From NCBI RefSeq assembly GCF_000277125.1, contig NC_016946.1, positions 1,302,001 through 1,366,000 on the forward strand: 64,000 nt of DNA, read 5' to 3'. The stretch is from Mycobacterium intracellulare ATCC 13950. Its GTDB lineage: Bacteria; Actinomycetota; Actinomycetes; Mycobacteriales; Mycobacteriaceae. This document shows, one piece after another, positions 1 through 64,000 of the stretch. Made by a program: the position numbers and the translations under genes. The number at the start of each line of letters is the position of its first letter. Position 1 is the stretch's first letter. The notes beneath the pieces are model-generated. The model was not told the DNA's origin, made no database searches, and saw nothing but the letters and a program-made list of their open reading frames with translations.

Positions 1-362
1 TCGCCTTCGGCCGGCGGGGGGGCGGCGGCCTTCACCGGCGCGGGGCGCGCCGGCACCCCGTTGCCGGCGGCCGTGCTGACGGGGGGCGCCGTGCTGGCGG
101 GGGGCGCGGGCTTGGGGCTTTCGGGGGCCGCCGCGGCCGGCTTGGCGGGGGCCGCCGCGGCCGGCTTGGCGGGGGCCGCGGGCGGGCGGCCATCGCCGCT
201 GGTCGGGGTGGCCGTCGCCGCCTCGCCCGTCGGCTCGGGGTTGTAGTCGACGAGGAACTCGTGCCAGCTCGGATCCACCGACGAGGGGTCATCGCGGAAC
301 TTGCGGTACATCTCCTCGACCAGCCATTCGTTTTGACCGAATGGTGAACTTATGTTGCTCAC
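1..362 (-). CDS. kgd: Multifunctional 2-oxoglutarate decarboxylase/dehydrogenase E1, N-terminal part
   Basis: This is the first 120 codons of the large E1-type enzyme that decarboxylates 2-oxoglutarate with thiamine diphosphate in the mycobacterial TCA cycle; the rest lies beyond base 1. Reading starts at GTG 362 and gives [20 protein letters not shown], the highly conserved start of mycobacterial Kgd (Rv1248c/SucA). The segment up to about residue 45 is the short flexible N-terminal region that recruits the enzyme into the 2-oxo acid dehydrogenase complex. After it comes a low-complexity Ala/Pro/Lys linker of variable length between mycobacteria. The catalytic domains are not in the window. 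The upstream 185 bp to the next gene should hold the promoter. Identification is firm despite truncation. Confidence 0.96.
127..181. repeat. 24-bp tandem repeat in the kgd linker
   Basis: Two perfect direct copies of a 24-bp unit (127-150 and 151-174) and the start of a third encode PAKPAAAA repeats in the Ala/Pro-rich linker of Kgd. Such in-frame repeats can vary in copy number between strains without breaking the frame. Confidence 0.85.
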
Positions 363-546
363 GACCGCAGTTCGCCTCAATCCCTTTGTCCTACAGGGCC
401 ACCGCAGCTATCGCGCGGTGCCTGCACCCTCGTCTGCCCGGCGGGCCGAGCACCTCATATCCATGGCGGTACCCATTGCTGCCGCCCTATAAAGGCTAAC
501 CTCTCGCCACCAATCTGCCAGGGCGACCGGGGCGCCCCGGGGCGGG

Positions 547-1326
547 TCAGCCGGCTTCGTGGATCGGGGGCACCAGATGCAGCGCGCGGGGCCAGCGCCC
601 GGGTGGGGGGCCGAACGCCCGGTTGGCGTTGCGGACCATCTTCTTGCCGGCGAGGTAGTTGCCGACCGCTCCCACCACAACCCCGATCCCGACCGGCAGC
701 AGTTTGCCGAACAACAGGGCGCCCCGCCGCACCGTGTACTTCCTGACCCACGACTTGAGCAGCCGCGAGTTCAGTCCCGACATCGACGACAGCGGAAGCG
801 CGGCCAGGCTCTCGGAAATCCAGCCGCCGTTGGTACGCCGCGGACCGATCAACTGCGTGACGGCTTGCTCGCTGTTGTCACCGACAAGCACCGCCAGCAC
901 CAGGGCGCGGCGCCGTTCCCGGTGATCGGCCGGAATGTCGTGGACCACCGCGACCGCCAACACGAAGAACGCGGTGGCCTCGAGGAACGTCACCGTTTCC
1001 GCCGCCGCCGCGGACAGGGCACTCAACGTGCCGATTCCGGGGACGGTCGCCGCGGCTCCCACCGCAACGCCGCCGGCCGTCACCATGGCCACGTAGCGCT
1101 TCTGCAGCTTGGCCAGGATCTCGGCCGGGCTGGCATCGGGATCGGCGTTGCGCAGCCGGGTCACATAGGCCTCGGCGGCGGGGCCCTGTATCCGCGAGCT
1201 GCGCTCGATGACCTGCGCCAACGCCCGCGCGGACATCTTGGGTCGACCGTTCTTGCCGGTCGGCGCCTCTCCCGCGTTGGCCATGGTGAATAACCGCTTC
1301 GGCGACCTGTTCCGTCGGGCCCGCAT
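547..1326 (-). CDS. Conserved mycobacterial membrane protein (Rv1249c-like)
   Basis: This 259-residue protein of unknown function matches the position and length of Rv1249c next to kgd. The N-terminal 90 residues are basic and soluble. A Gly/Ala-rich hydrophobic stretch (about 85-110, with GGVAVGAAATVPGIGTLSAL) and a second one (about 115-130) look membrane-inserting. A third hydrophobic segment, LLPVGIGVVVGAVGNYLAG, lies near the C-terminus. Start ATG 1326 is preceded by GGAGAG at a good distance. The gene reads toward kgd with a 185-bp gap. It is divergent from the exporter gene. No enzyme motif is visible. Confidence 0.85.
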   Translation of the reverse strand: MRARRNRSPKRLFTMANAGEAPTGKNGRPKMSARALAQVIERSSRIQGPAAEAYVTRLRNADPDASPAEILAKLQKRYVAMVTAGGVAVGAAATVPGIGTLSALSAAAAETVTFLEATAFFVLAVAVVHDIPADHRERRRALVLAVLVGDNSEQAVTQLIGPRRTNGGWISESLAALPLSSMSGLNSRLLKSWVRKYTVRRGALLFGKLLPVGIGVVVGAVGNYLAGKKMVRNANRAFGPPPGRWPRALHLVPPIHEAG

Positions 1327-1599
1327 AGTGTCTCTCCTGCAAATGGGGTTCTTTCAGGCTAACGTGCCCGCGGCAAATCCTGACGCCGTTATCGACGCCC
1401 ACCGGATCCGTGGCTGCCGGCCCTCTTGCGCCGCCGGGAATAATGCAGGCTGGATGTCTGCGACGGCCGTGCCGCCGGCCGGTCGTCGTGGTGAACGGTT
1501 CGCCGCGCGCGCGGTCGATGACCTGGGAGTTCAGGCCGATCGACCGGACGGGCCGATGCGGCGTAACGGCATCGTCGGGAGCGAAACGAGGTGGGGTGG

Positions 1600-3612
1600 A
1601 TGACCACGGCTGCGCCCCGCATGCCCGGGGGTGAGCGGCGTGCGGGTTCCGGGCCGGCGCGGGCCGCCCATCATTGGGATTTCATCACCCGCAGCTCGCC
1701 GCACTCGCAGAATCCCTGGAACCCGCTTTGGGCGATGATGATCGGCTTCTTCATGATCATGGTCGACTCGACCATCGTCGCGATCGCAAACCCGACCATC
1801 ATGGCCAACCTGCGCATCGGCTACGACACCGTGGTCTGGGTGACCAGCGCCTACCTGCTGGGTTACGCCGTCGTGCTGCTCGTGGCGGGCCGCCTCGGCG
1901 ACCGGTTCGGCCCCAAGAACCTGTACCTGATCGGCCTGGTGGTCTTCACCGTCTCCTCGGTGTGGTGCGGGCTGTCGGGCAGCGCCGCCATGCTGATCGC
2001 GGCCCGCGTCGCGCAAGGTATCGGAGCCGGCGTGCTCACCCCGCAAACCTTGTCGACGATCACCCGGATCTTCCCGCCGGAGCGGCGCGGCATCGCGGTG
2101 AGCCTGTGGGGGGCCACCGCGGGAGCCGCCAGCCTGGTGGGCCCGCTGGCCGGCGGTGTGCTGGTCGACGGGCTGGGCTGGCAGTGGATCTTCTTCGTCA
2201 ACGTCCCGGTCGGCGTGATCGGGCTGGCGTTGGCGTACTGGCTGATCCCGGTGCTGCCCACCCAGTCACACCGGTTCGATCTGATCGGGGTCGGGCTGTC
2301 CGGGGTGGGCATGTTCTTGATCGTGTTCGGGCTGCAACAGGGGCAGGCCGCGCATTGGGAGCCGTGGATCTGGGCGTTGATCGTCGCGGGCTTCGGGTTC
2401 ATGACGGTGTTCGTGTTCTGGCAGTCGGTGAACCCCCACGAGCCGCTGATCCCGTTGGTGATCTTCGGTGACCGCGACTTCAGCCTGTGCAACGTCGGGG
2501 TCGCCATCGTCTCGTTCACCGCAACGGCGATGATGCTGCCGCTGACGTTCTACGCGCAGGCCGTCTGCGGGCTGTCGCCGACGCGCTCGGCCTTGCTGAT
2601 CGCGCCGATGGCGATCGCCAACGGGGTGTTCGCGCCGTTCGTCGGCAAGATCGTCGACAACTACCATCCCCGGCCGGTGCTCGGTTTCGGCTTTTCGGTG
2701 CTGGCGATCGCGCTGACCTGGCTGACCTTCGACATGTCGCCGACGACCCCGATCTGGCGGCTGGTCTTGCCGTTCTTCGCGATGGGCGTCGGCATGGCGT
2801 TCGTGTGGTCGCCGCTGACCGCGACCGCGACGCGCAACCTGCCGGCGCACCTGGCCGGTGCGGGCTCTGCGGTGTACAACTCCGTGCGCCAGCTCGGCGC
2901 GGTGCTCGGCAGCGCCGGCATGGCCGCGTTCATGACCTGGCGGATCACCGCCGAAATGCCGCGGCGGCCCGCCGGTGGGGGCATCGACGAGGACGCCGCC
3001 ACGTTGCAACTGCCGCGGTTTCTGCGCGAACCGTTTGCCGCCGCGATGTCGCAGTCGGTGCTGTTGCCGGCGTTCATCGCGTTGTTCGGGATCATTGCCG
3101 CCCTGTTCTTGGTGGGCTTCGCGCCCTGGTCCCGCACCGGCCGGGGCGGCGACCCCTTCGGGCCCGACGAGGATGACATCGTCGACGACGACTACGACGA
3201 CGACGAATACGTCGAGTTCGTCCTCGTGCGCGAACCCGATGTCGGGCGCGGCAACCCGCCGTCAGGGGAACGTGCTCATGCGGCGGCCACGCCACCCGCC
3301 GGGGTGCGGCATCGGGGCCCGGACGATTCGTGGCACCGTGTGTTCGACGAGCCGGTTGCGCGGGCACAGCCAATTGGATTTGCCCACAACGGGTCTCATC
3401 TGGACAGCGGAAAGCGCCTCCGTCAGGTGCCGGTGCGGCGCTCGGTCACGCCCAGCCCGCCGGTCGACCGGCTCACCCGACCGCCGCGCCGCCCCCACCG
3501 GGGTCCGTCGGGTCACCACTTCACCGACGGCGACCCGCTGCGGGGCCAGCACCACCGCCCCGATCCCGACGACGATCCCACCGGTCACGGCCGGCACTCG
3601 TCGGGCAATTAG
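1600..3612 (+). CDS. DHA2-type major facilitator drug exporter (Rv1250-like)
   Basis: This proton-driven efflux protein of the 14-helix DHA2/EmrB branch has the family motif [16 protein letters not shown] in the loop after helix 2. It also has the exporter motif C region [25 protein letters not shown]. Hydrophobic helices run from about residue 45 to 510, followed by a long hydrophilic cytoplasmic tail that begins with a strongly acidic run ([15 protein letters not shown]). ATG 1600 is chosen as start because a purine-rich GAGGTGGGG lies just upstream; GTG 1591 is also in frame. The tail is longer than in M. tuberculosis as I remember that protein. The stop overlaps the stop of the convergent nuclease gene by four bases. 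The transported compounds are unknown. Confidence 0.9.
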
Positions 3613-6600
3613 GCGCCTCCGCGCAGATCGGGTTGGGTGAGCGCCAAGAACGCGCCCAGATCGATCAGCCCCGCGGGTGTGGCGGGAAGGTACTCCGTCA
3701 ACGACGGCGACCGCACGATCACCGCTGCATATTGGGCCCGGCTGACCGCCACGTTGAGTCGATTCCTGTTGAGCAGAAAGGAGATTCCGCGCGGTACCAC
3801 GTCCATGGAGGACACCGTCATCGAGATGAACACCACGGGCGCCTGTCCGCCCTGGAACTTGTCGACGGTCCCCACCCGCACCCCGCCGAGCCCGGCGGAG
3901 CTCAACCGGCGACGCAGCAGTGCCACCTGGGCGTTGTAGGGCGCCAGCACCAGCACATCGGCGGCCGTCAACGCCCGGCGGCCGTGCTCATCGGTCCACG
4001 ACGCGCCGAGCAGTCGCCCGATCTCGGCGGCTATCGCGTCGGCCTCCTCGGGACTTTCGGTCGAATTGCCCTGGTGCTCAACCGAAAGCAGCTGCACGCC
4101 CGGCCGATGCCCGTCCAGGCGGCGGGCGGCGGTGCATTCGTGGGAGCGCAGCCTGCCCTCGTAGGACAGCGCCGAGACCGCGGCGCAGACGGCCGGGTGC
4201 ATCCGGTAGGAGAGGTCCAGGAAGTAGCCACGTTCGTCGGGCAGGGTGCGCCGGCCGTCGACCAGCCAGTCCAGCGCCGAGGTGTCCACCGGCTCGGGAT
4301 GGGTGCCCTGGCTGACTTGCGGCAACTGCTGAGGGTCTCCGAGCAGCAGCAGGTTCGCGGCGGCCGGGGCCACGGCGATGGTATTGGCCAGACAGAATTG
4401 GCCGGCCTCGTCGATCACCAGCAGATCCAAACTCCCCGGCGGTATCCGGTTGGCGTTGGCGAAATCCCATGCGGTGCCGCCGATCACACAGCCCGGCGTA
4501 TCGGCGAGGAAGGCCGCGTACGCCCCGCCGTCGATCTCCTGCCAGCGCGGAGCCTGGTGGTCGTAACGCTTCTTCGCGACGCGCTGCGGATCCAGGCCGG
4601 CATCGATCACGCAGTCCAACAGGTGCTCCACCGTGGCGTGCGATTGCGCGACGACACCGACGCGCCAGCGGTGCTCGGTGACCAGGTGCTGGATCACCCG
4701 CGCGGCCGTGTGCGTCTTGCCGGTGCCCGGCGGCCCGTGCACCGCCAGGTACGACGAATCCAGATCGAGCAGCGCGGCGGTGATGTCGGCTGTGATGTTC
4801 GAGGTTTCGCCGCCGCGCGGCAGGGCAGCGCCGCTGCGCGTGCGGGGCGCGCGGCGCAGCAGGACGTCGACGATGGCGCTGTCGGGCAGACGCGGCAACC
4901 CGGCGCCGACCGCGGCCGCGGTCGCCTGGATCGACTCCCGCAGGGCCGTGGTCGGAATGGGCGGGCCCGGCGTCAGCGCGAAGGGAAGCTGGTGAAATGG
5001 CTTGCCGTCGCCGCCGACTCGTTCGAGGACGACCACCGTGGTGGGCACCGCCGGGTCGTCGGCCTCGACGACCGTGGCCCGTCCGGCCGCCCGCCGGTCC
5101 GGGCTGTCGGTCATGCCGGGCGGCGCCGGCGGTTTGTACAGCGCAAAGACGTCGCTCTTGAGATCGCCGCGCGCCAACTCGCCGCGCAGCTCGAGCCGTC
5201 GCTGAGGTTTGCGCGCCCGGGGCGGCGTGTGCCAGTCGACGCTGACGGACGCCTCGTGGGCGACGAAAACGTCGGTGTTGTCCGCCCATTCGTCGACCGG
5301 GAAGTTCAACCGGTCGAAATGCGCCCACCAGAAGGGCTTGTCCTCGCGGCGGTGGTAGCCGCGCGCGGCGGCCACCAGCGCCACCGCCGTCTGCTCCGGG
5401 GTGCGCTCGTCGATGCCGGCGGCCCCGGTGAACGCCGCCAGGGTCACCGCCAGTTCGTCGCGGTCCTCGACGGTGTTGCCGTCGCCGACGGGCTGGGCGC
5501 CGATCGGTACGACACCGGATTCATAGGCGCGCAACATCAGCCAGTTACGCAGTTCCTGTGTCGACCGGCAGTCGTAGTGGTTGTAGTCCTCGATCTCCTT
5601 GAGCACGGAGGCGGCCTCGTCGCCGCGGCCCTCCGCGCGCAGTTCGCAATAGCGCGCGTAGGAGGTGATCGAACCGGTCGCCGTGGTCACGTCGCCCGCG
5701 CGCAGTTGGGACCCCATGTAGAGCGGTTCGAGCGCCTTGAGGCTGAATGACTCCGCGCCGACGCGAATGCTCCTGCGCACCAACGGATAAAGGTCGACCA
5801 GCGTGCCGCTGCGCAGCAGTTCGTCGACCTCGTCCTCGCCGACGCCGTAGCGCCCGGCGAGCCGCAGCAACGCGGTCTTCTCGTAGGGCGCGTAGTGGTA
5901 GATGTGCATGTTGGGGCGGCGCCTGCGCCGCTTGGCCACCATCGCCAAGAAATCGGTCAGCGCCTTGCGTTCGTCTGCCCGGTTGTGCGCCCACAGCGGG
6001 CGAAACCGGCCCGTAGGCCCGGCCTCCAAGACGCCGAACAGATATTCCAGGCCCCACTCGCGGCCGTCGGCGGTCCACAGCGGGTCGCCTTCGAAGTCGA
6101 AGAACAAATCACCGGGGTCCGGCTCGGGGAGCAGCGCCAGCGGCTGCGCGTCGATGACCTGGACCTGCGGAACGCCCGTATCGCGTTGGCGCACTTGCAG
6201 TTTCGCCTGGGTAGTCAAGGCGGTGACGACTCCCGCGGCCAGCTCGGGAACCGGCCCGCTGTGGGCGGCAAGTTCGGTGACGGTGGTGATGCCGGCCTTG
6301 AACAGCTTGTCCCGCTGGCTTACCCGCAGACCGGCGACCAACAGCACGTCGTCGGCGGCGCGCAGCTGCTCGATGCACGACGGGCAATGAAAACAGGCGG
6401 CCACGCTTTCGTCGTCCCATCGCACCGCGGCGCCGCTCGCATGGTGGTCGTCGAGCAGCCGCTGCAGCCGCACCCGCTGCAATCGGTAGACCGGGACCAG
6501 GTCGCTGACGCGGTGCCGCACGGCCGTTCCGTCGCCGAGCCGCAGTTCGGCCTCGGGCGCGACGGGCACACCCGAGGCCGCCAGCACGTCGGCGTAGGCG

Positions 6601-7070
6601 GCCAGTTGCAACAGCGCGGTCACCTTTTCGGAGCGGGCCAGCTTGGTGTCGACGACCCGATACTGCTCGCCGTCGCGGACCAGAAAGTCGGCGAACCCGA
6701 GGAAGCGGCCGTCGAACATCGCGGCCTGATACACCGCGGGGGCGTGGTCGGCGACGGCGCGCAGCGTCGCGTCGGTGGCCGCCGCCAGCCCCGCGGGTGT
6801 GTAGGCCGGGCGGCCGATGACCGCGACGGCATCGCCGAATCGCTCGCGCAATCGGGCGAGCTCGCGCCGCTCATGCTCGTCGCCGAGGGTGGCTGTCCGC
6901 GTGAGCAGTTCGTCCTCGATCGCGGTCGCCGGCCCGCGGCCGAGTTTGGCGTCGAAATCCCGCAGCAGCGCGAATTCGCAGCGGGCGGCGGCGGCAAGGT
7001 CCGACGCGCTGTAAACGATGCTGTCGCCGGTCACGAACACTGGAGCCACTGTAGGACAGGGCTCCGACAC
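3609..7070 (-). CDS. TM0106-type RecB-like nuclease fused to a superfamily 1 helicase (Rv1251c-like)
   Basis: The 1153-residue protein combines an N-terminal RecB/Cas4-like nuclease domain with a UvrD/Upf1-type helicase. In the nuclease part, [20 protein letters not shown] at about 135-155, followed by AAY, matches the D-x-K and Q-x3-Y motifs. A middle ribonuclease-H-like segment begins near [11 protein letters not shown] (about residue 315). The helicase has Walker [11 protein letters not shown] near 777, Walker [11 protein letters not shown] near 883, and C-terminal motifs LSYRMHP and DKFQGGQAP with VAVSRAQ. It probably acts in DNA or RNA repair; no precise role is established to my knowledge. 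Start GTG 7070 is uncertain, since the conserved part begins at FVTGDS about 12 residues in. It lies 30 bp downstream of lprE and may share its transcript. Confidence 0.9.
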
Positions 7071-7100
7071 GATGGTCGCGCCGGGCGGGCGTGCCCGGGA

Positions 7101-7703
7101 TCAGTGCGCGGGCGTATTGCCGATCAGTTCGACGGCGTTGCCGTTCCAATGAAACTTCACGTGGGTGTTGAGGCCCTGGATCCCGCCCGGATAGGTCAGC
7201 GCCACCGTGTCGCCCGTGGTTTGCGCCGGGTCGATGCCGTTGAAGCCGTAGGTGTCGGGGACGCCCTGCGGGATGAATTGACCGAGGTGGAACAGCACCG
7301 CGCGGGTGGTGGGGCTGACCGCATTGGTGTTGGCCTTGATGATCACCGCTGACAGCTGCGCGCACTGGTTGTAGTTGCCGGCCAGCGGCTCGGGATTCCA
7401 CGGCTGCTGGCTGCGCGGGTCGCGTGGCAGTTCGGACACCACCTTCGCGATGGTGGGCGAGGCGAGGTTGACCGCACATGGATCGGCCGGTGGCGCGTTG
7501 CCGGGCTGGGCGGCCGGCAATGGCGTGGCCGGGGCCGTGATCGACGGGGTCTCAGAAGTCCTTGCCTGCGGTGTCTTTGCGACTGTGGAATCTCCTGAAC
7601 CGCAGCCGGTCAACGTGGCGGCGATCAATGCAACAGCGGCCGAGCAGGTCAGTGGCTCGGTACGACACGGTAGCGACCACACATCGACGCACCGTACCGT
7701 CAT
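7101..7703 (-). CDS. lprE: Putative lipoprotein LprE
   Basis: A 200-residue exported lipoprotein matching Rv1252c in place and sequence style. ATG 7703 gives a short N-region, a hydrophobic core (SAAVALIAATLTG) and a lipobox LTGC with Cys34 as the predicted lipidated residue. A Pro/Ala/Thr-rich spacer of about 40 residues follows. The folded part has the conserved DPCAVNL start and two further lines typical of the DUF3558 group of mycobacterial lipoproteins (NYNQCAQLSAVIIKA, GDTVALTYPGG). The frame extends upstream to 7787, but that extension would bury the signal peptide, so the internal ATG is preferred. It is divergent from deaD. The function is not known; it should sit on the outer face of the plasma membrane. 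Confidence 0.88.
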   Translation of the reverse strand: MTVRCVDVWSLPCRTEPLTCSAAVALIAATLTGCGSGDSTVAKTPQARTSETPSITAPATPLPAAQPGNAPPADPCAVNLASPTIAKVVSELPRDPRSQQPWNPEPLAGNYNQCAQLSAVIIKANTNAVSPTTRAVLFHLGQFIPQGVPDTYGFNGIDPAQTTGDTVALTYPGGIQGLNTHVKFHWNGNAVELIGNTPAH

Positions 7704-7802
7704 CGGCGCCGCGGGTGTGGCAGGCGTGGCCGAGGCCCGCTCGGCTGTGCTGATGATCACGCGGACCGCCGGACAGCCGGTCACCACTAGACTTCTTGGG
7801 CG

Positions 7803-9506
7803 ATGACCCTCTCAGACAGCTCGACCGGGGCTGCCTCTACGACGTTTGCCGACCTGCAGATCCACCCCTCGGTGCTGCGGGCGGTCGCCGACGTCGGTTA
7901 CGAATCACCCACCGGCATCCAGGCCGCGACGATCCCGGCGCTGATGGCGGGCTCCGACGTGGTCGGGCTGGCGCAGACCGGCACCGGCAAGACCGCCGCG
8001 TTCGCGATCCCGATCCTGTCCAAAATCGACGTCACCAGCACCGCCACCCAAGCCCTGGTGCTCGCCCCGACCCGGGAGCTGGCCCTGCAGGTCGCCGAGG
8101 CGTTCAGCCGGTACGGAGCCCACCTGCCCAAGATCAACGTGCTGCCGATCTACGGCGGCTCGTCCTACAGCGTGCAGCTGGCCGGGCTGCGGCGCGGGGC
8201 GCACGTGGTGGTCGGCACGCCCGGCCGGGTGATCGACCACCTCGAACGGGGGACGCTGGACCTGTCCCACGTCGACTACCTGGTGCTCGACGAGGCCGAC
8301 GAGATGCTCACCATGGGCTTCGCCGAAGAGGTCGATCGCATCCTGTCGGAGACCCCGGAATACAAGCAGGTGGCACTGTTCTCCGCGACGATGCCGCCCG
8401 CGATCCGCAAGCTCACCACCAAGTACCTGCACGACCCGCTCGAGGTCAGCACCAAGGCGAAAACCGCGACCGCCGAGAACATCTCGCAGCGCTACATCCA
8501 GGTCGCCGGTCCCCGCAAGATGGACGCGCTGACCCGGGTCCTCGAGGTCGAGCCGTTCGAGGCGATGATCGTCTTCGTCAGAACCAAACAGGCCACCGAG
8601 GAAGTCGCCGAAAAGCTAAGGGCGCGAGGTTTCTCCGCCGCGGCCATCAACGGGGACATCCCGCAGGGCCAGCGCGAGCGGACCGTCGCCGCCCTAAAGG
8701 ACGGCAGCATCGACATCCTGGTCGCCACCGACGTGGCCGCGCGCGGACTCGACGTGGAGCGGATCTCGCACGTGCTCAACTACGACATCCCGCATGACAC
8801 CGAGTCGTACGTGCACCGGATCGGGCGCACCGGCAGGGCCGGACGTTCGGGCACCGCGCTGCTGTTCGTCTCGCCGCGAGAGCGCCACCTGCTCAAGGCG
8901 ATCGAAAAGGCCACGCGGCAAACGCTCACCGAAACCGCCTTGCCCACCGTCGAGGACGTCAACGCGCAACGGGTGGCCAAGTTCGCCGATTCGATCACCA
9001 CCGCGCTCGGGGCCCCCGGCATCGACCTGTTCCGCAAGCTGGTCCAGGACTACGAACGCGAGCACGACACCCCGATGGCCGATATCGCCGCCGCGCTGGC
9101 CCTGCAATCCCGCGACGGCGAGGAATTCCTGATGGCGCCCGAACCTCCGCCCGAGCGTCGCGAGCGGCGCACCGAACGCCGCGACCGCCCCGAAAAGCCA
9201 AGGTCTACACGGCCGTTCGCCACGTATCGCATCGCGGTGGGCAAGCGCCACAAGATCGGTCCGGGCGCCATCGTGGGCGCCATCGCCAACGAGGGAGGGC
9301 TGCATCGCAGCGACTTCGGCCACATCGCGATCGGCCCGGACTTCTCGTTGGTGGAACTGCCGGCCAAGTTGCCCAAGTCGACGTTCAAAAGGCTTGAGCG
9401 GACCCGCATCTCGGGGGTGTTGATCAACCTTCAGCCGGACAGGTCCTCAGCCAAGGCCCGCGGCGGCCGGGACGGCGGGAAACCGCGCAGGAAACACGGC
9501 GAATGA
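7803..9506 (+). CDS. deaD: DEAD-box ATP-dependent RNA helicase
   Basis: This 567-residue RNA helicase is probably involved in ribosome assembly and RNA turnover, especially in the cold. All core motifs are present: Q-motif GYESPTGIQ, Walker A AQTGTGKT (58-65), PTREL, DEAD at 163-166, SAT near 193, and HRIGRTGRAGRSG. After the two RecA-like domains comes an Arg-rich linker (about 440-465). A DbpA/CsdA-type RNA-binding domain follows (YRIAVGKRHKIGPGAIVGAI to about residue 545), then a basic tail. It is divergent from lprE with 99 bp between the chosen starts. Its stop overlaps the acyltransferase start as ATGA, so the two are likely translated together. It corresponds to Rv1253. Confidence 0.95.
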   Translation: MTLSDSSTGAASTTFADLQIHPSVLRAVADVGYESPTGIQAATIPALMAGSDVVGLAQTGTGKTAAFAIPILSKIDVTSTATQALVLAPTRELALQVAEAFSRYGAHLPKINVLPIYGGSSYSVQLAGLRRGAHVVVGTPGRVIDHLERGTLDLSHVDYLVLDEADEMLTMGFAEEVDRILSETPEYKQVALFSATMPPAIRKLTTKYLHDPLEVSTKAKTATAENISQRYIQVAGPRKMDALTRVLEVEPFEAMIVFVRTKQATEEVAEKLRARGFSAAAINGDIPQGQRERTVAALKDGSIDILVATDVAARGLDVERISHVLNYDIPHDTESYVHRIGRTGRAGRSGTALLFVSPRERHLLKAIEKATRQTLTETALPTVEDVNAQRVAKFADSITTALGAPGIDLFRKLVQDYEREHDTPMADIAAALALQSRDGEEFLMAPEPPPERRERRTERRDRPEKPRSTRPFATYRIAVGKRHKIGPGAIVGAIANEGGLHRSDFGHIAIGPDFSLVELPAKLPKSTFKRLERTRISGVLINLQPDRSSAKARGGRDGGKPRRKHGE

Positions 9507-10642
9507 CGCTGTCCGAAGAACAGGACGCCCAGGGCGGACTCGAGCAGACCTCGCGCGTCGACCGCGTCGCCTCGCTGACGGGCGTCCGGGCCGTCGCCGC
9601 GCTGCTCGTCGTCGGCACCCACGCGGCCTACACCACCGGCAAATACACCCACGGCTATTGGGGCCTGGTCGGTTCCCGGATGGAGATCGGGGTGCCGATC
9701 TTCTTCGTGCTGTCCGGTTACCTGTTGTTCCGCCCGTGGGTGAAGTCCGGCGCAACCGGCGGCCCGCCGCCGTCGCTGAGTCGCTATGCGTGGCACCGGG
9801 TTCGGCGCATCATGCCCGCGTACGTCGTCACGGTGTTGTTCGCCTACGTGCTGTACCACTTCCGCGAGGCGGGGCCCAACCCCGGGCACTCGTGGCTGGG
9901 GTTGGCGCGCAACCTGACGCTGACCCAGATCTACTGCAACGGCTACCTGGGCAAGTATCTGCACCAGGGGCTGACCCAGATGTGGAGCCTGGCCGTGGAG
10001 GCCTCGTTCTACGTCATCCTCCCGCTGCTGGCCTACCTGCTGCTGGTGTTGATATGCCGGCGTCAATGGCAGCCGAAGCTGGTCCTGGGCGCCCTGGCGG
10101 CGATGGCGTTGATCAGCCCGGCGTGGCTGGTTCTCGTGCACACCGACCACTGGTTCCCCGACGGCGCCCGGCTGTGGCTGCCCACCTATTTGGCCTGGTT
10201 CCTCGCCGGCATGATGCTCACCGTGTTGCAGGAGATGGGCGTGCGCGCGTACGGGTTTGTGGCCATCCCGCTGGCGATCATCAGCTATTTCATCGCGTCC
10301 ACACCCATCGCCGGCGCGCCCACCACCTCCCCGGCGACGTTGAGCGAGGCGTTGTTCAAGACCTGTTTTTATGCCGTGATCGCCGCACTGGCGGTGGCGC
10401 CCTTGGCGCTGGGGGATCACGGATGGTATTCGCGGCTGTTGGCCAGCCGCCCCATGGTGTGGCTGGGGGACATCTCCTACGAAATCTTCCTGATCCACCT
10501 GATCACCATGGAATTCGCGATGGACTACGTGGTGGGCGCGCGCGTCTACACCGGGCCGATGCTTTATCTGTTCGTCGCGACGCTGGCGCTGACGATCCCG
10601 TTGGCGTGGCTGCTGCACCGTTTCACGCGGGTTCGGGACTAG
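9503..10642 (+). CDS. Membrane acyltransferase, family 3 (Rv1254-like)
   Basis: This integral membrane O-acyltransferase of the OafA/acyltransferase-3 family usually moves acetyl or other short acyl groups onto sugars or lipids. Family signatures are RVASLTGVRAVAALLVVGTH with the catalytic-type His near residue 32, and FFVLSGYLLFRPW in the next helix. About ten hydrophobic segments span the 379 residues, ending in a helix and RFTRVRD. The start overlaps the deaD stop by four bases (ATGA). A strong hairpin lies just after the stop. The acceptor is unknown; surface glycolipid is a reasonable guess from the family only. Confidence 0.9.
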   Translation: MTLSEEQDAQGGLEQTSRVDRVASLTGVRAVAALLVVGTHAAYTTGKYTHGYWGLVGSRMEIGVPIFFVLSGYLLFRPWVKSGATGGPPPSLSRYAWHRVRRIMPAYVVTVLFAYVLYHFREAGPNPGHSWLGLARNLTLTQIYCNGYLGKYLHQGLTQMWSLAVEASFYVILPLLAYLLLVLICRRQWQPKLVLGALAAMALISPAWLVLVHTDHWFPDGARLWLPTYLAWFLAGMMLTVLQEMGVRAYGFVAIPLAIISYFIASTPIAGAPTTSPATLSEALFKTCFYAVIAALAVAPLALGDHGWYSRLLASRPMVWLGDISYEIFLIHLITMEFAMDYVVGARVYTGPMLYLFVATLALTIPLAWLLHRFTRVRD

Positions 10643-10649
10643 CGCCTTT

Positions 10650-10715
10650 GCCCACCTCCCAGCGACAAGCGCATTGCGCAGCGCGCCGAGCCGACGTTGT
10701 CGCTGGGAGGCGGGC
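10650..10715. terminator. Hairpin between convergent genes, probable bidirectional terminator
   Basis: A 19-bp inverted repeat with one mismatch (arms 10650-10668 and 10697-10715, core CCTCCCAGCGACAA) is separated by 28 bases. It sits between the convergent acyltransferase and TetR genes. There is no T-run, which is common for mycobacterial hairpin terminators. Confidence 0.65.
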
Positions 10716-10763
10716 GCTGAGGACATTGCTTCCGGCCCGGGAGCGTGACGAATCCGGCGGCGC

Positions 10764-11345
10764 CTAGCCGCGGGCGGACACCGGCGCCACGATCGGCACG
10801 ACGAATTCCTCGATCATCGCCCGCTCGTCGGCTTCGTCGTGGCCCGGGAACAGCAGCATCGACACGATAACCCGGACCACCCAGCGCGCCCGGCGCTCCA
10901 CCACCGCGGGATCATCGGCTCCCAACGAGTTCAGGAACGCCGCCGCCAGGGCCGCGATCACGTCGGACTGGCCCGCCAACTCGCCGCCGACCGGCGGGCG
11001 CGTCGTGGCAAACCATGACGCCAGCGCGGGACTCTCGCGCACCATCTGCAAGGTGACCAGGATGCTCGCGACCAGTCTTTCGTGCGGGTCCTCGATGCCG
11101 CCGGTGCGCGCAAGGATGGCGCGGCCGAGCCGGTGGGTCTCGCGGTGCACGTACGCGGTGCGCAATGCCTCGCGATTCTCGAAATACCGGTACAGCGTCG
11201 CTCGGGAACACCCTGCGGCCCTGGCGATTTCGTTCATGCCGATCGAATCCGAGTCGCGTTGGGTATAGAGTTCCTCGGCCGCGTCGAGTATCCGGTCGGC
11301 GGCCGCTTCGCTGCGCCGCGCGGAAAGCCAGTCGTTTCCCGGCAT
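10764..11345 (-). CDS. TetR-family regulator next to cyp130 (Rv1255c-like)
   Basis: A 193-residue transcription factor with an N-terminal helix-turn-helix (ADRILDAAEELYTQR, then IARAAGCSRATLYRYFENR at about 35-53) and an alpha-helical ligand-binding domain. ATG 11345 is chosen because it overlaps the cyp130 stop as TGATG, giving translational coupling in one operon with the P450. By family habit it would repress its own operon. A palindrome TCGTACGA over the -10 region of the promoter at 12,593-12,621 is a candidate site. The ligand may be a substrate or product of CYP130, which is inference. Confidence 0.9.
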   Translation of the reverse strand: MPGNDWLSARRSEAAADRILDAAEELYTQRDSDSIGMNEIARAAGCSRATLYRYFENREALRTAYVHRETHRLGRAILARTGGIEDPHERLVASILVTLQMVRESPALASWFATTRPPVGGELAGQSDVIAALAAAFLNSLGADDPAVVERRARWVVRVIVSMLLFPGHDEADERAMIEEFVVPIVAPVSARG

Positions 11346-12586
11346 CAGGACCCCACACGAATCGGCACCGACAGCGGCCGCCGCACGTAATTGCCCCCGG
11401 CCCAGGCGATCCCTGATTCGTCGACCTCGAAGTCGGGGCATCGGGCCAGCAGCTCGGTGAGCGCCACCCGGGACTGCATCCGGGCCGCGGCGGCGCCCAG
11501 GCAGTGGTGCGCGCCGTGGCTGAACGTCAAAATGTTGCGCGGGCACCGGGTCACGTCGAGTTCGGCCGCGTCGGGCCCGTATTGGCGTTCGTCGCGGTTG
11601 GCCGACCCGTACAGCAGCAGCGCCCTGCGCCCGGCGGGAATGGTGGTGTCGCCGATCGTCACCTCGCGGGTGGTCGTGCGCGCCAACCCCTGGACCGGTG
11701 AGGTCATCCGCAGCAGCTCCTCGACAGCGTCGGTGATCAATTCGGGGTTGTCCACCAACAACTTTCGCTGATCGGGACGCTCGTGCAGCAGCGGCATCGA
11801 GCCGCCGAGCATGCCGGTGACGGTGTCGTTGCCGCCGGTCACCATTGTGAATGTGAACGCCAGGATCGACAGCGTGCCGGCGACGTCACCGTCGGCGCCC
11901 ACCCCCGCGGTCACCAGGTGGGAGATCGTGTCGTCCTCGGGGTCGGTGCGACGACGTTCGATCAGGCCGGTGAAGTAGGCCATCATCGACCCGACCGCAT
12001 CACCGACGGTCTCCAGCGCCCCCGCGACGCCGCCCTCGGCGGTGTTGGCCGCGACGATCGCCTGGGTCCAGCCGTCGAACTGCACCCAGTCCTCTTCGGG
12101 CACACCGAGATAATGCGCGACCACCATCGACGGCAGCGGTTTGAAGAGCTCGGTGACGATGTCACCGCCGCCGGCCGCGCGCAACCCCTCGATGCGCTCG
12201 ACGACGAATTCCCGCACCTTGGGTTCCACAGCCTCGACCTGTCGCGGCGTGAACCCGCGCGACACCAGCTTGCGAAACTGGGTGTGCACCGGTGGATCCT
12301 GCATCACGAACGGTGGATTGTCTTGCAGGCCAATCAGTTCCAGATCGTCGTAGTTGACGGTCAGGCCCTTGGCCGAGGAGAAGGTTTCGTGGTCGCGGGC
12401 CGCCGCCCACACGTCGGCGTGCCGCGACAACACGTAGTAGTCATGCTCGGGCGAATTCGCCGGAACGACGTGGTGTACGGGGTCGTGGTCGCGCAGAGCG
12501 CGGTACATCGGCCACGGGTTCGACCAGGTGGCGGCGGTCGCGAGCTGGAAGGCGACCGGTGCGTTCTGAGACATAACAGCAGCCAT
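11345..12586 (-). CDS. cyp130: Cytochrome P450 CYP130
   Basis: A 413-residue soluble bacterial P450 that agrees closely with the M. tuberculosis CYP130 sequence I remember, including the start FQLATA and the stretch ALRDHDPVHHVV. Landmarks: I-helix MVTGGNDTVTG, ExxR in VEELLRMTS, and the heme loop FSHGAHHCLG with the axial Cys. Two ATGs are possible (12,586 and 12,574). The gene starts an operon with the TetR gene. It needs a ferredoxin and reductase supplied from elsewhere. The physiological substrate is not established to my knowledge. Confidence 0.95.
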   Translation of the reverse strand: MAAVMSQNAPVAFQLATAATWSNPWPMYRALRDHDPVHHVVPANSPEHDYYVLSRHADVWAAARDHETFSSAKGLTVNYDDLELIGLQDNPPFVMQDPPVHTQFRKLVSRGFTPRQVEAVEPKVREFVVERIEGLRAAGGGDIVTELFKPLPSMVVAHYLGVPEEDWVQFDGWTQAIVAANTAEGGVAGALETVGDAVGSMMAYFTGLIERRRTDPEDDTISHLVTAGVGADGDVAGTLSILAFTFTMVTGGNDTVTGMLGGSMPLLHERPDQRKLLVDNPELITDAVEELLRMTSPVQGLARTTTREVTIGDTTIPAGRRALLLYGSANRDERQYGPDAAELDVTRCPRNILTFSHGAHHCLGAAAARMQSRVALTELLARCPDFEVDESGIAWAGGNYVRRPLSVPIRVGS

Positions 12587-12592
12587 GTCTTA

Positions 12593-12621
12593 TTCGTACG
12601 ACAGCAGCCGAGATATGTCAA
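12593..12621 (-). promoter_or_regulatory. Candidate cyp130 promoter with palindromic operator
   Basis: On the minus strand there is a perfect -35 TTGACA (12,621-12,616), a 17-bp spacer and a weak -10 TACGAA (12,598-12,593), 6 bp before the ATG at 12,586. The perfect 8-bp palindrome TCGTACGA at 12,594-12,601 overlaps the -10, a position where the neighbouring TetR protein could block transcription. The short leader implied suggests a near-leaderless transcript or use of the second ATG. Confidence 0.5.
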
Positions 12622-12658
12622 CCGCCCGGCGAGCCCAGCGCCCGGCCAGCCGGGCAGT

Positions 12659-12730
12659 TGTAGGTTCTCATTTTGCATGGCGAACTTCTCACAGGAATGG
12701 CGAACGCTTGGCGAATCCGTCATGAAGTTG
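12659..12730. other. Candidate left end of the Tn7-like element
   Basis: A TGTAGG at 12,659 is followed by three copies of TGGCGAA (12,678, 12,698, 12,709). Tn7-type elements start with TGT and carry short repeated TnsB-binding sites near each end. This lies in the 320-bp gene-free stretch between cyp130 and the IS element, which otherwise holds a 14-bp palindrome CGCGGTTAACCGCG at 12,820-12,833. A matching right end was not found, so the assignment is tentative. Confidence 0.25.
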
Positions 12731-12908
12731 AGAAAGTAGTTAGTCGCGCTAGTTGGTGCACCGCGCTTATTAACACTGTTTTCGCGCCAAAACCCGCAGA
12801 AGGTGAGACGCTGGGGTGTCGCGGTTAACCGCGTGGTGTGGTGATGTCGGAATCAGTCAGGGTTGATTTGAGTTCCGCGGCCGTTGCGTATCGGTCTGCG
12901 GCGGGGGG

Positions 12909-12932
12909 GACTGCCCCCAGTTTGGTTGACTC
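12909..12932 (+). repeat. Left inverted repeat of the IS3-family element
   Basis: Begins GACTGCCCCCAG and ends GGTTGACTC; pairs with 14,150-14,173 with three mismatches, at repeat positions 10, 15 and 16. Confidence 0.85.
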
Positions 12933-12972
12933 CTGACCTGTGAGGATTCGTCCTCGCTGGAAGGATCAGCTC

Positions 12973-13272
12973 GTGCCGAAACCGTTTCCTGCCGAGTTCC
13001 GAGCCGACGTCATCGCTGTGGCCCGCAAGGGCGAGGCGCCGCTGCGCCAGATCGCGAAGGACTTCGGCATCTCGGAAGCCTGCTTGCACCGCTGGCTCAA
13101 GATCGCCGACCGCCAAGACGGTGGCGACCGGGCCAGCACGCCATCTGCCGTTGCTGACGATGTAGCCGCGCAGCTGCGCGAGGCGCACAAGCGGATCAAA
13201 CTCCTCGAGCAGGAGGCCGAGGTGATGCGCCGCGCGGTCGGCTACCTGTCCCGGGACGCTAACCCAAAATGA
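12973..13272 (+). CDS. IS3-family transposase OrfA
   Basis: The 99-residue DNA-binding half of the transposase. It has a helix-turn-helix (RQIAKDFGISEACLHRWLKI, about 23-42) followed by a coiled coil or leucine-zipper-like stretch (LREAHKRIKLLEQEAEVMRR, about 70-90) used for multimerisation. GTG 12,973 gives the usual start MPKPFPAEFRADVIAVARKG; the open frame continues upstream to 12,940 without family similarity. It ends in ATGA overlapping orfB. A heptamer C CCA AAA just before the stop allows a -1 shift into orfB. Confidence 0.92.
   Translation: MPKPFPAEFRADVIAVARKGEAPLRQIAKDFGISEACLHRWLKIADRQDGGDRASTPSAVADDVAAQLREAHKRIKLLEQEAEVMRRAVGYLSRDANPK
13263..13269 (+). promoter_or_regulatory. 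Candidate -1 frameshift heptamer joining orfA and orfB
   Basis: C CCA AAA in the orfA frame fits the X XXY YYZ slippery pattern and sits directly before the orfA TGA stop. A slip would fuse OrfA to OrfB, the usual way IS3 elements make the full transposase. The alternative is simple re-initiation at the overlapping ATGA. Confidence 0.45.
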
Positions 13273-14135
13273 TGTACCCGCTGGTCCTCGACCTTGCCGC
13301 TGACGGGATCCCTGTTACGGTGACCTGCCGGGTCTTGGGATTCTCTACCCAGGCGTTCTACAAATGGCGCAAAGCACCGCTGTCGCAGCGAGATTGGGAC
13401 GATGCGCACCTGATCAACGCCGCCCGCGACATCCACGCCGACGACCCCGCATTCGGCTACCGATTCATCGCAGACGAACTTCCCGGGCGCGGGATCACCG
13501 CCGGTGAGAACCGCGTCGCACGGCTGTGTTCCCAGGAGCGCATCTGGTCGATCTTCGCCAAGAAACGTGGACTAAACCGTCGATCCGGACCACCGGTCCA
13601 CGACGACCTCGTCCAGCGTCAGTTCGGCGCCCCGGCCGCCAACCAGGTCTGGCTGGCCGATATCACCGAGCACCGCACCGACGAAGGCAAGCTCTACCTC
13701 TGCGCCATCAAAGACGTCCACTCCAACCGGATCGTGGGCTACTCGATCGACTCGCGAATGAAGTCTTCGCTGGCGGTGGCCGCCCTGGATCACGCCGTGG
13801 CGCTTCGCGCACCTGTCGCGACGATCGTTCATTCCGACAGGGGCAGCCAATTTCGGTCACGAAAATTCGTCCACGCACTGTCGCACAACGGGTTACACGG
13901 ATCGATGGGCCGGGTCGGTGCGTGCGGAGACAACGCCGCCATGGAGTCGTTCTTCGCCCTTCTGCAACGCAACGTGCTCGACCGGCGACGCTGGTCCACC
14001 CGAGCCGAACTACGCCTGGCGATCGTGACCTGGATCGAGCGGACCTACCACCGACGCCGCCGGCAACGCGCACTCGGCAGGCTCACCCCGATAGAGTTCG
14101 AACTGCTCCACACACCAGTCGCAACCGCGGCCTGA
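13269..14135 (+). CDS. IS3-family transposase OrfB (DDE integrase core)
   Basis: The 288-residue catalytic half is intact. The HTH_21-type N-terminal region ends in FGYRFIADELPGRGI, and the rve integrase core contains all three acidic residues: Asp in VWLADITEH, Asp in IVHSDRGSQF and Glu in NAAMESFFALL. The last two are separated by exactly 35 residues, the DD(35)E spacing of the family. The C-terminus has the usual RRRRQRALGRLTPIEFE. The element therefore looks capable of transposition. The start ATG overlaps the orfA stop. Confidence 0.93.
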   Translation: MMYPLVLDLAADGIPVTVTCRVLGFSTQAFYKWRKAPLSQRDWDDAHLINAARDIHADDPAFGYRFIADELPGRGITAGENRVARLCSQERIWSIFAKKRGLNRRSGPPVHDDLVQRQFGAPAANQVWLADITEHRTDEGKLYLCAIKDVHSNRIVGYSIDSRMKSSLAVAALDHAVALRAPVATIVHSDRGSQFRSRKFVHALSHNGLHGSMGRVGACGDNAAMESFFALLQRNVLDRRRWSTRAELRLAIVTWIERTYHRRRRQRALGRLTPIEFELLHTPVATAA

Positions 14136-14149
14136 AAATCACACCCCGC

Positions 14150-14173
14150 GAGTCAACTGAACTCGGGGCAGTC
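14150..14173 (-). repeat. Right inverted repeat of the IS3-family element
   Basis: Reads GAGTCAACTG...GGGGCAGTC on the plus strand and is the inverted partner of 12,909-12,932. Confidence 0.85.
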
Positions 14174-14190
14174 CCGGGGAGCAACGGTGT

Positions 14191-14856
14191 GTGCCGGCTG
14201 GTGAGGTGTCGCCGGCAGCATTGTTTCGCGCAGCGCCGTGGCGCACGTTCCGCTGGTATTTCGGGCAGCGTCACTACTCGGGCACGTATTGGTCGGCGAC
14301 TGAGCGCGATCACGTCATTTACGAGTCGCGCCTCGAGCTGGCGAACCTTATCCTGGCGGATTTTGATGTGACTGTGCATCGCATTGTGGCGCAGCCTTTT
14401 CGATTGACCGCCGAGGTCGACGGGCAGGAACGGCGCCACATTTTGGATTACCTTTGGGACAGCGACGAAGGACCGGTTGTGGTGGACGTCGTGCGCTCCG
14501 AAAGGGTGACTAATCCACGGATCGTGAGGTTGTGCGCGTGGACGAAGGACATCGTCGAATCGTTGGGCTGGTCCTACTTGGTGGTGAATGAGCCGGTCGC
14601 CGTGCGCCTCGCCAACGTGCGTTTCCTGGCGGGCTATCGGCGCGAGTGGCTCATAAACCAGGACGTTCTAGCTGAATTGCGTTGTCGGCGGGCAGATCTC
14701 GCCGGTCGATCCATCGACGAGGCTGAAAAGCTCATCGAGGGACACCCGCGACCACTGGTCCGTTCGGCGTTGCTGAGCATGCTGTGGCGCCACGAGCTCG
14801 AGGTAAACCTAGATGTTCGGCTTGAACGATCAACAGTGCTTGAGTGGGCATCGTGA
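14191..14856 (+). CDS. TnsA-like endonuclease subunit of the transposase
   Basis: In Tn7 the TnsA nuclease cuts the 5' ends of the element while TnsB cuts the 3' ends. This 221-residue protein has the family order: YESRLELANLILADFD with Glu45, RRHILDYLW with Asp86, and VVVDVVRSERV with Asp99. By comparison with typical actinobacterial TnsA (VVDVKP), the catalytic Lys position is Val101. That change, if real, would weaken or abolish 5' cutting and favour cointegrate formation. The rest, such as RFLAGYRREWL, is family-typical. Start GTG 14,191 lies just after the IS element; no convincing ribosome site is visible, so expression may depend on the IS. It overlaps tnsB. Confidence 0.82.
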   Translation: MPAGEVSPAALFRAAPWRTFRWYFGQRHYSGTYWSATERDHVIYESRLELANLILADFDVTVHRIVAQPFRLTAEVDGQERRHILDYLWDSDEGPVVVDVVRSERVTNPRIVRLCAWTKDIVESLGWSYLVVNEPVAVRLANVRFLAGYRREWLINQDVLAELRCRRADLAGRSIDEAEKLIEGHPRPLVRSALLSMLWRHELEVNLDVRLERSTVLEWAS

Positions 14857-16982
14857 AGCCCGCCGCTGTGCGCATAGGTGTGGGCACGCAATTCATCTAT
14901 GACGGGGAGGTCCTGGAAGTCATCGAGATGCATCCGGTCGCCGGCATGCCGGAGGTCCTTGCGAGAGAGCTGCGACGGGACACGGTGCACCGTTTCGCGC
15001 TCGATGAAGTGAGACCCTCTCAGAGATGCCGTCTCTTGAGCGACGACCTCGACATCGAAATCACCGGCTCCACCGAATACCCGCCATCGGTTAAATGGGC
15101 CGCGGTGTCCGAGCAAGCGCGCTGCGATGCACGTGATCGCGCAGCACACGTGCGCGAGGTTGTGACGGGTTATCGATCCGGTTCCGCTGCAACGGCGCTA
15201 CCGCACGAACCGCGGTCTGCTTACAAAAGCGCCAATCCGCGGATGAAACGTCTCGCCGTCAAGGCGAACGAGCTGGGCATCGGACGGCGTACGATCGAGC
15301 GCTGGGTTAGCGCCTATGAAGCCGAGGGCGAGGTCGGATTGCTGTCGGCGAAGGCGATTCATTCTGCTCTGGGCAGCAACAAGTTCGCGTTATTCGAACA
15401 GACCGCATCAGACATCATGCGCGAATACACGGACTTGTCGAAGCCGACGATGGACCTGATCATCAACCACGCCGAAGCACGATTGAACGCCACCTACGGT
15501 AAGGGTGTCGTGCGGTTGCCCTCACCAGCTACGGCGTATCGAATCTTGCGACGGCTTGAGCTGACCCAACCACTGTTTCGGCCGAGCACCAAGCGCATCC
15601 GTGACATCGCGGCCCGCCCGGATCGGCCGTACGGACAGTTGCACCCTTCCCGGCCGGGCGAGTACCTGCTGATGGACACCACACCGCTTGACGTGTACGC
15701 CATGGATCCACACACCCTGAAATGGGTAGGTGTGGAACTCACCGTGTCGATGGACTGGTACTCGCGGTGCATCACCGGTATGCGATTGAGCCCGACGACG
15801 AAGTCGATCGATGTCGCTGCAGTCCTTTATCAATCATTTCGCCCAGCGCCGGCCGGTGCGGACTGGCCCGCTGAGGCCGTGTGGCCACCGCACGGTGTGC
15901 CACGATCAGTGCTGGTCGAAGACGAAGCGCTTCACTGCAAAAGCGTGTTCGCGGCGGCGCCCGCAATCGTGCCGGAGACACTGGTCGTTGATCACGGCAA
16001 GATCTACGTCTCAGAGCAAGTGGCGAGCACCTGCCGGCAACTTGGCATCTCGATCCAACCCGCACGTGTGCGTGTCGCGTACGACAAAGGCCCCGTGGAG
16101 CGGTTCTTTCTGACCGTCCGTCAAAGGTTCTTGCAGGAGCTGCCTGGCTACAAGGGCCCTGATGTGTACTCCCGCGGCGCCGCTCCAGAACGAGAGGCCT
16201 TCTTCTTCATCGACGAGTTGGAGGCACTACTTCGTGAATGGATAGCCGTCTGCTACCACAATAAGCCGCACGACGGTGTTGGAGAGGTTGGCCTGTGGAA
16301 ACTGGGACTGAGCCCGGCGCAAATGTTCGAGCATGGCGTCTCGCGCGCCGGGTATATCGAGGCGCCGCGCGAACCCGACTTCGCCTATAACTTCCTGAAA
16401 GTGGAATGGCGGACGATTCAGCATTACGGTGTTCAGGTCGACAACCGTATCTACCGCGGTTCTGGACTGACGGGATATCGGCCGGGGGAGAAGAGTTCCT
16501 TCCGAGAACATCACGGGCAGTGGCCGTTTCATGTCGACCCTAACGACGTGCGCTTCATCTACTTTTTCGACTCCAAATCGACCCGCCGGTGGCACGCGTT
16601 GATGTGGGACCATGCCGATCTGTGTGATGGCCCAATGAACGAGGACGGGCTGTTATTCAGCCGTGAACTGGTGAAGGCTAAATACCGTTATTTTGACGAC
16701 AAGTTGGCATTGTCTGAATTTCTCGAACGCCGCAACCTTGGTCAAGGACACACCATGGCCGAGCGACGAGCTGCCCTGCGCTTGTCTCGCGAGCAGTCCA
16801 GTCTGGCCCTGGATGTCAAGCAAGCGGCGCACGTTCCCGAACTGCCCACGGCGAAAAGGATCCTCGGTGCACTGACCGCGACGGAGATTGGGCCAGATGA
16901 CCCGGGATCGGCCGACGAACTCGACGACGATCCGCGCATCGACGACGGTCACTTCTATGAGGATGTATTGGAGGACGTATGA
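14853..16982 (+). CDS. TnsB-like DDE transposase
   Basis: The main transposase of the element is about 709 residues long, a normal length for Mu/TnsB-type enzymes. The N-terminal part carries helix-turn-helix DNA-binding folds (NELGIGRRTIERWVSAYEAE near 145-165). The RNase-H-like core has Asp in YLLMDTTPLDV, Asp in LVVDHGKIY and Glu in DKGPVERFF. Counted from the alternative GTG at 14,844 they are residues 278, 383 and 419, so the last two are 35 apart, a classical DD(35)E. A Mu-type beta-barrel (YGVQVDNRIYRG) and an acidic C-terminal tail for TnsC contact follow. GTG 14,853 overlaps the tnsA stop. All catalytic residues are present. Confidence 0.9.
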   Translation: MKPAAVRIGVGTQFIYDGEVLEVIEMHPVAGMPEVLARELRRDTVHRFALDEVRPSQRCRLLSDDLDIEITGSTEYPPSVKWAAVSEQARCDARDRAAHVREVVTGYRSGSAATALPHEPRSAYKSANPRMKRLAVKANELGIGRRTIERWVSAYEAEGEVGLLSAKAIHSALGSNKFALFEQTASDIMREYTDLSKPTMDLIINHAEARLNATYGKGVVRLPSPATAYRILRRLELTQPLFRPSTKRIRDIAARPDRPYGQLHPSRPGEYLLMDTTPLDVYAMDPHTLKWVGVELTVSMDWYSRCITGMRLSPTTKSIDVAAVLYQSFRPAPAGADWPAEAVWPPHGVPRSVLVEDEALHCKSVFAAAPAIVPETLVVDHGKIYVSEQVASTCRQLGISIQPARVRVAYDKGPVERFFLTVRQRFLQELPGYKGPDVYSRGAAPEREAFFFIDELEALLREWIAVCYHNKPHDGVGEVGLWKLGLSPAQMFEHGVSRAGYIEAPREPDFAYNFLKVEWRTIQHYGVQVDNRIYRGSGLTGYRPGEKSSFREHHGQWPFHVDPNDVRFIYFFDSKSTRRWHALMWDHADLCDGPMNEDGLLFSRELVKAKYRYFDDKLALSEFLERRNLGQGHTMAERRAALRLSREQSSLALDVKQAAHVPELPTAKRILGALTATEIGPDDPGSADELDDDPRIDDGHFYEDVLEDV

Positions 16983-18140
16983 GTGCGACCGGGGTGGCGA
17001 GCCGGAAAAAGACCAGTAACTTAGATAACCTGACGCTGTCGCGCAAGGAGGGATGGCGTGAGTATGTCGAGGCGCCCCGGCGGATCAGGCCCGAAGAGCT
17101 CTCGAGAGGCCAGATCCGCCGTCTCGGCGATGCAGCAGCCGACATCTACAATCAGCGACGAGCCGACTGGCACAACAACATTGGCCCGTTGAGAACACCA
17201 CAGCTCGCGATGCTGCATGAAGATCTGTGGGACATCATGGATAGCAGCACGCAGGACGGAAATCATGCCAAGGGCGCAGTGGCAATAGACGGCTACCCCG
17301 GCTTAGGCAAGACCTGGGCGGCGGAAACCTTCGCGAAGGAGTTCCATAAGCGCGAGATTGGGCGGGCATGGTGAATTCACGGTCGCCGGGAACGAGCGTT
17401 GGCCGGTCTGCCGAATAGGTATGCGCGGCAATACCAGCATGAAGGACTTCAATGCCGCGCTGTGCGACTTTTATGCGCATCCAGGCTACCGTCGCGGAAA
17501 CAGAAGTAACGATCAACTAGGACGCCAAGCGCTCGATTGCGTACTAAGCTGCGAGACAAGGCTACTGATCATCGATGACCTCCACTTCCTGCACTGGCAG
17601 CGATCTGGTGGAGTGGAGATCAGCAACCATTTCAAGTATGTCTCCAACGAGTTCCCAGTAACGTTGCTGTTCATCGGCATTGGGCTCGGTGATCGGGGAG
17701 TATTGATGGAGGACCTGTGCTGCAGCCTCGAGGGAGCAGGCTACGGCGACATCGTGCTAGAACAAACGGCCCGGCGCACAACAATGTTGGAGATGCGGCC
17801 GTACGGTCTGCAAAACGACAAAGAACGATGCCAATGGAACGCGCTCCTAGCCACCGTGGAGCAGCGACTGGTCCTGGGGGCCAAACATCAGGGCATGCTG
17901 GTGGAAGATTTGTCAGAGTATCTCTATGAACGAAGCACCGGTCACATCGGATCGCTCATGGAGCTCATCCGGCGCGGATGTGCCCGCGCGGTTCGAACCG
18001 GCACTGAAACATTGAACCGAAAAATGTTGGACTCGTTCAGGATTGACAGTGCGGCCGAAAAGGCGCGGAAAGAACTCGCTGCAGCATTCCGCACTCGCCG
18101 CCTGCGAGCGCGATCTGCGCGACCGCCACGTGTGTCATAG
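16979..18140 (+). pseudogene. TnsC-like AAA+ ATPase, split by a one-base frameshift
   Basis: TnsC is the ATP-dependent regulator that links TniQ/TnsD-bound target DNA to TnsA/TnsB. The first frame (ATG 16,979, overlapping the tnsB stop as ATGA) carries Walker A IDGYPGLGKT and runs into TGA at 17,372-17,374. The second frame continues with GEFTVAGNERWPVCRIGM, Walker B RLLIIDDLHFL, and the AAA+ C-terminal helices to 18,140. Removing one G from GGGCGGGCAT at 17,360-17,369 joins them as REIGRHGEFT and gives a normal 386-residue protein. So it is a single-base insertion in a G-rich run: a true mutation, a read error, or less likely a programmed shift. No other damage is visible. Confidence 0.85.
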
Positions 18141-18159
18141 ATTCAGGCGCTGCTGAGCG

Positions 18160-20445
18160 ATGCCGCCACGCACACTGCCCATCAGGGTTGCTCCGGTCCC
18201 TGGAGAGGCCCTGGAGTCGTGGTTGGGTGCAATTGCGCGAAGGCTCGAAACTCCTTGGGGCCATCTACTCGCAGCGCTCGAGCCGACGCCAGCCGACCCG
18301 CCAGGTCTCGTTCGAGAGAACCTCACGGCCTGCCTTCACACCCGCGAAGCCGCAGCAATCGCCCATGCCACTGGGATCTGGCAAGCTGCGGTCGAAGCCT
18401 CGACGCTCGGTCACTACGACGGGCATCTGATCACCGTCGATCGATCCACCGGACGGGTGCGGTCGACCTGGAAGTCCGTGCGATCGAGATTTTGCCCGCA
18501 GTGTCTTCGCGTCTCGAACGGCCGCTGGCAATTATCGTGGCGACTTCCGTGGATCTTCACCTGCCAGGTACACAGTTGCCTGCTCGTCGATGTGTGCCCC
18601 GAATGCGCAATGTTTCAGCGTGTGATGCCGTGGTGGCTGCGGGCGCACGAGATTCCGGACCTCTGTCGATGTTCAAGGAATATTGAATTAGATGGTGAGA
18701 AGCGCCGATGCCTCGGCGATCTCGCGTATGCTGCGATGCCATACTTAGCCCGGCAGCACCCAATCATGTTGGCGCAGTGCCGTCTATCGGGACTGCTGTC
18801 GCGGTCGGTGATCGACTGTGGGATATATCAGGCGATGCCAACGTCGACCCTTGATTTCCTCCGAGACGTGCGACTGCTTTCGGCGCGAATGCTGTCGATG
18901 GCAAAGCTTGACTACATCGCAGAGTCACTCGAGATGCGTGGAGATAGTCATATTCGAGAGCATTCGGCAGCTTACGGTTCGAATCTGGACCGCTGGTCGA
19001 CACCTGGGGCCTTCGCGGCGAGCGCACCTGCGTTGGTCACCGGGCTTGGAATCATGCTGGCCCTCGATGTCATTGGACGTGAAAGTGTAGAAGATGCCGC
19101 GTCGCGGCTTCGCCCGCTCATAGAAAGGGCGAAGGCAACGGGACGAGAGCTCACACCGACGCTTCTTCGCTGCGGCGGCCCGACTGCAACGATGGACGCC
19201 GTTCACATCCGTGCATTCGAGCCTTCGTTCGGGGTGTTGGATAGGATGCGATACGGCACGGCGTCGTGCTTGCCGCGCTATCCGCGCACGTTGACCCCCG
19301 ACTCGTTGCGGTCAATCCCCACCTTGTTCTGGCGCGAGTGGTCTTTTCGCTTGACCGTCGGACGCGGCACTCTTTCCGTGATCCGCCCAGTGCTCTCGAT
19401 CATGCTCGTGTGCCACGGACATCAGACAACGGTGCCAAGTGCCGCCCGCAGACTGAGCCTGTCGATGACGGACAGGAGATTCGCCTACATGGTCGCAGAA
19501 CTGCGCCCTCACCGGTTGTGGCCAAACATCCTCGCCACGATGATGCGGCTGGCCGACTATCTTCGCGAAAACCCGAGTCCGATCGACTACCAACGACGTC
19601 GCCTGCTTGATTACCGAGACCTGCTGCCGGCCCAGCAATGGAATGCCATCTACGACAACGCTTATCACGGACCCGGCTGGAGAAACCGGGTCGGCGACAT
19701 TGCGCGATCATGGCTCTTTGAGCGGATAAGTATGCTGCCCCGAAGCGCTGCCCCATTTAAAACGACAACGCAATACCGCGATGCTGTGCGCGCCGAGATG
19801 ATCGCTATGTTCACACCCGCCCTGATCGATGCTCTGAACAGTGCCGGTCTGCAATACCTATCGCACAACAACGTGATAGGCGAGCCCCTTACCTGGGCGC
19901 CGCCGTTCTCCCTAATTAACGACCTTGAGTTGCCGCGACCGGACCTCAACTCGATTTCTGTCACGCAGGTGCACCAGCTAGCTCAGGATCCCTTAATGAC
20001 CACGGCTGCAATCGCGCGCAATTTGGCGGTTTCCGCCGACGTCGTGAGGTATCTGCTGGAGCAATTTCCGCTTGTGCGACCAACGACACGCCGGCGGATT
20101 CGCAACGACCCCGCCGAGACGCGCCTGACAAAAGCAGACCTTCTTCGCATGTACAACCGCGAGGGCATGACGCTGACGGCCATCGCGGCCGAGGTCGGCG
20201 TCGGGCGTGAGGCGGTCGGCGACCTAGCCCGAAAGTATGGCATCCCAATTCGTCACTACTACAGAATTGGTCCGGACATCTTGGACTGGCTGTACGAAGA
20301 ACACGTCGTCAAGCAGCGCACCCTCACCGCTATAGCTCAAGACGTCGGCGTCTCTCTTTCCGCTTTGAGTCGAGCAGCGAGAAAGTACGGCATCCTGGTC
20401 TGCCGAGACCCCCGCAAGCGGCGCCAGTCTTCTCAGCGTGCATGA
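18160..20445 (+). CDS. Long TniQ/TnsD-family target-selection protein
   Basis: TniQ/TnsD proteins bind the chosen target site and recruit TnsC. The start PRTLPIRVAPVPGEALESWL is the TniQ signature. A zinc-ribbon follows with Cys112, Cys115, Cys135, His138, Cys146 and Cys149 (FCPQCLRV...CQVHSC...CPEC). At 761 residues it is far longer than a minimal TniQ. The C-terminal third has at least two related helix-turn-helix repeats (LTAIAAEVGVGREAVGDLAR near 665-685 and LTAIAQDVGVSLSALSRAAR near 725-745), as in sequence-specific TnsD proteins. It follows tnsC by 19 bp in the same orientation and is convergent with the second tniQ. The target it recognises is unknown. Confidence 0.88.
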   Translation: MPPRTLPIRVAPVPGEALESWLGAIARRLETPWGHLLAALEPTPADPPGLVRENLTACLHTREAAAIAHATGIWQAAVEASTLGHYDGHLITVDRSTGRVRSTWKSVRSRFCPQCLRVSNGRWQLSWRLPWIFTCQVHSCLLVDVCPECAMFQRVMPWWLRAHEIPDLCRCSRNIELDGEKRRCLGDLAYAAMPYLARQHPIMLAQCRLSGLLSRSVIDCGIYQAMPTSTLDFLRDVRLLSARMLSMAKLDYIAESLEMRGDSHIREHSAAYGSNLDRWSTPGAFAASAPALVTGLGIMLALDVIGRESVEDAASRLRPLIERAKATGRELTPTLLRCGGPTATMDAVHIRAFEPSFGVLDRMRYGTASCLPRYPRTLTPDSLRSIPTLFWREWSFRLTVGRGTLSVIRPVLSIMLVCHGHQTTVPSAARRLSLSMTDRRFAYMVAELRPHRLWPNILATMMRLADYLRENPSPIDYQRRRLLDYRDLLPAQQWNAIYDNAYHGPGWRNRVGDIARSWLFERISMLPRSAAPFKTTTQYRDAVRAEMIAMFTPALIDALNSAGLQYLSHNNVIGEPLTWAPPFSLINDLELPRPDLNSISVTQVHQLAQDPLMTTAAIARNLAVSADVVRYLLEQFPLVRPTTRRRIRNDPAETRLTKADLLRMYNREGMTLTAIAAEVGVGREAVGDLARKYGIPIRHYYRIGPDILDWLYEEHVVKQRTLTAIAQDVGVSLSALSRAARKYGILVCRDPRKRRQSSQRA

Positions 20446-20531
20446 GAGTCGTTTACCGCTCTGCGTGACCAGCTCCGTGACTACCTACCGCGTCGAGAGT
20501 CGGCGAGCGGCGGTTGCCTGCACGCTGCCGA

Positions 20532-21725
20532 TCACACGGCGCTGAGTTGCGGCCCAGTCCCCGGGAATGGTCGAGTCGTCCGATGTTGGTGCAAACTGCG
20601 CGACGAAAGCACCGTCCGTCGCAGGGCGTCAAGTGACGGGCTGTGCCCGATGTTCCAACAGTTCCGGGAATCCATCGGTGAGAATCCACGCCGGCGCATC
20701 GACGTCGTCAGCCATTGCAGGCGCTGGGCGGCGATCTCGGTGTCATCAGCCTGGAGGACGGGCATCGCCATACAAGCGGTGACGGCATCGGCGGCGGCGT
20801 TCGAGCACGCTACCCGCGCACCGCCACCCGTGACTAAAGGCCGCGCAAACCCGTTCTTTGCTGCGAGCACGAACTGCTCCCAGAGCAGATCGGAGATCGG
20901 GGCGGCCACATGAAAGGGCTGCGCGTAGCGCAACATCCAACTGCCCAGCGTGTGTAGATCTCCCATGAATATCGTCGATGGCACTGGCGACGACCCGTAG
21001 ATGCCACCCAACGCATAGCCCGCGCGCAGCACGCGGAGAAGCTCGCATTGGGTCACCACCGCCGGATCTGTCCCGAGGCGTATGGCAGGAGCACCCGACA
21101 ACGGCTCATGGCACCGTGGTCCCTCGCCGGATCGGGTCACACCCCGGGTGCACGACCCCAGCTTCGGTACCTCGTTGAAGCGAGGCGGTGCCGTGCGCTG
21201 CAGACCGCCGCAGACGCGGCACGCGTCGGCGAGCAAGGATCCATGCGTCGGGCACACGAATGCCCACCGCAACCGCCACCACACCCGCCATCTGCCACCG
21301 CGCTCCTCAAGGCACTTGGGACAGAACCGCGAACCAGTCATGCGCAGTGAGGCTGCAGACGGACGTTGCCAGCTGGTGTCGTTGATCCACGGTTGCAGAG
21401 TCATCGCCTGAAGCAGGCAGGGTTCGACGCCGGTGCAGTAGCTGATGGTGTCCCCCTGCCCCGGTGTCAGCGACACGTTGGCCCGCCCCGCCCAGTGCGA
21501 GGCCGTATTACCCCGCGCTCCCGAAATATCTACTGCGCGCAAAATTTGACCCCAGGTCGCGTCTGTGCGGCTAGCCAACGCTTCCAGCCAGGACTCAAGG
21601 CTCTCTTCTGGCAACGGTTTCACCCGGATCGGCAGAGTCCGCACTGCGCGCCAAGGCTCTACGCCGCCGCCGCGAGGGACGACCTCCCGTGGAAGCACCT
21701 CGGCGACCATCAACCCAGAATGCAC
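20532..21725 (-). CDS. Second, short TniQ-family protein
   Basis: A 397-residue TniQ paralogue on the opposite strand. VRTLPIRVKPLPEESLESWL matches the start of the long copy, and the zinc motif FCPKCLEERGGRW...CPTHGSLLADACRVC is intact. It lacks the C-terminal helix-turn-helix repeats, so it resembles minimal TniQ rather than TnsD. The open frame starts at GTG 21,725, inside the 42-bp palindrome; ATG 21,710 or GTG 21,644 (directly at VRTLPIR) are alternatives. The palindrome is placed to control its expression. It could select a second class of targets or modulate the long copy. The C-terminal 40 residues are Arg/Ser-rich and look unconserved. Confidence 0.8.
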   Translation of the reverse strand: MHSGLMVAEVLPREVVPRGGGVEPWRAVRTLPIRVKPLPEESLESWLEALASRTDATWGQILRAVDISGARGNTASHWAGRANVSLTPGQGDTISYCTGVEPCLLQAMTLQPWINDTSWQRPSAASLRMTGSRFCPKCLEERGGRWRVWWRLRWAFVCPTHGSLLADACRVCGGLQRTAPPRFNEVPKLGSCTRGVTRSGEGPRCHEPLSGAPAIRLGTDPAVVTQCELLRVLRAGYALGGIYGSSPVPSTIFMGDLHTLGSWMLRYAQPFHVAAPISDLLWEQFVLAAKNGFARPLVTGGGARVACSNAAADAVTACMAMPVLQADDTEIAAQRLQWLTTSMRRRGFSPMDSRNCWNIGHSPSLDALRRTVLSSRSLHQHRTTRPFPGTGPQLSAV

Positions 21726-21750
21726 TACTAGTAGTGCATTCTGGGTTGAT
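21709..21750. repeat. 42-bp perfect palindrome at the second tniQ start
   Basis: Each 21-bp arm is the exact reverse complement of the other, with no spacer: ATCAACCCAGAATGCACTACT, centred between 21,729 and 21,730. The centre ACTACTAGTAGT is shared with the site at 21,934. It could form a cruciform, serve as a regulator operator, or mark an inverted joint. Confidence 0.9.
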
Positions 21751-21933
21751 TCGCCATTGCCGTGCTGCGCGTTTGGGATGTCGGGATTTCGGGCTCCGGC
21801 GTCCTAATTGTGCAGAGTCAAGTCTCGCCCCCGCCAATCCGAGCAAACTCGCGTATAGAGGTGAGTGAACGCGTCACATGCACCGAGATCCGGGGGGTCC
21901 ACGCTCGGTGGGCGGCCATACTGCAAATTTAGA

Positions 21934-21945
21934 CCTACTAGTAGG
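21934..21945. promoter_or_regulatory. Palindromic operator candidate upstream of the Xre gene
   Basis: CCTACTAGTAGG is a perfect 12-bp palindrome about 40 bp before the likely Xre start. On the minus strand it reads TCTGCCCTACTAGT, which recurs exactly at 22,600-22,613. The position suggests autoregulation by the Xre protein. Confidence 0.55.
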
Positions 21946-21982
21946 GCAGACTTTTCCGGGATCTGCAGCAGTACTGGTATGC

Positions 21983-22243
21983 GTGCCGACGCGCCCCAGT
22001 CAAAACGACCCCAAACGGGTCGCTGTGTGGGAGAGACGGCGCCGTCAGGTGGGCACTCGAATACAGACCCTGCGCATCGACCGCGGCTACACCCAAGAGG
22101 AGCTTGCATTGAGGTCCGGTGTTTCACGCAACGTGTTAATCGACCTCGAGTACGGCCGCCGCGGCATCCTGCACGAAAGACTATTCGATATCGCGAAGGC
22201 CCTCGGCGTGTCCGCTTCAGAGCTGCTCGAGGGCATAAAATGA
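21983..22243 (+). CDS. Xre-family helix-turn-helix regulator
   Basis: A small Cro/CI-type DNA-binding protein of about 86 residues. The helix-turn-helix is RGYTQEELALRSGVSRNVLI followed by DLEYGRRGILHERLFDIAKA, a complete HTH_3 domain with little else. GTG 21,983 is chosen because the open frame upstream (to 21,878) runs through the palindrome at 21,934 and shows no domain. It probably binds CTACTAGTAG-type sites near itself and the second tniQ. Its stop overlaps the start of a decayed paralogue as ATGA. In mobile elements such proteins often control transposition or conjugation genes; that role is inference here. Confidence 0.8.
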   Translation: MPTRPSQNDPKRVAVWERRRRQVGTRIQTLRIDRGYTQEELALRSGVSRNVLIDLEYGRRGILHERLFDIAKALGVSASELLEGIK

Positions 22244-22522
22244 CTGATGTCGGAGCGCTCGACCAACTCGGTCGAGATTTGTTGTCAACAGTGTTTCCTC
22301 GAGCTGAGGACTCGCGGGCTCGGAGGGCAGGCGGACGCTCTATCGCGCTGCACGCGGGTGTACCCCGCAATGTGCTGATCCATGTCGAGTTCGGCCGGCG
22401 TGGCCTGCTTTACGCAGCTTTTTGACCTCGCGGACGCCCTCGAGGCGCCGGTCGCTGATCTGCTTGTCGTACCCGAACCGGCACCAGCGCGTAAGCGACA
22501 CTCCAAGCCTCCTACGAAATAA
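22240..22522 (+). pseudogene. Degenerate second Xre regulator
   Basis: This is a diverged copy of the preceding gene. Its first frame gives IALHAGVPRNVLIHVEFGRR, aligning with LALRSGVSRNVLIDLEYGRR of the intact copy, then stops soon after 22,420. A one-base shift near 22,418 continues as LFDLADALEAPVADLLVVPE and ends in a basic tail KRHSKPPTK at TAA 22,522. The N-terminal helix region is also eroded. It looks like a tandem duplicate under decay. Confidence 0.65.
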
Positions 22523-22599
22523 TGCTGCATTCCGGTTGACGTAGACGGGTGTCGACGTCTGCGGCCAAATGCGCGATCCAATGCAACACAACAACGTGT

Positions 22600-22613
22600 T
22601 CTGCCCTACTAGT
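22600..22613. promoter_or_regulatory. Third CTACTAGT-type site
   Basis: TCTGCCCTACTAGT matches the minus strand of the Xre-proximal site over 14 bases but its right half (GCTACA) breaks the palindrome. It lies in the 278-bp gap between the Xre remnant and the frame at 22,801, where a promoter for the following genes would be expected. Confidence 0.45.
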
Positions 22614-22800
22614 GCTACACTCTGCAATGGGGACCTGGTCTGCTGGCTGACCTGAAGAGTCGGACAACGGGTGAGGATTCGGCCGCGCAAGGGGCGGTTC
22701 ACCGCCGATCAGACGCCCCGCAGTGCCGCCGGCCAGGTCCACCCGCCACCGCGGCCACCTTGCCGCTCCCGGGCGGGCGCAAGCGTGACGGAGGTTGGGC

Positions 22801-23226
22801 ATGTCACCACATGGTTGGCGGGAGTGGCTCGACACCGCCAACAACCTCATACCCGACCAGCGAGGCGCGCACCGCAGAGCCATTGCCTACAGCACGTTGG
22901 AGGGCTGGAATCCTGATGCGCGATCCGTGAAACGGCTCGCCCAATTCAGCAGTGGGGCAACCACCTTCACCGAATACCGGGCGATCGTGCTAGATGGAGC
23001 GCGAGTTGGTCTCCGGCTACCCGAACGGTGGTTGATGAAGCAGACATTGAGGCCAAACACTATTCACAATAGGTCGACGTTGAAGGGTTTTCGGTCACGG
23101 CGCTCAGGGGGTGATTCCACGGTCGGCGAGCAGTCGCTCTTGCTGCGGGTCGATATCGATCACCGGTCAACTCGAAATCAATCTGACGCCATGGCGATCT
23201 CATGCCAGCCGCGACGGTATGGATGA
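22801..23226 (+). CDS. Hypothetical island protein
   Basis: I do not recognise this frame. ATG 22,801 follows a GGAGG-like GACGGAGG at a plausible distance and encodes MSPHGWREWLDTANNLIPD. The first 80 residues have ordinary composition (RAIAYSTLEGWNPDARSVKR). After about residue 85 the sequence becomes Ser/Arg-rich and unconvincing, so the true protein may have been shorter, or the 3' part may be a remnant joined by mutation. It sits downstream of the third CTACTAGT site and 9 bp before the next gene. Confidence 0.35.
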   Translation: MSPHGWREWLDTANNLIPDQRGAHRRAIAYSTLEGWNPDARSVKRLAQFSSGATTFTEYRAIVLDGARVGLRLPERWLMKQTLRPNTIHNRSTLKGFRSRRSGGDSTVGEQSLLLRVDIDHRSTRNQSDAMAISCQPRRYG

Positions 23227-23235
23227 CAACCGGAG

Positions 23236-24066
23236 ATGCATATGGTCGATTTCGCCCATGTCCGGAGTGAGGCCGAGTACCGAGAACAGCTCGAGCATGC
23301 TCGCGCCGAGGCGCGCCGCCGCTACCGCGACCACCTGGCGGCGGCATTCGAGCTGCACCGCTGCCCGCAACCCGAGACGCTCGCCGACCTCGCGCTCAAG
23401 GCACTCACGGATTGGCGCTACATCGACAGCGGCGAGCGATGCCGGTGCGGCTGCCACCCGCGGCTACCCGAAAGTGATTTTCACGACTACGGATTTGATT
23501 GCGTGTGCACACGCACGCCCGAGGATCGCCGCCGCTCGTGGCAGAAGTGGCGCCAGGGCCTGGCGGCGATCTGGGAATCGCCAGAGGGCCAACAGATCAA
23601 AGCCGACGCGCAAACCGCCGAAGCCGACCTGCAGGCCTGGCTGGCGGGCCAGAGCGATGTCATAGTGCGCAGCCATGGCGGGTGGTTCCCCGAAGAGTGG
23701 ACCGGAGAAGTCGACGGCCACAGCTTCTACTTCTGTGAACGCCGCGGCGAGTGGCGCATCGAACTCGACCTGCGGCCAAGCGGTCGCTTCGTCCGTACTC
23801 TGACTGAGGACGACAGTGATGGTGCGGGCCAATGCTACGAGCGTGAACTGGACGAAGGTGATGTAATCGCCTCTGGCACAATCGATGTTGAGGGATACGG
23901 CAGCACCCCAGCTCAGCGGGCAGACTTCATTATCGATACCATCCGCGTCCATCTCGCCCGCCAAGCATGCACACTGCACCGCGACAACCTGCCCTCGATA
24001 CAAGCGTCGCTGGGCGGCGTGCTCAGCTGGTGCCCAGCTTGCGGAACCCGCCTATCCACCTCGTGA
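23236..24066 (+). CDS. Hypothetical cysteine-rich island protein
   Basis: A 276-residue protein of unknown function with good codon usage. The N-terminal 60 residues are helical and charged (REQLEHARAEARRRYRDHLA). A Cys/His cluster follows at 69-91 (CRCGCHPRL...DCVC) that could bind zinc. The middle has an acidic beta-rich stretch (SHGGWFPEEWTGEVDGHSFY). The C-terminus ends in another possible zinc knuckle, WCPACGTRLSTS. ATG 23,236 or 23,242 can start it. It lies between an unrecognised frame and an AAA+ ATPase, all on the plus strand, in the likely cargo section. Confidence 0.7.
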   Translation: MHMVDFAHVRSEAEYREQLEHARAEARRRYRDHLAAAFELHRCPQPETLADLALKALTDWRYIDSGERCRCGCHPRLPESDFHDYGFDCVCTRTPEDRRRSWQKWRQGLAAIWESPEGQQIKADAQTAEADLQAWLAGQSDVIVRSHGGWFPEEWTGEVDGHSFYFCERRGEWRIELDLRPSGRFVRTLTEDDSDGAGQCYERELDEGDVIASGTIDVEGYGSTPAQRADFIIDTIRVHLARQACTLHRDNLPSIQASLGGVLSWCPACGTRLSTS

Positions 24067-24216
24067 CCGCAGCAACCAACGCACGTTTTCAGTGCCAAAC
24101 CGCCACCGGCGAAGCGCTGAGATCGATACGCGGCCGTCGACACGAAAACCCGTTGACGACCCGGCAGACAGGTGAGAATCTGTCAAGCTGTCCTGTAGCC
24201 GAATCACCCCAAAGCG

Positions 24217-25608
24217 ATGAACCGCAACGCTAGCGGATCGAACGATCTGCCTGCCGGGCTCACCCGAAGCGCGGACCCAGTCCGCCGACCCATCACCGAC
24301 GTCAACGGCTGGCTGGACAGCCAGAATGGCGACGTGCGATCAGCGCTGTGCGCACTCGGGGAGTTGCTGGTCGGCGTCGCCGAACAAGACAGTGCCGAGA
24401 ACGCTGAACGATTCACCGCCCGCTGCCTCGGCGTACCGGACTGCGGGCACCTGCTCGACGAGGAACGCCCCTTGCATCCGGTATCACGACTGACCACCGC
24501 ACTGGCGTTGGCGCAATGGATCGAGGAACACAGGCCGGACTGCGAGATCGGTCCAGGCGAATCCACCCACCCCCCAACGTGGACGCAGACCAAGATCGGC
24601 GCCCGACGCTACCGCCACCCACTCTGCCTGCGTGTGCACTTTCCCGCCGGGACGCTGCTCGACGACACCGGATGCATCATCCACATCGAGACCCGTGAGA
24701 ACGTCATGCGGTCCGCTCACGTGAGTGCCTTCGTGACGCCCGATAAGCAAGCAGATGCCTGCGCGCTATTGGATCGGCTCGCCGAACGCGCCAACGCACT
24801 CAACCCGTACCGCGGCCGCGCGGTGCGCGCCACCTACCAACGCGGACTGAGCCTGGACGTCATCGACCTGCCCGCAACCGCGACGCGCCACAACGTCATC
24901 GTCGGCGACGAGGTGTGGGCCGAGGTCGATCTTGGTGTCACCGCGGTACGCGACCGCCACAGCGTGCTCAACGCGCACGGCTTGGGGTCCCGCCGCGGGG
25001 TTTTGCTGTGCGGACCACCCGGCACCGGCAAGTCAGCGATTAGCGCGGTCGTGGCCAGCGAAGTCGTCGGCGACTTCACCGTCATCTACATCGAGGCCAA
25101 GGCGGGTGCTGAGCTGCTGACCGCCGTCGTCGAGGAGGCGCAGCGCCTCGACGGTCCGGTGCTGCTCGTCCTGGAGGACGTCGACCTCTGGTGCCGGGAC
25201 CGCTCGACCGGTGATGGGGGACTGTCGGAACTGTTGCAGGCAATGGACATCGAACCCAACGCCCGCATCCTGACACTGGCGTCCACGAACGATGCCGCCA
25301 CATTGGATAAGGCGGCGATCCGCACGGGGCGATTCGACTCCATCGTCGAGGTCGGTTATCCAAACAGCACGCAGGCTGCCCGGATCCTCTCGGTGTTGAT
25401 CAACGAGATTCCCGGCGGTCAGACCATTGACATTGCGACCGTCGTAGCCGCGCTGCCTGAAAATACCAGCGGCAGTGACCTTCGTGAAGTTGTGCGCCGT
25501 GCCGTGCTCGCCCCCGGTGACGAGGGAAGCATCAGTACCGCGACGTTGCTATCCGAAGTCGGCACCGGGCGATACCGGGCCCAGTTGTCGTCAGGGATGT
25601 ACCTGTAA
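24217..25608 (+). CDS. AAA+ ATPase of the FtsH/CDC48 type
   Basis: A 463-residue protein with an uncharacterised N-terminal half (about 1-240) and one classical AAA domain. Walker A is GPPGTGKS near 266-273 and Walker B is LLVLEDVDLW near 316-325. A sensor LASTND and an arginine-finger motif AIRTGRFDSIVEVGYP follow, then the small helical lid with SGSDLREVVRR. This is a classic-clade remodelling ATPase without protease, membrane or ubiquitin domains. The N-terminal half probably binds a partner. No nuclease or protease gene lies beside it. Single AAA proteins of this kind are frequent in mobile islands, some in defence roles, but nothing here proves that. ATG 24,217 is the only reasonable start. 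Confidence 0.85.
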   Translation: MNRNASGSNDLPAGLTRSADPVRRPITDVNGWLDSQNGDVRSALCALGELLVGVAEQDSAENAERFTARCLGVPDCGHLLDEERPLHPVSRLTTALALAQWIEEHRPDCEIGPGESTHPPTWTQTKIGARRYRHPLCLRVHFPAGTLLDDTGCIIHIETRENVMRSAHVSAFVTPDKQADACALLDRLAERANALNPYRGRAVRATYQRGLSLDVIDLPATATRHNVIVGDEVWAEVDLGVTAVRDRHSVLNAHGLGSRRGVLLCGPPGTGKSAISAVVASEVVGDFTVIYIEAKAGAELLTAVVEEAQRLDGPVLLVLEDVDLWCRDRSTGDGGLSELLQAMDIEPNARILTLASTNDAATLDKAAIRTGRFDSIVEVGYPNSTQAARILSVLINEIPGGQTIDIATVVAALPENTSGSDLREVVRRAVLAPGDEGSISTATLLSEVGTGRYRAQLSSGMYL

Positions 25609-26022
25609 CGAGCCACCGCGACAGCATCCCCGAGCTCAGCTAGTAGAACGGGGCCCCGTCGGCGAGCTGTGCCTCCCGAGCTACGCCACGTCACCAGAGT
25701 CGAAGGGGGACTGGAACTCCGAGCTTCGGTGGCCAAAACCGGGCATTATTCTCCTGTGGCCGCGACGCCGACCTTATCGATCCGACGTAATTGGTCATTA
25801 TCGGGGCTTCTCCGACGCGGGATAATCTCCGAACCATGCGAAGTGAAGGCTCGGACTGCCGCGCTGGTTGGCTGTGACGAGCCGAGGTTTTGGCCGCATC
25901 CGGTCCATTGCTAATCACAGTTCGTATGCATTAACCATCGGCGCCCCAGGGCACGATTGTGGTGGACAGGCTTCGTCAAGGCGACGTGCGGCGCTGCGCT
26001 CCGGGGAAGGGTCGAGTAGCCG
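25609..26022. other. Gene-free stretch at the probable right side of the island
   Basis: The 414 bp between the AAA+ gene and a convergent short-chain dehydrogenase show no convincing gene. A half-site CTAGTAG occurs at 25,640-25,646, echoing the palindromes near the Xre gene. This is where the right end of the mobile element would be expected, but no match to TGTAGG or TGGCGAA repeats was found. Confidence 0.5.
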
Positions 26023-26865
26023 TCAAGCTCCGGTGGCGCTGATGTCTGGGGTGTCGAACATCTTGCCGAGGTCGAGTTGACCGGACTGCACCGCGCCGAA
26101 GAATCCGCCATCGGTAACCAATGCTTCGCCGTTGATGTAGCTCGATCGGGGGCTGTTAAGGAAGATCAGAGGCCACGCCTGTTCCTCGGCGGTTGAGCGC
26201 CGACGGATCGGCCCGACGAAGGCGTCAATGATGTTCTGCCCGGCGAATTCCACGAAATGGGGCAGCATCGCGGTGTCGGTGGGGCCGGGGTTGATGCAGT
26301 TGAGCCGGATGTCATCGGTGATCAGCGTGGCGGCCCGGGACGCCACCCAGGCGTTGATCGCCTTCTTGGAAAGTGGGTATGCACCGACCGCTCCCATCTC
26401 GTCATTAGCCACACACCACCGCTTGCCCTCATCGAACCCGTCGGTGGACACCAGTTCCATAAGCTGCTCCAGCTCCTTTTGCCACCCCATGGCGGCATTG
26501 GACGCGACCACCGCGATCGCACCGCCGGCAGGAATCTTGGGCAGGACCAGGTCCACCAGGTGCCGGGCTCCGACGAAGTTGACCAGCAACACGTCCAGGC
26601 CAGAGAACGGCGGCCCAGGCAGGCCCGCGCAGCCAAAATAACCATGGACGGGCCCGTCGATGGACTCGGCTGCCCGCTCGATCGATGTGCGATCACGCAA
26701 GTCCACTTCCAGCGCCCGGTCGACCGACGCCTCGGTAGGCCGCACGTCGAGCGCAGTGACGCGTGCCCCTAGCTTGGTCAAGATCGTTGCCGTCGCTGCG
26801 CCCATGCCCGACGCGGCGCCGGTAACCACCACATGGCGCCCCGCATATCCCAGTACGTCTTCCAT
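26023..26865 (-). CDS. Short-chain dehydrogenase/reductase
   Basis: A 280-residue NAD(P)-dependent oxidoreductase of the classical SDR fold. It has the cofactor motif VVTGAASGMGAATA, the DVRP/DLRD acidic positions that favour NAD(H), and a late motif YPLSKKAINAWVASRAATL carrying the active-site Tyr and Lys. Between them AIAVVASNAAMGW holds the catalytic Ser. The C-terminal INGEALVTDGG is typical. ATG 26,865 is preceded by GGAGGAAAC. It resembles 3-alpha-(hydroxysteroid)-dehydrogenase-like members by the YPLSKKA arrangement, but substrate assignment is not safe. It is divergent from an aldehyde dehydrogenase gene. Confidence 0.88.
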   Translation of the reverse strand: MEDVLGYAGRHVVVTGAASGMGAATATILTKLGARVTALDVRPTEASVDRALEVDLRDRTSIERAAESIDGPVHGYFGCAGLPGPPFSGLDVLLVNFVGARHLVDLVLPKIPAGGAIAVVASNAAMGWQKELEQLMELVSTDGFDEGKRWCVANDEMGAVGAYPLSKKAINAWVASRAATLITDDIRLNCINPGPTDTAMLPHFVEFAGQNIIDAFVGPIRRRSTAEEQAWPLIFLNSPRSSYINGEALVTDGGFFGAVQSGQLDLGKMFDTPDISATGA

Positions 26866-26949
26866 GTTTCCTCCAACCAAGTTGACCGCGAAGATGATGA
26901 CTACCGGTATACAGATATAACAGGTGTCCAAAGAGGAACATTATATTCT

Positions 26950-26959
26950 CCCTATAGGG
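26950..26959. promoter_or_regulatory. Palindrome in a divergent promoter region
   Basis: CCCTATAGGG, a perfect 10-bp palindrome, lies midway in the 198-bp space between divergently transcribed SDR and aldehyde dehydrogenase genes, in an AT-rich patch. It may be an operator or part of a promoter. Confidence 0.3.
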
Positions 26960-27063
26960 ATACGCTGTTGCTAGCGTCTTCTGGCATCGGCACGTCTGCG
27001 GCAGTAGGCCCGACTGGGCGATGCAGCGGGCGTCAAATTCTTCAGAGTTGGAGGTAATGCGCG

Positions 27064-28593
27064 GTGAGCGACCGCTGGGATTACGACAACATGTTCATCG
27101 ACGGCGCTTGGACGGCCGACGACACGGTCGGGGTCATCAAAGTCATAGACCCGGCCACCGAGGAGGCCATCGGCTCGGTCCCGGAAGCGGGCCTCAAGGC
27201 CACCCGCGCGGCGATCGCAGCCGCCCGCCGGGCATTCGACGACGGCCCCTGGCCGCGGACGTCGCCGCGAGATCGGGCAAAGGTCCTACGCCGATTCGCC
27301 GCCATCCTTGATGAGCGCCATAATTTCCTCAAGAAGCTGGTGATGGCCGAGTCCGGGTCGGTCGGCTTTCTCGCCGACATCATTCAGGTGCGCGGCACGA
27401 TTGACATCGCCGAGTGGATTGCCGAGGCCATGGAACTCGCGGTGCGGTGGACCGAAGTGTCTCCGCCGGCCGGGGGTCCGACCGGAATGGCCGGGCACGT
27501 TGTGGTCCGCGAACCGGTCGGTGTGGTGGCCGCGATCACCCCGTTCAACTTCCCGTTTTTCCTCAACATTGTGAAGGTCTTGCCGGCTCTGGCGGCCGGC
27601 TGCACCGTGGTGCTCAAGCCGCACCAGTGGACGCCGCTTGACGCCTTCGAGATCGCCAAAGCGGCTCAGGATGCTGACCTTCCGCCAGGCGTGCTCAACG
27701 TCATCGCGGGTGGCCCCGAGGTCGGGGCGGAGATGACCACCCACCCGCTGGTCGACATGGTCACTTTCACCGGCTCGACTACCACCGGGCGAGCCATCAT
27801 GGCGGCCGCTGCCCCCACAGTCAAGCGCCTGCAACTCGAGCTCGGCGGTAAAAGTGCGTCGATCGTCTTGGACGATGTCCCTGAAGACCACGTCGCCAAC
27901 ATGGGCATTATCACCTCGATGATCCATGCTGGGCAGGGCTGCGCCATCCAGACGAGAATGCTGCTGCCCGAGCACTTGCTCGATGCGTACGTCGACGGCG
28001 CCAAGAGGTCGGCGTCGTCTCTGAAGGTCGGCGACCCCCGCGAGTCCGACACGCTCATCGGCCCGTTGATCCGAGAGCGGCAGCGAGCCCGGGTCGAGGC
28101 ATACGTGCAATCCGGTCTGGATGAGGGAGCCGAGCTGGTCTTCGGCGGCAAGCGTCCCGCGCACTTAGCCAAGGGGTTCTTTTACGAGCCGACGCTGTTC
28201 GTCAACGCCCGCAATGACATGCGGATTGCGCGGGAGGAAATCTTCGGTCCGGTCCTCACCGTGATCACCTACAAGACTGAAGAGGAGGCGATTCGCATCG
28301 CCAACGATTCGATTTACGGACTCGGCGGCGGCGTCATCACGGGCAACACCGCGCGCGGCTTCAACGTTGCCCGTCAGATCCGGGCCGGAAATGTCTCGGT
28401 GCAGACGGTGGGGCCGCCCACCGTCAACGTCGAGGCTCTGGGCAGCTCCGGCCCTGGCTGGTCAGCCGATCAGCCCAATGGGGTGGGCATCACCGGTGTC
28501 TTCGGCGGATTCAAGCAGAGCGGCATTGGCAGGGAATGGGGCCACCACGGAATTGAGGAGTTCACCGAACTCAAATCCATCGCCTGGAGCTGA
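27064..28593 (+). CDS. NAD(P)-dependent aldehyde dehydrogenase
   Basis: This 509-residue enzyme oxidises an aldehyde to the acid. Family landmarks: FNFPFFLNIVKVLPALAAGC, FTGSTTTGRAI for cofactor binding, Glu259 in LELGGKS as general base, Cys293 in GQGCAIQTRM as the nucleophile, and EEIFGPVLTVI near the C-terminus. GTG 27,064 has GGAGG ten bases upstream. It is divergent from the SDR. Together with it the enzyme could carry an alcohol through aldehyde to acid, feeding the CoA-dependent steps downstream; this is inference from context. The exact substrate is unknown. Confidence 0.93.
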   Translation: MSDRWDYDNMFIDGAWTADDTVGVIKVIDPATEEAIGSVPEAGLKATRAAIAAARRAFDDGPWPRTSPRDRAKVLRRFAAILDERHNFLKKLVMAESGSVGFLADIIQVRGTIDIAEWIAEAMELAVRWTEVSPPAGGPTGMAGHVVVREPVGVVAAITPFNFPFFLNIVKVLPALAAGCTVVLKPHQWTPLDAFEIAKAAQDADLPPGVLNVIAGGPEVGAEMTTHPLVDMVTFTGSTTTGRAIMAAAAPTVKRLQLELGGKSASIVLDDVPEDHVANMGIITSMIHAGQGCAIQTRMLLPEHLLDAYVDGAKRSASSLKVGDPRESDTLIGPLIRERQRARVEAYVQSGLDEGAELVFGGKRPAHLAKGFFYEPTLFVNARNDMRIAREEIFGPVLTVITYKTEEEAIRIANDSIYGLGGGVITGNTARGFNVARQIRAGNVSVQTVGPPTVNVEALGSSGPGWSADQPNGVGITGVFGGFKQSGIGREWGHHGIEEFTELKSIAWS

Positions 28594-28828
28594 GTTGCAA
28601 TCACTATCACGTGTGCGATAGGCAGGCTGGCTTTGATTCAGCATGTTAACCTCGTGAGACAGCACCTGAGCGTTTTGCACTGGTAGAACATGGTGGGCGT
28701 CATGCAAGAATTTGCTCACTCAAACCGAGGGCATGAGGGAGACAAGTGGAGGCTCAATGGGGGTCATCTGTCTCCGAACGGACCTGTGGTGTGCCGTTGA
28801 ACGAGAAGCAGGTTGTTGAGGGCCGTGC

Positions 28829-29623
28829 ATGACTGGGCAGCTGGGAGCGCCTCGTCCCTTCACCTATCAACACGATGGGTTGACGTTGGCCTATGCGGTG
28901 GTCGGCGACGGACCTCAGCCGGTCTTGTTCGTCCACGGCGCGACCGCCACGGGCGAGTTCGAGTGGGCTGGCCTGGCCGCGGCCCTGGGGCCGGGGTACC
29001 GATGCATCCTGCCCGATCTACGCGGCCATGGCCGATCGGAATTCCGATCGACGGCTACGACGGGGACCGCAGTCCGCTCCGACCTGCGGTATCTCATCGA
29101 GTATTTGGACCTGGGCCGCCCGCACATCGTGGGTTTCTCCTATGGTGCGGAGATTGCGCTGACGCTGGAATTGGAGAACCCGGGAACGGCCCGATCCTTG
29201 ATCCTCATTTCTCCCGGGACGGGACGCCCCAGCGACTACCGCGCTCCTCGGCTGGAGCATCTGCACCGCACGTGGCCGTTTGCGCTACGACGCTTGCATG
29301 AGGCCGTGCACGGGCCCGAGCACTGGCGCGACCTGGTCACCGCGCTACACGAGGACAGCGTGTCTTGGCCCGAATTGAGCGAGGAGACGTTGGCCGGCAT
29401 CGCGTGCCCGATTCTGTTGATGGCAGGGGATCGGGACGAACTCACGCGTCAGCAGCAGGGTCGGCGATTCGCGCAAGTCAATCCGCGGGCCCGGTTTGTC
29501 GAGATAGCGGGCGCGGCGCATTCCGCCCACCAGAAGTGCCCAGATACGGTCAGGGGAGTTATCGGCGACTTCCTGGCCGAAGTCGACCTTGAGAGAGCGG
29601 AGCGTCATGGCGCGGTCAACTGA
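28829..29623 (+). CDS. Alpha/beta hydrolase
   Basis: A 264-residue soluble serine hydrolase. The oxyanion motif is VLFVHGATA. The nucleophile elbow is GFSYGAE (Ser near residue 110), the acid is probably Asp in MAGDRDEL, and the His lies in AAHSAHQKCP. LRGHGRSEF after strand 4 is typical of the epoxide-hydrolase/lactonase side of the fold. ATG 28,829 starts the domain cleanly. It overlaps the following TetR gene by 17 bp, so the two are one transcription unit. It may open a ring or cleave an ester or C-C bond in the local catabolic route; the reaction cannot be told from sequence. Confidence 0.88.
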   Translation: MTGQLGAPRPFTYQHDGLTLAYAVVGDGPQPVLFVHGATATGEFEWAGLAAALGPGYRCILPDLRGHGRSEFRSTATTGTAVRSDLRYLIEYLDLGRPHIVGFSYGAEIALTLELENPGTARSLILISPGTGRPSDYRAPRLEHLHRTWPFALRRLHEAVHGPEHWRDLVTALHEDSVSWPELSEETLAGIACPILLMAGDRDELTRQQQGRRFAQVNPRARFVEIAGAAHSAHQKCPDTVRGVIGDFLAEVDLERAERHGAVN

Positions 29624-30296
29624 GCTGAAGGCAAAGAAAAATCACCAGCCGGCGGAGGCGCCCGTACCGAGTTGGCAGCGGGACAGTGTCGATCGCTCGC
29701 TGCGCAACGCCCGCGCGCGAGCCCAGGCACGTAGCGATCGCTTCGTGTCGGCGGCGATACAGCTCCTGGGGGAGCGAGACGAAAGCGACTTCACCATCCA
29801 GGACGTCGTTGACAAATCCAGCATGTCGCAGCGGACTTTCTACACCTTTTTCGATGGCAAAGACAGCCTGCTGTTGGCGGTGTACGAGACGATCCTGCGG
29901 ACCACGGCGATGCCGATGATCCGCGAGCGGTGCGACGGCATCACGGATCCCGTGCAGCGGGTGCGGGCCTTGATGGAGGCACTGTCTGAAATCACCGCGA
30001 TGCCGGCCCGGCTGGCGCGTGGGCTCAGTGTCCTGCACCTGCGGCTGGCCGAGTCCCGCCCCAACGACCTCGCTTACGCCCTGGAACCCTTGCACTCCTT
30101 CATCGTTGAGTTGCTCGAAGAAGTTGCCGATGCAGGCTTGCTCCGCGATGACGTGCCGTTAGCCACCCAGGCCGCGCTACTTCAGGAGCTCCTGCTGGCG
30201 ACGTCGCACTCCGCGGTGTTGTCCGGTGGGCGGACAACCAGTGTCGATGACCTGTGGGCTTTCTGCTCGGCGGCCATCCTCCGCGCGGCAACCTAA
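29607..30296 (+). CDS. TetR-family regulator
   Basis: A 229-residue repressor-type protein. A long basic N-terminal extension (about 40 residues, RSTELKAKKNHQPAEA) precedes the helix-turn-helix FTIQDVVDKSSMSQRTFYTF. The regulatory domain is all helical. ATG 29,607 is used; TTG 29,589 is an alternative in frame. It overlaps the alpha/beta hydrolase and probably controls that gene or the divergent genes around 26,900. It is convergent with the CoA-transferase. The ligand is unknown. Confidence 0.88.
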   Translation: MARSTELKAKKNHQPAEAPVPSWQRDSVDRSLRNARARAQARSDRFVSAAIQLLGERDESDFTIQDVVDKSSMSQRTFYTFFDGKDSLLLAVYETILRTTAMPMIRERCDGITDPVQRVRALMEALSEITAMPARLARGLSVLHLRLAESRPNDLAYALEPLHSFIVELLEEVADAGLLRDDVPLATQAALLQELLLATSHSAVLSGGRTTSVDDLWAFCSAAILRAAT

Positions 30297-30314
30297 CAGC
30301 CGAGGCGGCACTTC

Positions 30315-31538
30315 TCAGGTGACCGCGCCACTGACCTTGAGGTCGATCAGTTCGTCGTCCGACTTGCCGAGCGCCCGCAGAATGTCATCGGTGTGCTCGG
30401 CGAATTGTGGCGCCCGCTTGAGCTGTACGGGCTTCTCGTCGAACTGCACCGGGTTGGCGACCAGTTCCCGCGGAGCGCCGTCGATGTCGAGTACTTCGGC
30501 GATCATTCCGTTGGCTCGCAACGCCGGGTCCTGGCCCACTTCCCACGGATCCTGCGCGATGGCCCACTGGCCTTCCATGCCGGCGAACCGGGAGACCCAC
30601 TCGGCCAGCGGCCGCGCGGCGAGCACCTCTTGCACGATCTCGGCCGCTACCAGCGTATTGCCCATGAGTGCCTCGGTGCTAGCGAATCGCTCGTCATGGA
30701 TGAGGTCCTCGCGGTCGATGTGCCGACAGAACTCGGGCCAATAGCGCCCAGGTTGGAGCATGGCCAGCACGAGCCAACGGTTGTCGGCGGTTCGGTAGTT
30801 GCCCACCAGCGGGTTCGTCGGCGCCGTGTTGCCGGGTGCGCGGGGCGCCGGTGGGCCGCCCTCGAGAAGCGCCAAACCTACGGAGAGAGCGCTGGCCCAG
30901 GCACCCACGCCCAGCAGTGAGACGTCGACAACCGACGTTTCGCCGGTGCGTTCGCGCGCTAGGAGCGCCGCGGCGATGCCTCCGGCGATGGTCATTCCGC
31001 CCAACGAATCACCGTAGGCACCGGCAGGCATCTTGGGAATGCCATCGAACTCTGCAGGCGCGGCCCCCACCGCGCCACCGGCCCGAGCCCAGAAGGCGGT
31101 GCTGTCGTAGCCGCCCTTCTCGCTGTCAGGGCCGTTGGCGCCGAAACCGGATCCGCGGACGTAGATGATGTCCGGGTTGATCTTGCGGACATCGTCGAGT
31201 TCGATGCCCAGCCGCCGTCGCGCGGCGGGCAGGAAGTTCGTCAAGAACACGTCACTGGTGCGGATCAGCTCGTGCAGGACCTGCAGCGCTTGGGGCTGCT
31301 CCAGCGCGAGGCCGATGCTGCGCTTGCCCCGATTAGGGTGTTCCATCAAGGGTGCGAACGACCCGCTGCCGACCGCCATGCCCATCACGGCGCTCAGGCC
31401 GCGCTGGGCATCACCCTTTTCTGCGTGCTCGACCTTGATGACGTCGGCACCCCAGTCGGCCAAGACCGCACCCGCGGACGGGACGAAGGTGAACTGTGCC
31501 ACCTCCAGTACCCGGACGCCGTCCATCGGTCGAATCAC
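30315..31538 (-). CDS. Class III (CaiB/BaiF) CoA-transferase
   Basis: A 407-residue enzyme that moves CoA between acids, or in some members isomerises acyl-CoAs (racemase type). It begins with the typical MDGVRVLEVAQFTFVPSAGA and WGADVIKVEH. NRGKRSIGLAL is the CoA-binding patch, and GDSLGGMTIAGGIAAALLAR contains the family Asp nucleophile. GTG 31,538 has AAAGGAG seven bases upstream. It is followed within the operon region by no gene (convergent TetR). Its own upstream neighbour is an SDR 41 bp away on the same strand, so both likely share a transcript from near 32,350. It may activate the acid made by the local dehydrogenases. Confidence 0.93.
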   Translation of the reverse strand: MIRPMDGVRVLEVAQFTFVPSAGAVLADWGADVIKVEHAEKGDAQRGLSAVMGMAVGSGSFAPLMEHPNRGKRSIGLALEQPQALQVLHELIRTSDVFLTNFLPAARRRLGIELDDVRKINPDIIYVRGSGFGANGPDSEKGGYDSTAFWARAGGAVGAAPAEFDGIPKMPAGAYGDSLGGMTIAGGIAAALLARERTGETSVVDVSLLGVGAWASALSVGLALLEGGPPAPRAPGNTAPTNPLVGNYRTADNRWLVLAMLQPGRYWPEFCRHIDREDLIHDERFASTEALMGNTLVAAEIVQEVLAARPLAEWVSRFAGMEGQWAIAQDPWEVGQDPALRANGMIAEVLDIDGAPRELVANPVQFDEKPVQLKRAPQFAEHTDDILRALGKSDDELIDLKVSGAVT

Positions 31539-31579
31539 TTTGTCTCCTTTGCGGTTTCGGCTTCATCCTGGAGAGGGGC

Positions 31580-32341
31580 TCAGCTGCTGGCCGGACGGAC
31601 GTGGATCACGTCCATCATCACTTCGCGGGGCCTGGTGATGACGTCGTGCAACACGTCGGCGACGATGGCCGAGGTGAGGAGGTGGGTACCACTCATCCGG
31701 GTGAGGTAGCCGTCGGCTTCCCACAGCGGCCAGGCCTTTTCGAGGTCGCCCGGCCCGAAGTTCTCGTGGATTCCGGTATCTCCGACCGCGCCGAGTACGA
31801 CCAGGGTCACCCGGATGCCGTCTCGGCGTAGCTCCTTGCTCATGGCTCCAGTGAAACCGTTGAGGCCACGTTTGGTGGCGGCGTAAAGGGTCATCATCGG
31901 CATGTCGTCGAGGGTGATCTCCGAGGAGATGTTCATGATGTCGCCGCCGCCGGCCGCGCGCAGTAGCGGAATGGCAGAACGCGTCGTGTAGATGGGTGCC
32001 ACCAGGTTGGTATTGACGGTCACGGCGATATCTTCGTCGCTGGCTTCTTCGATCAGCCGGATCCGGCTGGCACCCGCGGAATTGATCAGGACGTCAATAC
32101 GGCCGAACTGCGTCGCGATCTGTTCGAAGGCGGCCTGCACATCGTGGCTGTTGGTGATGTCGGTGACGATCGGAACGGCACTGGGCCCGATTATCTCGAC
32201 GACCTCGTCGAGCAGCAATTTACGGCGGGCCAGCAGCACGACCGTCGCGCCGTCCTGCGCGAGGCGAATGGCGGTGGCCCGGCCGACGCCCATCGATGAG
32301 CCGGCAATCACGGCGACTCGGCCCTCCATGCTCTGCGACAT
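31580..32341 (-). CDS. Short-chain dehydrogenase/reductase
   Basis: A 253-residue SDR with VAVIAGSSMGVGRATAIRLA (cofactor), NSAGASR (NAG motif variant), MNISSEITLDD with the catalytic Ser, and YAATKRGLNGFTGA with Tyr and Lys. The C-terminus VIHVRPASS resembles NADP-utilising SDRs with flexible substrate range. The frame is open to 32,575, but ATG 32,341 with GAGGAGCGTG just before it is the best start; ATG 32,329 is possible. It is divergent from an aldolase gene; the 155 bp between contain a 10-bp palindrome TTGCATGCAA at 32,417-32,426. Confidence 0.85.
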   Translation of the reverse strand: MSQSMEGRVAVIAGSSMGVGRATAIRLAQDGATVVLLARRKLLLDEVVEIIGPSAVPIVTDITNSHDVQAAFEQIATQFGRIDVLINSAGASRIRLIEEASDEDIAVTVNTNLVAPIYTTRSAIPLLRAAGGGDIMNISSEITLDDMPMMTLYAATKRGLNGFTGAMSKELRRDGIRVTLVVLGAVGDTGIHENFGPGDLEKAWPLWEADGYLTRMSGTHLLTSAIVADVLHDVITRPREVMMDVIHVRPASS

Positions 32342-32513
32342 CACGCTCCTCATGCTGGCCGGTTGCCGCGCTATCGAAATACGCGGATCAGGGTGCATCG
32401 AGCATGCACTTGTTCCTTGCATGCAATGCACATATGGTTCTACCATGACGCGTACGTGATAGTCATCACCTGGCCCGGAACTCGCGTCCGGCAAAATGCA
32501 GAAGGAGTCGGTT

Positions 32514-33512
32514 GTGGTCACAGGTGTCACCGGCAAAGAGGCGAAGGACTGGGCGTCGGAGCACCTGTGGGGCAATTGCAGCTCGCTCTACACTCCGTTC
32601 TGCGGTCTCGACGGCGACGAAATCGACTACGGGGCACTGCGCGCGCTGGTGCGGCATTGCCTGGTCGACCTGGACCAGGACGGTATTTGGCTGACCGGCG
32701 GTATCGCCGAATTCTGGTCACTGACCACCGACGAACTCAAAGAAGTAGTCCGGGTCGCGATCGAGGAGGCTCGACGGGTCAAACCCGGCGCGCTGGTGCA
32801 GGTGATGTCGAGTACCGACACTGCCAAGCAGGCCGTCGAGCTCACGCTGAACGCCCAAGAGCTGGGCGCCGACATCTGCTACATCCTGACGCCGTATTTC
32901 GAGTGCTCGGGGAAGCCCGGGGTGCTCGAATATCTGCGCTATGTCGCTGATCGCACCGATATGCCGCTGGGCTTTTTCAACTCTCACTCGACAGGGCTGG
33001 TGTTAACCCCCGAGGAATGTGTCGAGCTCTACCGTGAGATCCCCGCTCTCTGCGGACTGAAGAACGGGCTGCTCGATGCGGAGCACAGCCTTGCGATTCA
33101 CAAGCTGGCCCCGGAGATGGTGTTGTGGGAAGCGGCCGATGAGGCCGGGATCCGGTTAGGGATACCCCACCCCGGAGCGCTGGGTTCGGCGCTCTACCTC
33201 TACGAGAAGCCGGGTGCACTGCTGTTCAGCGAGTGGCGCGCACTGCTGATGCTAGGCGATTTCGAGCGTGCCGATACCTTTGCGGCCGAGACCGGTCTGA
33301 CCGCCATGCGCGAGGCGAGCCGCCGCTATCAGTCCCATCCCGCCCGCCCCGGAATGTTCACGCATTGGGGAGCCGGGTTCAAATTCGGCGCTTCGTTGCT
33401 CGGCCTCCCCGTCGGTGACCACCCGGCCCGGCCGCCGCAAACCGCGTTCCCCGACGACCTGAGGCAGCCGATCCGTGAGGCCTATGTCGCCTCTGGGTTC
33501 ATCGAGTCCTGA
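32514..33512 (+). CDS. Dihydrodipicolinate-synthase-family aldolase/hydratase
   Basis: A class I aldolase-type TIM barrel of about 332 residues. The Schiff-base lysine is in ALCGLKNGLLD, the pyruvate-binding-type motif is WLTGGIAEFWSL, and the residues around SSLYTPF and LTPYF match the family. Family members include DapA, but also hydratase-aldolases that cleave side chains in aromatic breakdown. Its place before acyl-CoA dehydrogenases argues for a catabolic role instead of lysine synthesis. GTG 32,514 fits AAGGAG at 32,502-32,507; ATG 32,496 is an earlier in-frame start. At 332 residues it is about 40 longer than DapA, with a C-terminal extension. It is followed 15 bp later by an acyl-CoA dehydrogenase gene. 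Confidence 0.85.
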   Translation: MVTGVTGKEAKDWASEHLWGNCSSLYTPFCGLDGDEIDYGALRALVRHCLVDLDQDGIWLTGGIAEFWSLTTDELKEVVRVAIEEARRVKPGALVQVMSSTDTAKQAVELTLNAQELGADICYILTPYFECSGKPGVLEYLRYVADRTDMPLGFFNSHSTGLVLTPEECVELYREIPALCGLKNGLLDAEHSLAIHKLAPEMVLWEAADEAGIRLGIPHPGALGSALYLYEKPGALLFSEWRALLMLGDFERADTFAAETGLTAMREASRRYQSHPARPGMFTHWGAGFKFGASLLGLPVGDHPARPPQTAFPDDLRQPIREAYVASGFIES

Positions 33513-33527
33513 GAACGGAGAGCTGTA

Positions 33528-34646
33528 GTGGAGGTGCGCGAATTTCGCGCCGGCGTGCGGGCCTGGATCGACGAGGTCGGAGAGCCGTTGGTCCCCGCGA
33601 TCGAAGACCAAAGTGTTGACGCCCAGCTGCACCACCAACGTCAAGTGCAGCGACTGCTGTTCGACGCCGGCTGGATGCGCTGGGGCTGGCCGACTCGGAT
33701 CGGTGGCCTGGGGGGCTCGCCGATGCTGCGCGCCGTCCTGGGCGAGGAGCTCACCAGCCGAGCGCTGGTGCACACCACGTCCTGGTCGATGCACGAAGTG
33801 CTCGGGCCGGCGGTGGCCGAGTTCGGCCGGCCCGACCTGGTCGAGGAGATCTTCCCGCGGCTATTGCGGGGCGACGAATTCTGGTGTCAGGGGTTCTCCG
33901 AGCCCGACGCGGGCAGCGACCTGGGATCGATGCGGACCACCGCGCGCACGAGCGGTGCCGGCTGGATCATCAACGGCGAGAAGCTGTGGACCAGCTGGGC
34001 TCATCACGCCACGCGGTGCATTGTGTTGGCCAGGACCGGTGGCGCCGGGTCTCGGGGTATCAGCGCTTTTCTGGTGGATATGGACACACCGGGCGTGACC
34101 GCGAGCCCGCTGGAGACGATGGCCGGTGTCGACGAATTCTGCTCGACGTCGTTCGTCGACGTCGAAGTCCCCGCGCAGCGTCTGCTCGGTGAGCTCGACG
34201 CCGGCTGGCGGGTCGCACAGTTCATTTTGTCCTGTGAACGCGGCCCGATTTTCTGGCAGCGCGGCGCCTGGCTCTCCCACCACCTCGGTCTGCTCCTTGA
34301 CGCCACACCCGACGGTGAGTCCACGTCGACCCTTGGCGAGGCCTACCAGCTGTTGTGGGCTTTTCGCGCCACCTCGAAGAACACACAGGACCGCATCGCT
34401 GCGGGTGATATGCCAGGACCGGAAGCCTCGGTGGACAAGATCATGATCGCTGCCGCTGATCAGGCCGTGTTCGACGCGGCGCGCGAGCTCCTGCGCGGCG
34501 AGATGGAAACCGATGACACCGCGCGTAGCCGGGCGTGGCGCCGCGAGTGGGCGTACTCGCGCGCTGCCACCATCTACGGGGGCACCAGTGAAATACAGAA
34601 AGATATCGTGGCTACGCGGCTGCTCGGATTGCCGAGAAGCGCGTGA
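33528..34646 (+). CDS. Acyl-CoA dehydrogenase, pair 1, first subunit
   Basis: A 372-residue flavoenzyme-family protein that removes hydrogens from C2-C3 of an acyl-CoA. FAD/substrate motifs: WCQGFSEPDAGSDLGSM and GWIINGEKLWTSWA, with the C-terminal IYGGTSEIQKDIVATRLLGL. The catalytic base position of the classical medium-chain enzymes is Gly here. GTG 33,528 starts it. Its stop overlaps the next acyl-CoA dehydrogenase gene (TGATG). The pairing of a YGGTSE-type and an EH-type subunit recalls the two-gene alpha2-beta2 enzymes of steroid side-chain breakdown in actinobacteria; that is inference. It is part of a tight plus-strand operon from 32,514 to 40,167. Confidence 0.9.
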   Translation: MEVREFRAGVRAWIDEVGEPLVPAIEDQSVDAQLHHQRQVQRLLFDAGWMRWGWPTRIGGLGGSPMLRAVLGEELTSRALVHTTSWSMHEVLGPAVAEFGRPDLVEEIFPRLLRGDEFWCQGFSEPDAGSDLGSMRTTARTSGAGWIINGEKLWTSWAHHATRCIVLARTGGAGSRGISAFLVDMDTPGVTASPLETMAGVDEFCSTSFVDVEVPAQRLLGELDAGWRVAQFILSCERGPIFWQRGAWLSHHLGLLLDATPDGESTSTLGEAYQLLWAFRATSKNTQDRIAAGDMPGPEASVDKIMIAAADQAVFDAARELLRGEMETDDTARSRAWRREWAYSRAATIYGGTSEIQKDIVATRLLGLPRSA

Positions 34647-35638
34647 TGCGGCCTCACACCATCGATGCCGCCGAGCGGGAACTGATGGCGACGACCATCC
34701 GTGGACTGGCGGAGGAACTCGACGGGACCGAGCTTGCGCAGGCACTCGATGCGTTCGGGTTCGCCGACTTGCTCGCCGAGGCGCCCCGGGATGCGGTGTC
34801 GGCGCTGTTCACCGCGCTCGGTGGCGCCGGATCGATGTCGACGTCGCTGCAGGATGTGCTGCTGCGACCGTTGGCCGAACATCTGCCGGCCGCGGCGACG
34901 GCATACAACGTTGTCCTACCCGGCATCGGCGCCGATCTGGTCGGCGCGGCTGACGGCGAACTGCTGGCGGTGCGCGGCCTGGTCATCGGAGCGCGGCCGG
35001 TGTTGAGGTATCTGGCGCCGATCGCGATCCGCGGTGAGCTGGTCTGGATTGACCTGCAGGAGTCGTCGGGGGTCTCGACGCGGCGGATCGATGGTCTTGA
35101 TCCGGCATTGCAGATGATCGAAGTCAGCGGCGTTGACGTGCTGTCCGAGGTGGTCCTGGCTGGGAAACAGGCCGTTGCAGCCTGGGATGCAGTGGCGACG
35201 GCAGGCCGGGTGGCGCTGGGCTACCAGATCATCGGGGCGGTCGGGCGGATGATCGACCTTGCCGTCGACCACGCCTGCAGCAGAGTGCAATTCGGCCGGC
35301 CTATCGGCTCCTTTCAGGCGGTAAGCACCCGGCTGGCCGACGCACACGTCGCTCGTGCGGGCGCCGCCGCGGCCCTCGCGTCGGCCTGGGATGCCGATGA
35401 TGCCGTTTTAGCGGGTCTGCTGGCGAAGTCGTTGGCGGGGCGTGCGGCCCGCATCGCCGCCACCCAGTGCCAGCAAGTCCTGGCCGGCATCGGCTTCACT
35501 GCCGAGCATCCCTTCCACCGCTTCTTGGCCCGTGCGCTGGTGCTGGATTCGGTGCTGGGCTCGGCCAGCGAACTGCCCTCGGTGATCGGTGCCCGTTTGA
35601 TTTCGGCCGGGACGATTCCCCGGTTGGTAGAGCTGTGA
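34646..35638 (+). CDS. Acyl-CoA dehydrogenase, pair 1, second subunit
   Basis: A short (330-residue) and diverged acyl-CoA dehydrogenase-like protein. The C-terminal helical domain is clear: RVALGYQIIGAVGRMIDLAV, CSRVQFGRPIGSFQAVSTRL and QCQQVLAGIGFTAEHPFHRF. The middle beta domain is reduced and the Ser/Thr-rich FAD signatures are weak, so it may not bind FAD alone. This fits a partner subunit of the preceding gene. The start is ATG 34,646 (overlap of one base with the previous stop) or GTG 34,643. Its stop overlaps the next gene. Confidence 0.85.
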   Translation: MRPHTIDAAERELMATTIRGLAEELDGTELAQALDAFGFADLLAEAPRDAVSALFTALGGAGSMSTSLQDVLLRPLAEHLPAAATAYNVVLPGIGADLVGAADGELLAVRGLVIGARPVLRYLAPIAIRGELVWIDLQESSGVSTRRIDGLDPALQMIEVSGVDVLSEVVLAGKQAVAAWDAVATAGRVALGYQIIGAVGRMIDLAVDHACSRVQFGRPIGSFQAVSTRLADAHVARAGAAAALASAWDADDAVLAGLLAKSLAGRAARIAATQCQQVLAGIGFTAEHPFHRFLARALVLDSVLGSASELPSVIGARLISAGTIPRLVEL

Positions 35639-36447
35639 GCGGCGGCGATCCGTCGTGCACGGAAACACATCCGGCCGTCATCGTCGACCGTCTCGGGTCG
35701 GTGGCGTGCGTGACGTTGTCCCGGCCGGAAAAGGCCAACGCCCTGGACGCCGAGATCACCGATGCACTGCTCGGGGCCGTCCTAGCGCTGCGTGATGACT
35801 CAGACGTGCGCGCGATGGTGCTGACCGGCGAGGGCAGCGCATTCAGCGCCGGCGGGGACTTCAAGACCATCCGTGCCATGCGCGATGACCGCTCTCTGCG
35901 CGACACCGTGCTCGCCGCCCACCAAGAGCTGTTCTGGGCAATGACGCGCCTGCCGTTTCCCACCGTCGCCGCCGTCAACGGCGCTGCAGTCGGTGCCGGC
36001 GTCACGGTGGCGCTGCTGTGCGACCTGGTCGTGATGGCCGAAGACTCCTTCCTCAGTGATCCGCGGGTTTCGCTAGGGCTGCTCGACGGCGCCGGCGGGT
36101 TGCTGCTGTGGCCGTTGCTCACGAGCCTGTCCGCCGCCAAGGAACATCTGCTCCTGGGCGACCGGGTCAGCGGCGCCGAAGCACATCGCCTGGGGCTGGC
36201 GAACCGGGCGGTACCCGCAACCGACGTGCTGGAGGAGGCGTTGCGGCTGGCCGATCGCCTCGCCGCGCTCCCGCCGCAGGCCGTCCGGCAGACGCGCCAG
36301 CTGCTGAATTTCCACATCGACCGGGTTGCCGCGTTACTGCCACATTGCGCCCGCGCGGAAAGCGAGTGCTTTGACACCGAGGAGCATCGCGTGCTGCTCG
36401 AGCGGCTGAGCGCACGCGCGGCAGCCAAGAACGCGAGGATCCCGTAA
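35635..36447 (+). CDS. Enoyl-CoA hydratase/isomerase
   Basis: A 270-residue crotonase-fold protein that would add water to, or shift, the double bond made by the dehydrogenase. LSRPEKANALDAEITDALLG, the oxyanion-hole segment GEGSAFSAGGDFKTI and AAVNGAAVGAGVTVALLCDL are typical. The usual catalytic Glu after LCDL is less clear (VMAEDSFLSDPRVSLGLLDG), so the exact crotonase reaction is open. GTG 35,635 overlaps the previous stop as GTGA; a longer in-frame start would run through the previous gene. It is in the operon between the acyl-CoA dehydrogenase pair and an SDR. Confidence 0.9.
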   Translation: MSGGDPSCTETHPAVIVDRLGSVACVTLSRPEKANALDAEITDALLGAVLALRDDSDVRAMVLTGEGSAFSAGGDFKTIRAMRDDRSLRDTVLAAHQELFWAMTRLPFPTVAAVNGAAVGAGVTVALLCDLVVMAEDSFLSDPRVSLGLLDGAGGLLLWPLLTSLSAAKEHLLLGDRVSGAEAHRLGLANRAVPATDVLEEALRLADRLAALPPQAVRQTRQLLNFHIDRVAALLPHCARAESECFDTEEHRVLLERLSARAAAKNARIP

Positions 36448-37187
36448 TGGCTCGCGTCGCATTGGTCACGGGCGGCACCCGGGGGATAGGTCGTGCCATC
36501 ACCGACCGGCTGACGCATGCCGGTGTCGCGGTGGCCGCGGCGTACGCCCGCGACGACGTCGCCGCACACGCCGTGCGCGAGGAGGCTTCGCGGTGCGGGG
36601 CCACGGTGAGTCTGCATCAGGCCGATGTAGGGGAGCCGACATGCTGCCAGCGGCTGGTTGCCGACGTTCTCGAGCAGCACGGCCGGCTGGACTACTTGGT
36701 CAACAACGCCGGGATGGTCAACGAGCAACGGCTCAGCGAGGTCAGCTCCGAGGACTGGCAACGCCAGCTCGCGGTCAACCTGTCTGCGGCGTTTTTCCTC
36801 AGCCAGGCCGCGCTGGCGCACATGACCCAGCAGCGTTTCGGGCGAGTGGTCAACATCGGCTCGGTCACGGCACTGCTGGGCAGCCCGGTGCAGATCGCCT
36901 ACGGCGCTGCCAAGGGCGGCATCGTCGGGCTGACCAGATCGTGTGCTCGGGCGGTCGCGCGCAAGGGCATCACCGTGAATTGCGTGATACCCGGCAGCTT
37001 CGACACCGATCTGTCGGCCGAGCTGGCATACACCGACCGGGATGCGGTGACGTCGATGATCCCGGTCGGGCGCTGGGGCCGTCCCGAGGAGCTGGCGCAC
37101 GCCGTCGCGTTTCTGCTCGACGACCTCGCCTCCTATGTCACCGGCGCCGTCCTGACCGTCGACGGCGGAATGAGCATGGGTGGATAA
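36447..37187 (+). CDS. 3-ketoacyl reductase/3-hydroxyacyl-CoA dehydrogenase-type SDR
   Basis: A 246-residue FabG-like SDR: VALVTGGTRGIGRAITDRL, LVNNAGMVN, VNIGSVTALLG and YGAAKGGIVGLTRS with Ser-Tyr-Lys in place, and the C-terminal LTVDGGMSMGG. In this operon it most likely oxidises the hydroxyacyl-CoA produced by the hydratase, though reduction is equally possible for the fold. ATG 36,447 overlaps the previous stop by one base; the end overlaps the ligase start by eight bases. Confidence 0.92.
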   Translation: MARVALVTGGTRGIGRAITDRLTHAGVAVAAAYARDDVAAHAVREEASRCGATVSLHQADVGEPTCCQRLVADVLEQHGRLDYLVNNAGMVNEQRLSEVSSEDWQRQLAVNLSAAFFLSQAALAHMTQQRFGRVVNIGSVTALLGSPVQIAYGAAKGGIVGLTRSCARAVARKGITVNCVIPGSFDTDLSAELAYTDRDAVTSMIPVGRWGRPEELAHAVAFLLDDLASYVTGAVLTVDGGMSMGG

Positions 37188-38826
37188 GGTGAACCGAACT
37201 CGACTCACCGCGAGTGACATCGTGGCGCCGCCGGTGGCCCCGGGCCGCCTCGCCGAATACCGCCGCTTCGGCTACATCAGCGACCAGACGATTTCTGCGT
37301 CGGTCGTCCGCGCCGCCCGTCAGTGGGGCTCACAGCCGGCCCTCGCCGAAGGCGGCCATCAGCTGACTTACCAGGAGCTGCTCGAGGTGGTGGAACGTGC
37401 TGCCGCGTGGCTGACCGGGGCGGGCATCGGGTCTGGCGACGTCGTCTGCTGGCAGACGCCGAACTGGTGGGAAGCTCACGTGCTGGGCCTGGCGGTCTGG
37501 CATGCCGGGGCGGTGAGCTGCCCGGTCGCCCCGTTCTACCGGGAACACGAGCTGCGCCAGGTCATCGAGCAGGTGCGGCCGGCCGCTGTGGTGACCGCCG
37601 AGGCGTTTCGTGGATTCGCCCACGCCGACGCGTTCGACGACCTCCTTGCGGCAACCGGTCTCGGCGACGTTGCCCGCCTCGTGCTGCGGGGGACCCGGCC
37701 GGGCTGGGCGCCGTTCGACGCGGTCGTCTCGCACGGGCGCCGCCAGAAATCCGCCACGGTCGGACCCGATGATCCGTGCCTGATCCTCTTCACTTCGGGC
37801 ACGACGTCGGGTGCTAAGGCCGCGGTGCACTCGTCGCGCACGTTGCTGGCCGAAACCCGCCAGCTCGTTGATGCGTGGGGCCTGTCCTGGGAGGACGTCG
37901 CCTACATGGCCGCCCCGCTGCAGCACATCACGGGCGTGCTCAACGCAATGACCATCCCGTTGCTGGTCGGCGCCTCCGCGGTGCTGGCCGACCGTTGGGA
38001 ACCTGACGTCGCGGTGGCCGACATCATGCGCCACCGGGTGACGTATTCGGCCGGGGCAACGGTTTTCCTGCAGGAATTGACCGACGCCGCTCGCGCCGCC
38101 CGCGTGCACCTGCCGCTGCGGATTTTCGCCTGCGGCGGGGCGGCGGTGCCGCGCGCGGTCATGGAACACAGTGAAGAGCAGGGGATTCCGGCCGCCCGGG
38201 TGTACGGCATGACCGAACTTCCGACCGTGACGGTGATGAACCGCGCGTATCCGTTCGACCTGCGCGCGGGGACCGACGGCGCGATCGCCCCGGGGGTGCA
38301 GGTCCGGGTCGTCGGGACGGACGGCGAGCCGCTGGCCGCAGGCTGCCCGGGCGAACTGCTGGTGCGCGGGCCCGAGCAGATGCTCGGCTACCTCGATCCT
38401 GACGCCAACCGGGCGGCCCTCGACGACGCGGGATGGTTCAGCACCGGGGATGTCGGTCTCGTCGACGGCGCCGGCTTCGTCACCATCACCGGGCGGGTCA
38501 AAGACGTGATCAACCGCGGCGGCGAGAAGTTCTCGGCCCGCGACATCGAAGACCTGCTCGTCAAACACCCGGCGGTGCGCCACGCCGCCGTGGTACCCGG
38601 ACCCGACGCAAGGTTCGGCGAAGTGCCCGTGGCGTTCGTCGTGTTCGACCACCCAGGCCAGGTGACAGCCGAAGACCTGTGCCGTTATCTGCACGCCACC
38701 GGACTGGCCCGCCAAAAGACCCCCGTCGCTTGGCATTTCGTCGACGCCTTGCCGACGACCTCTTCGGGGAAGGTCAAGAAGTTCGAGCTGATCGCAACCA
38801 CGAGCACCGAGGAAAGGCTGGGATGA
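37180..38826 (+). CDS. AMP-forming acyl-CoA synthetase
   Basis: A 548-residue adenylate-forming enzyme that activates a carboxylic acid to its CoA thioester. Motifs: LILFTSGTTSGAKAAVHS (phosphate loop), RVYGMTELPTVTVMN, WFSTGDVGLVDGAGFV, INRGGEKFSARDIE (hinge) and the catalytic Lys in TSSGKVKKFEL. The N-terminal part (VARSVVRA-type YISDQTISASVVRAARQWG) resembles ligases for cyclohexane or aromatic acids and cholate-type substrates, which is only a hint. GTG 37,180 overlaps the SDR; GTG 37,189 is an alternative. It is coupled to the broken thioesterase gene by ATGA. Confidence 0.93.
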   Translation: MDKVNRTRLTASDIVAPPVAPGRLAEYRRFGYISDQTISASVVRAARQWGSQPALAEGGHQLTYQELLEVVERAAAWLTGAGIGSGDVVCWQTPNWWEAHVLGLAVWHAGAVSCPVAPFYREHELRQVIEQVRPAAVVTAEAFRGFAHADAFDDLLAATGLGDVARLVLRGTRPGWAPFDAVVSHGRRQKSATVGPDDPCLILFTSGTTSGAKAAVHSSRTLLAETRQLVDAWGLSWEDVAYMAAPLQHITGVLNAMTIPLLVGASAVLADRWEPDVAVADIMRHRVTYSAGATVFLQELTDAARAARVHLPLRIFACGGAAVPRAVMEHSEEQGIPAARVYGMTELPTVTVMNRAYPFDLRAGTDGAIAPGVQVRVVGTDGEPLAAGCPGELLVRGPEQMLGYLDPDANRAALDDAGWFSTGDVGLVDGAGFVTITGRVKDVINRGGEKFSARDIEDLLVKHPAVRHAAVVPGPDARFGEVPVAFVVFDHPGQVTAEDLCRYLHATGLARQKTPVAWHFVDALPTTSSGKVKKFELIATTSTEERLG

Positions 38827-39331
38827 ATCTCGATCAATTTCGCGCCATGCTCACCCTCTGCGACGGCATCGAGGGCCGCACCGTGTTGCCGGTGCCGGAT
38901 CCGAGCGCAGAGCGGATCTTCGGCGGACAAACTATGGCACAGCTCATCGTTGCCGCCGCACCACCGGGATCGGCCAAAGCGGTGAAGTCACTGCAGATCG
39001 CGTTCCCGCGCGCCGGACGCGCCGCCGGCCCGTTGCACCTGGACCTCGAACAAACCCACGACGGTCGGTCATTGGGCCATCGGCGTGCGGTGGCGTGGGC
39101 CAGCCAGCGCGATGCCGACGTCAGCGTCCAAACCGGTGTCGTGACCCATTCGGTCTGGTTTCACCAACCGTTGGACGTCGCGCGGTGGCTGCGGGGCAGA
39201 TCCATGGCGTGCGATTGGCTGGTGGCCGCGGCTTCGGCACCGGAGACGTCTACACCGAATCCGGAACTCATGTCGCATCGTTCGCGCAGGAAAGCGTCGT
39301 GCGGACCCCACCGACAGGAATGCAGCCATGA
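38823..39331 (+). pseudogene. TesB-like acyl-CoA thioesterase, frameshifted and shortened
   Basis: The first frame from ATG 38,823 reads TesB-like sequence (AERIFGGQTMAQLIVAA, DGRSLGHRRAVAWAS, SVWFHQPLDVARWLRG). Near 39,190-39,200 the frame is lost. The matching C-terminus (GGRGFGTGDVYTESGTHVAS, ending SFAQESVVRTPPTGMQP at 39,331) continues in another frame. Restoring one missing base gives 169 residues, still about 100 short of a normal double-hotdog TesB, so the link between the hotdog halves also seems deleted. It overlaps both neighbours as ATGA, so the operon layout is preserved. Confidence 0.75.
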
Positions 39332-40167
39332 CAGCTCAACACTTCGTCCGCTATGAGGTCGATGACCGGGTCGCGGTGATCACCCTGGACCGCCCCGAGG
39401 CCGCCAATGCCCAAACCCCGGGAATCCTCAAGGATCTCGACGAAGCTTGGCGGCGTGCCGACGGGGAACCCGAGGTTCGGGTCATCGTTTTCCAGACCAC
39501 CGGTAAGCACTTCTCCGCCGGGCACGACATGTCGGGCACCGATCCATCCGCCGATGGGCGCAACCTGAGTCCGCAGCGCACCGACGGCAAGCTGCTCGCG
39601 GACACCTACTACGACTGGGAGACCCGCGGCTACCTCGAGTACGCGACGCGCTGGCGCGACATCCCCAAGCCCTCCATCGCCGCGGTGCAGGGCAAGTGCA
39701 TTGCGGCCGGATTGATGCTCTGCTGGCCGTGCGATCTCATCGTCGCCGCGGATAACGCGCGGTTCTCCGACCCGGTCGGTCTGCTGGGCATCATGGGCGT
39801 CGAATACCACGCTCACACTTGGGAACTCGGTCCCCGCAAAGCCAAGGAAATGCTGTTCACCGCCGGTTCGGTGACGGCCGAAGAGGCGCTGCGCTGCGGG
39901 ATGGTCAACCACGTCGTACCGCTGGAGGACTTGCGTTCCGCCACAATGGATCTCGCTCATCGCGTCGCTCAGACCGATCCGTGGGCCCTGCGACTGGCCA
40001 AGCGGGCGGTCAATCAGACTATGGACACCATGGGCTTCTCGACGGCGATCGCCTCATGTTTTGACATGCATCATCTCGGCCACACCCGGGCGCTGGCCGC
40101 GACTAACGGGCAGACCGTCGTGATGGCCGACCTGGAACGGATGAAGGCCGCGGGCCGCAGCAAGTGA
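39328..40167 (+). CDS. Enoyl-CoA hydratase/isomerase
   Basis: A second crotonase-fold protein in the operon, 279 residues. It has LDRPEAANAQTPGILKDLDE, GKHFSAGHDMSGTDP and AVQGKCIAAGLMLCWPCDLI. The insert SPQRTDGKLLADTYYDWETR between the first and second oxyanion segments is typical of a mycobacterial EchA subgroup. It has GIMGVEYHAHTWELGPRKAK where other hydratases carry the catalytic Glu region, so it may be an isomerase or a C-C hydrolase-like member. ATG 39,328 overlaps the thioesterase remnant. It ends the operon; a MarR gene follows after 249 bp. Confidence 0.92.
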   Translation: MTAQHFVRYEVDDRVAVITLDRPEAANAQTPGILKDLDEAWRRADGEPEVRVIVFQTTGKHFSAGHDMSGTDPSADGRNLSPQRTDGKLLADTYYDWETRGYLEYATRWRDIPKPSIAAVQGKCIAAGLMLCWPCDLIVAADNARFSDPVGLLGIMGVEYHAHTWELGPRKAKEMLFTAGSVTAEEALRCGMVNHVVPLEDLRSATMDLAHRVAQTDPWALRLAKRAVNQTMDTMGFSTAIASCFDMHHLGHTRALAATNGQTVVMADLERMKAAGRSK

Positions 40168-40381
40168 GCCGATGTCAGTCGTACGTCAGTGCGCCCGAAG
40201 TTCGCCTTCTCACCGGGCAGGATCCCACAGCCCCAAGTGGATTCGGGCTCATGCCGACGGATTGGTCGCCATCCTGCTGCCAGGATCGGCCGCCGGCTGA
40301 CGCGTGCGTCGTCTAGGCGGGCCCGGAGTCGGCACGCCGACCGTAACCAGCCGGGCCTGGTCGAAGCAAATACGCTTTACT

Positions 40382-40395
40382 TGTTCGCGCGAACA
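40382..40395. promoter_or_regulatory. Palindromic operator candidate before the MarR gene
   Basis: TGTTCGCGCGAACA is a perfect 14-bp palindrome 22 bp upstream of ATG 40,417, where a MarR dimer would block the promoter. A second short palindrome TACGTA lies just downstream. Confidence 0.5.
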
Positions 40396-40416
40396 GATAC
40401 TACGTATGTTGGACTC

Positions 40417-40980
40417 ATGGCAGCTGTTAAGACGGGCGGGAAGCGAGCACGAAGTACGAAGGCCGACAAGGTGACCGCGCTTAGCGTGGGTGAAATCAAG
40501 GTGATTCGCGCGCTGCACCCCGGTTTTGTGACCATGATGAAGCAACTCGATGCTGACCTGCAGCGCGAGCATCGCATGTCGCACGCCGAATTCGTCGCGT
40601 TGATGTTTTTGTCCGAGGCTTCCGACCGTACGTTAGGGCTCAGCGAACTGGCTCGGCAATGCCAGCAGTCGTTGAGCGCGATCAGCCGTACCGTCGGGCG
40701 GATGGAGGCCGAGGGGTTGGTTCGCCGTGAGCAGTCATCCCGGGATGCGCGCGCTTGTAACGCAGTACTTACCGAGGCCGGACTAAGCCGATTGGAGCAA
40801 GCCGTCCCCACCCACGTTGTCAGCCTGCGCCGCCACCTATTCGACCACCTCGACGGAGTGGACCTCAAAGCCATCGGCGATGCCTTCGAACGCATCGCGG
40901 CCGCCGCTAGCGGAGACCCTCACGGAGTTCCCGGTCAACCATCACCAGACACCCCGGTGGGGCGATACATCTCGACCTGA
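40417..40980 (+). CDS. MarR-family transcriptional regulator
   Basis: A 187-residue winged-helix regulator. A basic tail (KTGGKRARSTKADK) precedes the dimer helix. The recognition region LSELARQCQQSLSAISRTVG and wing GLVRREQSSRDARACNAVLT are canonical. ATG 40,417 is chosen: the upstream extension has no family match and crosses the palindrome. By genome position it could regulate the catabolic operon ending at 40,167 or the Dps gene. The inverted repeat in front of it suggests autoregulation. Confidence 0.9.
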   Translation: MAAVKTGGKRARSTKADKVTALSVGEIKVIRALHPGFVTMMKQLDADLQREHRMSHAEFVALMFLSEASDRTLGLSELARQCQQSLSAISRTVGRMEAEGLVRREQSSRDARACNAVLTEAGLSRLEQAVPTHVVSLRRHLFDHLDGVDLKAIGDAFERIAAAASGDPHGVPGQPSPDTPVGRYIST

Positions 40981-41094
40981 ATGATCGTCGGAGTCGAGAC
41001 TGCTGGCCGGGCCGCTGCGTCCGGCCTGCTTCCACGCCGCGCCCGCTTCGTCGTCTGTGAGCGATGCCACCGATCGCCTCCGTCATCGACCTTG

Positions 41095-41136
41095 TTTGTT
41101 TGCGCTAGCAAGCATAAACTTGCTAGCGCAAGCAAA
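41095..41136. promoter_or_regulatory. Large inverted repeat upstream of the Dps-like gene
   Basis: Arms 41,095-41,112 and 41,119-41,136 match in 17 of 18 positions (core TTGCGCTAGCAAG / CTTGCTAGCGCAA) around the spacer CATAAA. It ends 24 bp before the Dps start, so it is most likely an operator; an mRNA hairpin in the leader is the alternative. Confidence 0.6.
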
Positions 41137-41159
41137 GTAACCTAGAAGGAGGGTCAACT

Positions 41160-41672
41160 ATGACCGCAGCCCCCGTGGCCGAAAGGCGTGGCAACCGTCG
41201 TTTCGACGACGACATCCGGAACTTCACGGCGTCCCCAACGCTGGCCGTCAATCTGCAACGCGTGCTCGTTGACCTCATTGAGCTGAACCTCCAAGGTAAG
41301 CAAGCGCATTGGAACGTCATTGGCTCAAACTTCCGCGACCTGCACCTGCAGCTCGACGAGCTCGTTGACGCCGCTCGTGAGGCCAGCGACACCATCGCCG
41401 AGCGGATGCGGGCCCTCGACGCCGTTCCAGACGGACGGTCCGACACGGTCGCGGCGACGACGAGCCTGCCGCAGTTCCCGGCCAACGAGGTCGCCACCGG
41501 CGAGGTCGTCGATCTGGTGACCGCACGGACGTACGCTACCGTCGACACCATCCGTAACGTGCACGACGCAGTCGACGCCGACGACCCCAGCACGAGCGAT
41601 CTGCTTCACGAGATCGTCGACTCACTGGAGAAGCTCGCCTGGATGATCAAGTCCGAAAACCGCAAGCTTTAA
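41160..41672 (+). CDS. Dps/ferritin-like DNA-protection protein
   Basis: A 170-residue protein of the Dps family, which forms 12-mer shells that oxidise and store iron and shield DNA under stress. The ferroxidase segment LQGKQAHWNVIGSNFRDLHL with LQLDELVD carries the conserved His and acidic residues, and the C-terminal helix LLHEIVDSLEKLAWMIKSE matches. ATG 41,160 has a strong GAAGGAGGG site. A large inverted repeat upstream suggests tight control. It has no metabolic link to the neighbouring CoA genes. Confidence 0.92.
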   Translation: MTAAPVAERRGNRRFDDDIRNFTASPTLAVNLQRVLVDLIELNLQGKQAHWNVIGSNFRDLHLQLDELVDAAREASDTIAERMRALDAVPDGRSDTVAATTSLPQFPANEVATGEVVDLVTARTYATVDTIRNVHDAVDADDPSTSDLLHEIVDSLEKLAWMIKSENRKL

Positions 41673-41920
41673 ACTCGACGTGCCGAGCCTGGCGTCAACT
41701 GGACCAGAAATCGGAGTGGCGCCCGGGCGGGTTGCTTCAGGGAAGTCACAGAAGCGCTGGACCTAAGAGCCACAACGCATTATCCGGTAGCGAGTGCCCG
41801 CCACCGCCAGGTGTCGTTGGCAGGCTGGCGGGCTTGGTCGATCGACGCCGGCTGGGGCGTGTCGAACGGGCTTCTGTCAGGTCGACGAACTCGGCGTCGA
41901 TAGCGGCACTCTTGACGGCG

Positions 41921-42265
41921 TCAATGCCCTTCTCCTTGCGGTTGGTTGGCTACAAAACACTGAACCCGCCTAGCGGCATCGTTCGGCTTGACTCCCATAT
42001 CCACCAACCTCAGAGCTATTTCGTCCGGGGGAACGCCCGAATTGAGATCCGTTGCGATCACATGAATGCTGGGAAACCAATCTTCTACACTTACCCCCGG
42101 CGGTGGGGGCTTCGCGTCGCCTCCTAGGCATTGAACGTAACCATTAATGCCAGTGTCAGCGTGCGCAGACGACGCCCCTATCAGCACAACCAGGGCGGTG
42201 AGCAGGACGGCGATGGCTATGCCGACCGCCGCAGCGGCATAGATGGAACGCATGCCCACACGCAT
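41921..42265 (-). CDS. Small secreted DUF732-like protein
   Basis: A 114-residue protein with a signal peptide: MRVGMRSIYAAAAVGIAIAV, then more hydrophobic residues and a likely cleavage after SAHA. The mature part of about 75 residues has two Cys (YVQCLGG, RRVQCFVANQP) that would form one disulfide. The pattern FPSIHVIATDLNSGVPPDEI is like the mycobacterial DUF732 family. ATG 42,265 or 42,253 are both suitable. The function is unknown. It is downstream of the ligase operon on the same strand but separated by 95 bp. Confidence 0.75.
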   Translation of the reverse strand: MRVGMRSIYAAAAVGIAIAVLLTALVVLIGASSAHADTGINGYVQCLGGDAKPPPPGVSVEDWFPSIHVIATDLNSGVPPDEIALRLVDMGVKPNDAARRVQCFVANQPQGEGH

Positions 42266-42360
42266 CCAGCTATAGATGGGTAACCGCCCGCTGGTCGCTT
42301 GCTGGCCGGTTGGCAGAATCCGCCGGGGCTGCCAGGGGTGGTCGCCCGCGAAACCGACTA

Positions 42361-43986
42361 TCAAACTGACCCACCGCCCAACAGCCCGACAAGGCCCTGG
42401 CGGTCGAGCTTGCCGGTGGGCAGCATCGGTAACTCGCTCTCGGCAAGGACCGCGATCACGGTCGGCACCTTGAACCCGGAGAGGTTGGCGCGGGCGTGCG
42501 CTGTGACGGCATCGATGGACAGCTGGGCGCCGTGCGCCGGCACGACGGCGGCTCCGACGACTTCGCCACGGACGGGGTGAGGCAGGGCGACCACGAAGCT
42601 GTGCAGCACGCCGGGCATGGCGTCCAGAACCGATTCGACCTCTGCCGGTGAGACATTGGATCCGGCCGTTTTGATCAGGGCGCTGGCGCGACCGGTGAAG
42701 TGCAGATGCCCGGCGTCGTCGAACCAGCCGCGGTCCCCGGTGTCATACCAGCCGTCGGCGGTGAACACCTCGTGGCGTTCCTGTTTGTAGATCGCGTTCA
42801 TCAGGATCTGGCCGCGCACCTGGATCTGGCCCTCCTGACCCTGCGGCACTGGAAGACCCGCGGTATCAACGATCCGGTGCTGCACAACCCCGGGCAACGG
42901 GATTCCGAAGGAACCGCGCCGTTCCGGGGGAAGCGGGGTGTCGGGCACCTCGACCATGGTGTGCGGGCCGCCGGTCTCGGTCATGCCGAGCAGGTTTGGG
43001 GTCAGCTCGGGTTCGCTGGGTCGACGGTCGGGCGGGAGCGCCTGCAGCATGGTGCCGCCCCGGACGGTGGACAGGTCGCGCTTGGCGAAATCGGGGTGGT
43101 CGGCCATGGCCTGGCTGGCTTGTGCCCAGCAGGAGATGAAGGTGGCTCGCTCCCGTTCCAGCAGGGCAAGCGTGGCGCCTGCGTCGAACACGTCTTGAGC
43201 CAGGATCGCGGCTCCGGTGGACAGCGCCTGCAACACCACCATGGTCAGTCCGCCCACCCAGAAGAACGGCATTGGGGAGTAGATGCGGTCGGCGGCGGTG
43301 ACCCCGCGGTGGCGGGCCAGGATGGCCGCGTGGCGCACCAGGCTGCCGTGGGTGTGTGCGACGGACTTCGGTAGCGCCGTGGTCCCAGACGTCGTCACCA
43401 GCACGAGCTCATCGGCAGGCCCAACCTCTTGCTCGACGGAGCCGGTCAAGGGCGCGACCGGAGCCGCGTTACCAGGCCACGGGGTTGCCCAGGCTCGGTC
43501 ACAGTCGGGCCACACGTGCACCCGCCGCAGATAGGGGACAGCCTCGAGCGCGATCGCCCCTTCACCGTCGGCCAAGCCCGGTAACGCATCGGCTACTCGG
43601 GCAACGAGATCGTGGCCGGCGATCGACCGGCCCATCAATAGCACCTGGGTGTCGGTGTGGCGCAACAGCCGAGCGAGTTCGGCGCCCGGGGCAAAGGTCG
43701 ACAACGGGACGGTGAGCGCGCCGATGCGTGCCGCGGCCAACCAGGCGATGAGCCACTGGGCGCAGTTGGGGAACAGGATGCCGACGCGGGTTCCCTTGCC
43801 CACGCCCGATGCCAACAGCGCATCGGCGAGTGCCCTGGACTGCGCGTCGGCCTCAGCGAAAGTGAGCCGCTCGGAGTCGGTGACCAGGAACTCGCCATCA
43901 GGCTCGGCGCGCCGCCGTGACAGCAACTCGGGGACACTGCCCGGCAGCCCAAGGAATGCATCCGAGGCGGTCTGCGCCGCGGCCAT
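42361..43986 (-). CDS. AMP-forming acyl-CoA synthetase
   Basis: A 541-residue ligase: LVTTSGTTALPKSVAHTHGS, LGMTETGGPHTM, WYDTGDRGWFDDAGHLHF, hinge GRASALIKTAGSNVSPAEVE and catalytic Lys in LPTGKLDRQGL. The N-terminal part names a poorly defined substrate pocket; it resembles the fatty/aryl acid ligases found near P450s in mycobacteria. ATG 43,986 overlaps the P450 stop as TGATG, so the order amidohydrolase, P450, ligase is one operon running right to left. It probably activates an acid generated by the P450 or released by the hydrolase. Confidence 0.92.
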   Translation of the reverse strand: MAAAQTASDAFLGLPGSVPELLSRRRAEPDGEFLVTDSERLTFAEADAQSRALADALLASGVGKGTRVGILFPNCAQWLIAWLAAARIGALTVPLSTFAPGAELARLLRHTDTQVLLMGRSIAGHDLVARVADALPGLADGEGAIALEAVPYLRRVHVWPDCDRAWATPWPGNAAPVAPLTGSVEQEVGPADELVLVTTSGTTALPKSVAHTHGSLVRHAAILARHRGVTAADRIYSPMPFFWVGGLTMVVLQALSTGAAILAQDVFDAGATLALLERERATFISCWAQASQAMADHPDFAKRDLSTVRGGTMLQALPPDRRPSEPELTPNLLGMTETGGPHTMVEVPDTPLPPERRGSFGIPLPGVVQHRIVDTAGLPVPQGQEGQIQVRGQILMNAIYKQERHEVFTADGWYDTGDRGWFDDAGHLHFTGRASALIKTAGSNVSPAEVESVLDAMPGVLHSFVVALPHPVRGEVVGAAVVPAHGAQLSIDAVTAHARANLSGFKVPTVIAVLAESELPMLPTGKLDRQGLVGLLGGGSV

Positions 43987-45230
43987 CAGGCGACGTGCAC
44001 CGGGATATGCGAGTAGCCGGCTACGTTGGACATTGTCACCCGCCGCAACCCTTCGGTATCCACGGTGAACCGCGGCCAGCGCTCGCGGATCGCGTGCAAG
44101 GCCACCCGAGTCTCGAGCCGCGCCAACCAAGAGCCCAGACAGCTGTGCGCGCCATATCCGAAAGCCAGGGTGGTGGAGCCGCCCCGCCTGATGTCGAACG
44201 CGTCGGGCTGGTCGTAGGCCCGCGGGTCGCGGGTCGCAGCCCCGGTAACAAGCAGCGTCGGAGATCCGGCGGGGATGGTGCCGCCGTCGAGTACCACATC
44301 ACGGGTGGCGAACCGGCCCTGATACTGCGAGGGCGGGTTGAGTCGCAGCATCTCCTCGATCGCGCCGGGGACTAGGCCGGGATCGGCGAGCACCAACTCC
44401 CACTGATCGGGATTGTGGTGAAAAGCCATGGTGCCGTTGCCAATTAGCTTGGTGACTGTTTCGCTGCCCGCCGCCGCGATCAGCACCGCGAACGTGGCGA
44501 TGTCCTCGTCGGTGAGCCGGTGCGTCACCCCGGTCTCGTCCTCGTAGGTCGCGTCCACCAGCCTGCTAATGATCAGGTCGTCGGGCTGGCGGCGCTTCTC
44601 CTTGGACAGGGCCAGGAAGTAAGCGTTCATCGCCATCGAGTCGGCGACGCCGCTTTCGGTAGCGAAGGGGTTGTTCGGCTCACGGTGCAGGAACCCGTCG
44701 GTCCAATGCCGGATCTGCTGGCGCTCTCCCGGGGGGACGCCGAGCATTGAGGAGATGATTTCAACCGGGAACAGCGCCGCGAAGTCGGCCACGATGTCGA
44801 AATCGTCTCTGCCACTGAGGGCGTCGGCGTAGGAGGTGACGACGTCGGTCACTAGCGGCTCCAGGTTGGCGATCGCCGCCTTGGTGAAGACCTGGCGGAC
44901 CAGCTTGCGGAGCAGTTCGTGTTCGGGGGGATCCATGAGGATCAACATCTTGAGTTCGTCGAACCTGTGGCGCATCGACAGTGCGTCCAGGGTGACGCCG
45001 TAGGCGCTGCTGAATGTCTCCCAGTCGCGGTGGGCGGCAACGACATCCTCATTCCGGGTCAGGGCATAGAAATCCCACCGCTCGCTGTAGTACACCGGCG
45101 CCTCGTCGCGCATCCAGCGATAGGTGTCGTACGGATCGTCGAAAAAACTGTCGGAGTAAGGGTCGAACTCCATCGGGGAGCCATCCTCGCGCTGTTTGGT
45201 GACCGATCCTGCACCGTGGTCAGTCGACAT
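43986..45230 (-). CDS. Cytochrome P450
   Basis: A 414-residue soluble P450. I-helix AVLIAAAGSETVTKLIGNG, ExxR in IEEMLRLNPP and heme loop FGYGAHSCLGSWLARLETRV are all intact. An alternative start is the ATG at MEFDPYSDSF, residue 20. It begins two bases after the amidohydrolase stop and overlaps the ligase, so it is the middle gene of a three-gene operon. It would hydroxylate a hydrophobic substrate with electrons from a ferredoxin; the small ferredoxin at 56,556 is the only candidate in this window. Subfamily was not assigned. Confidence 0.95.
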   Translation of the reverse strand: MSTDHGAGSVTKQREDGSPMEFDPYSDSFFDDPYDTYRWMRDEAPVYYSERWDFYALTRNEDVVAAHRDWETFSSAYGVTLDALSMRHRFDELKMLILMDPPEHELLRKLVRQVFTKAAIANLEPLVTDVVTSYADALSGRDDFDIVADFAALFPVEIISSMLGVPPGERQQIRHWTDGFLHREPNNPFATESGVADSMAMNAYFLALSKEKRRQPDDLIISRLVDATYEDETGVTHRLTDEDIATFAVLIAAAGSETVTKLIGNGTMAFHHNPDQWELVLADPGLVPGAIEEMLRLNPPSQYQGRFATRDVVLDGGTIPAGSPTLLVTGAATRDPRAYDQPDAFDIRRGGSTTLAFGYGAHSCLGSWLARLETRVALHAIRERWPRFTVDTEGLRRVTMSNVAGYSHIPVHVA

Positions 45231-45231
45231 C

Positions 45232-46416
45232 TCAGGCGTCTATCCGCATCATGTTCGACAGGGTGCCGCCCATCACCATGGCGATCTCGGCGTCGCTCAG
45301 CTCCGGGTGACGTTCGGGGTAGCTCAGCGGGTCGGCCAAGCCCTCGGGATGCGGGTAGTCCGAGCCGAAGAACAGGTGATCGATCGGCACCAACTTCGCG
45401 AGCTCGGCGACGTTCTCCTCCCAGAAGGGATTGAAGTAAATGCAGCGTTGGATGGCCTCGACCGGATCCTCGCTGTAGAGCTGAGGCATCTTCTTGCGGG
45501 TGTCCCTGAGGTTCTCCAGCAGTCGCGGCAACCAGGTGGTCCCGTTCTCCACCATGCCAATCCGAAGTTCGGGAAACCGCGTCAGCAGCCCGTGGCAGGC
45601 CAGCGCCGCCACCGCGTCCTCGGCCGGGTTGCGGGCCAGGCTGTAGTAGGAGCGGAACGGTGACGGCTGGAACGGCCGGAACTCACCCGAGCCCTCCCAG
45701 TCGTTGGCGTAACGGGAATACCCGCTGTCCGACGCATGCATGATGACCAGCACGCCGGTCTCGACGACCCGCTTCCAGAACGGATCGAACTCGGGGAGGG
45801 CGAATGACCGCGGGCCGTGTAGCCCGGGTACCGGCGCCGGCCGGATGAGGATGGCGCGCGCACCGCGCTCGACCACCCAGTTCAGTTCTTCGATGGCCTT
45901 GTCCACGATGGGCAAGGTGATGATCGGCGTGGTGAAGATGCGGCCCTTGTAGTCGAACTGCCAGGTCTCGTGCAGCCACTGGTTCAGAGCGTGAATGATC
46001 GTGTGAGTCGCCTCGGGGTGCTCTCGGAAACGTTCCTCCACCAGGCTCGCCAGTGTCGGGTACATCATCGATTTGTCGATGCCCTGTTCGTCCAGCAATG
46101 CCAAACGGGGCCCGGGCTCACGGAACGCCGGGGTCGACTCGATCGCTTTCCCCAGAATCTCGCGGTGCGACTTTCCTTCAGGGTTGCCGTTGTGGAAGTA
46201 GTCCTCCTGGGCTCCAGGGGCGGCGACCTTGTCGAAAGTCGGGTTGGGAATGTAGTCGCTGATCTGCCCCAGGGTGGCGATCTTGGTGCGCCCGTCTACT
46301 TCGACGTACCGGATCGCGCCGTGGTACTCGGGCGGCAGGAACTTGGTGAGCGCATCGCGTGTCTCGTACATGTGGTTATCACCATCGAAGACCGGATAGC
46401 CCAATCGCGACGTCAT
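45232..46416 (-). CDS. Amidohydrolase-2 family metal-dependent hydrolase/decarboxylase
   Basis: A 394-residue TIM-barrel protein of the ACMSD-like amidohydrolase-2 group, which decarboxylates or hydrolyses cyclic and aromatic acids. Metal-binding features: VFDGDNHMYE (Asp-x-His variant) at the start, His in LVIMHASDSGYS and the late Asp in LFFGSDYPHPEG. ATG 46,416 has GAGGAGGAT upstream; the frame is open to 46,551 but without family sequence. It heads the operon with P450 and ligase and is divergent from an acyl-CoA dehydrogenase pair. A related gene lies at 56,884. Confidence 0.9.
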   Translation of the reverse strand: MTSRLGYPVFDGDNHMYETRDALTKFLPPEYHGAIRYVEVDGRTKIATLGQISDYIPNPTFDKVAAPGAQEDYFHNGNPEGKSHREILGKAIESTPAFREPGPRLALLDEQGIDKSMMYPTLASLVEERFREHPEATHTIIHALNQWLHETWQFDYKGRIFTTPIITLPIVDKAIEELNWVVERGARAILIRPAPVPGLHGPRSFALPEFDPFWKRVVETGVLVIMHASDSGYSRYANDWEGSGEFRPFQPSPFRSYYSLARNPAEDAVAALACHGLLTRFPELRIGMVENGTTWLPRLLENLRDTRKKMPQLYSEDPVEAIQRCIYFNPFWEENVAELAKLVPIDHLFFGSDYPHPEGLADPLSYPERHPELSDAEIAMVMGGTLSNMMRIDA

Positions 46417-46637
46417 TGAAATCCTCCTCGTGCCTAGCCGTACCTGCGGTGTAGAACGGCCACTACTCAACATAGCGACAATCAGATGTGCGACTGACTC
46501 TAGCATCGAGTGCGTAAAAAGAGGATATACGTTTACTTTTTCGTCGTGCACCCATCTGTTTTACGGGTAACGTGCCTTCTGTGGCGACGCTCGCGTGTTG
46601 CCGTTGTCGAGGGCTTTGCGATTGGGAGGAGGTATCG

Positions 46638-47663
46638 GTGGATCTGTCGCTCACGCGGGAGCAGCGCGCGGTCCGCGACGCGTTCGCGGCCTTGTTCGTA
46701 AAACAGGCCACCCCAGAGCGGGTGCGGCGGGCGGAGGCCACTGGCTTCGACGGACTGCTCTGGCGGCACTACGCCGAGATCGGCGCATTGGGTATTGGGG
46801 TCCCCTCGGACTGTGGGGGCGGGGGCGGCGGACTCCTCGAATTGGCCCTGGTTGCCGAGGAAGCCGGTCGACGCCTCGCCCCGATCCCGGTCGCCGAGAC
46901 CGCCGCCGCGGCCCGGGCGTTGGGTCGGCTGCGTGAGAAGGAATTGCTGGGGCCGGTCCTCAGCGGATCTGTCATCGTGTCACTGGCCACGCAGCCCGGC
47001 CCGGTGACGCAGCAGTGTTTGGTCGACGGCGCAATCGCGGACGCCGTGCTGGCGCACGACGGAGACTCCCTGGTCTACATAAGTCGCCCGGAAGGCTTGT
47101 CCAAAACTGGACATCGCAACCTCGGCGGACTATCGCTGTCCCGCTGGGACGACCCGGGTGCAACCACGATCCTCGCCCAGGGCAGCGAGGCGCGCGCGAT
47201 CTTCGACACCGCGATCGATGAAGTACGCGTGCTACGCGCATCCGCGCTGGTCGGGTTGGCCTCCGAGGCCGTCGGGATCGGCTCCCGGTACGCGATCGTG
47301 CGCGAGGCATTCGGCCAGCCGATCGGAATGTACCAGGCGGTCGCGCATCCGTTCGCCGACGCGGTTGCCGGCCTGGATGGTGCCCAGTTGCTGGTCCGTA
47401 AGGCCTGTTGGGCAATGGATTCCGCGAAGGAGGACGCCGGCGCGCTGGCGGCGATGGCGTTCGTGTTCGCGGCCGAGACGGCTTATCACGCGACGACGCA
47501 CAGCCTGCACGTGCACGGCGGATACGGGTTTATGGAGGAGTACGACATTCAGCTGTATTACCGCAGGGCCAAAGCGTGGGCGGCCGCGTTCGCCGATCCG
47601 CGGCGCGAGCTCCTCACTGTCGCCGACCGGCGGTTCGGCCCCGTGACGACCGGAGGTTGGTGA
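46638..47663 (+). CDS. Acyl-CoA dehydrogenase, pair 2, first subunit
   Basis: A 341-residue acyl-CoA dehydrogenase-like protein. The N-terminal helical domain is clear (LSLTREQRAVRDAFAALFVK, GIGVPSDCGGGGGGLLELAL). The middle is reduced. The C-terminal signature is THSLHVHGGYGFMEEYDIQL, with Glu residues where the second member of each pair usually carries its active-site acid. GTG 46,638 sits after GGGAGGAGG. It is 4 bp from its partner. With the partner it has the same A/B design as the other two pairs in the window. Confidence 0.9.
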   Translation: MDLSLTREQRAVRDAFAALFVKQATPERVRRAEATGFDGLLWRHYAEIGALGIGVPSDCGGGGGGLLELALVAEEAGRRLAPIPVAETAAAARALGRLREKELLGPVLSGSVIVSLATQPGPVTQQCLVDGAIADAVLAHDGDSLVYISRPEGLSKTGHRNLGGLSLSRWDDPGATTILAQGSEARAIFDTAIDEVRVLRASALVGLASEAVGIGSRYAIVREAFGQPIGMYQAVAHPFADAVAGLDGAQLLVRKACWAMDSAKEDAGALAAMAFVFAAETAYHATTHSLHVHGGYGFMEEYDIQLYYRRAKAWAAAFADPRRELLTVADRRFGPVTTGGW

Positions 47664-47667
47664 CTCG

Positions 47668-48834
47668 ATGGACTTCAGCGAACCTGAGAACTGGACCCGA
47701 ATCCGCCGCGAGGCAGAGGCATTCGTCGCCGAGCATGTCACCCGCGAGGTGATCGAGCACGAGCGCCGCACCGGCGACGGCGTTGATCGCGCGCTGACCC
47801 GCAAGCTGGGGGAGCGCGGCTGGATTGCCGCGGGGTGGCCGATCGCCGAAGGTGGTGCCGGGCTGGATCCGTTCGAGGTGGCCGCGCTGTGGAACGCATT
47901 GCGCAAGGGTGGCGTGCCGACCGCGGGCCCTGGTACGACCATGCTGCCGGCCAACGCCATCCGCGCCACCGGTTCGGAGGAACTCAAAGCCAGAGTCCTG
48001 CCTGGTGTCGCCGCCGGTGAGGTTCTGATTTGTCTGGGGTACACCGAGCCCGCAGGGGGCTCGGATGTGTTCGCCTGCGCGACCCGATCGCAGCTCGATG
48101 GGGATGAGTGGATCGTCAACGGGCAGAAGATATTCACGACGTTCGCCCATCTTGCCGACTACTGCTTTCTACTTACCCGCTCGCAACGCGGATCGGTGGG
48201 ACCGCGTGGCCTGACGATGCTGCTGGTACCGCTGGACACGCCCGGTATCGAGATCCAGGCGGTGCACACGATGGGTCACGAGCGCACCAATATCGTGTTC
48301 TACAACGATGTGCGAGTCGCCGATGCGAACCGAGTAGGTGAGGCGCACGAAGGCTTCGCGGTGATGCGGGCCGCGCTCGAGGCCGAGCAGAATGTCGCCC
48401 CCGGTTCGCGCACGGCGTGGGTCGCCGATGATGCACTGGAATTCGCCCGCACGCACCGCGGTCCCGACGGCGCTCAGCTGATCAACGATGTCCTGGTCCG
48501 CGAGCGCCTGGCCCGCATGGCGATGGAAGCTCAGGTGGCCGACCTGCTGGACTTGCGGGTGGCCTTCCTCGACGCCGAGGGCGAAAAGCCAGGTCCGGTA
48601 TCGGCGTTGTTCGGGCCGGAAAGCTACGTGCGCGCATCGGCCGCGGCGGTCGACATAGCGGGGGCCGCGGGCATGATCGACTGGACCGACCCGGAATGCG
48701 CTGTGGACGGCGCCCTGGACGCGCACTATCGCAGCGCCGTCGCGTCGACGATCTACGGCGGGTCCAGCGAGGTGCTGCGCAGCCTCATCGTGGAAAACCG
48801 CCTCGGGTTTCCGCGTAGCCGTCCACGGCGCTGA
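47668..48834 (+). CDS. Acyl-CoA dehydrogenase, pair 2, second subunit
   Basis: A 388-residue acyl-CoA dehydrogenase with complete FAD-binding motifs: CLGYTEPAGGSDVFACATRS, WIVNGQKIFTTFAHLADYCF and the C-terminal STIYGGSSEVLRSLIVENRL. It carries Gly where medium-chain enzymes have the catalytic Glu, as in the other YGG(T/S)SE members here. ATG 47,668 is the start. It ends before two convergent SDR genes. It likely forms a heteromer with the gene just upstream; this is inferred from adjacency and complementary motifs. Confidence 0.92.
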   Translation: MDFSEPENWTRIRREAEAFVAEHVTREVIEHERRTGDGVDRALTRKLGERGWIAAGWPIAEGGAGLDPFEVAALWNALRKGGVPTAGPGTTMLPANAIRATGSEELKARVLPGVAAGEVLICLGYTEPAGGSDVFACATRSQLDGDEWIVNGQKIFTTFAHLADYCFLLTRSQRGSVGPRGLTMLLVPLDTPGIEIQAVHTMGHERTNIVFYNDVRVADANRVGEAHEGFAVMRAALEAEQNVAPGSRTAWVADDALEFARTHRGPDGAQLINDVLVRERLARMAMEAQVADLLDLRVAFLDAEGEKPGPVSALFGPESYVRASAAAVDIAGAAGMIDWTDPECAVDGALDAHYRSAVASTIYGGSSEVLRSLIVENRLGFPRSRPRR

Positions 48835-48875
48835 CGGGCCTCCCCCGCGGACAATACGCCGAGAAGGCAACGCGC

Positions 48876-49670
48876 TCAAAGGAAGTCGCTGCCTCCGTCG
48901 ACATTGAGGTGGGCGCCCGTCATGTAGGTGTTGTCGGGTGAGGCACAGAACGCGATGACGGCGGCAACCTCGTGAGGCAGCCCGAGCCGACCCAAATCCA
49001 CCGACATGCCGTGACCGCGTCCCAGTAGTCCGAAGGCACCCACGGGGTCATCCGTCGCGATTCCGGCGGAGGTGAGCACCGGCCGTGCCCAGTCGGTGAG
49101 GATCGGACCCGGGGCGACGGCGTTGACCAAGATGGCATCGCTGGCGAGACTGCGGGCGAGGTTCTTCGTCACGCTGAGTAGTGCGCTCTTGGCCGCGGTA
49201 TAGCTCACCAAACCCGCAGACTGGTGCTGCACCGACATCGCCGTCACATTCACCACCCGGGCCCACTCGGCGGCTCGCAGCAGCGGCAACGCCGCACGCA
49301 CACACCGAACCGCGGAAAGCACCCCCTCATCGAATGCCGCCGCCCACTGAGCGTCGCCCAGGTCCTCAAAGCGACCAGCCCCCATTGGCCCGGCGGCATT
49401 GACCAGCACGTTGAGTACACCCCAGTGTGCGCTAACTGTCGAAAAGGCGCTGTCGACGTCGGAGGCCGAAGTCAGATTCGCGGGCAACGTCAGCACCTCC
49501 GGGCTGCCGGCGTCCGACAATGCCGTGGCGGTTTCCTTCAGCCGGGTGTCGTCTCGGCCGATGACGCCGATCCGCGCGCCCTGTTTGGCCAGGCACACTG
49601 CGGTCGCCAGCCCGATGCCGCGGGTGCCTCCCGCGATCACCGCGGTGGCATCGGCGAACCCAAGATCCAC
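48876..49670 (-). CDS. Short-chain dehydrogenase/reductase
   Basis: A 264-residue SDR: TAVIAGGTRGIGLATAVCLA, VLVNAAGPMGAG, VNVTAMSVQHQSAGLVSYTA and AAKSALLSVTKNLA with Ser, Tyr and Lys. The C-terminus HLNVDGGSDFL fits FabG-type members. GTG 49,670 starts it 12 bp after the upstream SDR, so the two form an operon. Cofactor specificity is not clear, because GRDDTRL after strand 2 allows NADP. Confidence 0.9.
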   Translation of the reverse strand: MDLGFADATAVIAGGTRGIGLATAVCLAKQGARIGVIGRDDTRLKETATALSDAGSPEVLTLPANLTSASDVDSAFSTVSAHWGVLNVLVNAAGPMGAGRFEDLGDAQWAAAFDEGVLSAVRCVRAALPLLRAAEWARVVNVTAMSVQHQSAGLVSYTAAKSALLSVTKNLARSLASDAILVNAVAPGPILTDWARPVLTSAGIATDDPVGAFGLLGRGHGMSVDLGRLGLPHEVAAVIAFCASPDNTYMTGAHLNVDGGSDFL

Positions 49671-49682
49671 GATGGTCGCCGG

Positions 49683-50447
49683 CTACTTCGGTGCGAACCG
49701 TTGGCCGGCGTCGAGTCGGATGGTCGACCCGTTGAGCATCTGGTTCTCGACGATGGAGAGCGCCAGCGCGGCGTACTCATCGGGCCGGCCCATCCGACGC
49801 GGGAAGGCCGCGTCGCGGGTCAGCTCACCGGCCATTTTCTCCGGAATTCGTGAGGTAATCCCGGTCGCGAACAGGCTCGGCGCGATGGCGGTAACCCGGA
49901 TGCCCAGGCTGCCGAGATCACGCGCCATGGTCAATACCATTCCGGCGATCGCAGCCTTCGCGGCGCTATAGGCGACCTGGCCGATTTGCCCTTCGAATGC
50001 CGCAATCGAGGAGGTGTTGACGATCACACCGCGTTCCTCGTCGTCGGGTTCGTTGCGACTCATGTGCCAGGCCTGCAACCGGTTCAGGTTGAAGGTCGCG
50101 ATCAGGTTGAGCTCGATCACGGACCGGAAGGCGTCCAGGGAGTGAGGCCCGCTCTTAGACAGCGTGCGTGCCGAGACCCCGCCACCTGCGGTGTTGATCG
50201 CGACGTGCAGGGCACCCAGGTCTTCGACGGCCGCTTCCAGCGCAGTCTCCACGCCGTCGCTGTCGGTCACGTTGCAGGGGTGAAACGACGCGCCGGCGCC
50301 CAGCTCCTTGGCGACAGTGGCTCCATCCGACGTCGGCAGGTCCAGCACGGCGACTCGTGCAGCCTGCTCTGCCAGCCGTTCCGCGGTCACCCGTCCCATG
50401 CCCGAGGCGCCGCCGACGACCACCGCGCCGCTGCCCTTGACCTTCAC
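49683..50447 (-). CDS. Short-chain dehydrogenase, 3-hydroxyacyl-CoA dehydrogenase type
   Basis: A 254-residue SDR close to the 17-beta-HSD10/3-hydroxyacyl-CoA dehydrogenase group by its pattern: [30 protein letters not shown] (NAD-preferring Asp), [40 protein letters not shown] and [20 protein letters not shown]. In beta-oxidation this type oxidises the 3-hydroxyacyl-CoA. GTG 50,447 is the start. It is divergent from the DUF35-thiolase fusion gene, and a strong inverted repeat lies between them, which suggests shared control. Confidence 0.92.
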
Positions 50448-50507
50448 GCCAACCCCCTATCTGCTGTCATGATCGGTTGTCCTCCTATGAGGTCATCACC
50501 GTACACA

Positions 50508-50530
50508 TAAGTAGAGTGACGCTCTACTTA
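50508..50530. promoter_or_regulatory. Perfect inverted repeat in a divergent promoter, TetR-type operator candidate
   Basis: TAAGTAGAG (50,508-50,516) and CTCTACTTA (50,522-50,530) are exact inverted arms around TGACG. It lies between divergently transcribed SDR and thiolase-type genes of the catabolic cluster. Size and symmetry fit a dimeric TetR repressor. Confidence 0.65.
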
Positions 50531-50601
50531 AACAGCGGGTGATGTATTCGAAATCTGTTACGGTTCGTGGTGGTTGTTCGTCGGTTACCACCGGAGGTGT
50601 G

Positions 50602-52272
50602 ATGACAGAGCCCGGCCCCGCCGAGCCGGTTGTGCGGCCCCTGCCGCAACCGAGCATCAGCTCCGAGCCGTTCTGGACGAGTGGCGCCGATGGCCGGCTC
50701 AGGATTGCCCAGTGCCAAGCGTGCGGCCGGTACCACCACCCGCCGCGTCCGATCTGTCCGCACTGCCGCGGTGACGAGGTTGCGATGACGCCGGTATCGG
50801 GACGCGCGACGGTCGCCGGTTTTACCGTGAATCATCAGCAGTGGCTGCCCCGCCTCCCGCCGCCCTACGTCGTCGCGGTCGTCGCCCTCGCCGAAGACCC
50901 CTCGGCGCGGCTCACCACGAACATCGTCGGCTGCGACCCCGAACACGTCGCTATCGGTCTGCAGGTCAAAGTAATTTTCGAGCGGCAGGACGACATCTGG
51001 ATTCCACTGTTCGAACCGGATTCCGAGGCCGCCGATGCCGGCCCGGTCCCAGGGCCCGGTGATCTCAGTCGCGACGTGCGGCCCATGTCGTCCACTCGCA
51101 AGTTCGAAGACAAGGTGGCGCTGACCGGGGTCGGGAGCTCGACGATCGGGCGTCGCCTCATGGTCGATCCGTTGTCGCTGACCGTGACGGCGTGCCTGCG
51201 CGCCGTGGCCGACGCCGGCCTAGACCTGGCCGACATCGACGGCCTGGCCACCTATCCGGGCGGACTTGCCGGGGGGATGTCGGAGGGCGGGGTCACCGCG
51301 GTCGAGGAGGCATTGCGCATCCGGCCCACCTGGATTGCGGGTGGGGCCGAAGTCCCCGGGCCCAGCGGCTGCGTCGTGGCCGCCATGCTCGCCGTCGCCG
51401 CCGGACTGTGCCGGCACGTGTTGTGCTTTCGGACAGTCTGGGAATCGACCCATACCGCCCTGGCCAGGCGCGCGAAGTCCGCGGGAGGGGAAAGCCGGGC
51501 GTCGGGCATGTTCGAGTGGCGCGCGCCGTTCGGCGCGATGTCGGCAGCCAACTGGATCGGGGTCAACGCCTCGCACTACTTCTGGCGCTACGGTGGTGAC
51601 CGCGCCTCGACGCTGGCCCCCATCGCCCTGACGGCGCGGGCGAACGCGTCGCGCAATCCGGCCGCGATCTACCGCGATCGCCTCACCCTGGACGACTATC
51701 TGTCAGCACGGATGATCAGCTCGCCGTTCGGCCTCTACGACTGCGACGTGCCGTGCGACGGGGCGATCGCGGTGGTCGTGTCATCGATTGACACCGCGGC
51801 GGATCGGCCGAAACCGCCGGTGCTGGTTGAAGCGGTCGGAACCCAGGTGCTCGACCGGATCTCTTGGGACCAGGACACTCTCACGCACGAACCGCAGGTG
51901 TTTGGTCCCGCGAAACACCTGTGGACCAGAACCAGCCTGCGGCCCGACGATGTCGACGTCGCCGAGCTCTACGACGGGTTCACCTTCAACGCCGTCTCGT
52001 GGCTGGAGGCGCTCGGGTTCTGCGGTGTCGGCGAGGCCGCGGATTTTCTCGACGGCGGAACCACGATCGCGCTGGACGGGAAGTTACCGCTGAATACCCA
52101 CGGCGGTCAGTTGTCTGCCGGACGGACCCACGGCTTCGGCTTCTTGGCCGAGGCCATCGCGCAACTGCGTGGCGAGGCGGCCGGGCGACAGGTCGCCAAC
52201 GCACAGGTTGCGGTCGTCACTACCGGCGGTGGTACGCCCGGTGGAGCGCTGCTGCTGAGACGGGAGAACTGA
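50602..52272 (+). CDS. DUF35 OB-fold protein fused to a thiolase-like domain
   Basis: This 556-residue protein has two domains. Residues about 1-140 form a DUF35 unit: a zinc ribbon (CQACGRYHHPPRPICPHC) and an OB-fold. From about 165 a thiolase fold of the SCP2/Ltp2 type begins (VALTGVGSSTIGRRLMVDPL), with ELYDGFTFNAVSWLEALGFC and LPLNTHGGQLSAGRTHGFGF. The usual thiolase Cys nucleophile motif is absent. In steroid side-chain breakdown, Ltp2-type proteins act as retro-aldolases only with a separate DUF35 partner; here both are on one chain. A similar C-C cleaving role on an acyl-CoA is inferred. ATG 50,602 follows GGAGG closely; the earlier frame to 50,539 has no domain. Confidence 0.88.
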   Translation: MTEPGPAEPVVRPLPQPSISSEPFWTSGADGRLRIAQCQACGRYHHPPRPICPHCRGDEVAMTPVSGRATVAGFTVNHQQWLPRLPPPYVVAVVALAEDPSARLTTNIVGCDPEHVAIGLQVKVIFERQDDIWIPLFEPDSEAADAGPVPGPGDLSRDVRPMSSTRKFEDKVALTGVGSSTIGRRLMVDPLSLTVTACLRAVADAGLDLADIDGLATYPGGLAGGMSEGGVTAVEEALRIRPTWIAGGAEVPGPSGCVVAAMLAVAAGLCRHVLCFRTVWESTHTALARRAKSAGGESRASGMFEWRAPFGAMSAANWIGVNASHYFWRYGGDRASTLAPIALTARANASRNPAAIYRDRLTLDDYLSARMISSPFGLYDCDVPCDGAIAVVVSSIDTAADRPKPPVLVEAVGTQVLDRISWDQDTLTHEPQVFGPAKHLWTRTSLRPDDVDVAELYDGFTFNAVSWLEALGFCGVGEAADFLDGGTTIALDGKLPLNTHGGQLSAGRTHGFGFLAEAIAQLRGEAAGRQVANAQVAVVTTGGGTPGGALLLRREN

Positions 52273-52288
52273 TGCGCAGGACGGACGG

Positions 52289-53488
52289 ATGAAGCTGCAA
52301 CAGGATCCGGAGATCGAGAGTTTCCGCGCCGAGGTCCGAAGTTTCCTCGAGCAGCACCGCCCGCGGGTGCGCACACTGGGTAAAGCCGGGGTGCGCGCAC
52401 CCGACGCCGAAGACATTCCCGCCCTGCGGACGTGGACCGCCCAGCTGTTTGAGGCCGGGTATGTGGGCGCTGACTGGCCCACCGAATGGGGCGGTGCCGG
52501 CACCAAAGATGCGCTGCGCGCGACGGTCGTCGGCGAAGAAATGGCGCGGGCTCGGGTACCCACGCCGATCGGTGCCGGCCTGCTGGCCGCCGCGGCCCTC
52601 ATCCACTGCGGGCGCCCCGACCAGCAGAGGCGCTACCTGCCCCGGATCCGGACCGGCGAAGACATCTGGTGCCAACTATTCAGCGAACCCAGCGCGGGCA
52701 GCGACCTGGCGAGCCTGACCACGCGCGCGCGTCGCGACGGCGATGACTTCGTCGTCGACGGTCAAAAGGTCTGGACCACCAACGGCCAGCACGCCCAACT
52801 CGGCTACCTGTTGGCCCGAACAAACCCCGATGTACCCAAGCATGCCGGCATAACCGCGTTCGTCCTGGACATGACGAGCCCGGGCGTCGACGTGCGGCCG
52901 CTGCGCGAGATCACCGGCACCAGCGACTTCAACGAAGTCTTCTTCGATGGTGTACGGATACCTGCGAACAATGTGCTCGGCGAAGTCGACCAAGGCTGGA
53001 AGGTCGCGACCACGAGTCTCGTTGAGGAGCGCTCCAGTGTGGGCACCGCGGGCATCATCCAGGTGCGTGCGGTACGTGACGCCGTGGTGATGGCGCGGTC
53101 GCTGCGGCGCGGATCCGGCCCAGCGCTGGACAACGATACGGTCCGCCAAGACATCGGCCGGCTGTACGCGGCCGCGCGGGTCAGCGTTCGGCTGGGCCAG
53201 TACAACTTGTCGCGCGCGTTGAGTGGCGATTCCGATCCCGGCGATGCTCCTTTGGCCAAGGTGCTCTACAGCGAGACCAATCTCGCGCTCACCGAGTTCG
53301 GGCTCGGGCTGCAGGGCACCGATGCGCTGCTCACCGAAGACGACCCCGAGGCGATCGCGGGCGGTTGGTGGCAGGACGCATTCCTTTATTCGCGGGCTCT
53401 GACGATCGCCGGTGGCGCCAATGAGGTGTTGCGCAACATGATCGCCGAGCGTTCGCTTGGACTGCCCAGGGAACCGCGCGGTTCTTGA
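52289..53488 (+). CDS. Acyl-CoA dehydrogenase, pair 3, first subunit
   Basis: A 399-residue acyl-CoA dehydrogenase: WCQLFSEPSAGSDLASLTTR, DFVVDGQKVWTTNGQHAQLG, EVFFDGVRIPANNVLGEVDQ and SRALTIAGGANEVLRNMIAE. FAD-binding motifs are complete; the base position near the C-terminus is Gly. ATG 52,289 begins 16 bp after the thiolase-fusion gene. It is 18 bp before its partner, so this looks like one operon from 50,602 to 54,637. Confidence 0.93.
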   Translation: MKLQQDPEIESFRAEVRSFLEQHRPRVRTLGKAGVRAPDAEDIPALRTWTAQLFEAGYVGADWPTEWGGAGTKDALRATVVGEEMARARVPTPIGAGLLAAAALIHCGRPDQQRRYLPRIRTGEDIWCQLFSEPSAGSDLASLTTRARRDGDDFVVDGQKVWTTNGQHAQLGYLLARTNPDVPKHAGITAFVLDMTSPGVDVRPLREITGTSDFNEVFFDGVRIPANNVLGEVDQGWKVATTSLVEERSSVGTAGIIQVRAVRDAVVMARSLRRGSGPALDNDTVRQDIGRLYAAARVSVRLGQYNLSRALSGDSDPGDAPLAKVLYSETNLALTEFGLGLQGTDALLTEDDPEAIAGGWWQDAFLYSRALTIAGGANEVLRNMIAERSLGLPREPRGS

Positions 53489-53506
53489 CGTCTTCGGAGG
53501 TAAGTC

Positions 53507-54637
53507 GTGGATTTCACCGTGAGTGATGAACAACGGATGCTCGTGGAAAGCAGCCGCAAGTTCCTGGCGCGCGAATCGCTGATCAGTCGTGTGCGCGAAC
53601 TCGCCGATTCCGATGAGCGCGGCTACGACGAGCGCGTTTGGCAGTTGGGCGCGGAACTGGGGTGGGCCGGCTTACTCATCGCCGAGCAATATGACGGTTT
53701 GGGGCGCGATCTGGTGGACGTCGCGCTGATCGCCGAGGAACACGGCAGGACGGTGCAGCCGGGCCCGCTCATCGGTAATACCCTCGCGGCAGTGGCGATC
53801 TCACAATCCGGACGCGACGACCTGTGTTCGGAGATATTGCCGCTACTGGCAAGTGCCCGGGGCGTCGCAGCGTGGGCCTTCGCGGAGTCGCGCCAGCCGT
53901 GGGACGCCGACGGAGTGTGCGCGGTGGCTGCCGAACATGCCGGGGGCTTCCGGCTGAGCGGCATCAAGGTCGCGGTGCAAGACGCCGACGCCGCGGGCTG
54001 GATTCTGGTCACCGCCCAGCTGGGAGGCCGCGTGGCGCAATTCCTTGTCGACCGACGGTCCGCAGGAATCGGTGTGCGGCGCCAGCACACCCTCGACATC
54101 ACCCGGCGCCTCGACGAGGTCGTGTTCGACGATGTTGCGGTGCCGCCATCGGCGCTGCTGCACGCAGGCGACGCTGCGGAAACGGCGGTTGCACACCAAA
54201 ATCGCTGTGGTGCAGTACTTGTCAGCGCTGACAATATCGGTGTCGGTGAGGCCGTGCTGGAGATGACTGTCCGGTACGCAAAGCTGCGGGTCCAGTTCGG
54301 TCGCCCCATCGGTAGCTTCCAGGCGGTCAAACACAAGTGCGCGACGATGCGGATGTGGCTGCAAGCTTCGAAGGCCGCGACCTATTACGCCGCGATGGCC
54401 GTGGCCGCCGAGGCGGATGATGCCGAGGAAGCCGCCAGCGTCGCAAAGGCGTACACCTCTTCGGCGATCGCCGCTCTGACCAGTGAGGCCCTTCAGGTGC
54501 ACGGTGGTATCGGCTTCACCTGGGAACACGACCTGCATCTCTACCATCGTCGGGCCAAGGCGAACCAGGTCCTGTTCGGTGATCCTTATCTGCACCACGA
54601 GCGGCTCGCGGCGGTGCTGGAAACGGCTACCGCCTAG
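53507..54637 (+). CDS. Acyl-CoA dehydrogenase, pair 3, second subunit
   Basis: A 376-residue acyl-CoA dehydrogenase-like protein of the partner type: FTVSDEQRMLVESSRKFLAR, LRVQFGRPIGSFQAVKHKCA and the C-terminal LQVHGGIGFTWEHDLHLYHR with the Glu-His pair typical of the catalytic partner in two-gene enzymes. The middle domain lacks the strong FAD Trp-Thr-Ser motifs. GTG 53,507 has GGAGGTAAGTC before it. The stop lies inside the end of the convergent hydrolase gene (4-bp overlap). Confidence 0.93.
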   Translation: MDFTVSDEQRMLVESSRKFLARESLISRVRELADSDERGYDERVWQLGAELGWAGLLIAEQYDGLGRDLVDVALIAEEHGRTVQPGPLIGNTLAAVAISQSGRDDLCSEILPLLASARGVAAWAFAESRQPWDADGVCAVAAEHAGGFRLSGIKVAVQDADAAGWILVTAQLGGRVAQFLVDRRSAGIGVRRQHTLDITRRLDEVVFDDVAVPPSALLHAGDAAETAVAHQNRCGAVLVSADNIGVGEAVLEMTVRYAKLRVQFGRPIGSFQAVKHKCATMRMWLQASKAATYYAAMAVAAEADDAEEAASVAKAYTSSAIAALTSEALQVHGGIGFTWEHDLHLYHRRAKANQVLFGDPYLHHERLAAVLETATA

Positions 54638-55572
54638 GCAACCGTTCGCCGGCCGAACTGGCGGGCCAACCAGTCCGCGCTGTCGCGTGCCGCGGTTCGC
54701 GCCACGGCGGTGTCGGCGAACATGTCGAAGCCATGCACAGCGCCTGAGTAGACATGCAGTTCGGTGGGCACCGCCGCCCGGGATAGTCGCGCGGCGAAAT
54801 CGATCGACTCATCGCGCAAGCAGTCAGCCGTGCCGACGGCGATGAAAGTCGCTGGCAGACCTTTTAATTCGGTCGCCCGCGCAGGCGCCGCATCTTCTGG
54901 CACGTCTTCGGTGCGATACCGGTCGCCGAGATAGCTGCGCCAGCCGAACGCGTTGGATTCCCGGGTCCACACCGGCAATCCTTCGAGCTGGCTCGACTCG
55001 GTGCGGCCGCGGTCATCGAGCATCGGATATTCCAGGTATTGAAATGCCAAGGGGGCGTTTACATTATCGCGCCACCGTAGCGACAGGCCCGCCGCCAGTG
55101 CCCCGCCGGCACTGCGTCCGGCGATACCGACCTGCTGCGGGTCGACCTCTAGCTCATGGGCGTGTTCAAAGAGGAAGCGCAGCCCGGCCTCGCAGTCGTC
55201 CAGCGGCATGGGGTAAGGCGATTCGGGTGCCAGCCGGTATTCGACGCTGACGCAGACGCAACCCAACCAGCGGCACCACTCGATCAGGCGGGCATCGTCC
55301 ATGTGCCGGTTACCGATCACCATCCCGCCGCCGTGCATCCAGAACAGGACGGGCGGCTCGGCCGCGGCTTCGACGGGTCGTAGCAGCGACAGAGCGACGC
55401 CATCGCGTTCGGTGGTCAGCTCGAGGCGCTCGATGTCGGGCGCGGACTGCGGCTCGAACATCGATCCGGCGCGCATGGCCGGAAGCGTGTCGATGGAGAA
55501 GTCGAAATCGGGGAATCCATCCAAACTTTCGTTTATCTCCGGGTCGATCCAGGTGGCTTTGATCGTCGCCAT
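54634..55572 (-). CDS. HSL-family (type IV) esterase/lipase
   Basis: A 312-residue alpha/beta hydrolase of the hormone-sensitive-lipase family. The oxyanion motif is WMHGGGMVIGNRHMDDARLI, the nucleophile is in GIAGRSAGGALAAG, the acid in GTADCLRDESIDFA and the His in GAVHGFDMFAD. Such enzymes hydrolyse short to medium acyl esters; mycobacterial Lip proteins are relatives. ATG 55,572 overlaps the upstream SDR stop (TAATG), so both are cotranscribed. It may free an acid or alcohol for the cluster. Confidence 0.93.
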   Translation of the reverse strand: MATIKATWIDPEINESLDGFPDFDFSIDTLPAMRAGSMFEPQSAPDIERLELTTERDGVALSLLRPVEAAAEPPVLFWMHGGGMVIGNRHMDDARLIEWCRWLGCVCVSVEYRLAPESPYPMPLDDCEAGLRFLFEHAHELEVDPQQVGIAGRSAGGALAAGLSLRWRDNVNAPLAFQYLEYPMLDDRGRTESSQLEGLPVWTRESNAFGWRSYLGDRYRTEDVPEDAAPARATELKGLPATFIAVGTADCLRDESIDFAARLSRAAVPTELHVYSGAVHGFDMFADTAVARTAARDSADWLARQFGRRTVA

Positions 55573-56408
55573 TAACCGACACCCATCAGGTGCTTGCCCG
55601 CGCCTACGAGACCACCGTCGACGCGGATGTCGCAGCCGGAGATGAACCCCGCGGCGTCGGACTCCAAGAAGGCCACCGCGGCGGCGATGTCCTCGGGACG
55701 CCCGGGCAGCGGTCGGTCTGGGCGCTTGACCGGGGTCACGTCGATCATGACCGGGATGATCTGCTGACGATCCAGTTCCAGCCTGCCCATCGGTGTGTCG
55801 ATCAGGCCGGGTGAGATCGCGACGGTGCGGCCGCCCCTTTTGCCCCACGGCGTGGCCAGCCGTTCTGCTAGCCGGACCACGCCGCGTTTGGCCAGGACGT
55901 AGGCCGTGGCACTGTCGAGCTCTTGGCCCATGGCCTGTTCGATCGTGGCGAAGAACCCTTCGGCCAGCGGATCGTCCAGCAACGGCTCGACGCCCGCGGG
56001 GACGTCACTGTATCCGGCGATCGATCCGATCAGGATCGCGGAGCTCCCCGGGTTGACCAACGGGAGCAAGGCGTCGGTGATTCGAACCGATCCGGCCAGG
56101 TCCACGTCGAGCACCGTCGCCGCACCGGCCATTTCCGGTGAGACACCCGCGGTGTGCACGAGGCAGCGCAGACGCCCGAGCTCGCGTACCCGATCGGCGA
56201 CCGCGGCGACATCGGCGGGGGAGGTCACGTCGCAGCGCAGCGTCTCGACGTCGGCCCCGTGCCCAGTCAGCGCCTTGCGCGCCTGGTCGAGTAGATCCTC
56301 GCGCATGTCCACGAGCAGCAGGCGGCCACGATCGGCCAGCGCGCGGGCGCAGGCCAGCCCCATGCCGCCCGCACCCCCGGTGATCACCAGGACGTTGTTC
56401 ACAGTCAT
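55572..56408 (-). CDS. Short-chain dehydrogenase/reductase
   Basis: A 278-residue SDR: VLVITGGAGGMGLACARALA, LLLVDMREDLL (NAD-type Asp), SSAILIGSIAGYS with the Ser, and TAYVLAKRGVVRLAERLATP with Tyr and Lys. The 40-residue insert around DVPAGVEPLLDDPLAEGFFA before the Tyr is the 3-alpha-HSD/carbonyl-reductase-like pattern, where the insert shapes a large substrate pocket. ATG 56,408 has GAGAGGAGC. It is divergent from the ferredoxin gene. Confidence 0.9.
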   Translation of the reverse strand: MTVNNVLVITGGAGGMGLACARALADRGRLLLVDMREDLLDQARKALTGHGADVETLRCDVTSPADVAAVADRVRELGRLRCLVHTAGVSPEMAGAATVLDVDLAGSVRITDALLPLVNPGSSAILIGSIAGYSDVPAGVEPLLDDPLAEGFFATIEQAMGQELDSATAYVLAKRGVVRLAERLATPWGKRGGRTVAISPGLIDTPMGRLELDRQQIIPVMIDVTPVKRPDRPLPGRPEDIAAAVAFLESDAAGFISGCDIRVDGGLVGAGKHLMGVG

Positions 56409-56555
56409 CCGGCTCCTCTCCATCGGTGGATCACCATCGGCCCCGCTGGCCGACGAATCCGCCGACAAGCCGTAGTGTGCCATAAAAGCAACTTAAAATA
56501 TGCGATGGAGGAAACCCTAGTTGTCCTAGAAAGAATGTGATGGTCTACTCGACTT

Positions 56556-56750
56556 GTGAAGGTGACTTTCGAGCCCGATCTCTGTGAAGCCAATGGATTA
56601 TGCGTGCTAGCGGCGCCCGAAGTATTCGAACTTATCGATGACGACGTCGTCGAGATCCTGTTTCCGGAACCGGCACCCGAGGTGGAGTCCGCCGTCACTG
56701 ACGCGGTGATTGCCTGCCCTAAGCAGGCATTGCGACTACCTGCGGACTGA
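56556..56750 (+). CDS. P450-type [3Fe-4S] ferredoxin
   Basis: A 64-residue electron carrier of the kind that serves bacterial P450s. Cluster ligands are Cys10, Cys16 and Cys54 (CEANGLC...ACPKQAL). The position between the first two Cys that is Cys in 4Fe ferredoxins is Asn13, so a 3Fe-4S cluster is expected. LAAPEVFELIDDDVVEIL matches FdxE/Rv1786-type proteins. GTG 56,556 is the start. No ferredoxin reductase is in the window. It could feed the P450s at 43,986, 61,760 and 63,071. Confidence 0.92.
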   Translation: MKVTFEPDLCEANGLCVLAAPEVFELIDDDVVEILFPEPAPEVESAVTDAVIACPKQALRLPAD

Positions 56751-56883
56751 CCTCAGCGCTTGTTGCAACGCTACATCGCACACGAACGTTGCAGAATACG
56801 AACTTATCGTTCTACTCTGAGGGAAGTCTGCCTTACAGCTGACTGCGAGCTTGTTTATCCGTCTGTGCCATGAGGAGTCCTTA

Positions 56884-58011
56884 ATGCTGCCCGACGACGC
56901 CAAGATCATTTCCGTCGACGACCACGTCATCGAGCACCCCCGAGTGTGGCTGGACCGCGTCCCCGCCAAGTACGCCGACGTGGCTCCGCGCATCGTCAAG
57001 CTGCCCGACGGCAACGACACCTGGCTCTACGAGGGCAGCCAGTCCGGCAACTTTGCCCTCAACGCCGTTGCGGGCAAGCACCCACGCGACTTCGGCATGG
57101 ACCCGCGCAGCTACGACGACATGTTGCCCGGATGTCATGAAATCGCCGACCGCATCAAGGACATGGACACCGAGGGCGTGTGGGCGCAGCTGTGTTTCCC
57201 CAACTTCGGCGGATTCGCCGGCAGCACATTTCACAAGGCCAAGGACAAGGACTTCGCCAAACTGTGCATCAGCGCCTACAACGACTTCATCCTCGACGAA
57301 TGGTGCGGCTACGCCCCGGAACGTCAGATCCCACTGATGATGGTTCCGTTCTGGGATGTCGAGGCCTCGGTCGCCGAAGTCGAGCGCACCGCGGCCAAGG
57401 GCGCGAAATCCATCTCGTTCATCGAGGCGCCGCACAAGATCGGACTGCCGTCGTTTCACACCGACCACTGGGATCCGCTGCTGCGCATCTGCGAGGAAGC
57501 GGAACTGCCGCTGTCCATGCACTTCGGCTCCGGTGGGATGCCGCAGGGGCTCGCCCCCGACGGCGACCTGTTCATCGGCATCGCATTGTTCGGATTGAAT
57601 TCGATGATGGCCACCGTCGACCTGCTGATGTCGGAGGTGTTCTACAAGTTCCCCAAACTCAAGGTCGCGCTGTCCGAGGGCGGTATCGGATGGATGCCTT
57701 ATCTGTTGGAGCGCATCGACTACTCGTTCGGCCGGCACAAGTATTGGTGCAACATCAACGCCGACAAGTTGCCCTCGGAGTTGTTCCGCGAGCACATCTA
57801 CGGGTGCTTCATCTCCGACCGGTCCGGGATCGAGCAGCGTCACCGCATCGGTGTGGACAACATCATGTTCGAAAGCGACTACCCGCATTCGGATTCCAAC
57901 TGGCCACACACCCGCAAGCTGCTCGCCGAACACCTGGTCGACGTACCCGACGAGGAAGCGCGCAAGATCGTCGAACTCAACGCCCGGGCCCTGTACAACT
58001 TCTGGGTCTAA
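56884..58011 (+). CDS. Amidohydrolase-2 family metal-dependent hydrolase
   Basis: A 375-residue TIM-barrel protein related in type to the one at 45,232. It starts IISVDDHVIEHPRVWLDRVP with the Asp-x-His metal motif. It continues with LCFPNFGGFAGSTF, a His in LPLSMHFGSGGMP and the late IMFESDYPHSDSNWPHTRKL. ATG 56,884 follows TGAGGAGTCC and is preferred over the frame start at 56,851. Members near P450 and acyl-CoA genes are common in mycobacteria but mostly uncharacterised; hydrolysis or decarboxylation of a ring acid is inferred from the family. Confidence 0.9.
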   Translation: MLPDDAKIISVDDHVIEHPRVWLDRVPAKYADVAPRIVKLPDGNDTWLYEGSQSGNFALNAVAGKHPRDFGMDPRSYDDMLPGCHEIADRIKDMDTEGVWAQLCFPNFGGFAGSTFHKAKDKDFAKLCISAYNDFILDEWCGYAPERQIPLMMVPFWDVEASVAEVERTAAKGAKSISFIEAPHKIGLPSFHTDHWDPLLRICEEAELPLSMHFGSGGMPQGLAPDGDLFIGIALFGLNSMMATVDLLMSEVFYKFPKLKVALSEGGIGWMPYLLERIDYSFGRHKYWCNINADKLPSELFREHIYGCFISDRSGIEQRHRIGVDNIMFESDYPHSDSNWPHTRKLLAEHLVDVPDEEARKIVELNARALYNFWV

Positions 58012-58091
58012 ACCCGGCCGGCTCGTGACGACCCGGCAACCGCGCCGTTTACCCGTGCCAGCTCGGATACCGCGGGCGTGCTCATCTGCGC

Positions 58092-58271
58092 ATGATGAAA
58101 GGTGACCGAATGATTGACCTCACACGGGGAAAGCGACTGCGATGCCGGCTGCGTGGCTCGAAGACGCCGGTGGTCATTCGCGACGCGCTGCCGCAAACCT
58201 CGACCGGAAAGGTCCTGCGGCGCGATCTCATCGCCGACCTACTCGGCGCGAAGCGGACAGCGACTTTATGA
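58092..58271 (+). pseudogene. C-terminal remnant of an acyl-CoA synthetase
   Basis: A 59-codon open frame ends in VVIRDALPQTSTGKVLRRDL followed by IADLLGAKRTATL. This is the very C-terminus of an AMP-forming ligase, with the catalytic Lys in TSTGKVLRR. The first 25 residues have no similarity and the other 450 residues are missing. It lies just before the thiolase gene. It may mark a deletion that removed a third ligase of the cluster. Confidence 0.7.
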
Positions 58272-58313
58272 CCGATCAACCGCCGCACCCAACCTTCGAC
58301 GGAAGCGACAACA

Positions 58314-59474
58314 ATGCCTGACGCGCTCATACTCTCGGCCGCTAGAACACCAATCGGCAGGGCCCGCAAGGGATCCCTGACGTCAGTCGACGCCTACGAA
58401 CTCGCCGAGGTCGCCGTTACCGCGGCCGTCGAACGGTCACAGATCTCCGTGGCTGACCTCGACGACCTGTTGCTCGCGGAGTCCCTGCAGGGCGGAGGGG
58501 TGATCGGGCGCAACATCGCAGTGCGCCTCTGCATGACCAACGTGCCCGGGGTGGCTATCAATCGGCACTGCGCCTCGGGCGCCACTGCCGTGCAGTTGGC
58601 GGCGGCCACCATCATGGCCGGCATGGCAGACGTGATCGTCGCCGGTGGAACGGAAAGCGCGAGCACCATGCCGCGGCTGACCAAGGTGGCACCAGGTGCC
58701 CAAGAACCAACCCCATGGTCGCCGCAGAGCCATCCCGACGCCCCCGGCATTCCCGCTTTCGATATGTCGGTCACCATCGGTGAAAACACCGCCCGGCTCC
58801 ACCATGTTACCCGCGAGCAAGCCGACGCCTGGTCCGCACGCTCACAGCAGCGGGCGCTCAACGCGATTGCCAAGGGCTACTTCGATGACGAGATCGTCAC
58901 CGTCCCAATCAACCACGGCGAAGCTGTGTTCGACACCGACGAGCACCCGCGAGACACCACGCCCGACGCGCTCGCCGGGCTGAAGGTCCTGCACCCGGAA
59001 CTACCCGATGCGGTCGTTACTGCCGGAAATTCTGCGGGCATCAACGATGCCGCCGCCGCGCTGGTTATCGGAGGCTCTGACTTCGCGTCCAGTCGCGGCC
59101 TCACACCGCTGGCACGGATCCGGGGTTGGGCATCTGTGGGCGTGGAGGTCGAACACACCGGAATGGCCCCGGTGACCGCAATCCCGTTGGCGCTCAGGCG
59201 CAGCGGTCTCACAGTGGACGACGTGGACCTCTTCGAGATCAACGAGGCGTTCGCCACGATGGCCGTGGCGTGCACGCGTGACCTCGGATTGGACGAGTCA
59301 ATCGTGAATGTGAACGGCAGCGGTATCAGTCTTGGCCACCCCATCGCGGCGACTGGCGCTCGGATGGTGGTGTCGATCGTTCATGAACTCGCACGCCGCG
59401 ATTCGCGCATCGGGGTGGTGGCGATGTGCGCCGGGGGAGGGATGGGCTCAGCGATGGTCGTCGAACGGATCTAA
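58314..59474 (+). CDS. Acetyl-CoA acyltransferase (thiolase)
   Basis: A 386-residue degradative-type thiolase that splits a 3-ketoacyl-CoA with CoA. The nucleophile is Cys86 in NRHCASGATAVQLA. The two other active-site motifs are GISLGHPIAATGARM (His) and VVAMCAGGGMGSAM (second Cys). The start ALILSAARTPIGRARKGSLT is typical FadA-like. ATG 58,314 is used. It follows the ligase remnant and is convergent with the NHL-repeat gene. Unlike the fusion protein at 50,602 it has all catalytic residues, so it would perform the ordinary last step of beta-oxidation. Confidence 0.95.
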   Translation: MPDALILSAARTPIGRARKGSLTSVDAYELAEVAVTAAVERSQISVADLDDLLLAESLQGGGVIGRNIAVRLCMTNVPGVAINRHCASGATAVQLAAATIMAGMADVIVAGGTESASTMPRLTKVAPGAQEPTPWSPQSHPDAPGIPAFDMSVTIGENTARLHHVTREQADAWSARSQQRALNAIAKGYFDDEIVTVPINHGEAVFDTDEHPRDTTPDALAGLKVLHPELPDAVVTAGNSAGINDAAAALVIGGSDFASSRGLTPLARIRGWASVGVEVEHTGMAPVTAIPLALRRSGLTVDDVDLFEINEAFATMAVACTRDLGLDESIVNVNGSGISLGHPIAATGARMVVSIVHELARRDSRIGVVAMCAGGGMGSAMVVERI

Positions 59475-59489
59475 CTCGAGCCCGAACGC

Positions 59490-60557
59490 TCAGCGCTGGA
59501 CGGTGAGCTTGGTGTAACGGCCGCCCAAAAGCCATTCAGACACATAGAGATTTCCGTCGGGGTCCGTTGCGACAGCGTGCGGGGAGTTGAAGCGATCGTG
59601 GCTGGGCAGGTGCGGTATCTCCGTACGCCCATCGCCGGCGAGCGTGTTGGGCCAGCCCGGCCGGGTCGGCCACCCCGGGGCGGCAGTGGGGTCGTCGCCG
59701 ATGTATCCCAGCAGATTGTCCTCGGGATCGAGTACGGCCACTCGCCCATAGAGCTCGGCGACGACCAGCAGGTCGCCCCACTGCGCAAAATCGCTGGGGC
59801 TGTTGAGGAACTGTTCACCGAAGGACCGCAGATAGCGGCCGCCGATATCGTAGACCAGCACGCGGGTGTTGACTCGGTCGGCAACGTAGAGCTCAGGGAC
59901 CGTTTTGCGGCGATCGATGAAAATTGCGTGTGGACATGCGAGTCGTTGGCCGACTTCCTCACCGGTCAGCGTCGACCGATGGTTTCCCTGCTTGTCGAAG
60001 CGGTGCACGACACCTGACCCGTATCCGTCCGCCACCCAGATGTCGCCCGTTCCACCGAACCGCTCCTCGTCCACAGCGCAACCACACGGACAATACGGTC
60101 CCATCGGGCCGGCGGGGATGTCCGGATTCTGTTGGGGCACAGGCAACTCGGACCGGATCTGACCGTCCACGGTCATCTTCACCACTCGGGGTGCCCGGGT
60201 CTGGCAGCGGACTCCCTTGCCGAACATCGGAGTCCAGTCGGGGTCTCCGTCGTCGGCGCCGCAGCTGAACACGAACCCTGGATCGCTCACCCAGAGGAGT
60301 TCGTCATCGCCCTCGCGCACGAGAGTGATGCCATGGCCTTCGGTGAGGTCTGTGTCGACCACGCGGAGCAGACGGCCTCCGGTGTCGAACGCGACGAGTC
60401 GCCCGGCGTGGAAACTGATGATCTCGCCACCGTCGGTGGCGACGACAGCGTTGTGCACCCAACAGGACGGGGCACCCGGGACGGCGGACAGTTCTGCCCA
60501 ATCACCGACCACCTCGTAGGAGGGGATGCTAATGGGCCTGCGGGTATCTGATGACAC
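59490..60557 (-). CDS. NHL-repeat beta-propeller protein
   Basis: A 355-residue protein built of NHL/SMP-30-like propeller blades (VVKMTVDGQIRSELPVPQQN, DIWVADGYGSGVVHRFDKQG, PHAIFIDRRKTVPELYVADR, PHAVATDPDGNLYVSEWLLG). No signal peptide is visible, so it should be cytoplasmic. Propellers of this kind are lactonases, peptidyl-alpha-hydroxyglycine lyase-like enzymes or binding scaffolds. A Cys-rich loop GPYCPCGCAVDEERF is unusual for the fold. GTG 60,557 is the start. It is convergent with the thiolase, so a lactonase role in the cluster is possible but unproven. Confidence 0.82.
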   Translation of the reverse strand: MSSDTRRPISIPSYEVVGDWAELSAVPGAPSCWVHNAVVATDGGEIISFHAGRLVAFDTGGRLLRVVDTDLTEGHGITLVREGDDELLWVSDPGFVFSCGADDGDPDWTPMFGKGVRCQTRAPRVVKMTVDGQIRSELPVPQQNPDIPAGPMGPYCPCGCAVDEERFGGTGDIWVADGYGSGVVHRFDKQGNHRSTLTGEEVGQRLACPHAIFIDRRKTVPELYVADRVNTRVLVYDIGGRYLRSFGEQFLNSPSDFAQWGDLLVVAELYGRVAVLDPEDNLLGYIGDDPTAAPGWPTRPGWPNTLAGDGRTEIPHLPSHDRFNSPHAVATDPDGNLYVSEWLLGGRYTKLTVQR

Positions 60558-60591
60558 GACGAGCCTTCCGCTCTACTCGGCGGCGATAGCG

Positions 60592-61566
60592 CTACCGCAG
60601 CTCGCCTGAACTTCGTGATATTGACGAAACCCTCTCGGGTTCAGCGTCGTTCGCTCTGGACCACACCTGGCCCGCATCGTCTTCAAACTTGATCCGCACG
60701 TCGGGTGCAGCGTTGGGTTCCAACGAATAAAGGGCGGAAGCGTGTTGGTTTGGCCGTAGCCAGCGCGGGAAGTCCACTGCGTTGTGGGCAGCAACAAGGT
60801 CCATCCGGTTGGCTAGGAACGCCGGCTGCCGAGTTGGTAAGGCCCCGCCCCTTTCGAGCAGTGGGTGATGCTCGTCGGGCCACGGACCAGTGCTCAGCTT
60901 GGCGACGACGTCGGCGATCGCTTGCGTCGAGCGTTTGGCACCGCCGGGTCGAGCGCGTCCTTTGGAGTCGACCGCGCCTACCGAGACCTGTAGGTCGACG
61001 GCTAAAGAGGTGCCGTGATTCACCACTGTCACGGCCCAGATCTGCGGGCCAAGAAACGCCACTGGCGTCCGGTAGATCCTTACTTGCCGTGCCGATGCGA
61101 TGCGTTCGGATTCCACGGTCAGCGCGCCGAGATCGGCGTCGGTCAGATCGGCTGCAATCGCGCTTTGCAAGCGGCCCTCGAAGTCAGCATCCCCATGACC
61201 AATGTAGCGCGGACAGATCCCTTCCCTTGTCAGTCGCTGCGTCACGTTGTCAAGCCAACTCTGGTCGTCCGAACTGGGCCCGTGCGAAGGTGATTCGGCG
61301 ATGAGCCAAACGAGTACCAACTTGCCGGCTCGCTTTGCGCGCTCTACGTCACCCATCACCTCAACGACATCGCGGCCCATCGGGTCGAAGAGGGCGATGA
61401 ACGCGTCGCAGCGGTCGGTGATCCCGCTTGACGGAATTAACGCAATCTGGGTCCGCTGCCCGCTCGCGCAGTTCCACCAATTCAGAGCATGACCAATGGC
61501 GGTGCGAGATCGCCCCGGGTCGTCGGGCGAGGCGATTGCCACCTCCATAACGTGGGCGGGGAACAC
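60592..61566 (-). CDS. Unknown protein with a possible DUF4062-like N-terminal domain
   Basis: A 324-residue protein. The first 110 residues read like a compact DUF4062-type domain: VAIASPDDPGRSRTAIGHAL, WNCASGQRTQIALIPSS, then DRCDAFIALFDPMGRDVVEV and RAKRAGKLVLVWLIAE. DUF4062 domains occur at the N-terminus of STAND/NACHT and effector-sensing proteins. Here no ATPase follows. Instead there is a beta-rich region (VRIYRTPVAFLGPQIWAVTV) and a disordered Ser-rich end. GTG 61,566 has GAGGAG eight bases before it and is preferred to ATG 61,548. It sits alone between the NHL gene and P450s. The assignment is by pattern only. Confidence 0.6.
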   Translation of the reverse strand: MFPAHVMEVAIASPDDPGRSRTAIGHALNWWNCASGQRTQIALIPSSGITDRCDAFIALFDPMGRDVVEVMGDVERAKRAGKLVLVWLIAESPSHGPSSDDQSWLDNVTQRLTREGICPRYIGHGDADFEGRLQSAIAADLTDADLGALTVESERIASARQVRIYRTPVAFLGPQIWAVTVVNHGTSLAVDLQVSVGAVDSKGRARPGGAKRSTQAIADVVAKLSTGPWPDEHHPLLERGGALPTRQPAFLANRMDLVAAHNAVDFPRWLRPNQHASALYSLEPNAAPDVRIKFEDDAGQVWSRANDAEPERVSSISRSSGELR

Positions 61567-61591
61567 TTTCTCATCTCCTCAGAGATACGTC

Positions 61592-61630
61592 AGCACTCAA
61601 GCGGTGCTGCGATGGATGACGTTGAGTGCT
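61592..61630. terminator. Hairpin followed by TTTT
   Basis: AGCACTCAA (61,592-61,600) and TTGAGTGCT (61,622-61,630) form a perfect 9-bp stem with a 21-base loop, followed on the plus strand by TTTTT. No plus-strand gene ends just before it, so a terminator role would serve antisense transcription; it may instead be a regulatory palindrome for the divergent genes. Confidence 0.3.
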
Positions 61631-61759
61631 TTTTAATCTACCGGTCCTTGCTTCAGTGGGAAATGACATCCTACTATAGCGAACACAGCCTTGTAGCTTA
61701 GTGCTGATCGACCGGTTGCAACATGGCTCGCAGGCGTTCGCCAGTGAACAGGAGGGACA

Positions 61760-63031
61760 TTGTCGACGGAGGGAAGCGTGCTGGAGTTCGACCCGTTCAA
61801 GCCTGGTCCCGCTGACGAGTTGCCAGCGGTTTACGCGGCGCTGCGAGAGCGGTTTCCGGTCTACCGGACCGGTACGAATATCTGGGTGATATCGCGATTT
61901 GATGATGTGAAGGCCGTTCAATCCAATCCCGCTGTTTTCTCGTCCCGTCCCAACCCCTACGAGGGAGATTCAGCACCGGCGGATGCCGAGATGAAGCCCG
62001 AGGTCATCGAGCGACTCATGGCCCTGACCGCGGGGATTCCCGTCGACATGAACGAGATGGCCTCCGCCAAGACCATCGCCGCCGCGGACCCGCCTCAACA
62101 CACCCGGATACGCAGAATCGTGAGCAGGGGTTTCACACCCCCTCGAATCAAGGAGATGGCTGACGCGATCGCCAAGATCGTCGACCGCTGCCTAAGCGGT
62201 ATTGACGAGCTTCCCAGCTTCGACCTGGTCGAGCGGCTGGCTATTCCACTGCCGGTGGAGATGATCTGCCACATCCTCGGTATCGACCGAAGCGAGTACG
62301 GGCGCGCCAAGTGCTGGTCCGACGCTTTCGCCGCCGCCGCCGGCGGCAATTTCAGCAGTGCCGCCGAACGCAACGAGTTGATGTTGACGACGATCAAGGA
62401 GTTCAGCACCTACTTCGTGCCGTTGATCGAAGCGAGGCGAGTTGAGCCGAGGAATGATTTGGTCAGTGCGATGGTCGCGGCGATCGACAACGAGTCGCTG
62501 AGCAACGTCGAAACATTGATGGTGGCGATCACCATCATGGTCGCCGGCAACGAGACGACCACGAACCTCATCGGCAATGCCGTGGTCGAACTGCTGGCCA
62601 ACCCCGACCAGCTCAAATTGTTGCTCGACGATCCGTCGTTGTTGCCCAACGCCGTCGATGAGGCGAACCGGCTGACGACGCCGATCCAGTTCGCATTTCG
62701 GGAGGCGACCGAAGACACCGTCGTCGCTGGTACGACGATTCCGAAGGGGGCCATCATCGCTCTGCACATGGCCGCCGCGAATCGCGATCCGCGTCGCTTC
62801 GACGAGCCCGATCGTTTTTTGATCACTCGTCCTCCCGGTAAAAGCCTGGCCTTCGGTCACGGCATCCACTTTTGTCTGGGTGCTCACCTGGCAGGGCAGG
62901 AAGTGCGCGCGGCGATCGGCGGGCTGCTGCCCTACCTCGACCGCCTCAAATTGACCGATGCGCCGCTGGAACGCAACCCGACGGCGCTGCTCAACGGGTG
63001 GCAACGGGTCGAACTAGCGTGGGTGTCGTAG
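61760..63031 (+). CDS. Cytochrome P450
   Basis: A 423-residue P450. I-helix ITIMVAGNETTTNLIGNAVV, ExxR in VDEANRLTTP and heme loop FGHGIHFCLGAHLAGQEVRA are intact. The start is a TTG at 61,760 right after AGGAGGGACA; GTG 61,778 is an alternative, and both precede the first conserved residues LEFDPFKPGP. It is 39 bp upstream of another P450 gene in the same direction, so a tandem P450 operon is likely. Substrate unknown. Confidence 0.95.
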   Translation: MSTEGSVLEFDPFKPGPADELPAVYAALRERFPVYRTGTNIWVISRFDDVKAVQSNPAVFSSRPNPYEGDSAPADAEMKPEVIERLMALTAGIPVDMNEMASAKTIAAADPPQHTRIRRIVSRGFTPPRIKEMADAIAKIVDRCLSGIDELPSFDLVERLAIPLPVEMICHILGIDRSEYGRAKCWSDAFAAAAGGNFSSAAERNELMLTTIKEFSTYFVPLIEARRVEPRNDLVSAMVAAIDNESLSNVETLMVAITIMVAGNETTTNLIGNAVVELLANPDQLKLLLDDPSLLPNAVDEANRLTTPIQFAFREATEDTVVAGTTIPKGAIIALHMAAANRDPRRFDEPDRFLITRPPGKSLAFGHGIHFCLGAHLAGQEVRAAIGGLLPYLDRLKLTDAPLERNPTALLNGWQRVELAWVS

Positions 63032-63070
63032 TGGCCCTGGGGAATTCCCGTTGAACGCGGACAGATAACG

Positions 63071-64000
63071 ATGTTGACGGCATCGATGCTGCTAGACCCG
63101 GCAGTCCTGCAGAACCCCTACGCCTTCTACGCGATGCTGCGGGAGCAGGCGCCGGTCTGGATGGTGCCTGGTACGGACGTCGTCGCAATCAGCACTTTCG
63201 CACTGTTGTCGGAGGCGGTCGCGCGGCCCGAGGATTTCTCCTCGATCATGCGTTGTCTGCTTTACCGCGATCAGGATGGACTGCCTGCGCGCCTCGATTT
63301 CGGTGAGGCGGCCATGCCGACGCTGGCGACCGCGGACCCGCCCGTGCACACCACGCATCGGCGCGCGGTCTTCCCCGAATTAGTGGCACGGCGCATGCGC
63401 ACCCTGGAGGACGACATTCGCGCGTTGTCAGCGGCCGCAGTCAAGCAAGCCCTAGATGACGGCAGCTTCGACTTCATGGCGAAGATCGGCAACATGGTGC
63501 CGATCACCGTGGTGGCCAGGCTGATCGGTTTTCGCGACATCGACCCCATGCAACTATTGGAAGCGGCCTTTGACTCCACCACGATGGTGGGCGGCACGAT
63601 GTCAATGGATGAGCTCAGTACTTTTGTCGCGCGCACCGAGACTATCGAGGCCTGGATCGCCGATCAGATCGCGGGCACCGGCGAGGGGGGAGAAGAGGGA
63701 ATCCTGCTGGCGGTTCGGCGGGCGCTGGATGCTGGCACCTTGCGCATCGGGGAGGCCACCATCATCCTGCACACCATGCTAAGCGCCGGCGGGGAGTCCA
63801 CGACCAGCCTGCTGGGCAATGCGGTCGGGATGCTCGCTGAAAATCCCGGATTACAACAGCGGCTGCGCGAAAAGCCGCAGGACATCGATGTTTTCGTCGA
63901 GGAGGCGCTGCGGCTCGAGTCACCGTTTCGGCAAATGATGCGCAGCGTGCCACGAGACACCACGCTCGGCGGCGTCGAGATCGCCTCGGGCTCCACGGTG
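63071..64000 (+). CDS. Cytochrome P450, cut by the window end
   Basis: The first 310 residues of another P450, from ATG 63,071: LLDPAVLQNPYAFYAMLREQ, substrate-entry and C-helix region TADPPVHTTHRRAVFPELVA, I-helix MLSAGGESTTSLLGNAVGML and ExxR in VEEALRLESPFRQM. The frame is open to base 64,000, so the heme loop lies outside. It is only distantly like the preceding P450 and therefore not a recent duplicate. Confidence 0.93.
   Translation, partial: MLTASMLLDPAVLQNPYAFYAMLREQAPVWMVPGTDVVAISTFALLSEAVARPEDFSSIMRCLLYRDQDGLPARLDFGEAAMPTLATADPPVHTTHRRAVFPELVARRMRTLEDDIRALSAAAVKQALDDGSFDFMAKIGNMVPITVVARLIGFRDIDPMQLLEAAFDSTTMVGGTMSMDELSTFVARTETIEAWIADQIAGTGEGGEEGILLAVRRALDAGTLRIGEATIILHTMLSAGGESTTSLLGNAVGMLAENPGLQQRLREKPQDIDVFVEEALRLESPFRQMMRSVPRDTTLGGVEIASGSTV

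What the first reader, a model, noticed from the sequence alone, without database searches (positions are those of the whole stretch)
12621..25650. Tn7-like transposition module in a mycobacterial chromosome
The sequence shows tnsA, tnsB with a perfect DD(35)E, tnsC, and a TniQ/TnsD gene in standard order, inside a region that breaks the kgd-cyp130 synteny. I am not aware of a characterised mycobacterial Tn7-like element. Target site, ends and cargo boundaries are all unknown, so this is the strongest candidate for an undescribed system in the window.
Basis: partly seen in the sequence, partly recalled or inferred. Interest (0 to 1): 0.75.

Follow-up and report, generated by a model that had tools for sequence, protein, structure and literature searches.

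The report
Giant Tn7-like transposon in mycobacteria
What looked like a small transposition module is one edge of a 255,536-base jumping element with some 220 genes, many of those examined being for breaking down fats and ring compounds, and nearly all of it sits at a different chromosomal place in two other mycobacteria, so blocks of this size seem to move between species as one piece.

Summary
The module is real: tnsA, tnsB (D278, D383, E419), tnsC (split in two frames here), a 761-aa TniQ/TnsD and a second TniQ. The left end is 12659 (TGTAGGTTCTCA). Orthologous flanking DNA resumes 255 kb away, and a matching end lies there (genome 1,570,194). The element is 255,536 bp (51,342 in the window), flanked by GCAGT/GCCGT (4 of 5 match). 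The TnsB-site-like motif TTCTCA-N5-9-TGGCG occurs six times in 288 kb, only at the two ends. M. scrofulaceum contigs carry 249,185 of 255,536 bp; it and M. nebraskense share another site with GCCGC on both sides, and genome G274 has that site empty. A relative (TnsB 67%) on M. avium plasmid pP7a is 188,232 bp with AGCGG on both sides; three plasmids have that site empty at 100% identity. The largest survey I found (Benler 2021) scanned 125 kb either side of tnsB and reports a longest element of 140 kb. The three chromosomal copies are visibly damaged; pP7a's tnsABC frames are open. Against: activity untested; G274 holds much of the cargo without the module, so capture versus loss is open.

The parts
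12654..12658 (.). left copy of the 5-bp target duplication (GCAGT; right copy outside the window reads GCCGT)
12659..64000 (+). part of the 255,536-bp element that lies in the window (element = genome C1:1,314,659-1,570,194)
   Evidence: ends, empty-site comparison and two-site occurrence:
12659..12734 (+). left transposon end: TGTAGG terminus, TnsB-site-like motifs at 12665 (+), 12686 (+) and a degenerate one at 12734 (-)
   Evidence: binding inferred, not tested
12907..14176 (+). IS3-family insertion sequence (ORFs 12940-13272, 13269-14135) inside the 5' end of tnsA; absent at this place in M. scrofulaceum and M. nebraskense
   Evidence: edges approximate
14191..14856 (+). tnsA, 5' end displaced by the IS3 (221 of 246 residues)
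   Evidence: fold of a close relative = Tn7 TnsA
14844..16982 (+). tnsB, DDE transposase, open here
16979..17374 (+). tnsC, first piece (Walker A-like motif)
17358..18140 (+). tnsC, second piece (Walker B-like motif), other frame
18160..20445 (+). TniQ/TnsD-like target selector, 761 aa
20532..21725 (-). second TniQ gene, 397 aa
21709..21750 (.). perfect 42-bp palindrome at the start of the second tniQ
21878..22243 (+). HTH regulator; relatives of it accompany the module in several relatives and on pP7a
23236..24066 (+). 276-aa protein, no Pfam, NCBIfam or PADLOC match; paired with the next gene here and on pP7a
24217..25608 (+). AAA ATPase, 463 aa (weak similarity to anti-phage IetA models)
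25938..64000 (.). start of the catabolic cargo, which runs on outside the window
   Evidence: the left edge is where the homology with G274 begins

Best explanation
A single giant Tn7-like transposon, 255,536 bp, that inserted as one unit. TnsB (with TnsA and the ATPase TnsC) acts on two ends 255 kb apart, each with a TGTAGG terminus and inward-facing TnsB-site-like repeats; a TniQ protein, of which there are two, picks the target; joining gives a 5-bp duplication. Shown: the ends, the empty sites, nearly the same unit at two chromosomal sites, the gene set. Inferred: that these proteins do it. Transfer between species may well go by large plasmids, because a relative of this element (188,232 bp) sits in one that carries conjugation genes. 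The copy here no longer looks able to move (tnsA interrupted, tnsC frame-shifted), and in the M. scrofulaceum and M. nebraskense copies tnsB breaks off into other DNA at two different points, as insertions would cause.
For: Orthologous flanking DNA resumes at genome 1,570,242, and an inverted end lies at 1,570,194. TTCTCA-N5-9-TGGCG: 6 matches in 288 kb, 2 at the left end, 4 within 0.6 kb of the right end, none elsewhere; 60 dinucleotide shuffles give mean 0.9, maximum 3. M. scrofulaceum contigs cover 249,185 of 255,536 bp and 0 bp of the left flank, while orthologous chromosome flanks are 81-87% identical on the left and 77-89% on the right. In M. scrofulaceum and M. nebraskense the element has GCCGC on both sides; in G274 the two flanks meet, their alignments overlapping by exactly 5 bases. 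pP7a: ends at 202,258 and 390,489, AGCGG on both sides; NZ_AP012556.1, NZ_CP076859.1 and NZ_CP059000.1 hold both 1.5-kb flanks at 100% identity overlapping by exactly 5 bases. G278 has three 13.0-kb elements of the same family at three places, 99.95-99.98% identical.
Against: The duplication here matches in 4 of 5 bases only. The empty site in G274 lies in a short GCC repeat and its last 40 bases on the left are poorly alike, so the single GCCGC rests on the alignment. G274 holds cargo at 25.9-33 kb (96%) and 67.7-217.8 kb (99.2-99.4%) of my coordinates without a close match to the module and without the right 50 kb next to it; 33-67.7 kb was not examined there. G261 holds the 40 kb that I fetched at 87-94%. 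So cargo also exists outside the element. M. scrofulaceum and M. nebraskense are drafts (element in 4 contigs in the former); 6,351 bp are not covered in the former, and the pieces of M. nebraskense that I fetched cover 221,886 bp. Identity falls to 86-92% at 39-42 kb. No activity was tested. TnsA in this branch lacks the lysine expected at the active site.
Confidence: 0.9

Rival explanations
1. Composite origin: two related Tn7-like insertions flanked a chromosomal catabolic region, the inner ends were lost, and the outer ends then moved the whole stretch. It still moved as one unit, but it is a captured piece of chromosome rather than a long-lived element.
For: G274 has cargo in a different context with edges near 25,938 (just after the AAA gene) and 217,797; back-to-back elements exist in G293 and G209.
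Against: No TnsB-site-like motif remains in the interior; G274 could instead be a decayed copy.
Confidence: 0.35
2. A small Tn7-like element had inserted at each site and the long interior was swapped in later by homologous recombination or conjugal transfer.
For: Long-tract recombination between mycobacteria is known (recalled).
Against: Identity runs to the outermost bases of both ends, so the exchange would have to stop exactly at both tips; the 188-kb pP7a insertion lies in flanks 100% identical to empty plasmids.
Confidence: 0.07
3. An unrelated island (integrative conjugative element, plasmid integration or rearrangement) with a Tn7-like remnant at one edge.
For: Size; module broken in this genome.
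Against: Matching Tn7-like ends at both junctions of the empty site, and 5-bp duplications. Conjugation and integrase genes were not scanned for in the whole element (motif scan only).
Confidence: 0.02

Closest known systems
Tn7 (TnsABC + TnsD)
   Different: about 18 times the size (Tn7 14 kb, recalled); two TniQ genes; no single attachment gene seen; TnsA active-site lysine replaced
Actinobacteria-dominated clade 2 of Tn7-like transposons (Benler et al. 2021, PMC8649781)
   Same: very likely the same group (NCBIfam TnsA_like_Actin, many actinobacterial relatives); placement by tree not tested
   Different: that survey looked 125 kb either side of tnsB and reports medians of 14-29 kb and a longest of 140 kb
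188,232-bp element on M. avium hominissuis plasmid pP7a (NZ_CP076857.1)
   Same: TnsB 66.9% identical, same module with HTH, 276-aa protein and AAA ATPase, mce-type and lipid/aromatic cargo, perfect duplication
   Different: hardly any cargo DNA in common in the 50 kb that I compared; plasmid-borne; second TniQ gene split around an IS256; other genes between the left end and tnsA. The PLSDB gene table (protein genes only) does not mark it as a transposon
Starship giant transposons of fungi (PMC12153272, listing and abstract start only)
   Same: giant cargo-carrying transposon
   Different: different enzymes and hosts (recalled); analogy only

Membership tests
Tn7-like transposon | DDE transposase TnsB | tested here: met
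   D278, D383, E419; PDB TnsB matches to E 1.2e-15
Tn7-like transposon | TnsA endonuclease subunit | tested here: met
Tn7-like transposon | TnsA catalytic residues as in Tn7 | tested here: inconclusive
   the lysine position reads V, I or M in all 120 listed relatives (best 120 of 2,562), followed by R in 119; DVKP or NVKP in L035, L039-L041, L044, DVVR in the other 8 of 13 aligned; Tn7 residue identities recalled
Tn7-like transposon | AAA+ regulator TnsC | tested here: met
   TniB match 22.0 bits against a cut-off of 22.4, so just under it; Walker-like motifs; in 28 of 31 loci given, some fetched twice, both pieces match one open frame; broken here
Tn7-like transposon | TniQ/TnsD target selector | tested here: met
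   two genes, 1.3e-18 and 1.4e-21
Tn7-like transposon | matching ends with arrays of TnsB sites | tested here: met
   binding not tested
Tn7-like transposon | 5-bp target duplication | tested here: met
   perfect in M. scrofulaceum/M. nebraskense and pP7a; 4 of 5 here
Tn7-like transposon | transposition activity | not testable with these tools
   sequence only
Tn7 proper | insertion at one attachment gene through TnsD | tested here: inconclusive
   two sites differ; in both the far end lies about 50 bp past a stop codon, but my filter picked no such gene at the G278 sites
CRISPR-associated transposon | Cas genes and CRISPR array in the element | tested here: inconclusive
   none among the module genes; the whole element was not scanned
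Replicative Tn7-like branch with resolvase | tyrosine or serine resolvase | tested here: inconclusive
   motif scan only, no convincing hit

The most novel reading that the evidence does not exclude
Mycobacteria have a class of giant Tn7-like transposons (188 and 256 kb seen here) that pick up whole chromosomal catabolic regions, including mce uptake operons, and ferry them as single units between large plasmids and chromosomes of different species; in this branch TnsA has lost its active-site lysine, so they may move by copying (cointegrates) rather than by cut-and-paste, which would suit a load of this size.
Probability: 0.4. Interest if true: 0.88.

Novelty: new variant of a known kind. Interest (0 to 1): 0.8.

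Why it matters
It raises the size of a Tn7-like unit with both ends, an empty site and a second insertion site to 255 kb, beyond the 140-kb maximum and the 125-kb search radius of the main survey, so a unit like this would have been missed by design. It gives a concrete route by which mycobacteria of medical and environmental interest gain some two hundred genes in one step, and it makes the upper size limit of TnsABC transposition, and the role of TnsA in it, testable.

Tried and rejected
Right end inside the window: searched with end and site patterns, none there; the search had to leave the window. Identity drop near 39.1 kb as the right boundary: rejected, because homology continues. Plasmid copies at high identity: for window 14191-39190 a 76.5% match on pP7a and a short one, for one 20-kb cargo piece a 76.6% match of 1 kb and two of about 40 bases; G274's DNA beyond the cargo had no plasmid match; module DNA no phage match. 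Target rule 'gene 3' end': seen at two sites, not picked up in G278. TnsC, TnsA and the 397-aa TniQ against PDB sequences: no relevant match; the 761-aa TniQ none. Search for TnsA family PF08722 in the own genome rang nowhere, controls included, so it says nothing. Resolvase: motif scan only. Literature: ten searches of the held open-access library listed no paper whose title or abstract start describes a giant Tn7-like element in mycobacteria; subscription papers are not held.
Full report
What is in the window. ORFs and profile searches confirm the module: tnsA 14191-14856, tnsB 14844-16982, tnsC in two overlapping frames 16979-17374 and 17358-18140, a TniQ/TnsD gene 18160-20445, a second TniQ gene 20532-21725 on the other strand, an HTH regulator 21878-22243, a 276-aa protein and an AAA ATPase 24217-25608. 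An IS3 element of about 1.27 kb (12907-14176) separates tnsA from its own start: M. nebraskense DNA without the IS reads a 246-aa TnsA, here 221 residues remain. tnsC differs in length from M. scrofulaceum and M. nebraskense, where it is one 386-codon frame.

The left end. M. scrofulaceum and M. nebraskense carry the same DNA (99.7-100% in the module) from window position 12659 inward and unrelated DNA outward. Position 12659 starts TGTAGGTTCTCA, the same terminus as in three 13.0-kb elements of genome G278 that are 99.95-99.98% identical to each other and lie at three places. No partner end is in the window.

The right end. Left of 12659 lies a chromosomal stretch with a DEAD-box helicase gene and a P450 gene that is conserved in relatives. 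In M. nebraskense this stretch continues into DNA that, in the window's genome, resumes only at 1,570,242; four relatives aligned to the joined flanks agree. Just before it, at 1,570,194, an inverted TGTAGGTTCTCA end closes the element. Length 255,536 bp. Five bases outside: GCAGT left, GCCGT right.

The ends are specific. The motif TTCTCA-N5-9-TGGCG occurs six times in the 288 kb that I held around the element: two inward-facing at the left end, three starting within 84 bp of the right terminus, one 0.6 kb further in; none in the interior or flanks. Sixty dinucleotide-preserving shuffles gave a mean of 0.9 and a maximum of 3.

The same unit elsewhere. M. scrofulaceum contigs cover 249,185 of 255,536 bp in order across four contigs and none of the left flank; the M. 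nebraskense pieces that I fetched cover 221,886 bp (alignments of 300 bases or more at 85% or more). In both, the five bases outside both ends are GCCGC, at another chromosomal place. G274 has that place uninterrupted: left flank at 83% and right flank at 99.9% overlap by exactly five bases, in a short GCC repeat. Chromosomal flanks between the window's genome and these species are 77-89% identical, the element mostly 96-100%, falling to 86-92% at 39-42 kb: recent transfer. M. scrofulaceum and M. nebraskense share their site, so two insertions of this element are documented, not three.

A second giant. TnsB against plasmids found M. avium plasmid pP7a (396,301 bp; typed mobilizable, relaxase MOBF; conjugal transfer and type VII secretion genes annotated) with a 66.9% relative. 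Its tns-side end is at 390,489 and its far end at 202,258, with AGCGG on both sides: 188,232 bp. Both 1.5-kb flanks occur at 100% identity, overlapping by five bases, in NZ_AP012556.1, NZ_CP076859.1 and NZ_CP059000.1: empty sites. tnsA, tnsB, tnsC and the first TniQ frame are open there; the second TniQ is split around an annotated IS256 transposase.

Cargo. A simple gene caller of mine finds 220 genes in the 255.5 kb. I profiled 41 of them outside the module: 34 matched a family, 7 did not at the limits used. The matches are enzymes and uptake proteins of the kind used in lipid and aromatic catabolism: Mce and MlaE, acyl-CoA dehydrogenases, CoA ligases and transferases, enoyl-CoA hydratases, Rieske oxygenases, aldehyde dehydrogenases, P450, 4-hydroxy-2-oxovalerate aldolase. 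Most NCBIfam scores lie under the curated cut-offs, so these are superfamily calls. A second cluster near 257-267 kb is 65-70% alike to the mce-type cluster at 72-83 kb. An 8-kb cargo piece matches 32 of 294 genus genomes at E 1e-250 or better, own included; all 8 kb at 100% in G274, 6.6 kb at 91% in G261: ordinary mycobacterial DNA in other settings.

Results against. In G274 I saw cargo at 25.9-33 kb and 67.7-217.8 kb on two contigs, without a close match to the tns module (best a 71% match of 557 bases within tnsA, plus the IS3 at 91%), and its contig leaves homology at 217,797; 33-67.7 kb and the whereabouts of the right 50 kb in G274 were not examined. Either it is a decayed copy or the transposon captured this region. 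The 4-of-5 duplication, draft relatives and absence of any activity test are limits.

Known work. Benler et al. 2021 (PMC8649781; sections 5 and 7 read, passages of others): scan of 125 kb each side of tnsB, medians 14-29 kb, longest 140 kb, an actinobacterial clade not experimentally characterised. Passages only were seen of PMC7426613, PMC12803027, PMC8190616, PMC5206733 and PMC12231136; a word search finds no Tn7 in the main text of the first four, and the passages shown of the last mention Tn7-like elements only in connection with CRISPR.

Noticed in passing
G209:C31 (L062, L140-L147): Ten TGTAGGTTC ends with two or more site cores, in both orientations, and two without, within 88 kb; some pairs are back to back with a few bases between (40296/40302, 65110/65115): looks like a tandem array of Tn7-like elements at one place.
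   Followed up: partly
G293:C1 (L059, L130-L133, L060): Two elements back to back: a right end at offset 89538 and a left end at 89544 with five bases between them; the second copy has split tnsB and tnsC.
   Followed up: partly
L043-L048 (G278): Three near-identical 13.0-kb elements whose flanking 5-mers match crosswise (gttcc, cggat) rather than within a copy, as if recombination between copies had swapped flanks.
   Followed up: partly
window 21709-21750: Perfect 42-bp palindrome at the start of the second tniQ; CTACTAG motifs recur near 21936 and 22607 around the HTH gene; possible operator.
   Followed up: no
L205, NZ_CP076857.1 380525-389485: Between the left end and tnsA the pP7a element carries genes annotated as helicase, ATPase, sigma factor and ThiF-like protein; perhaps a defence island.
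   Followed up: no
window 23236-25608 and pP7a 364351-366719: Conserved pair of a 276-aa orphan protein and an AAA ATPase with weak similarity to IetA anti-phage models, behind an HTH gene, in both giant elements.
   Followed up: partly
window 14191-14856 and relatives: Loss of the TnsA active-site lysine in one branch of actinobacterial Tn7-like elements while the fold is kept.
   Followed up: partly
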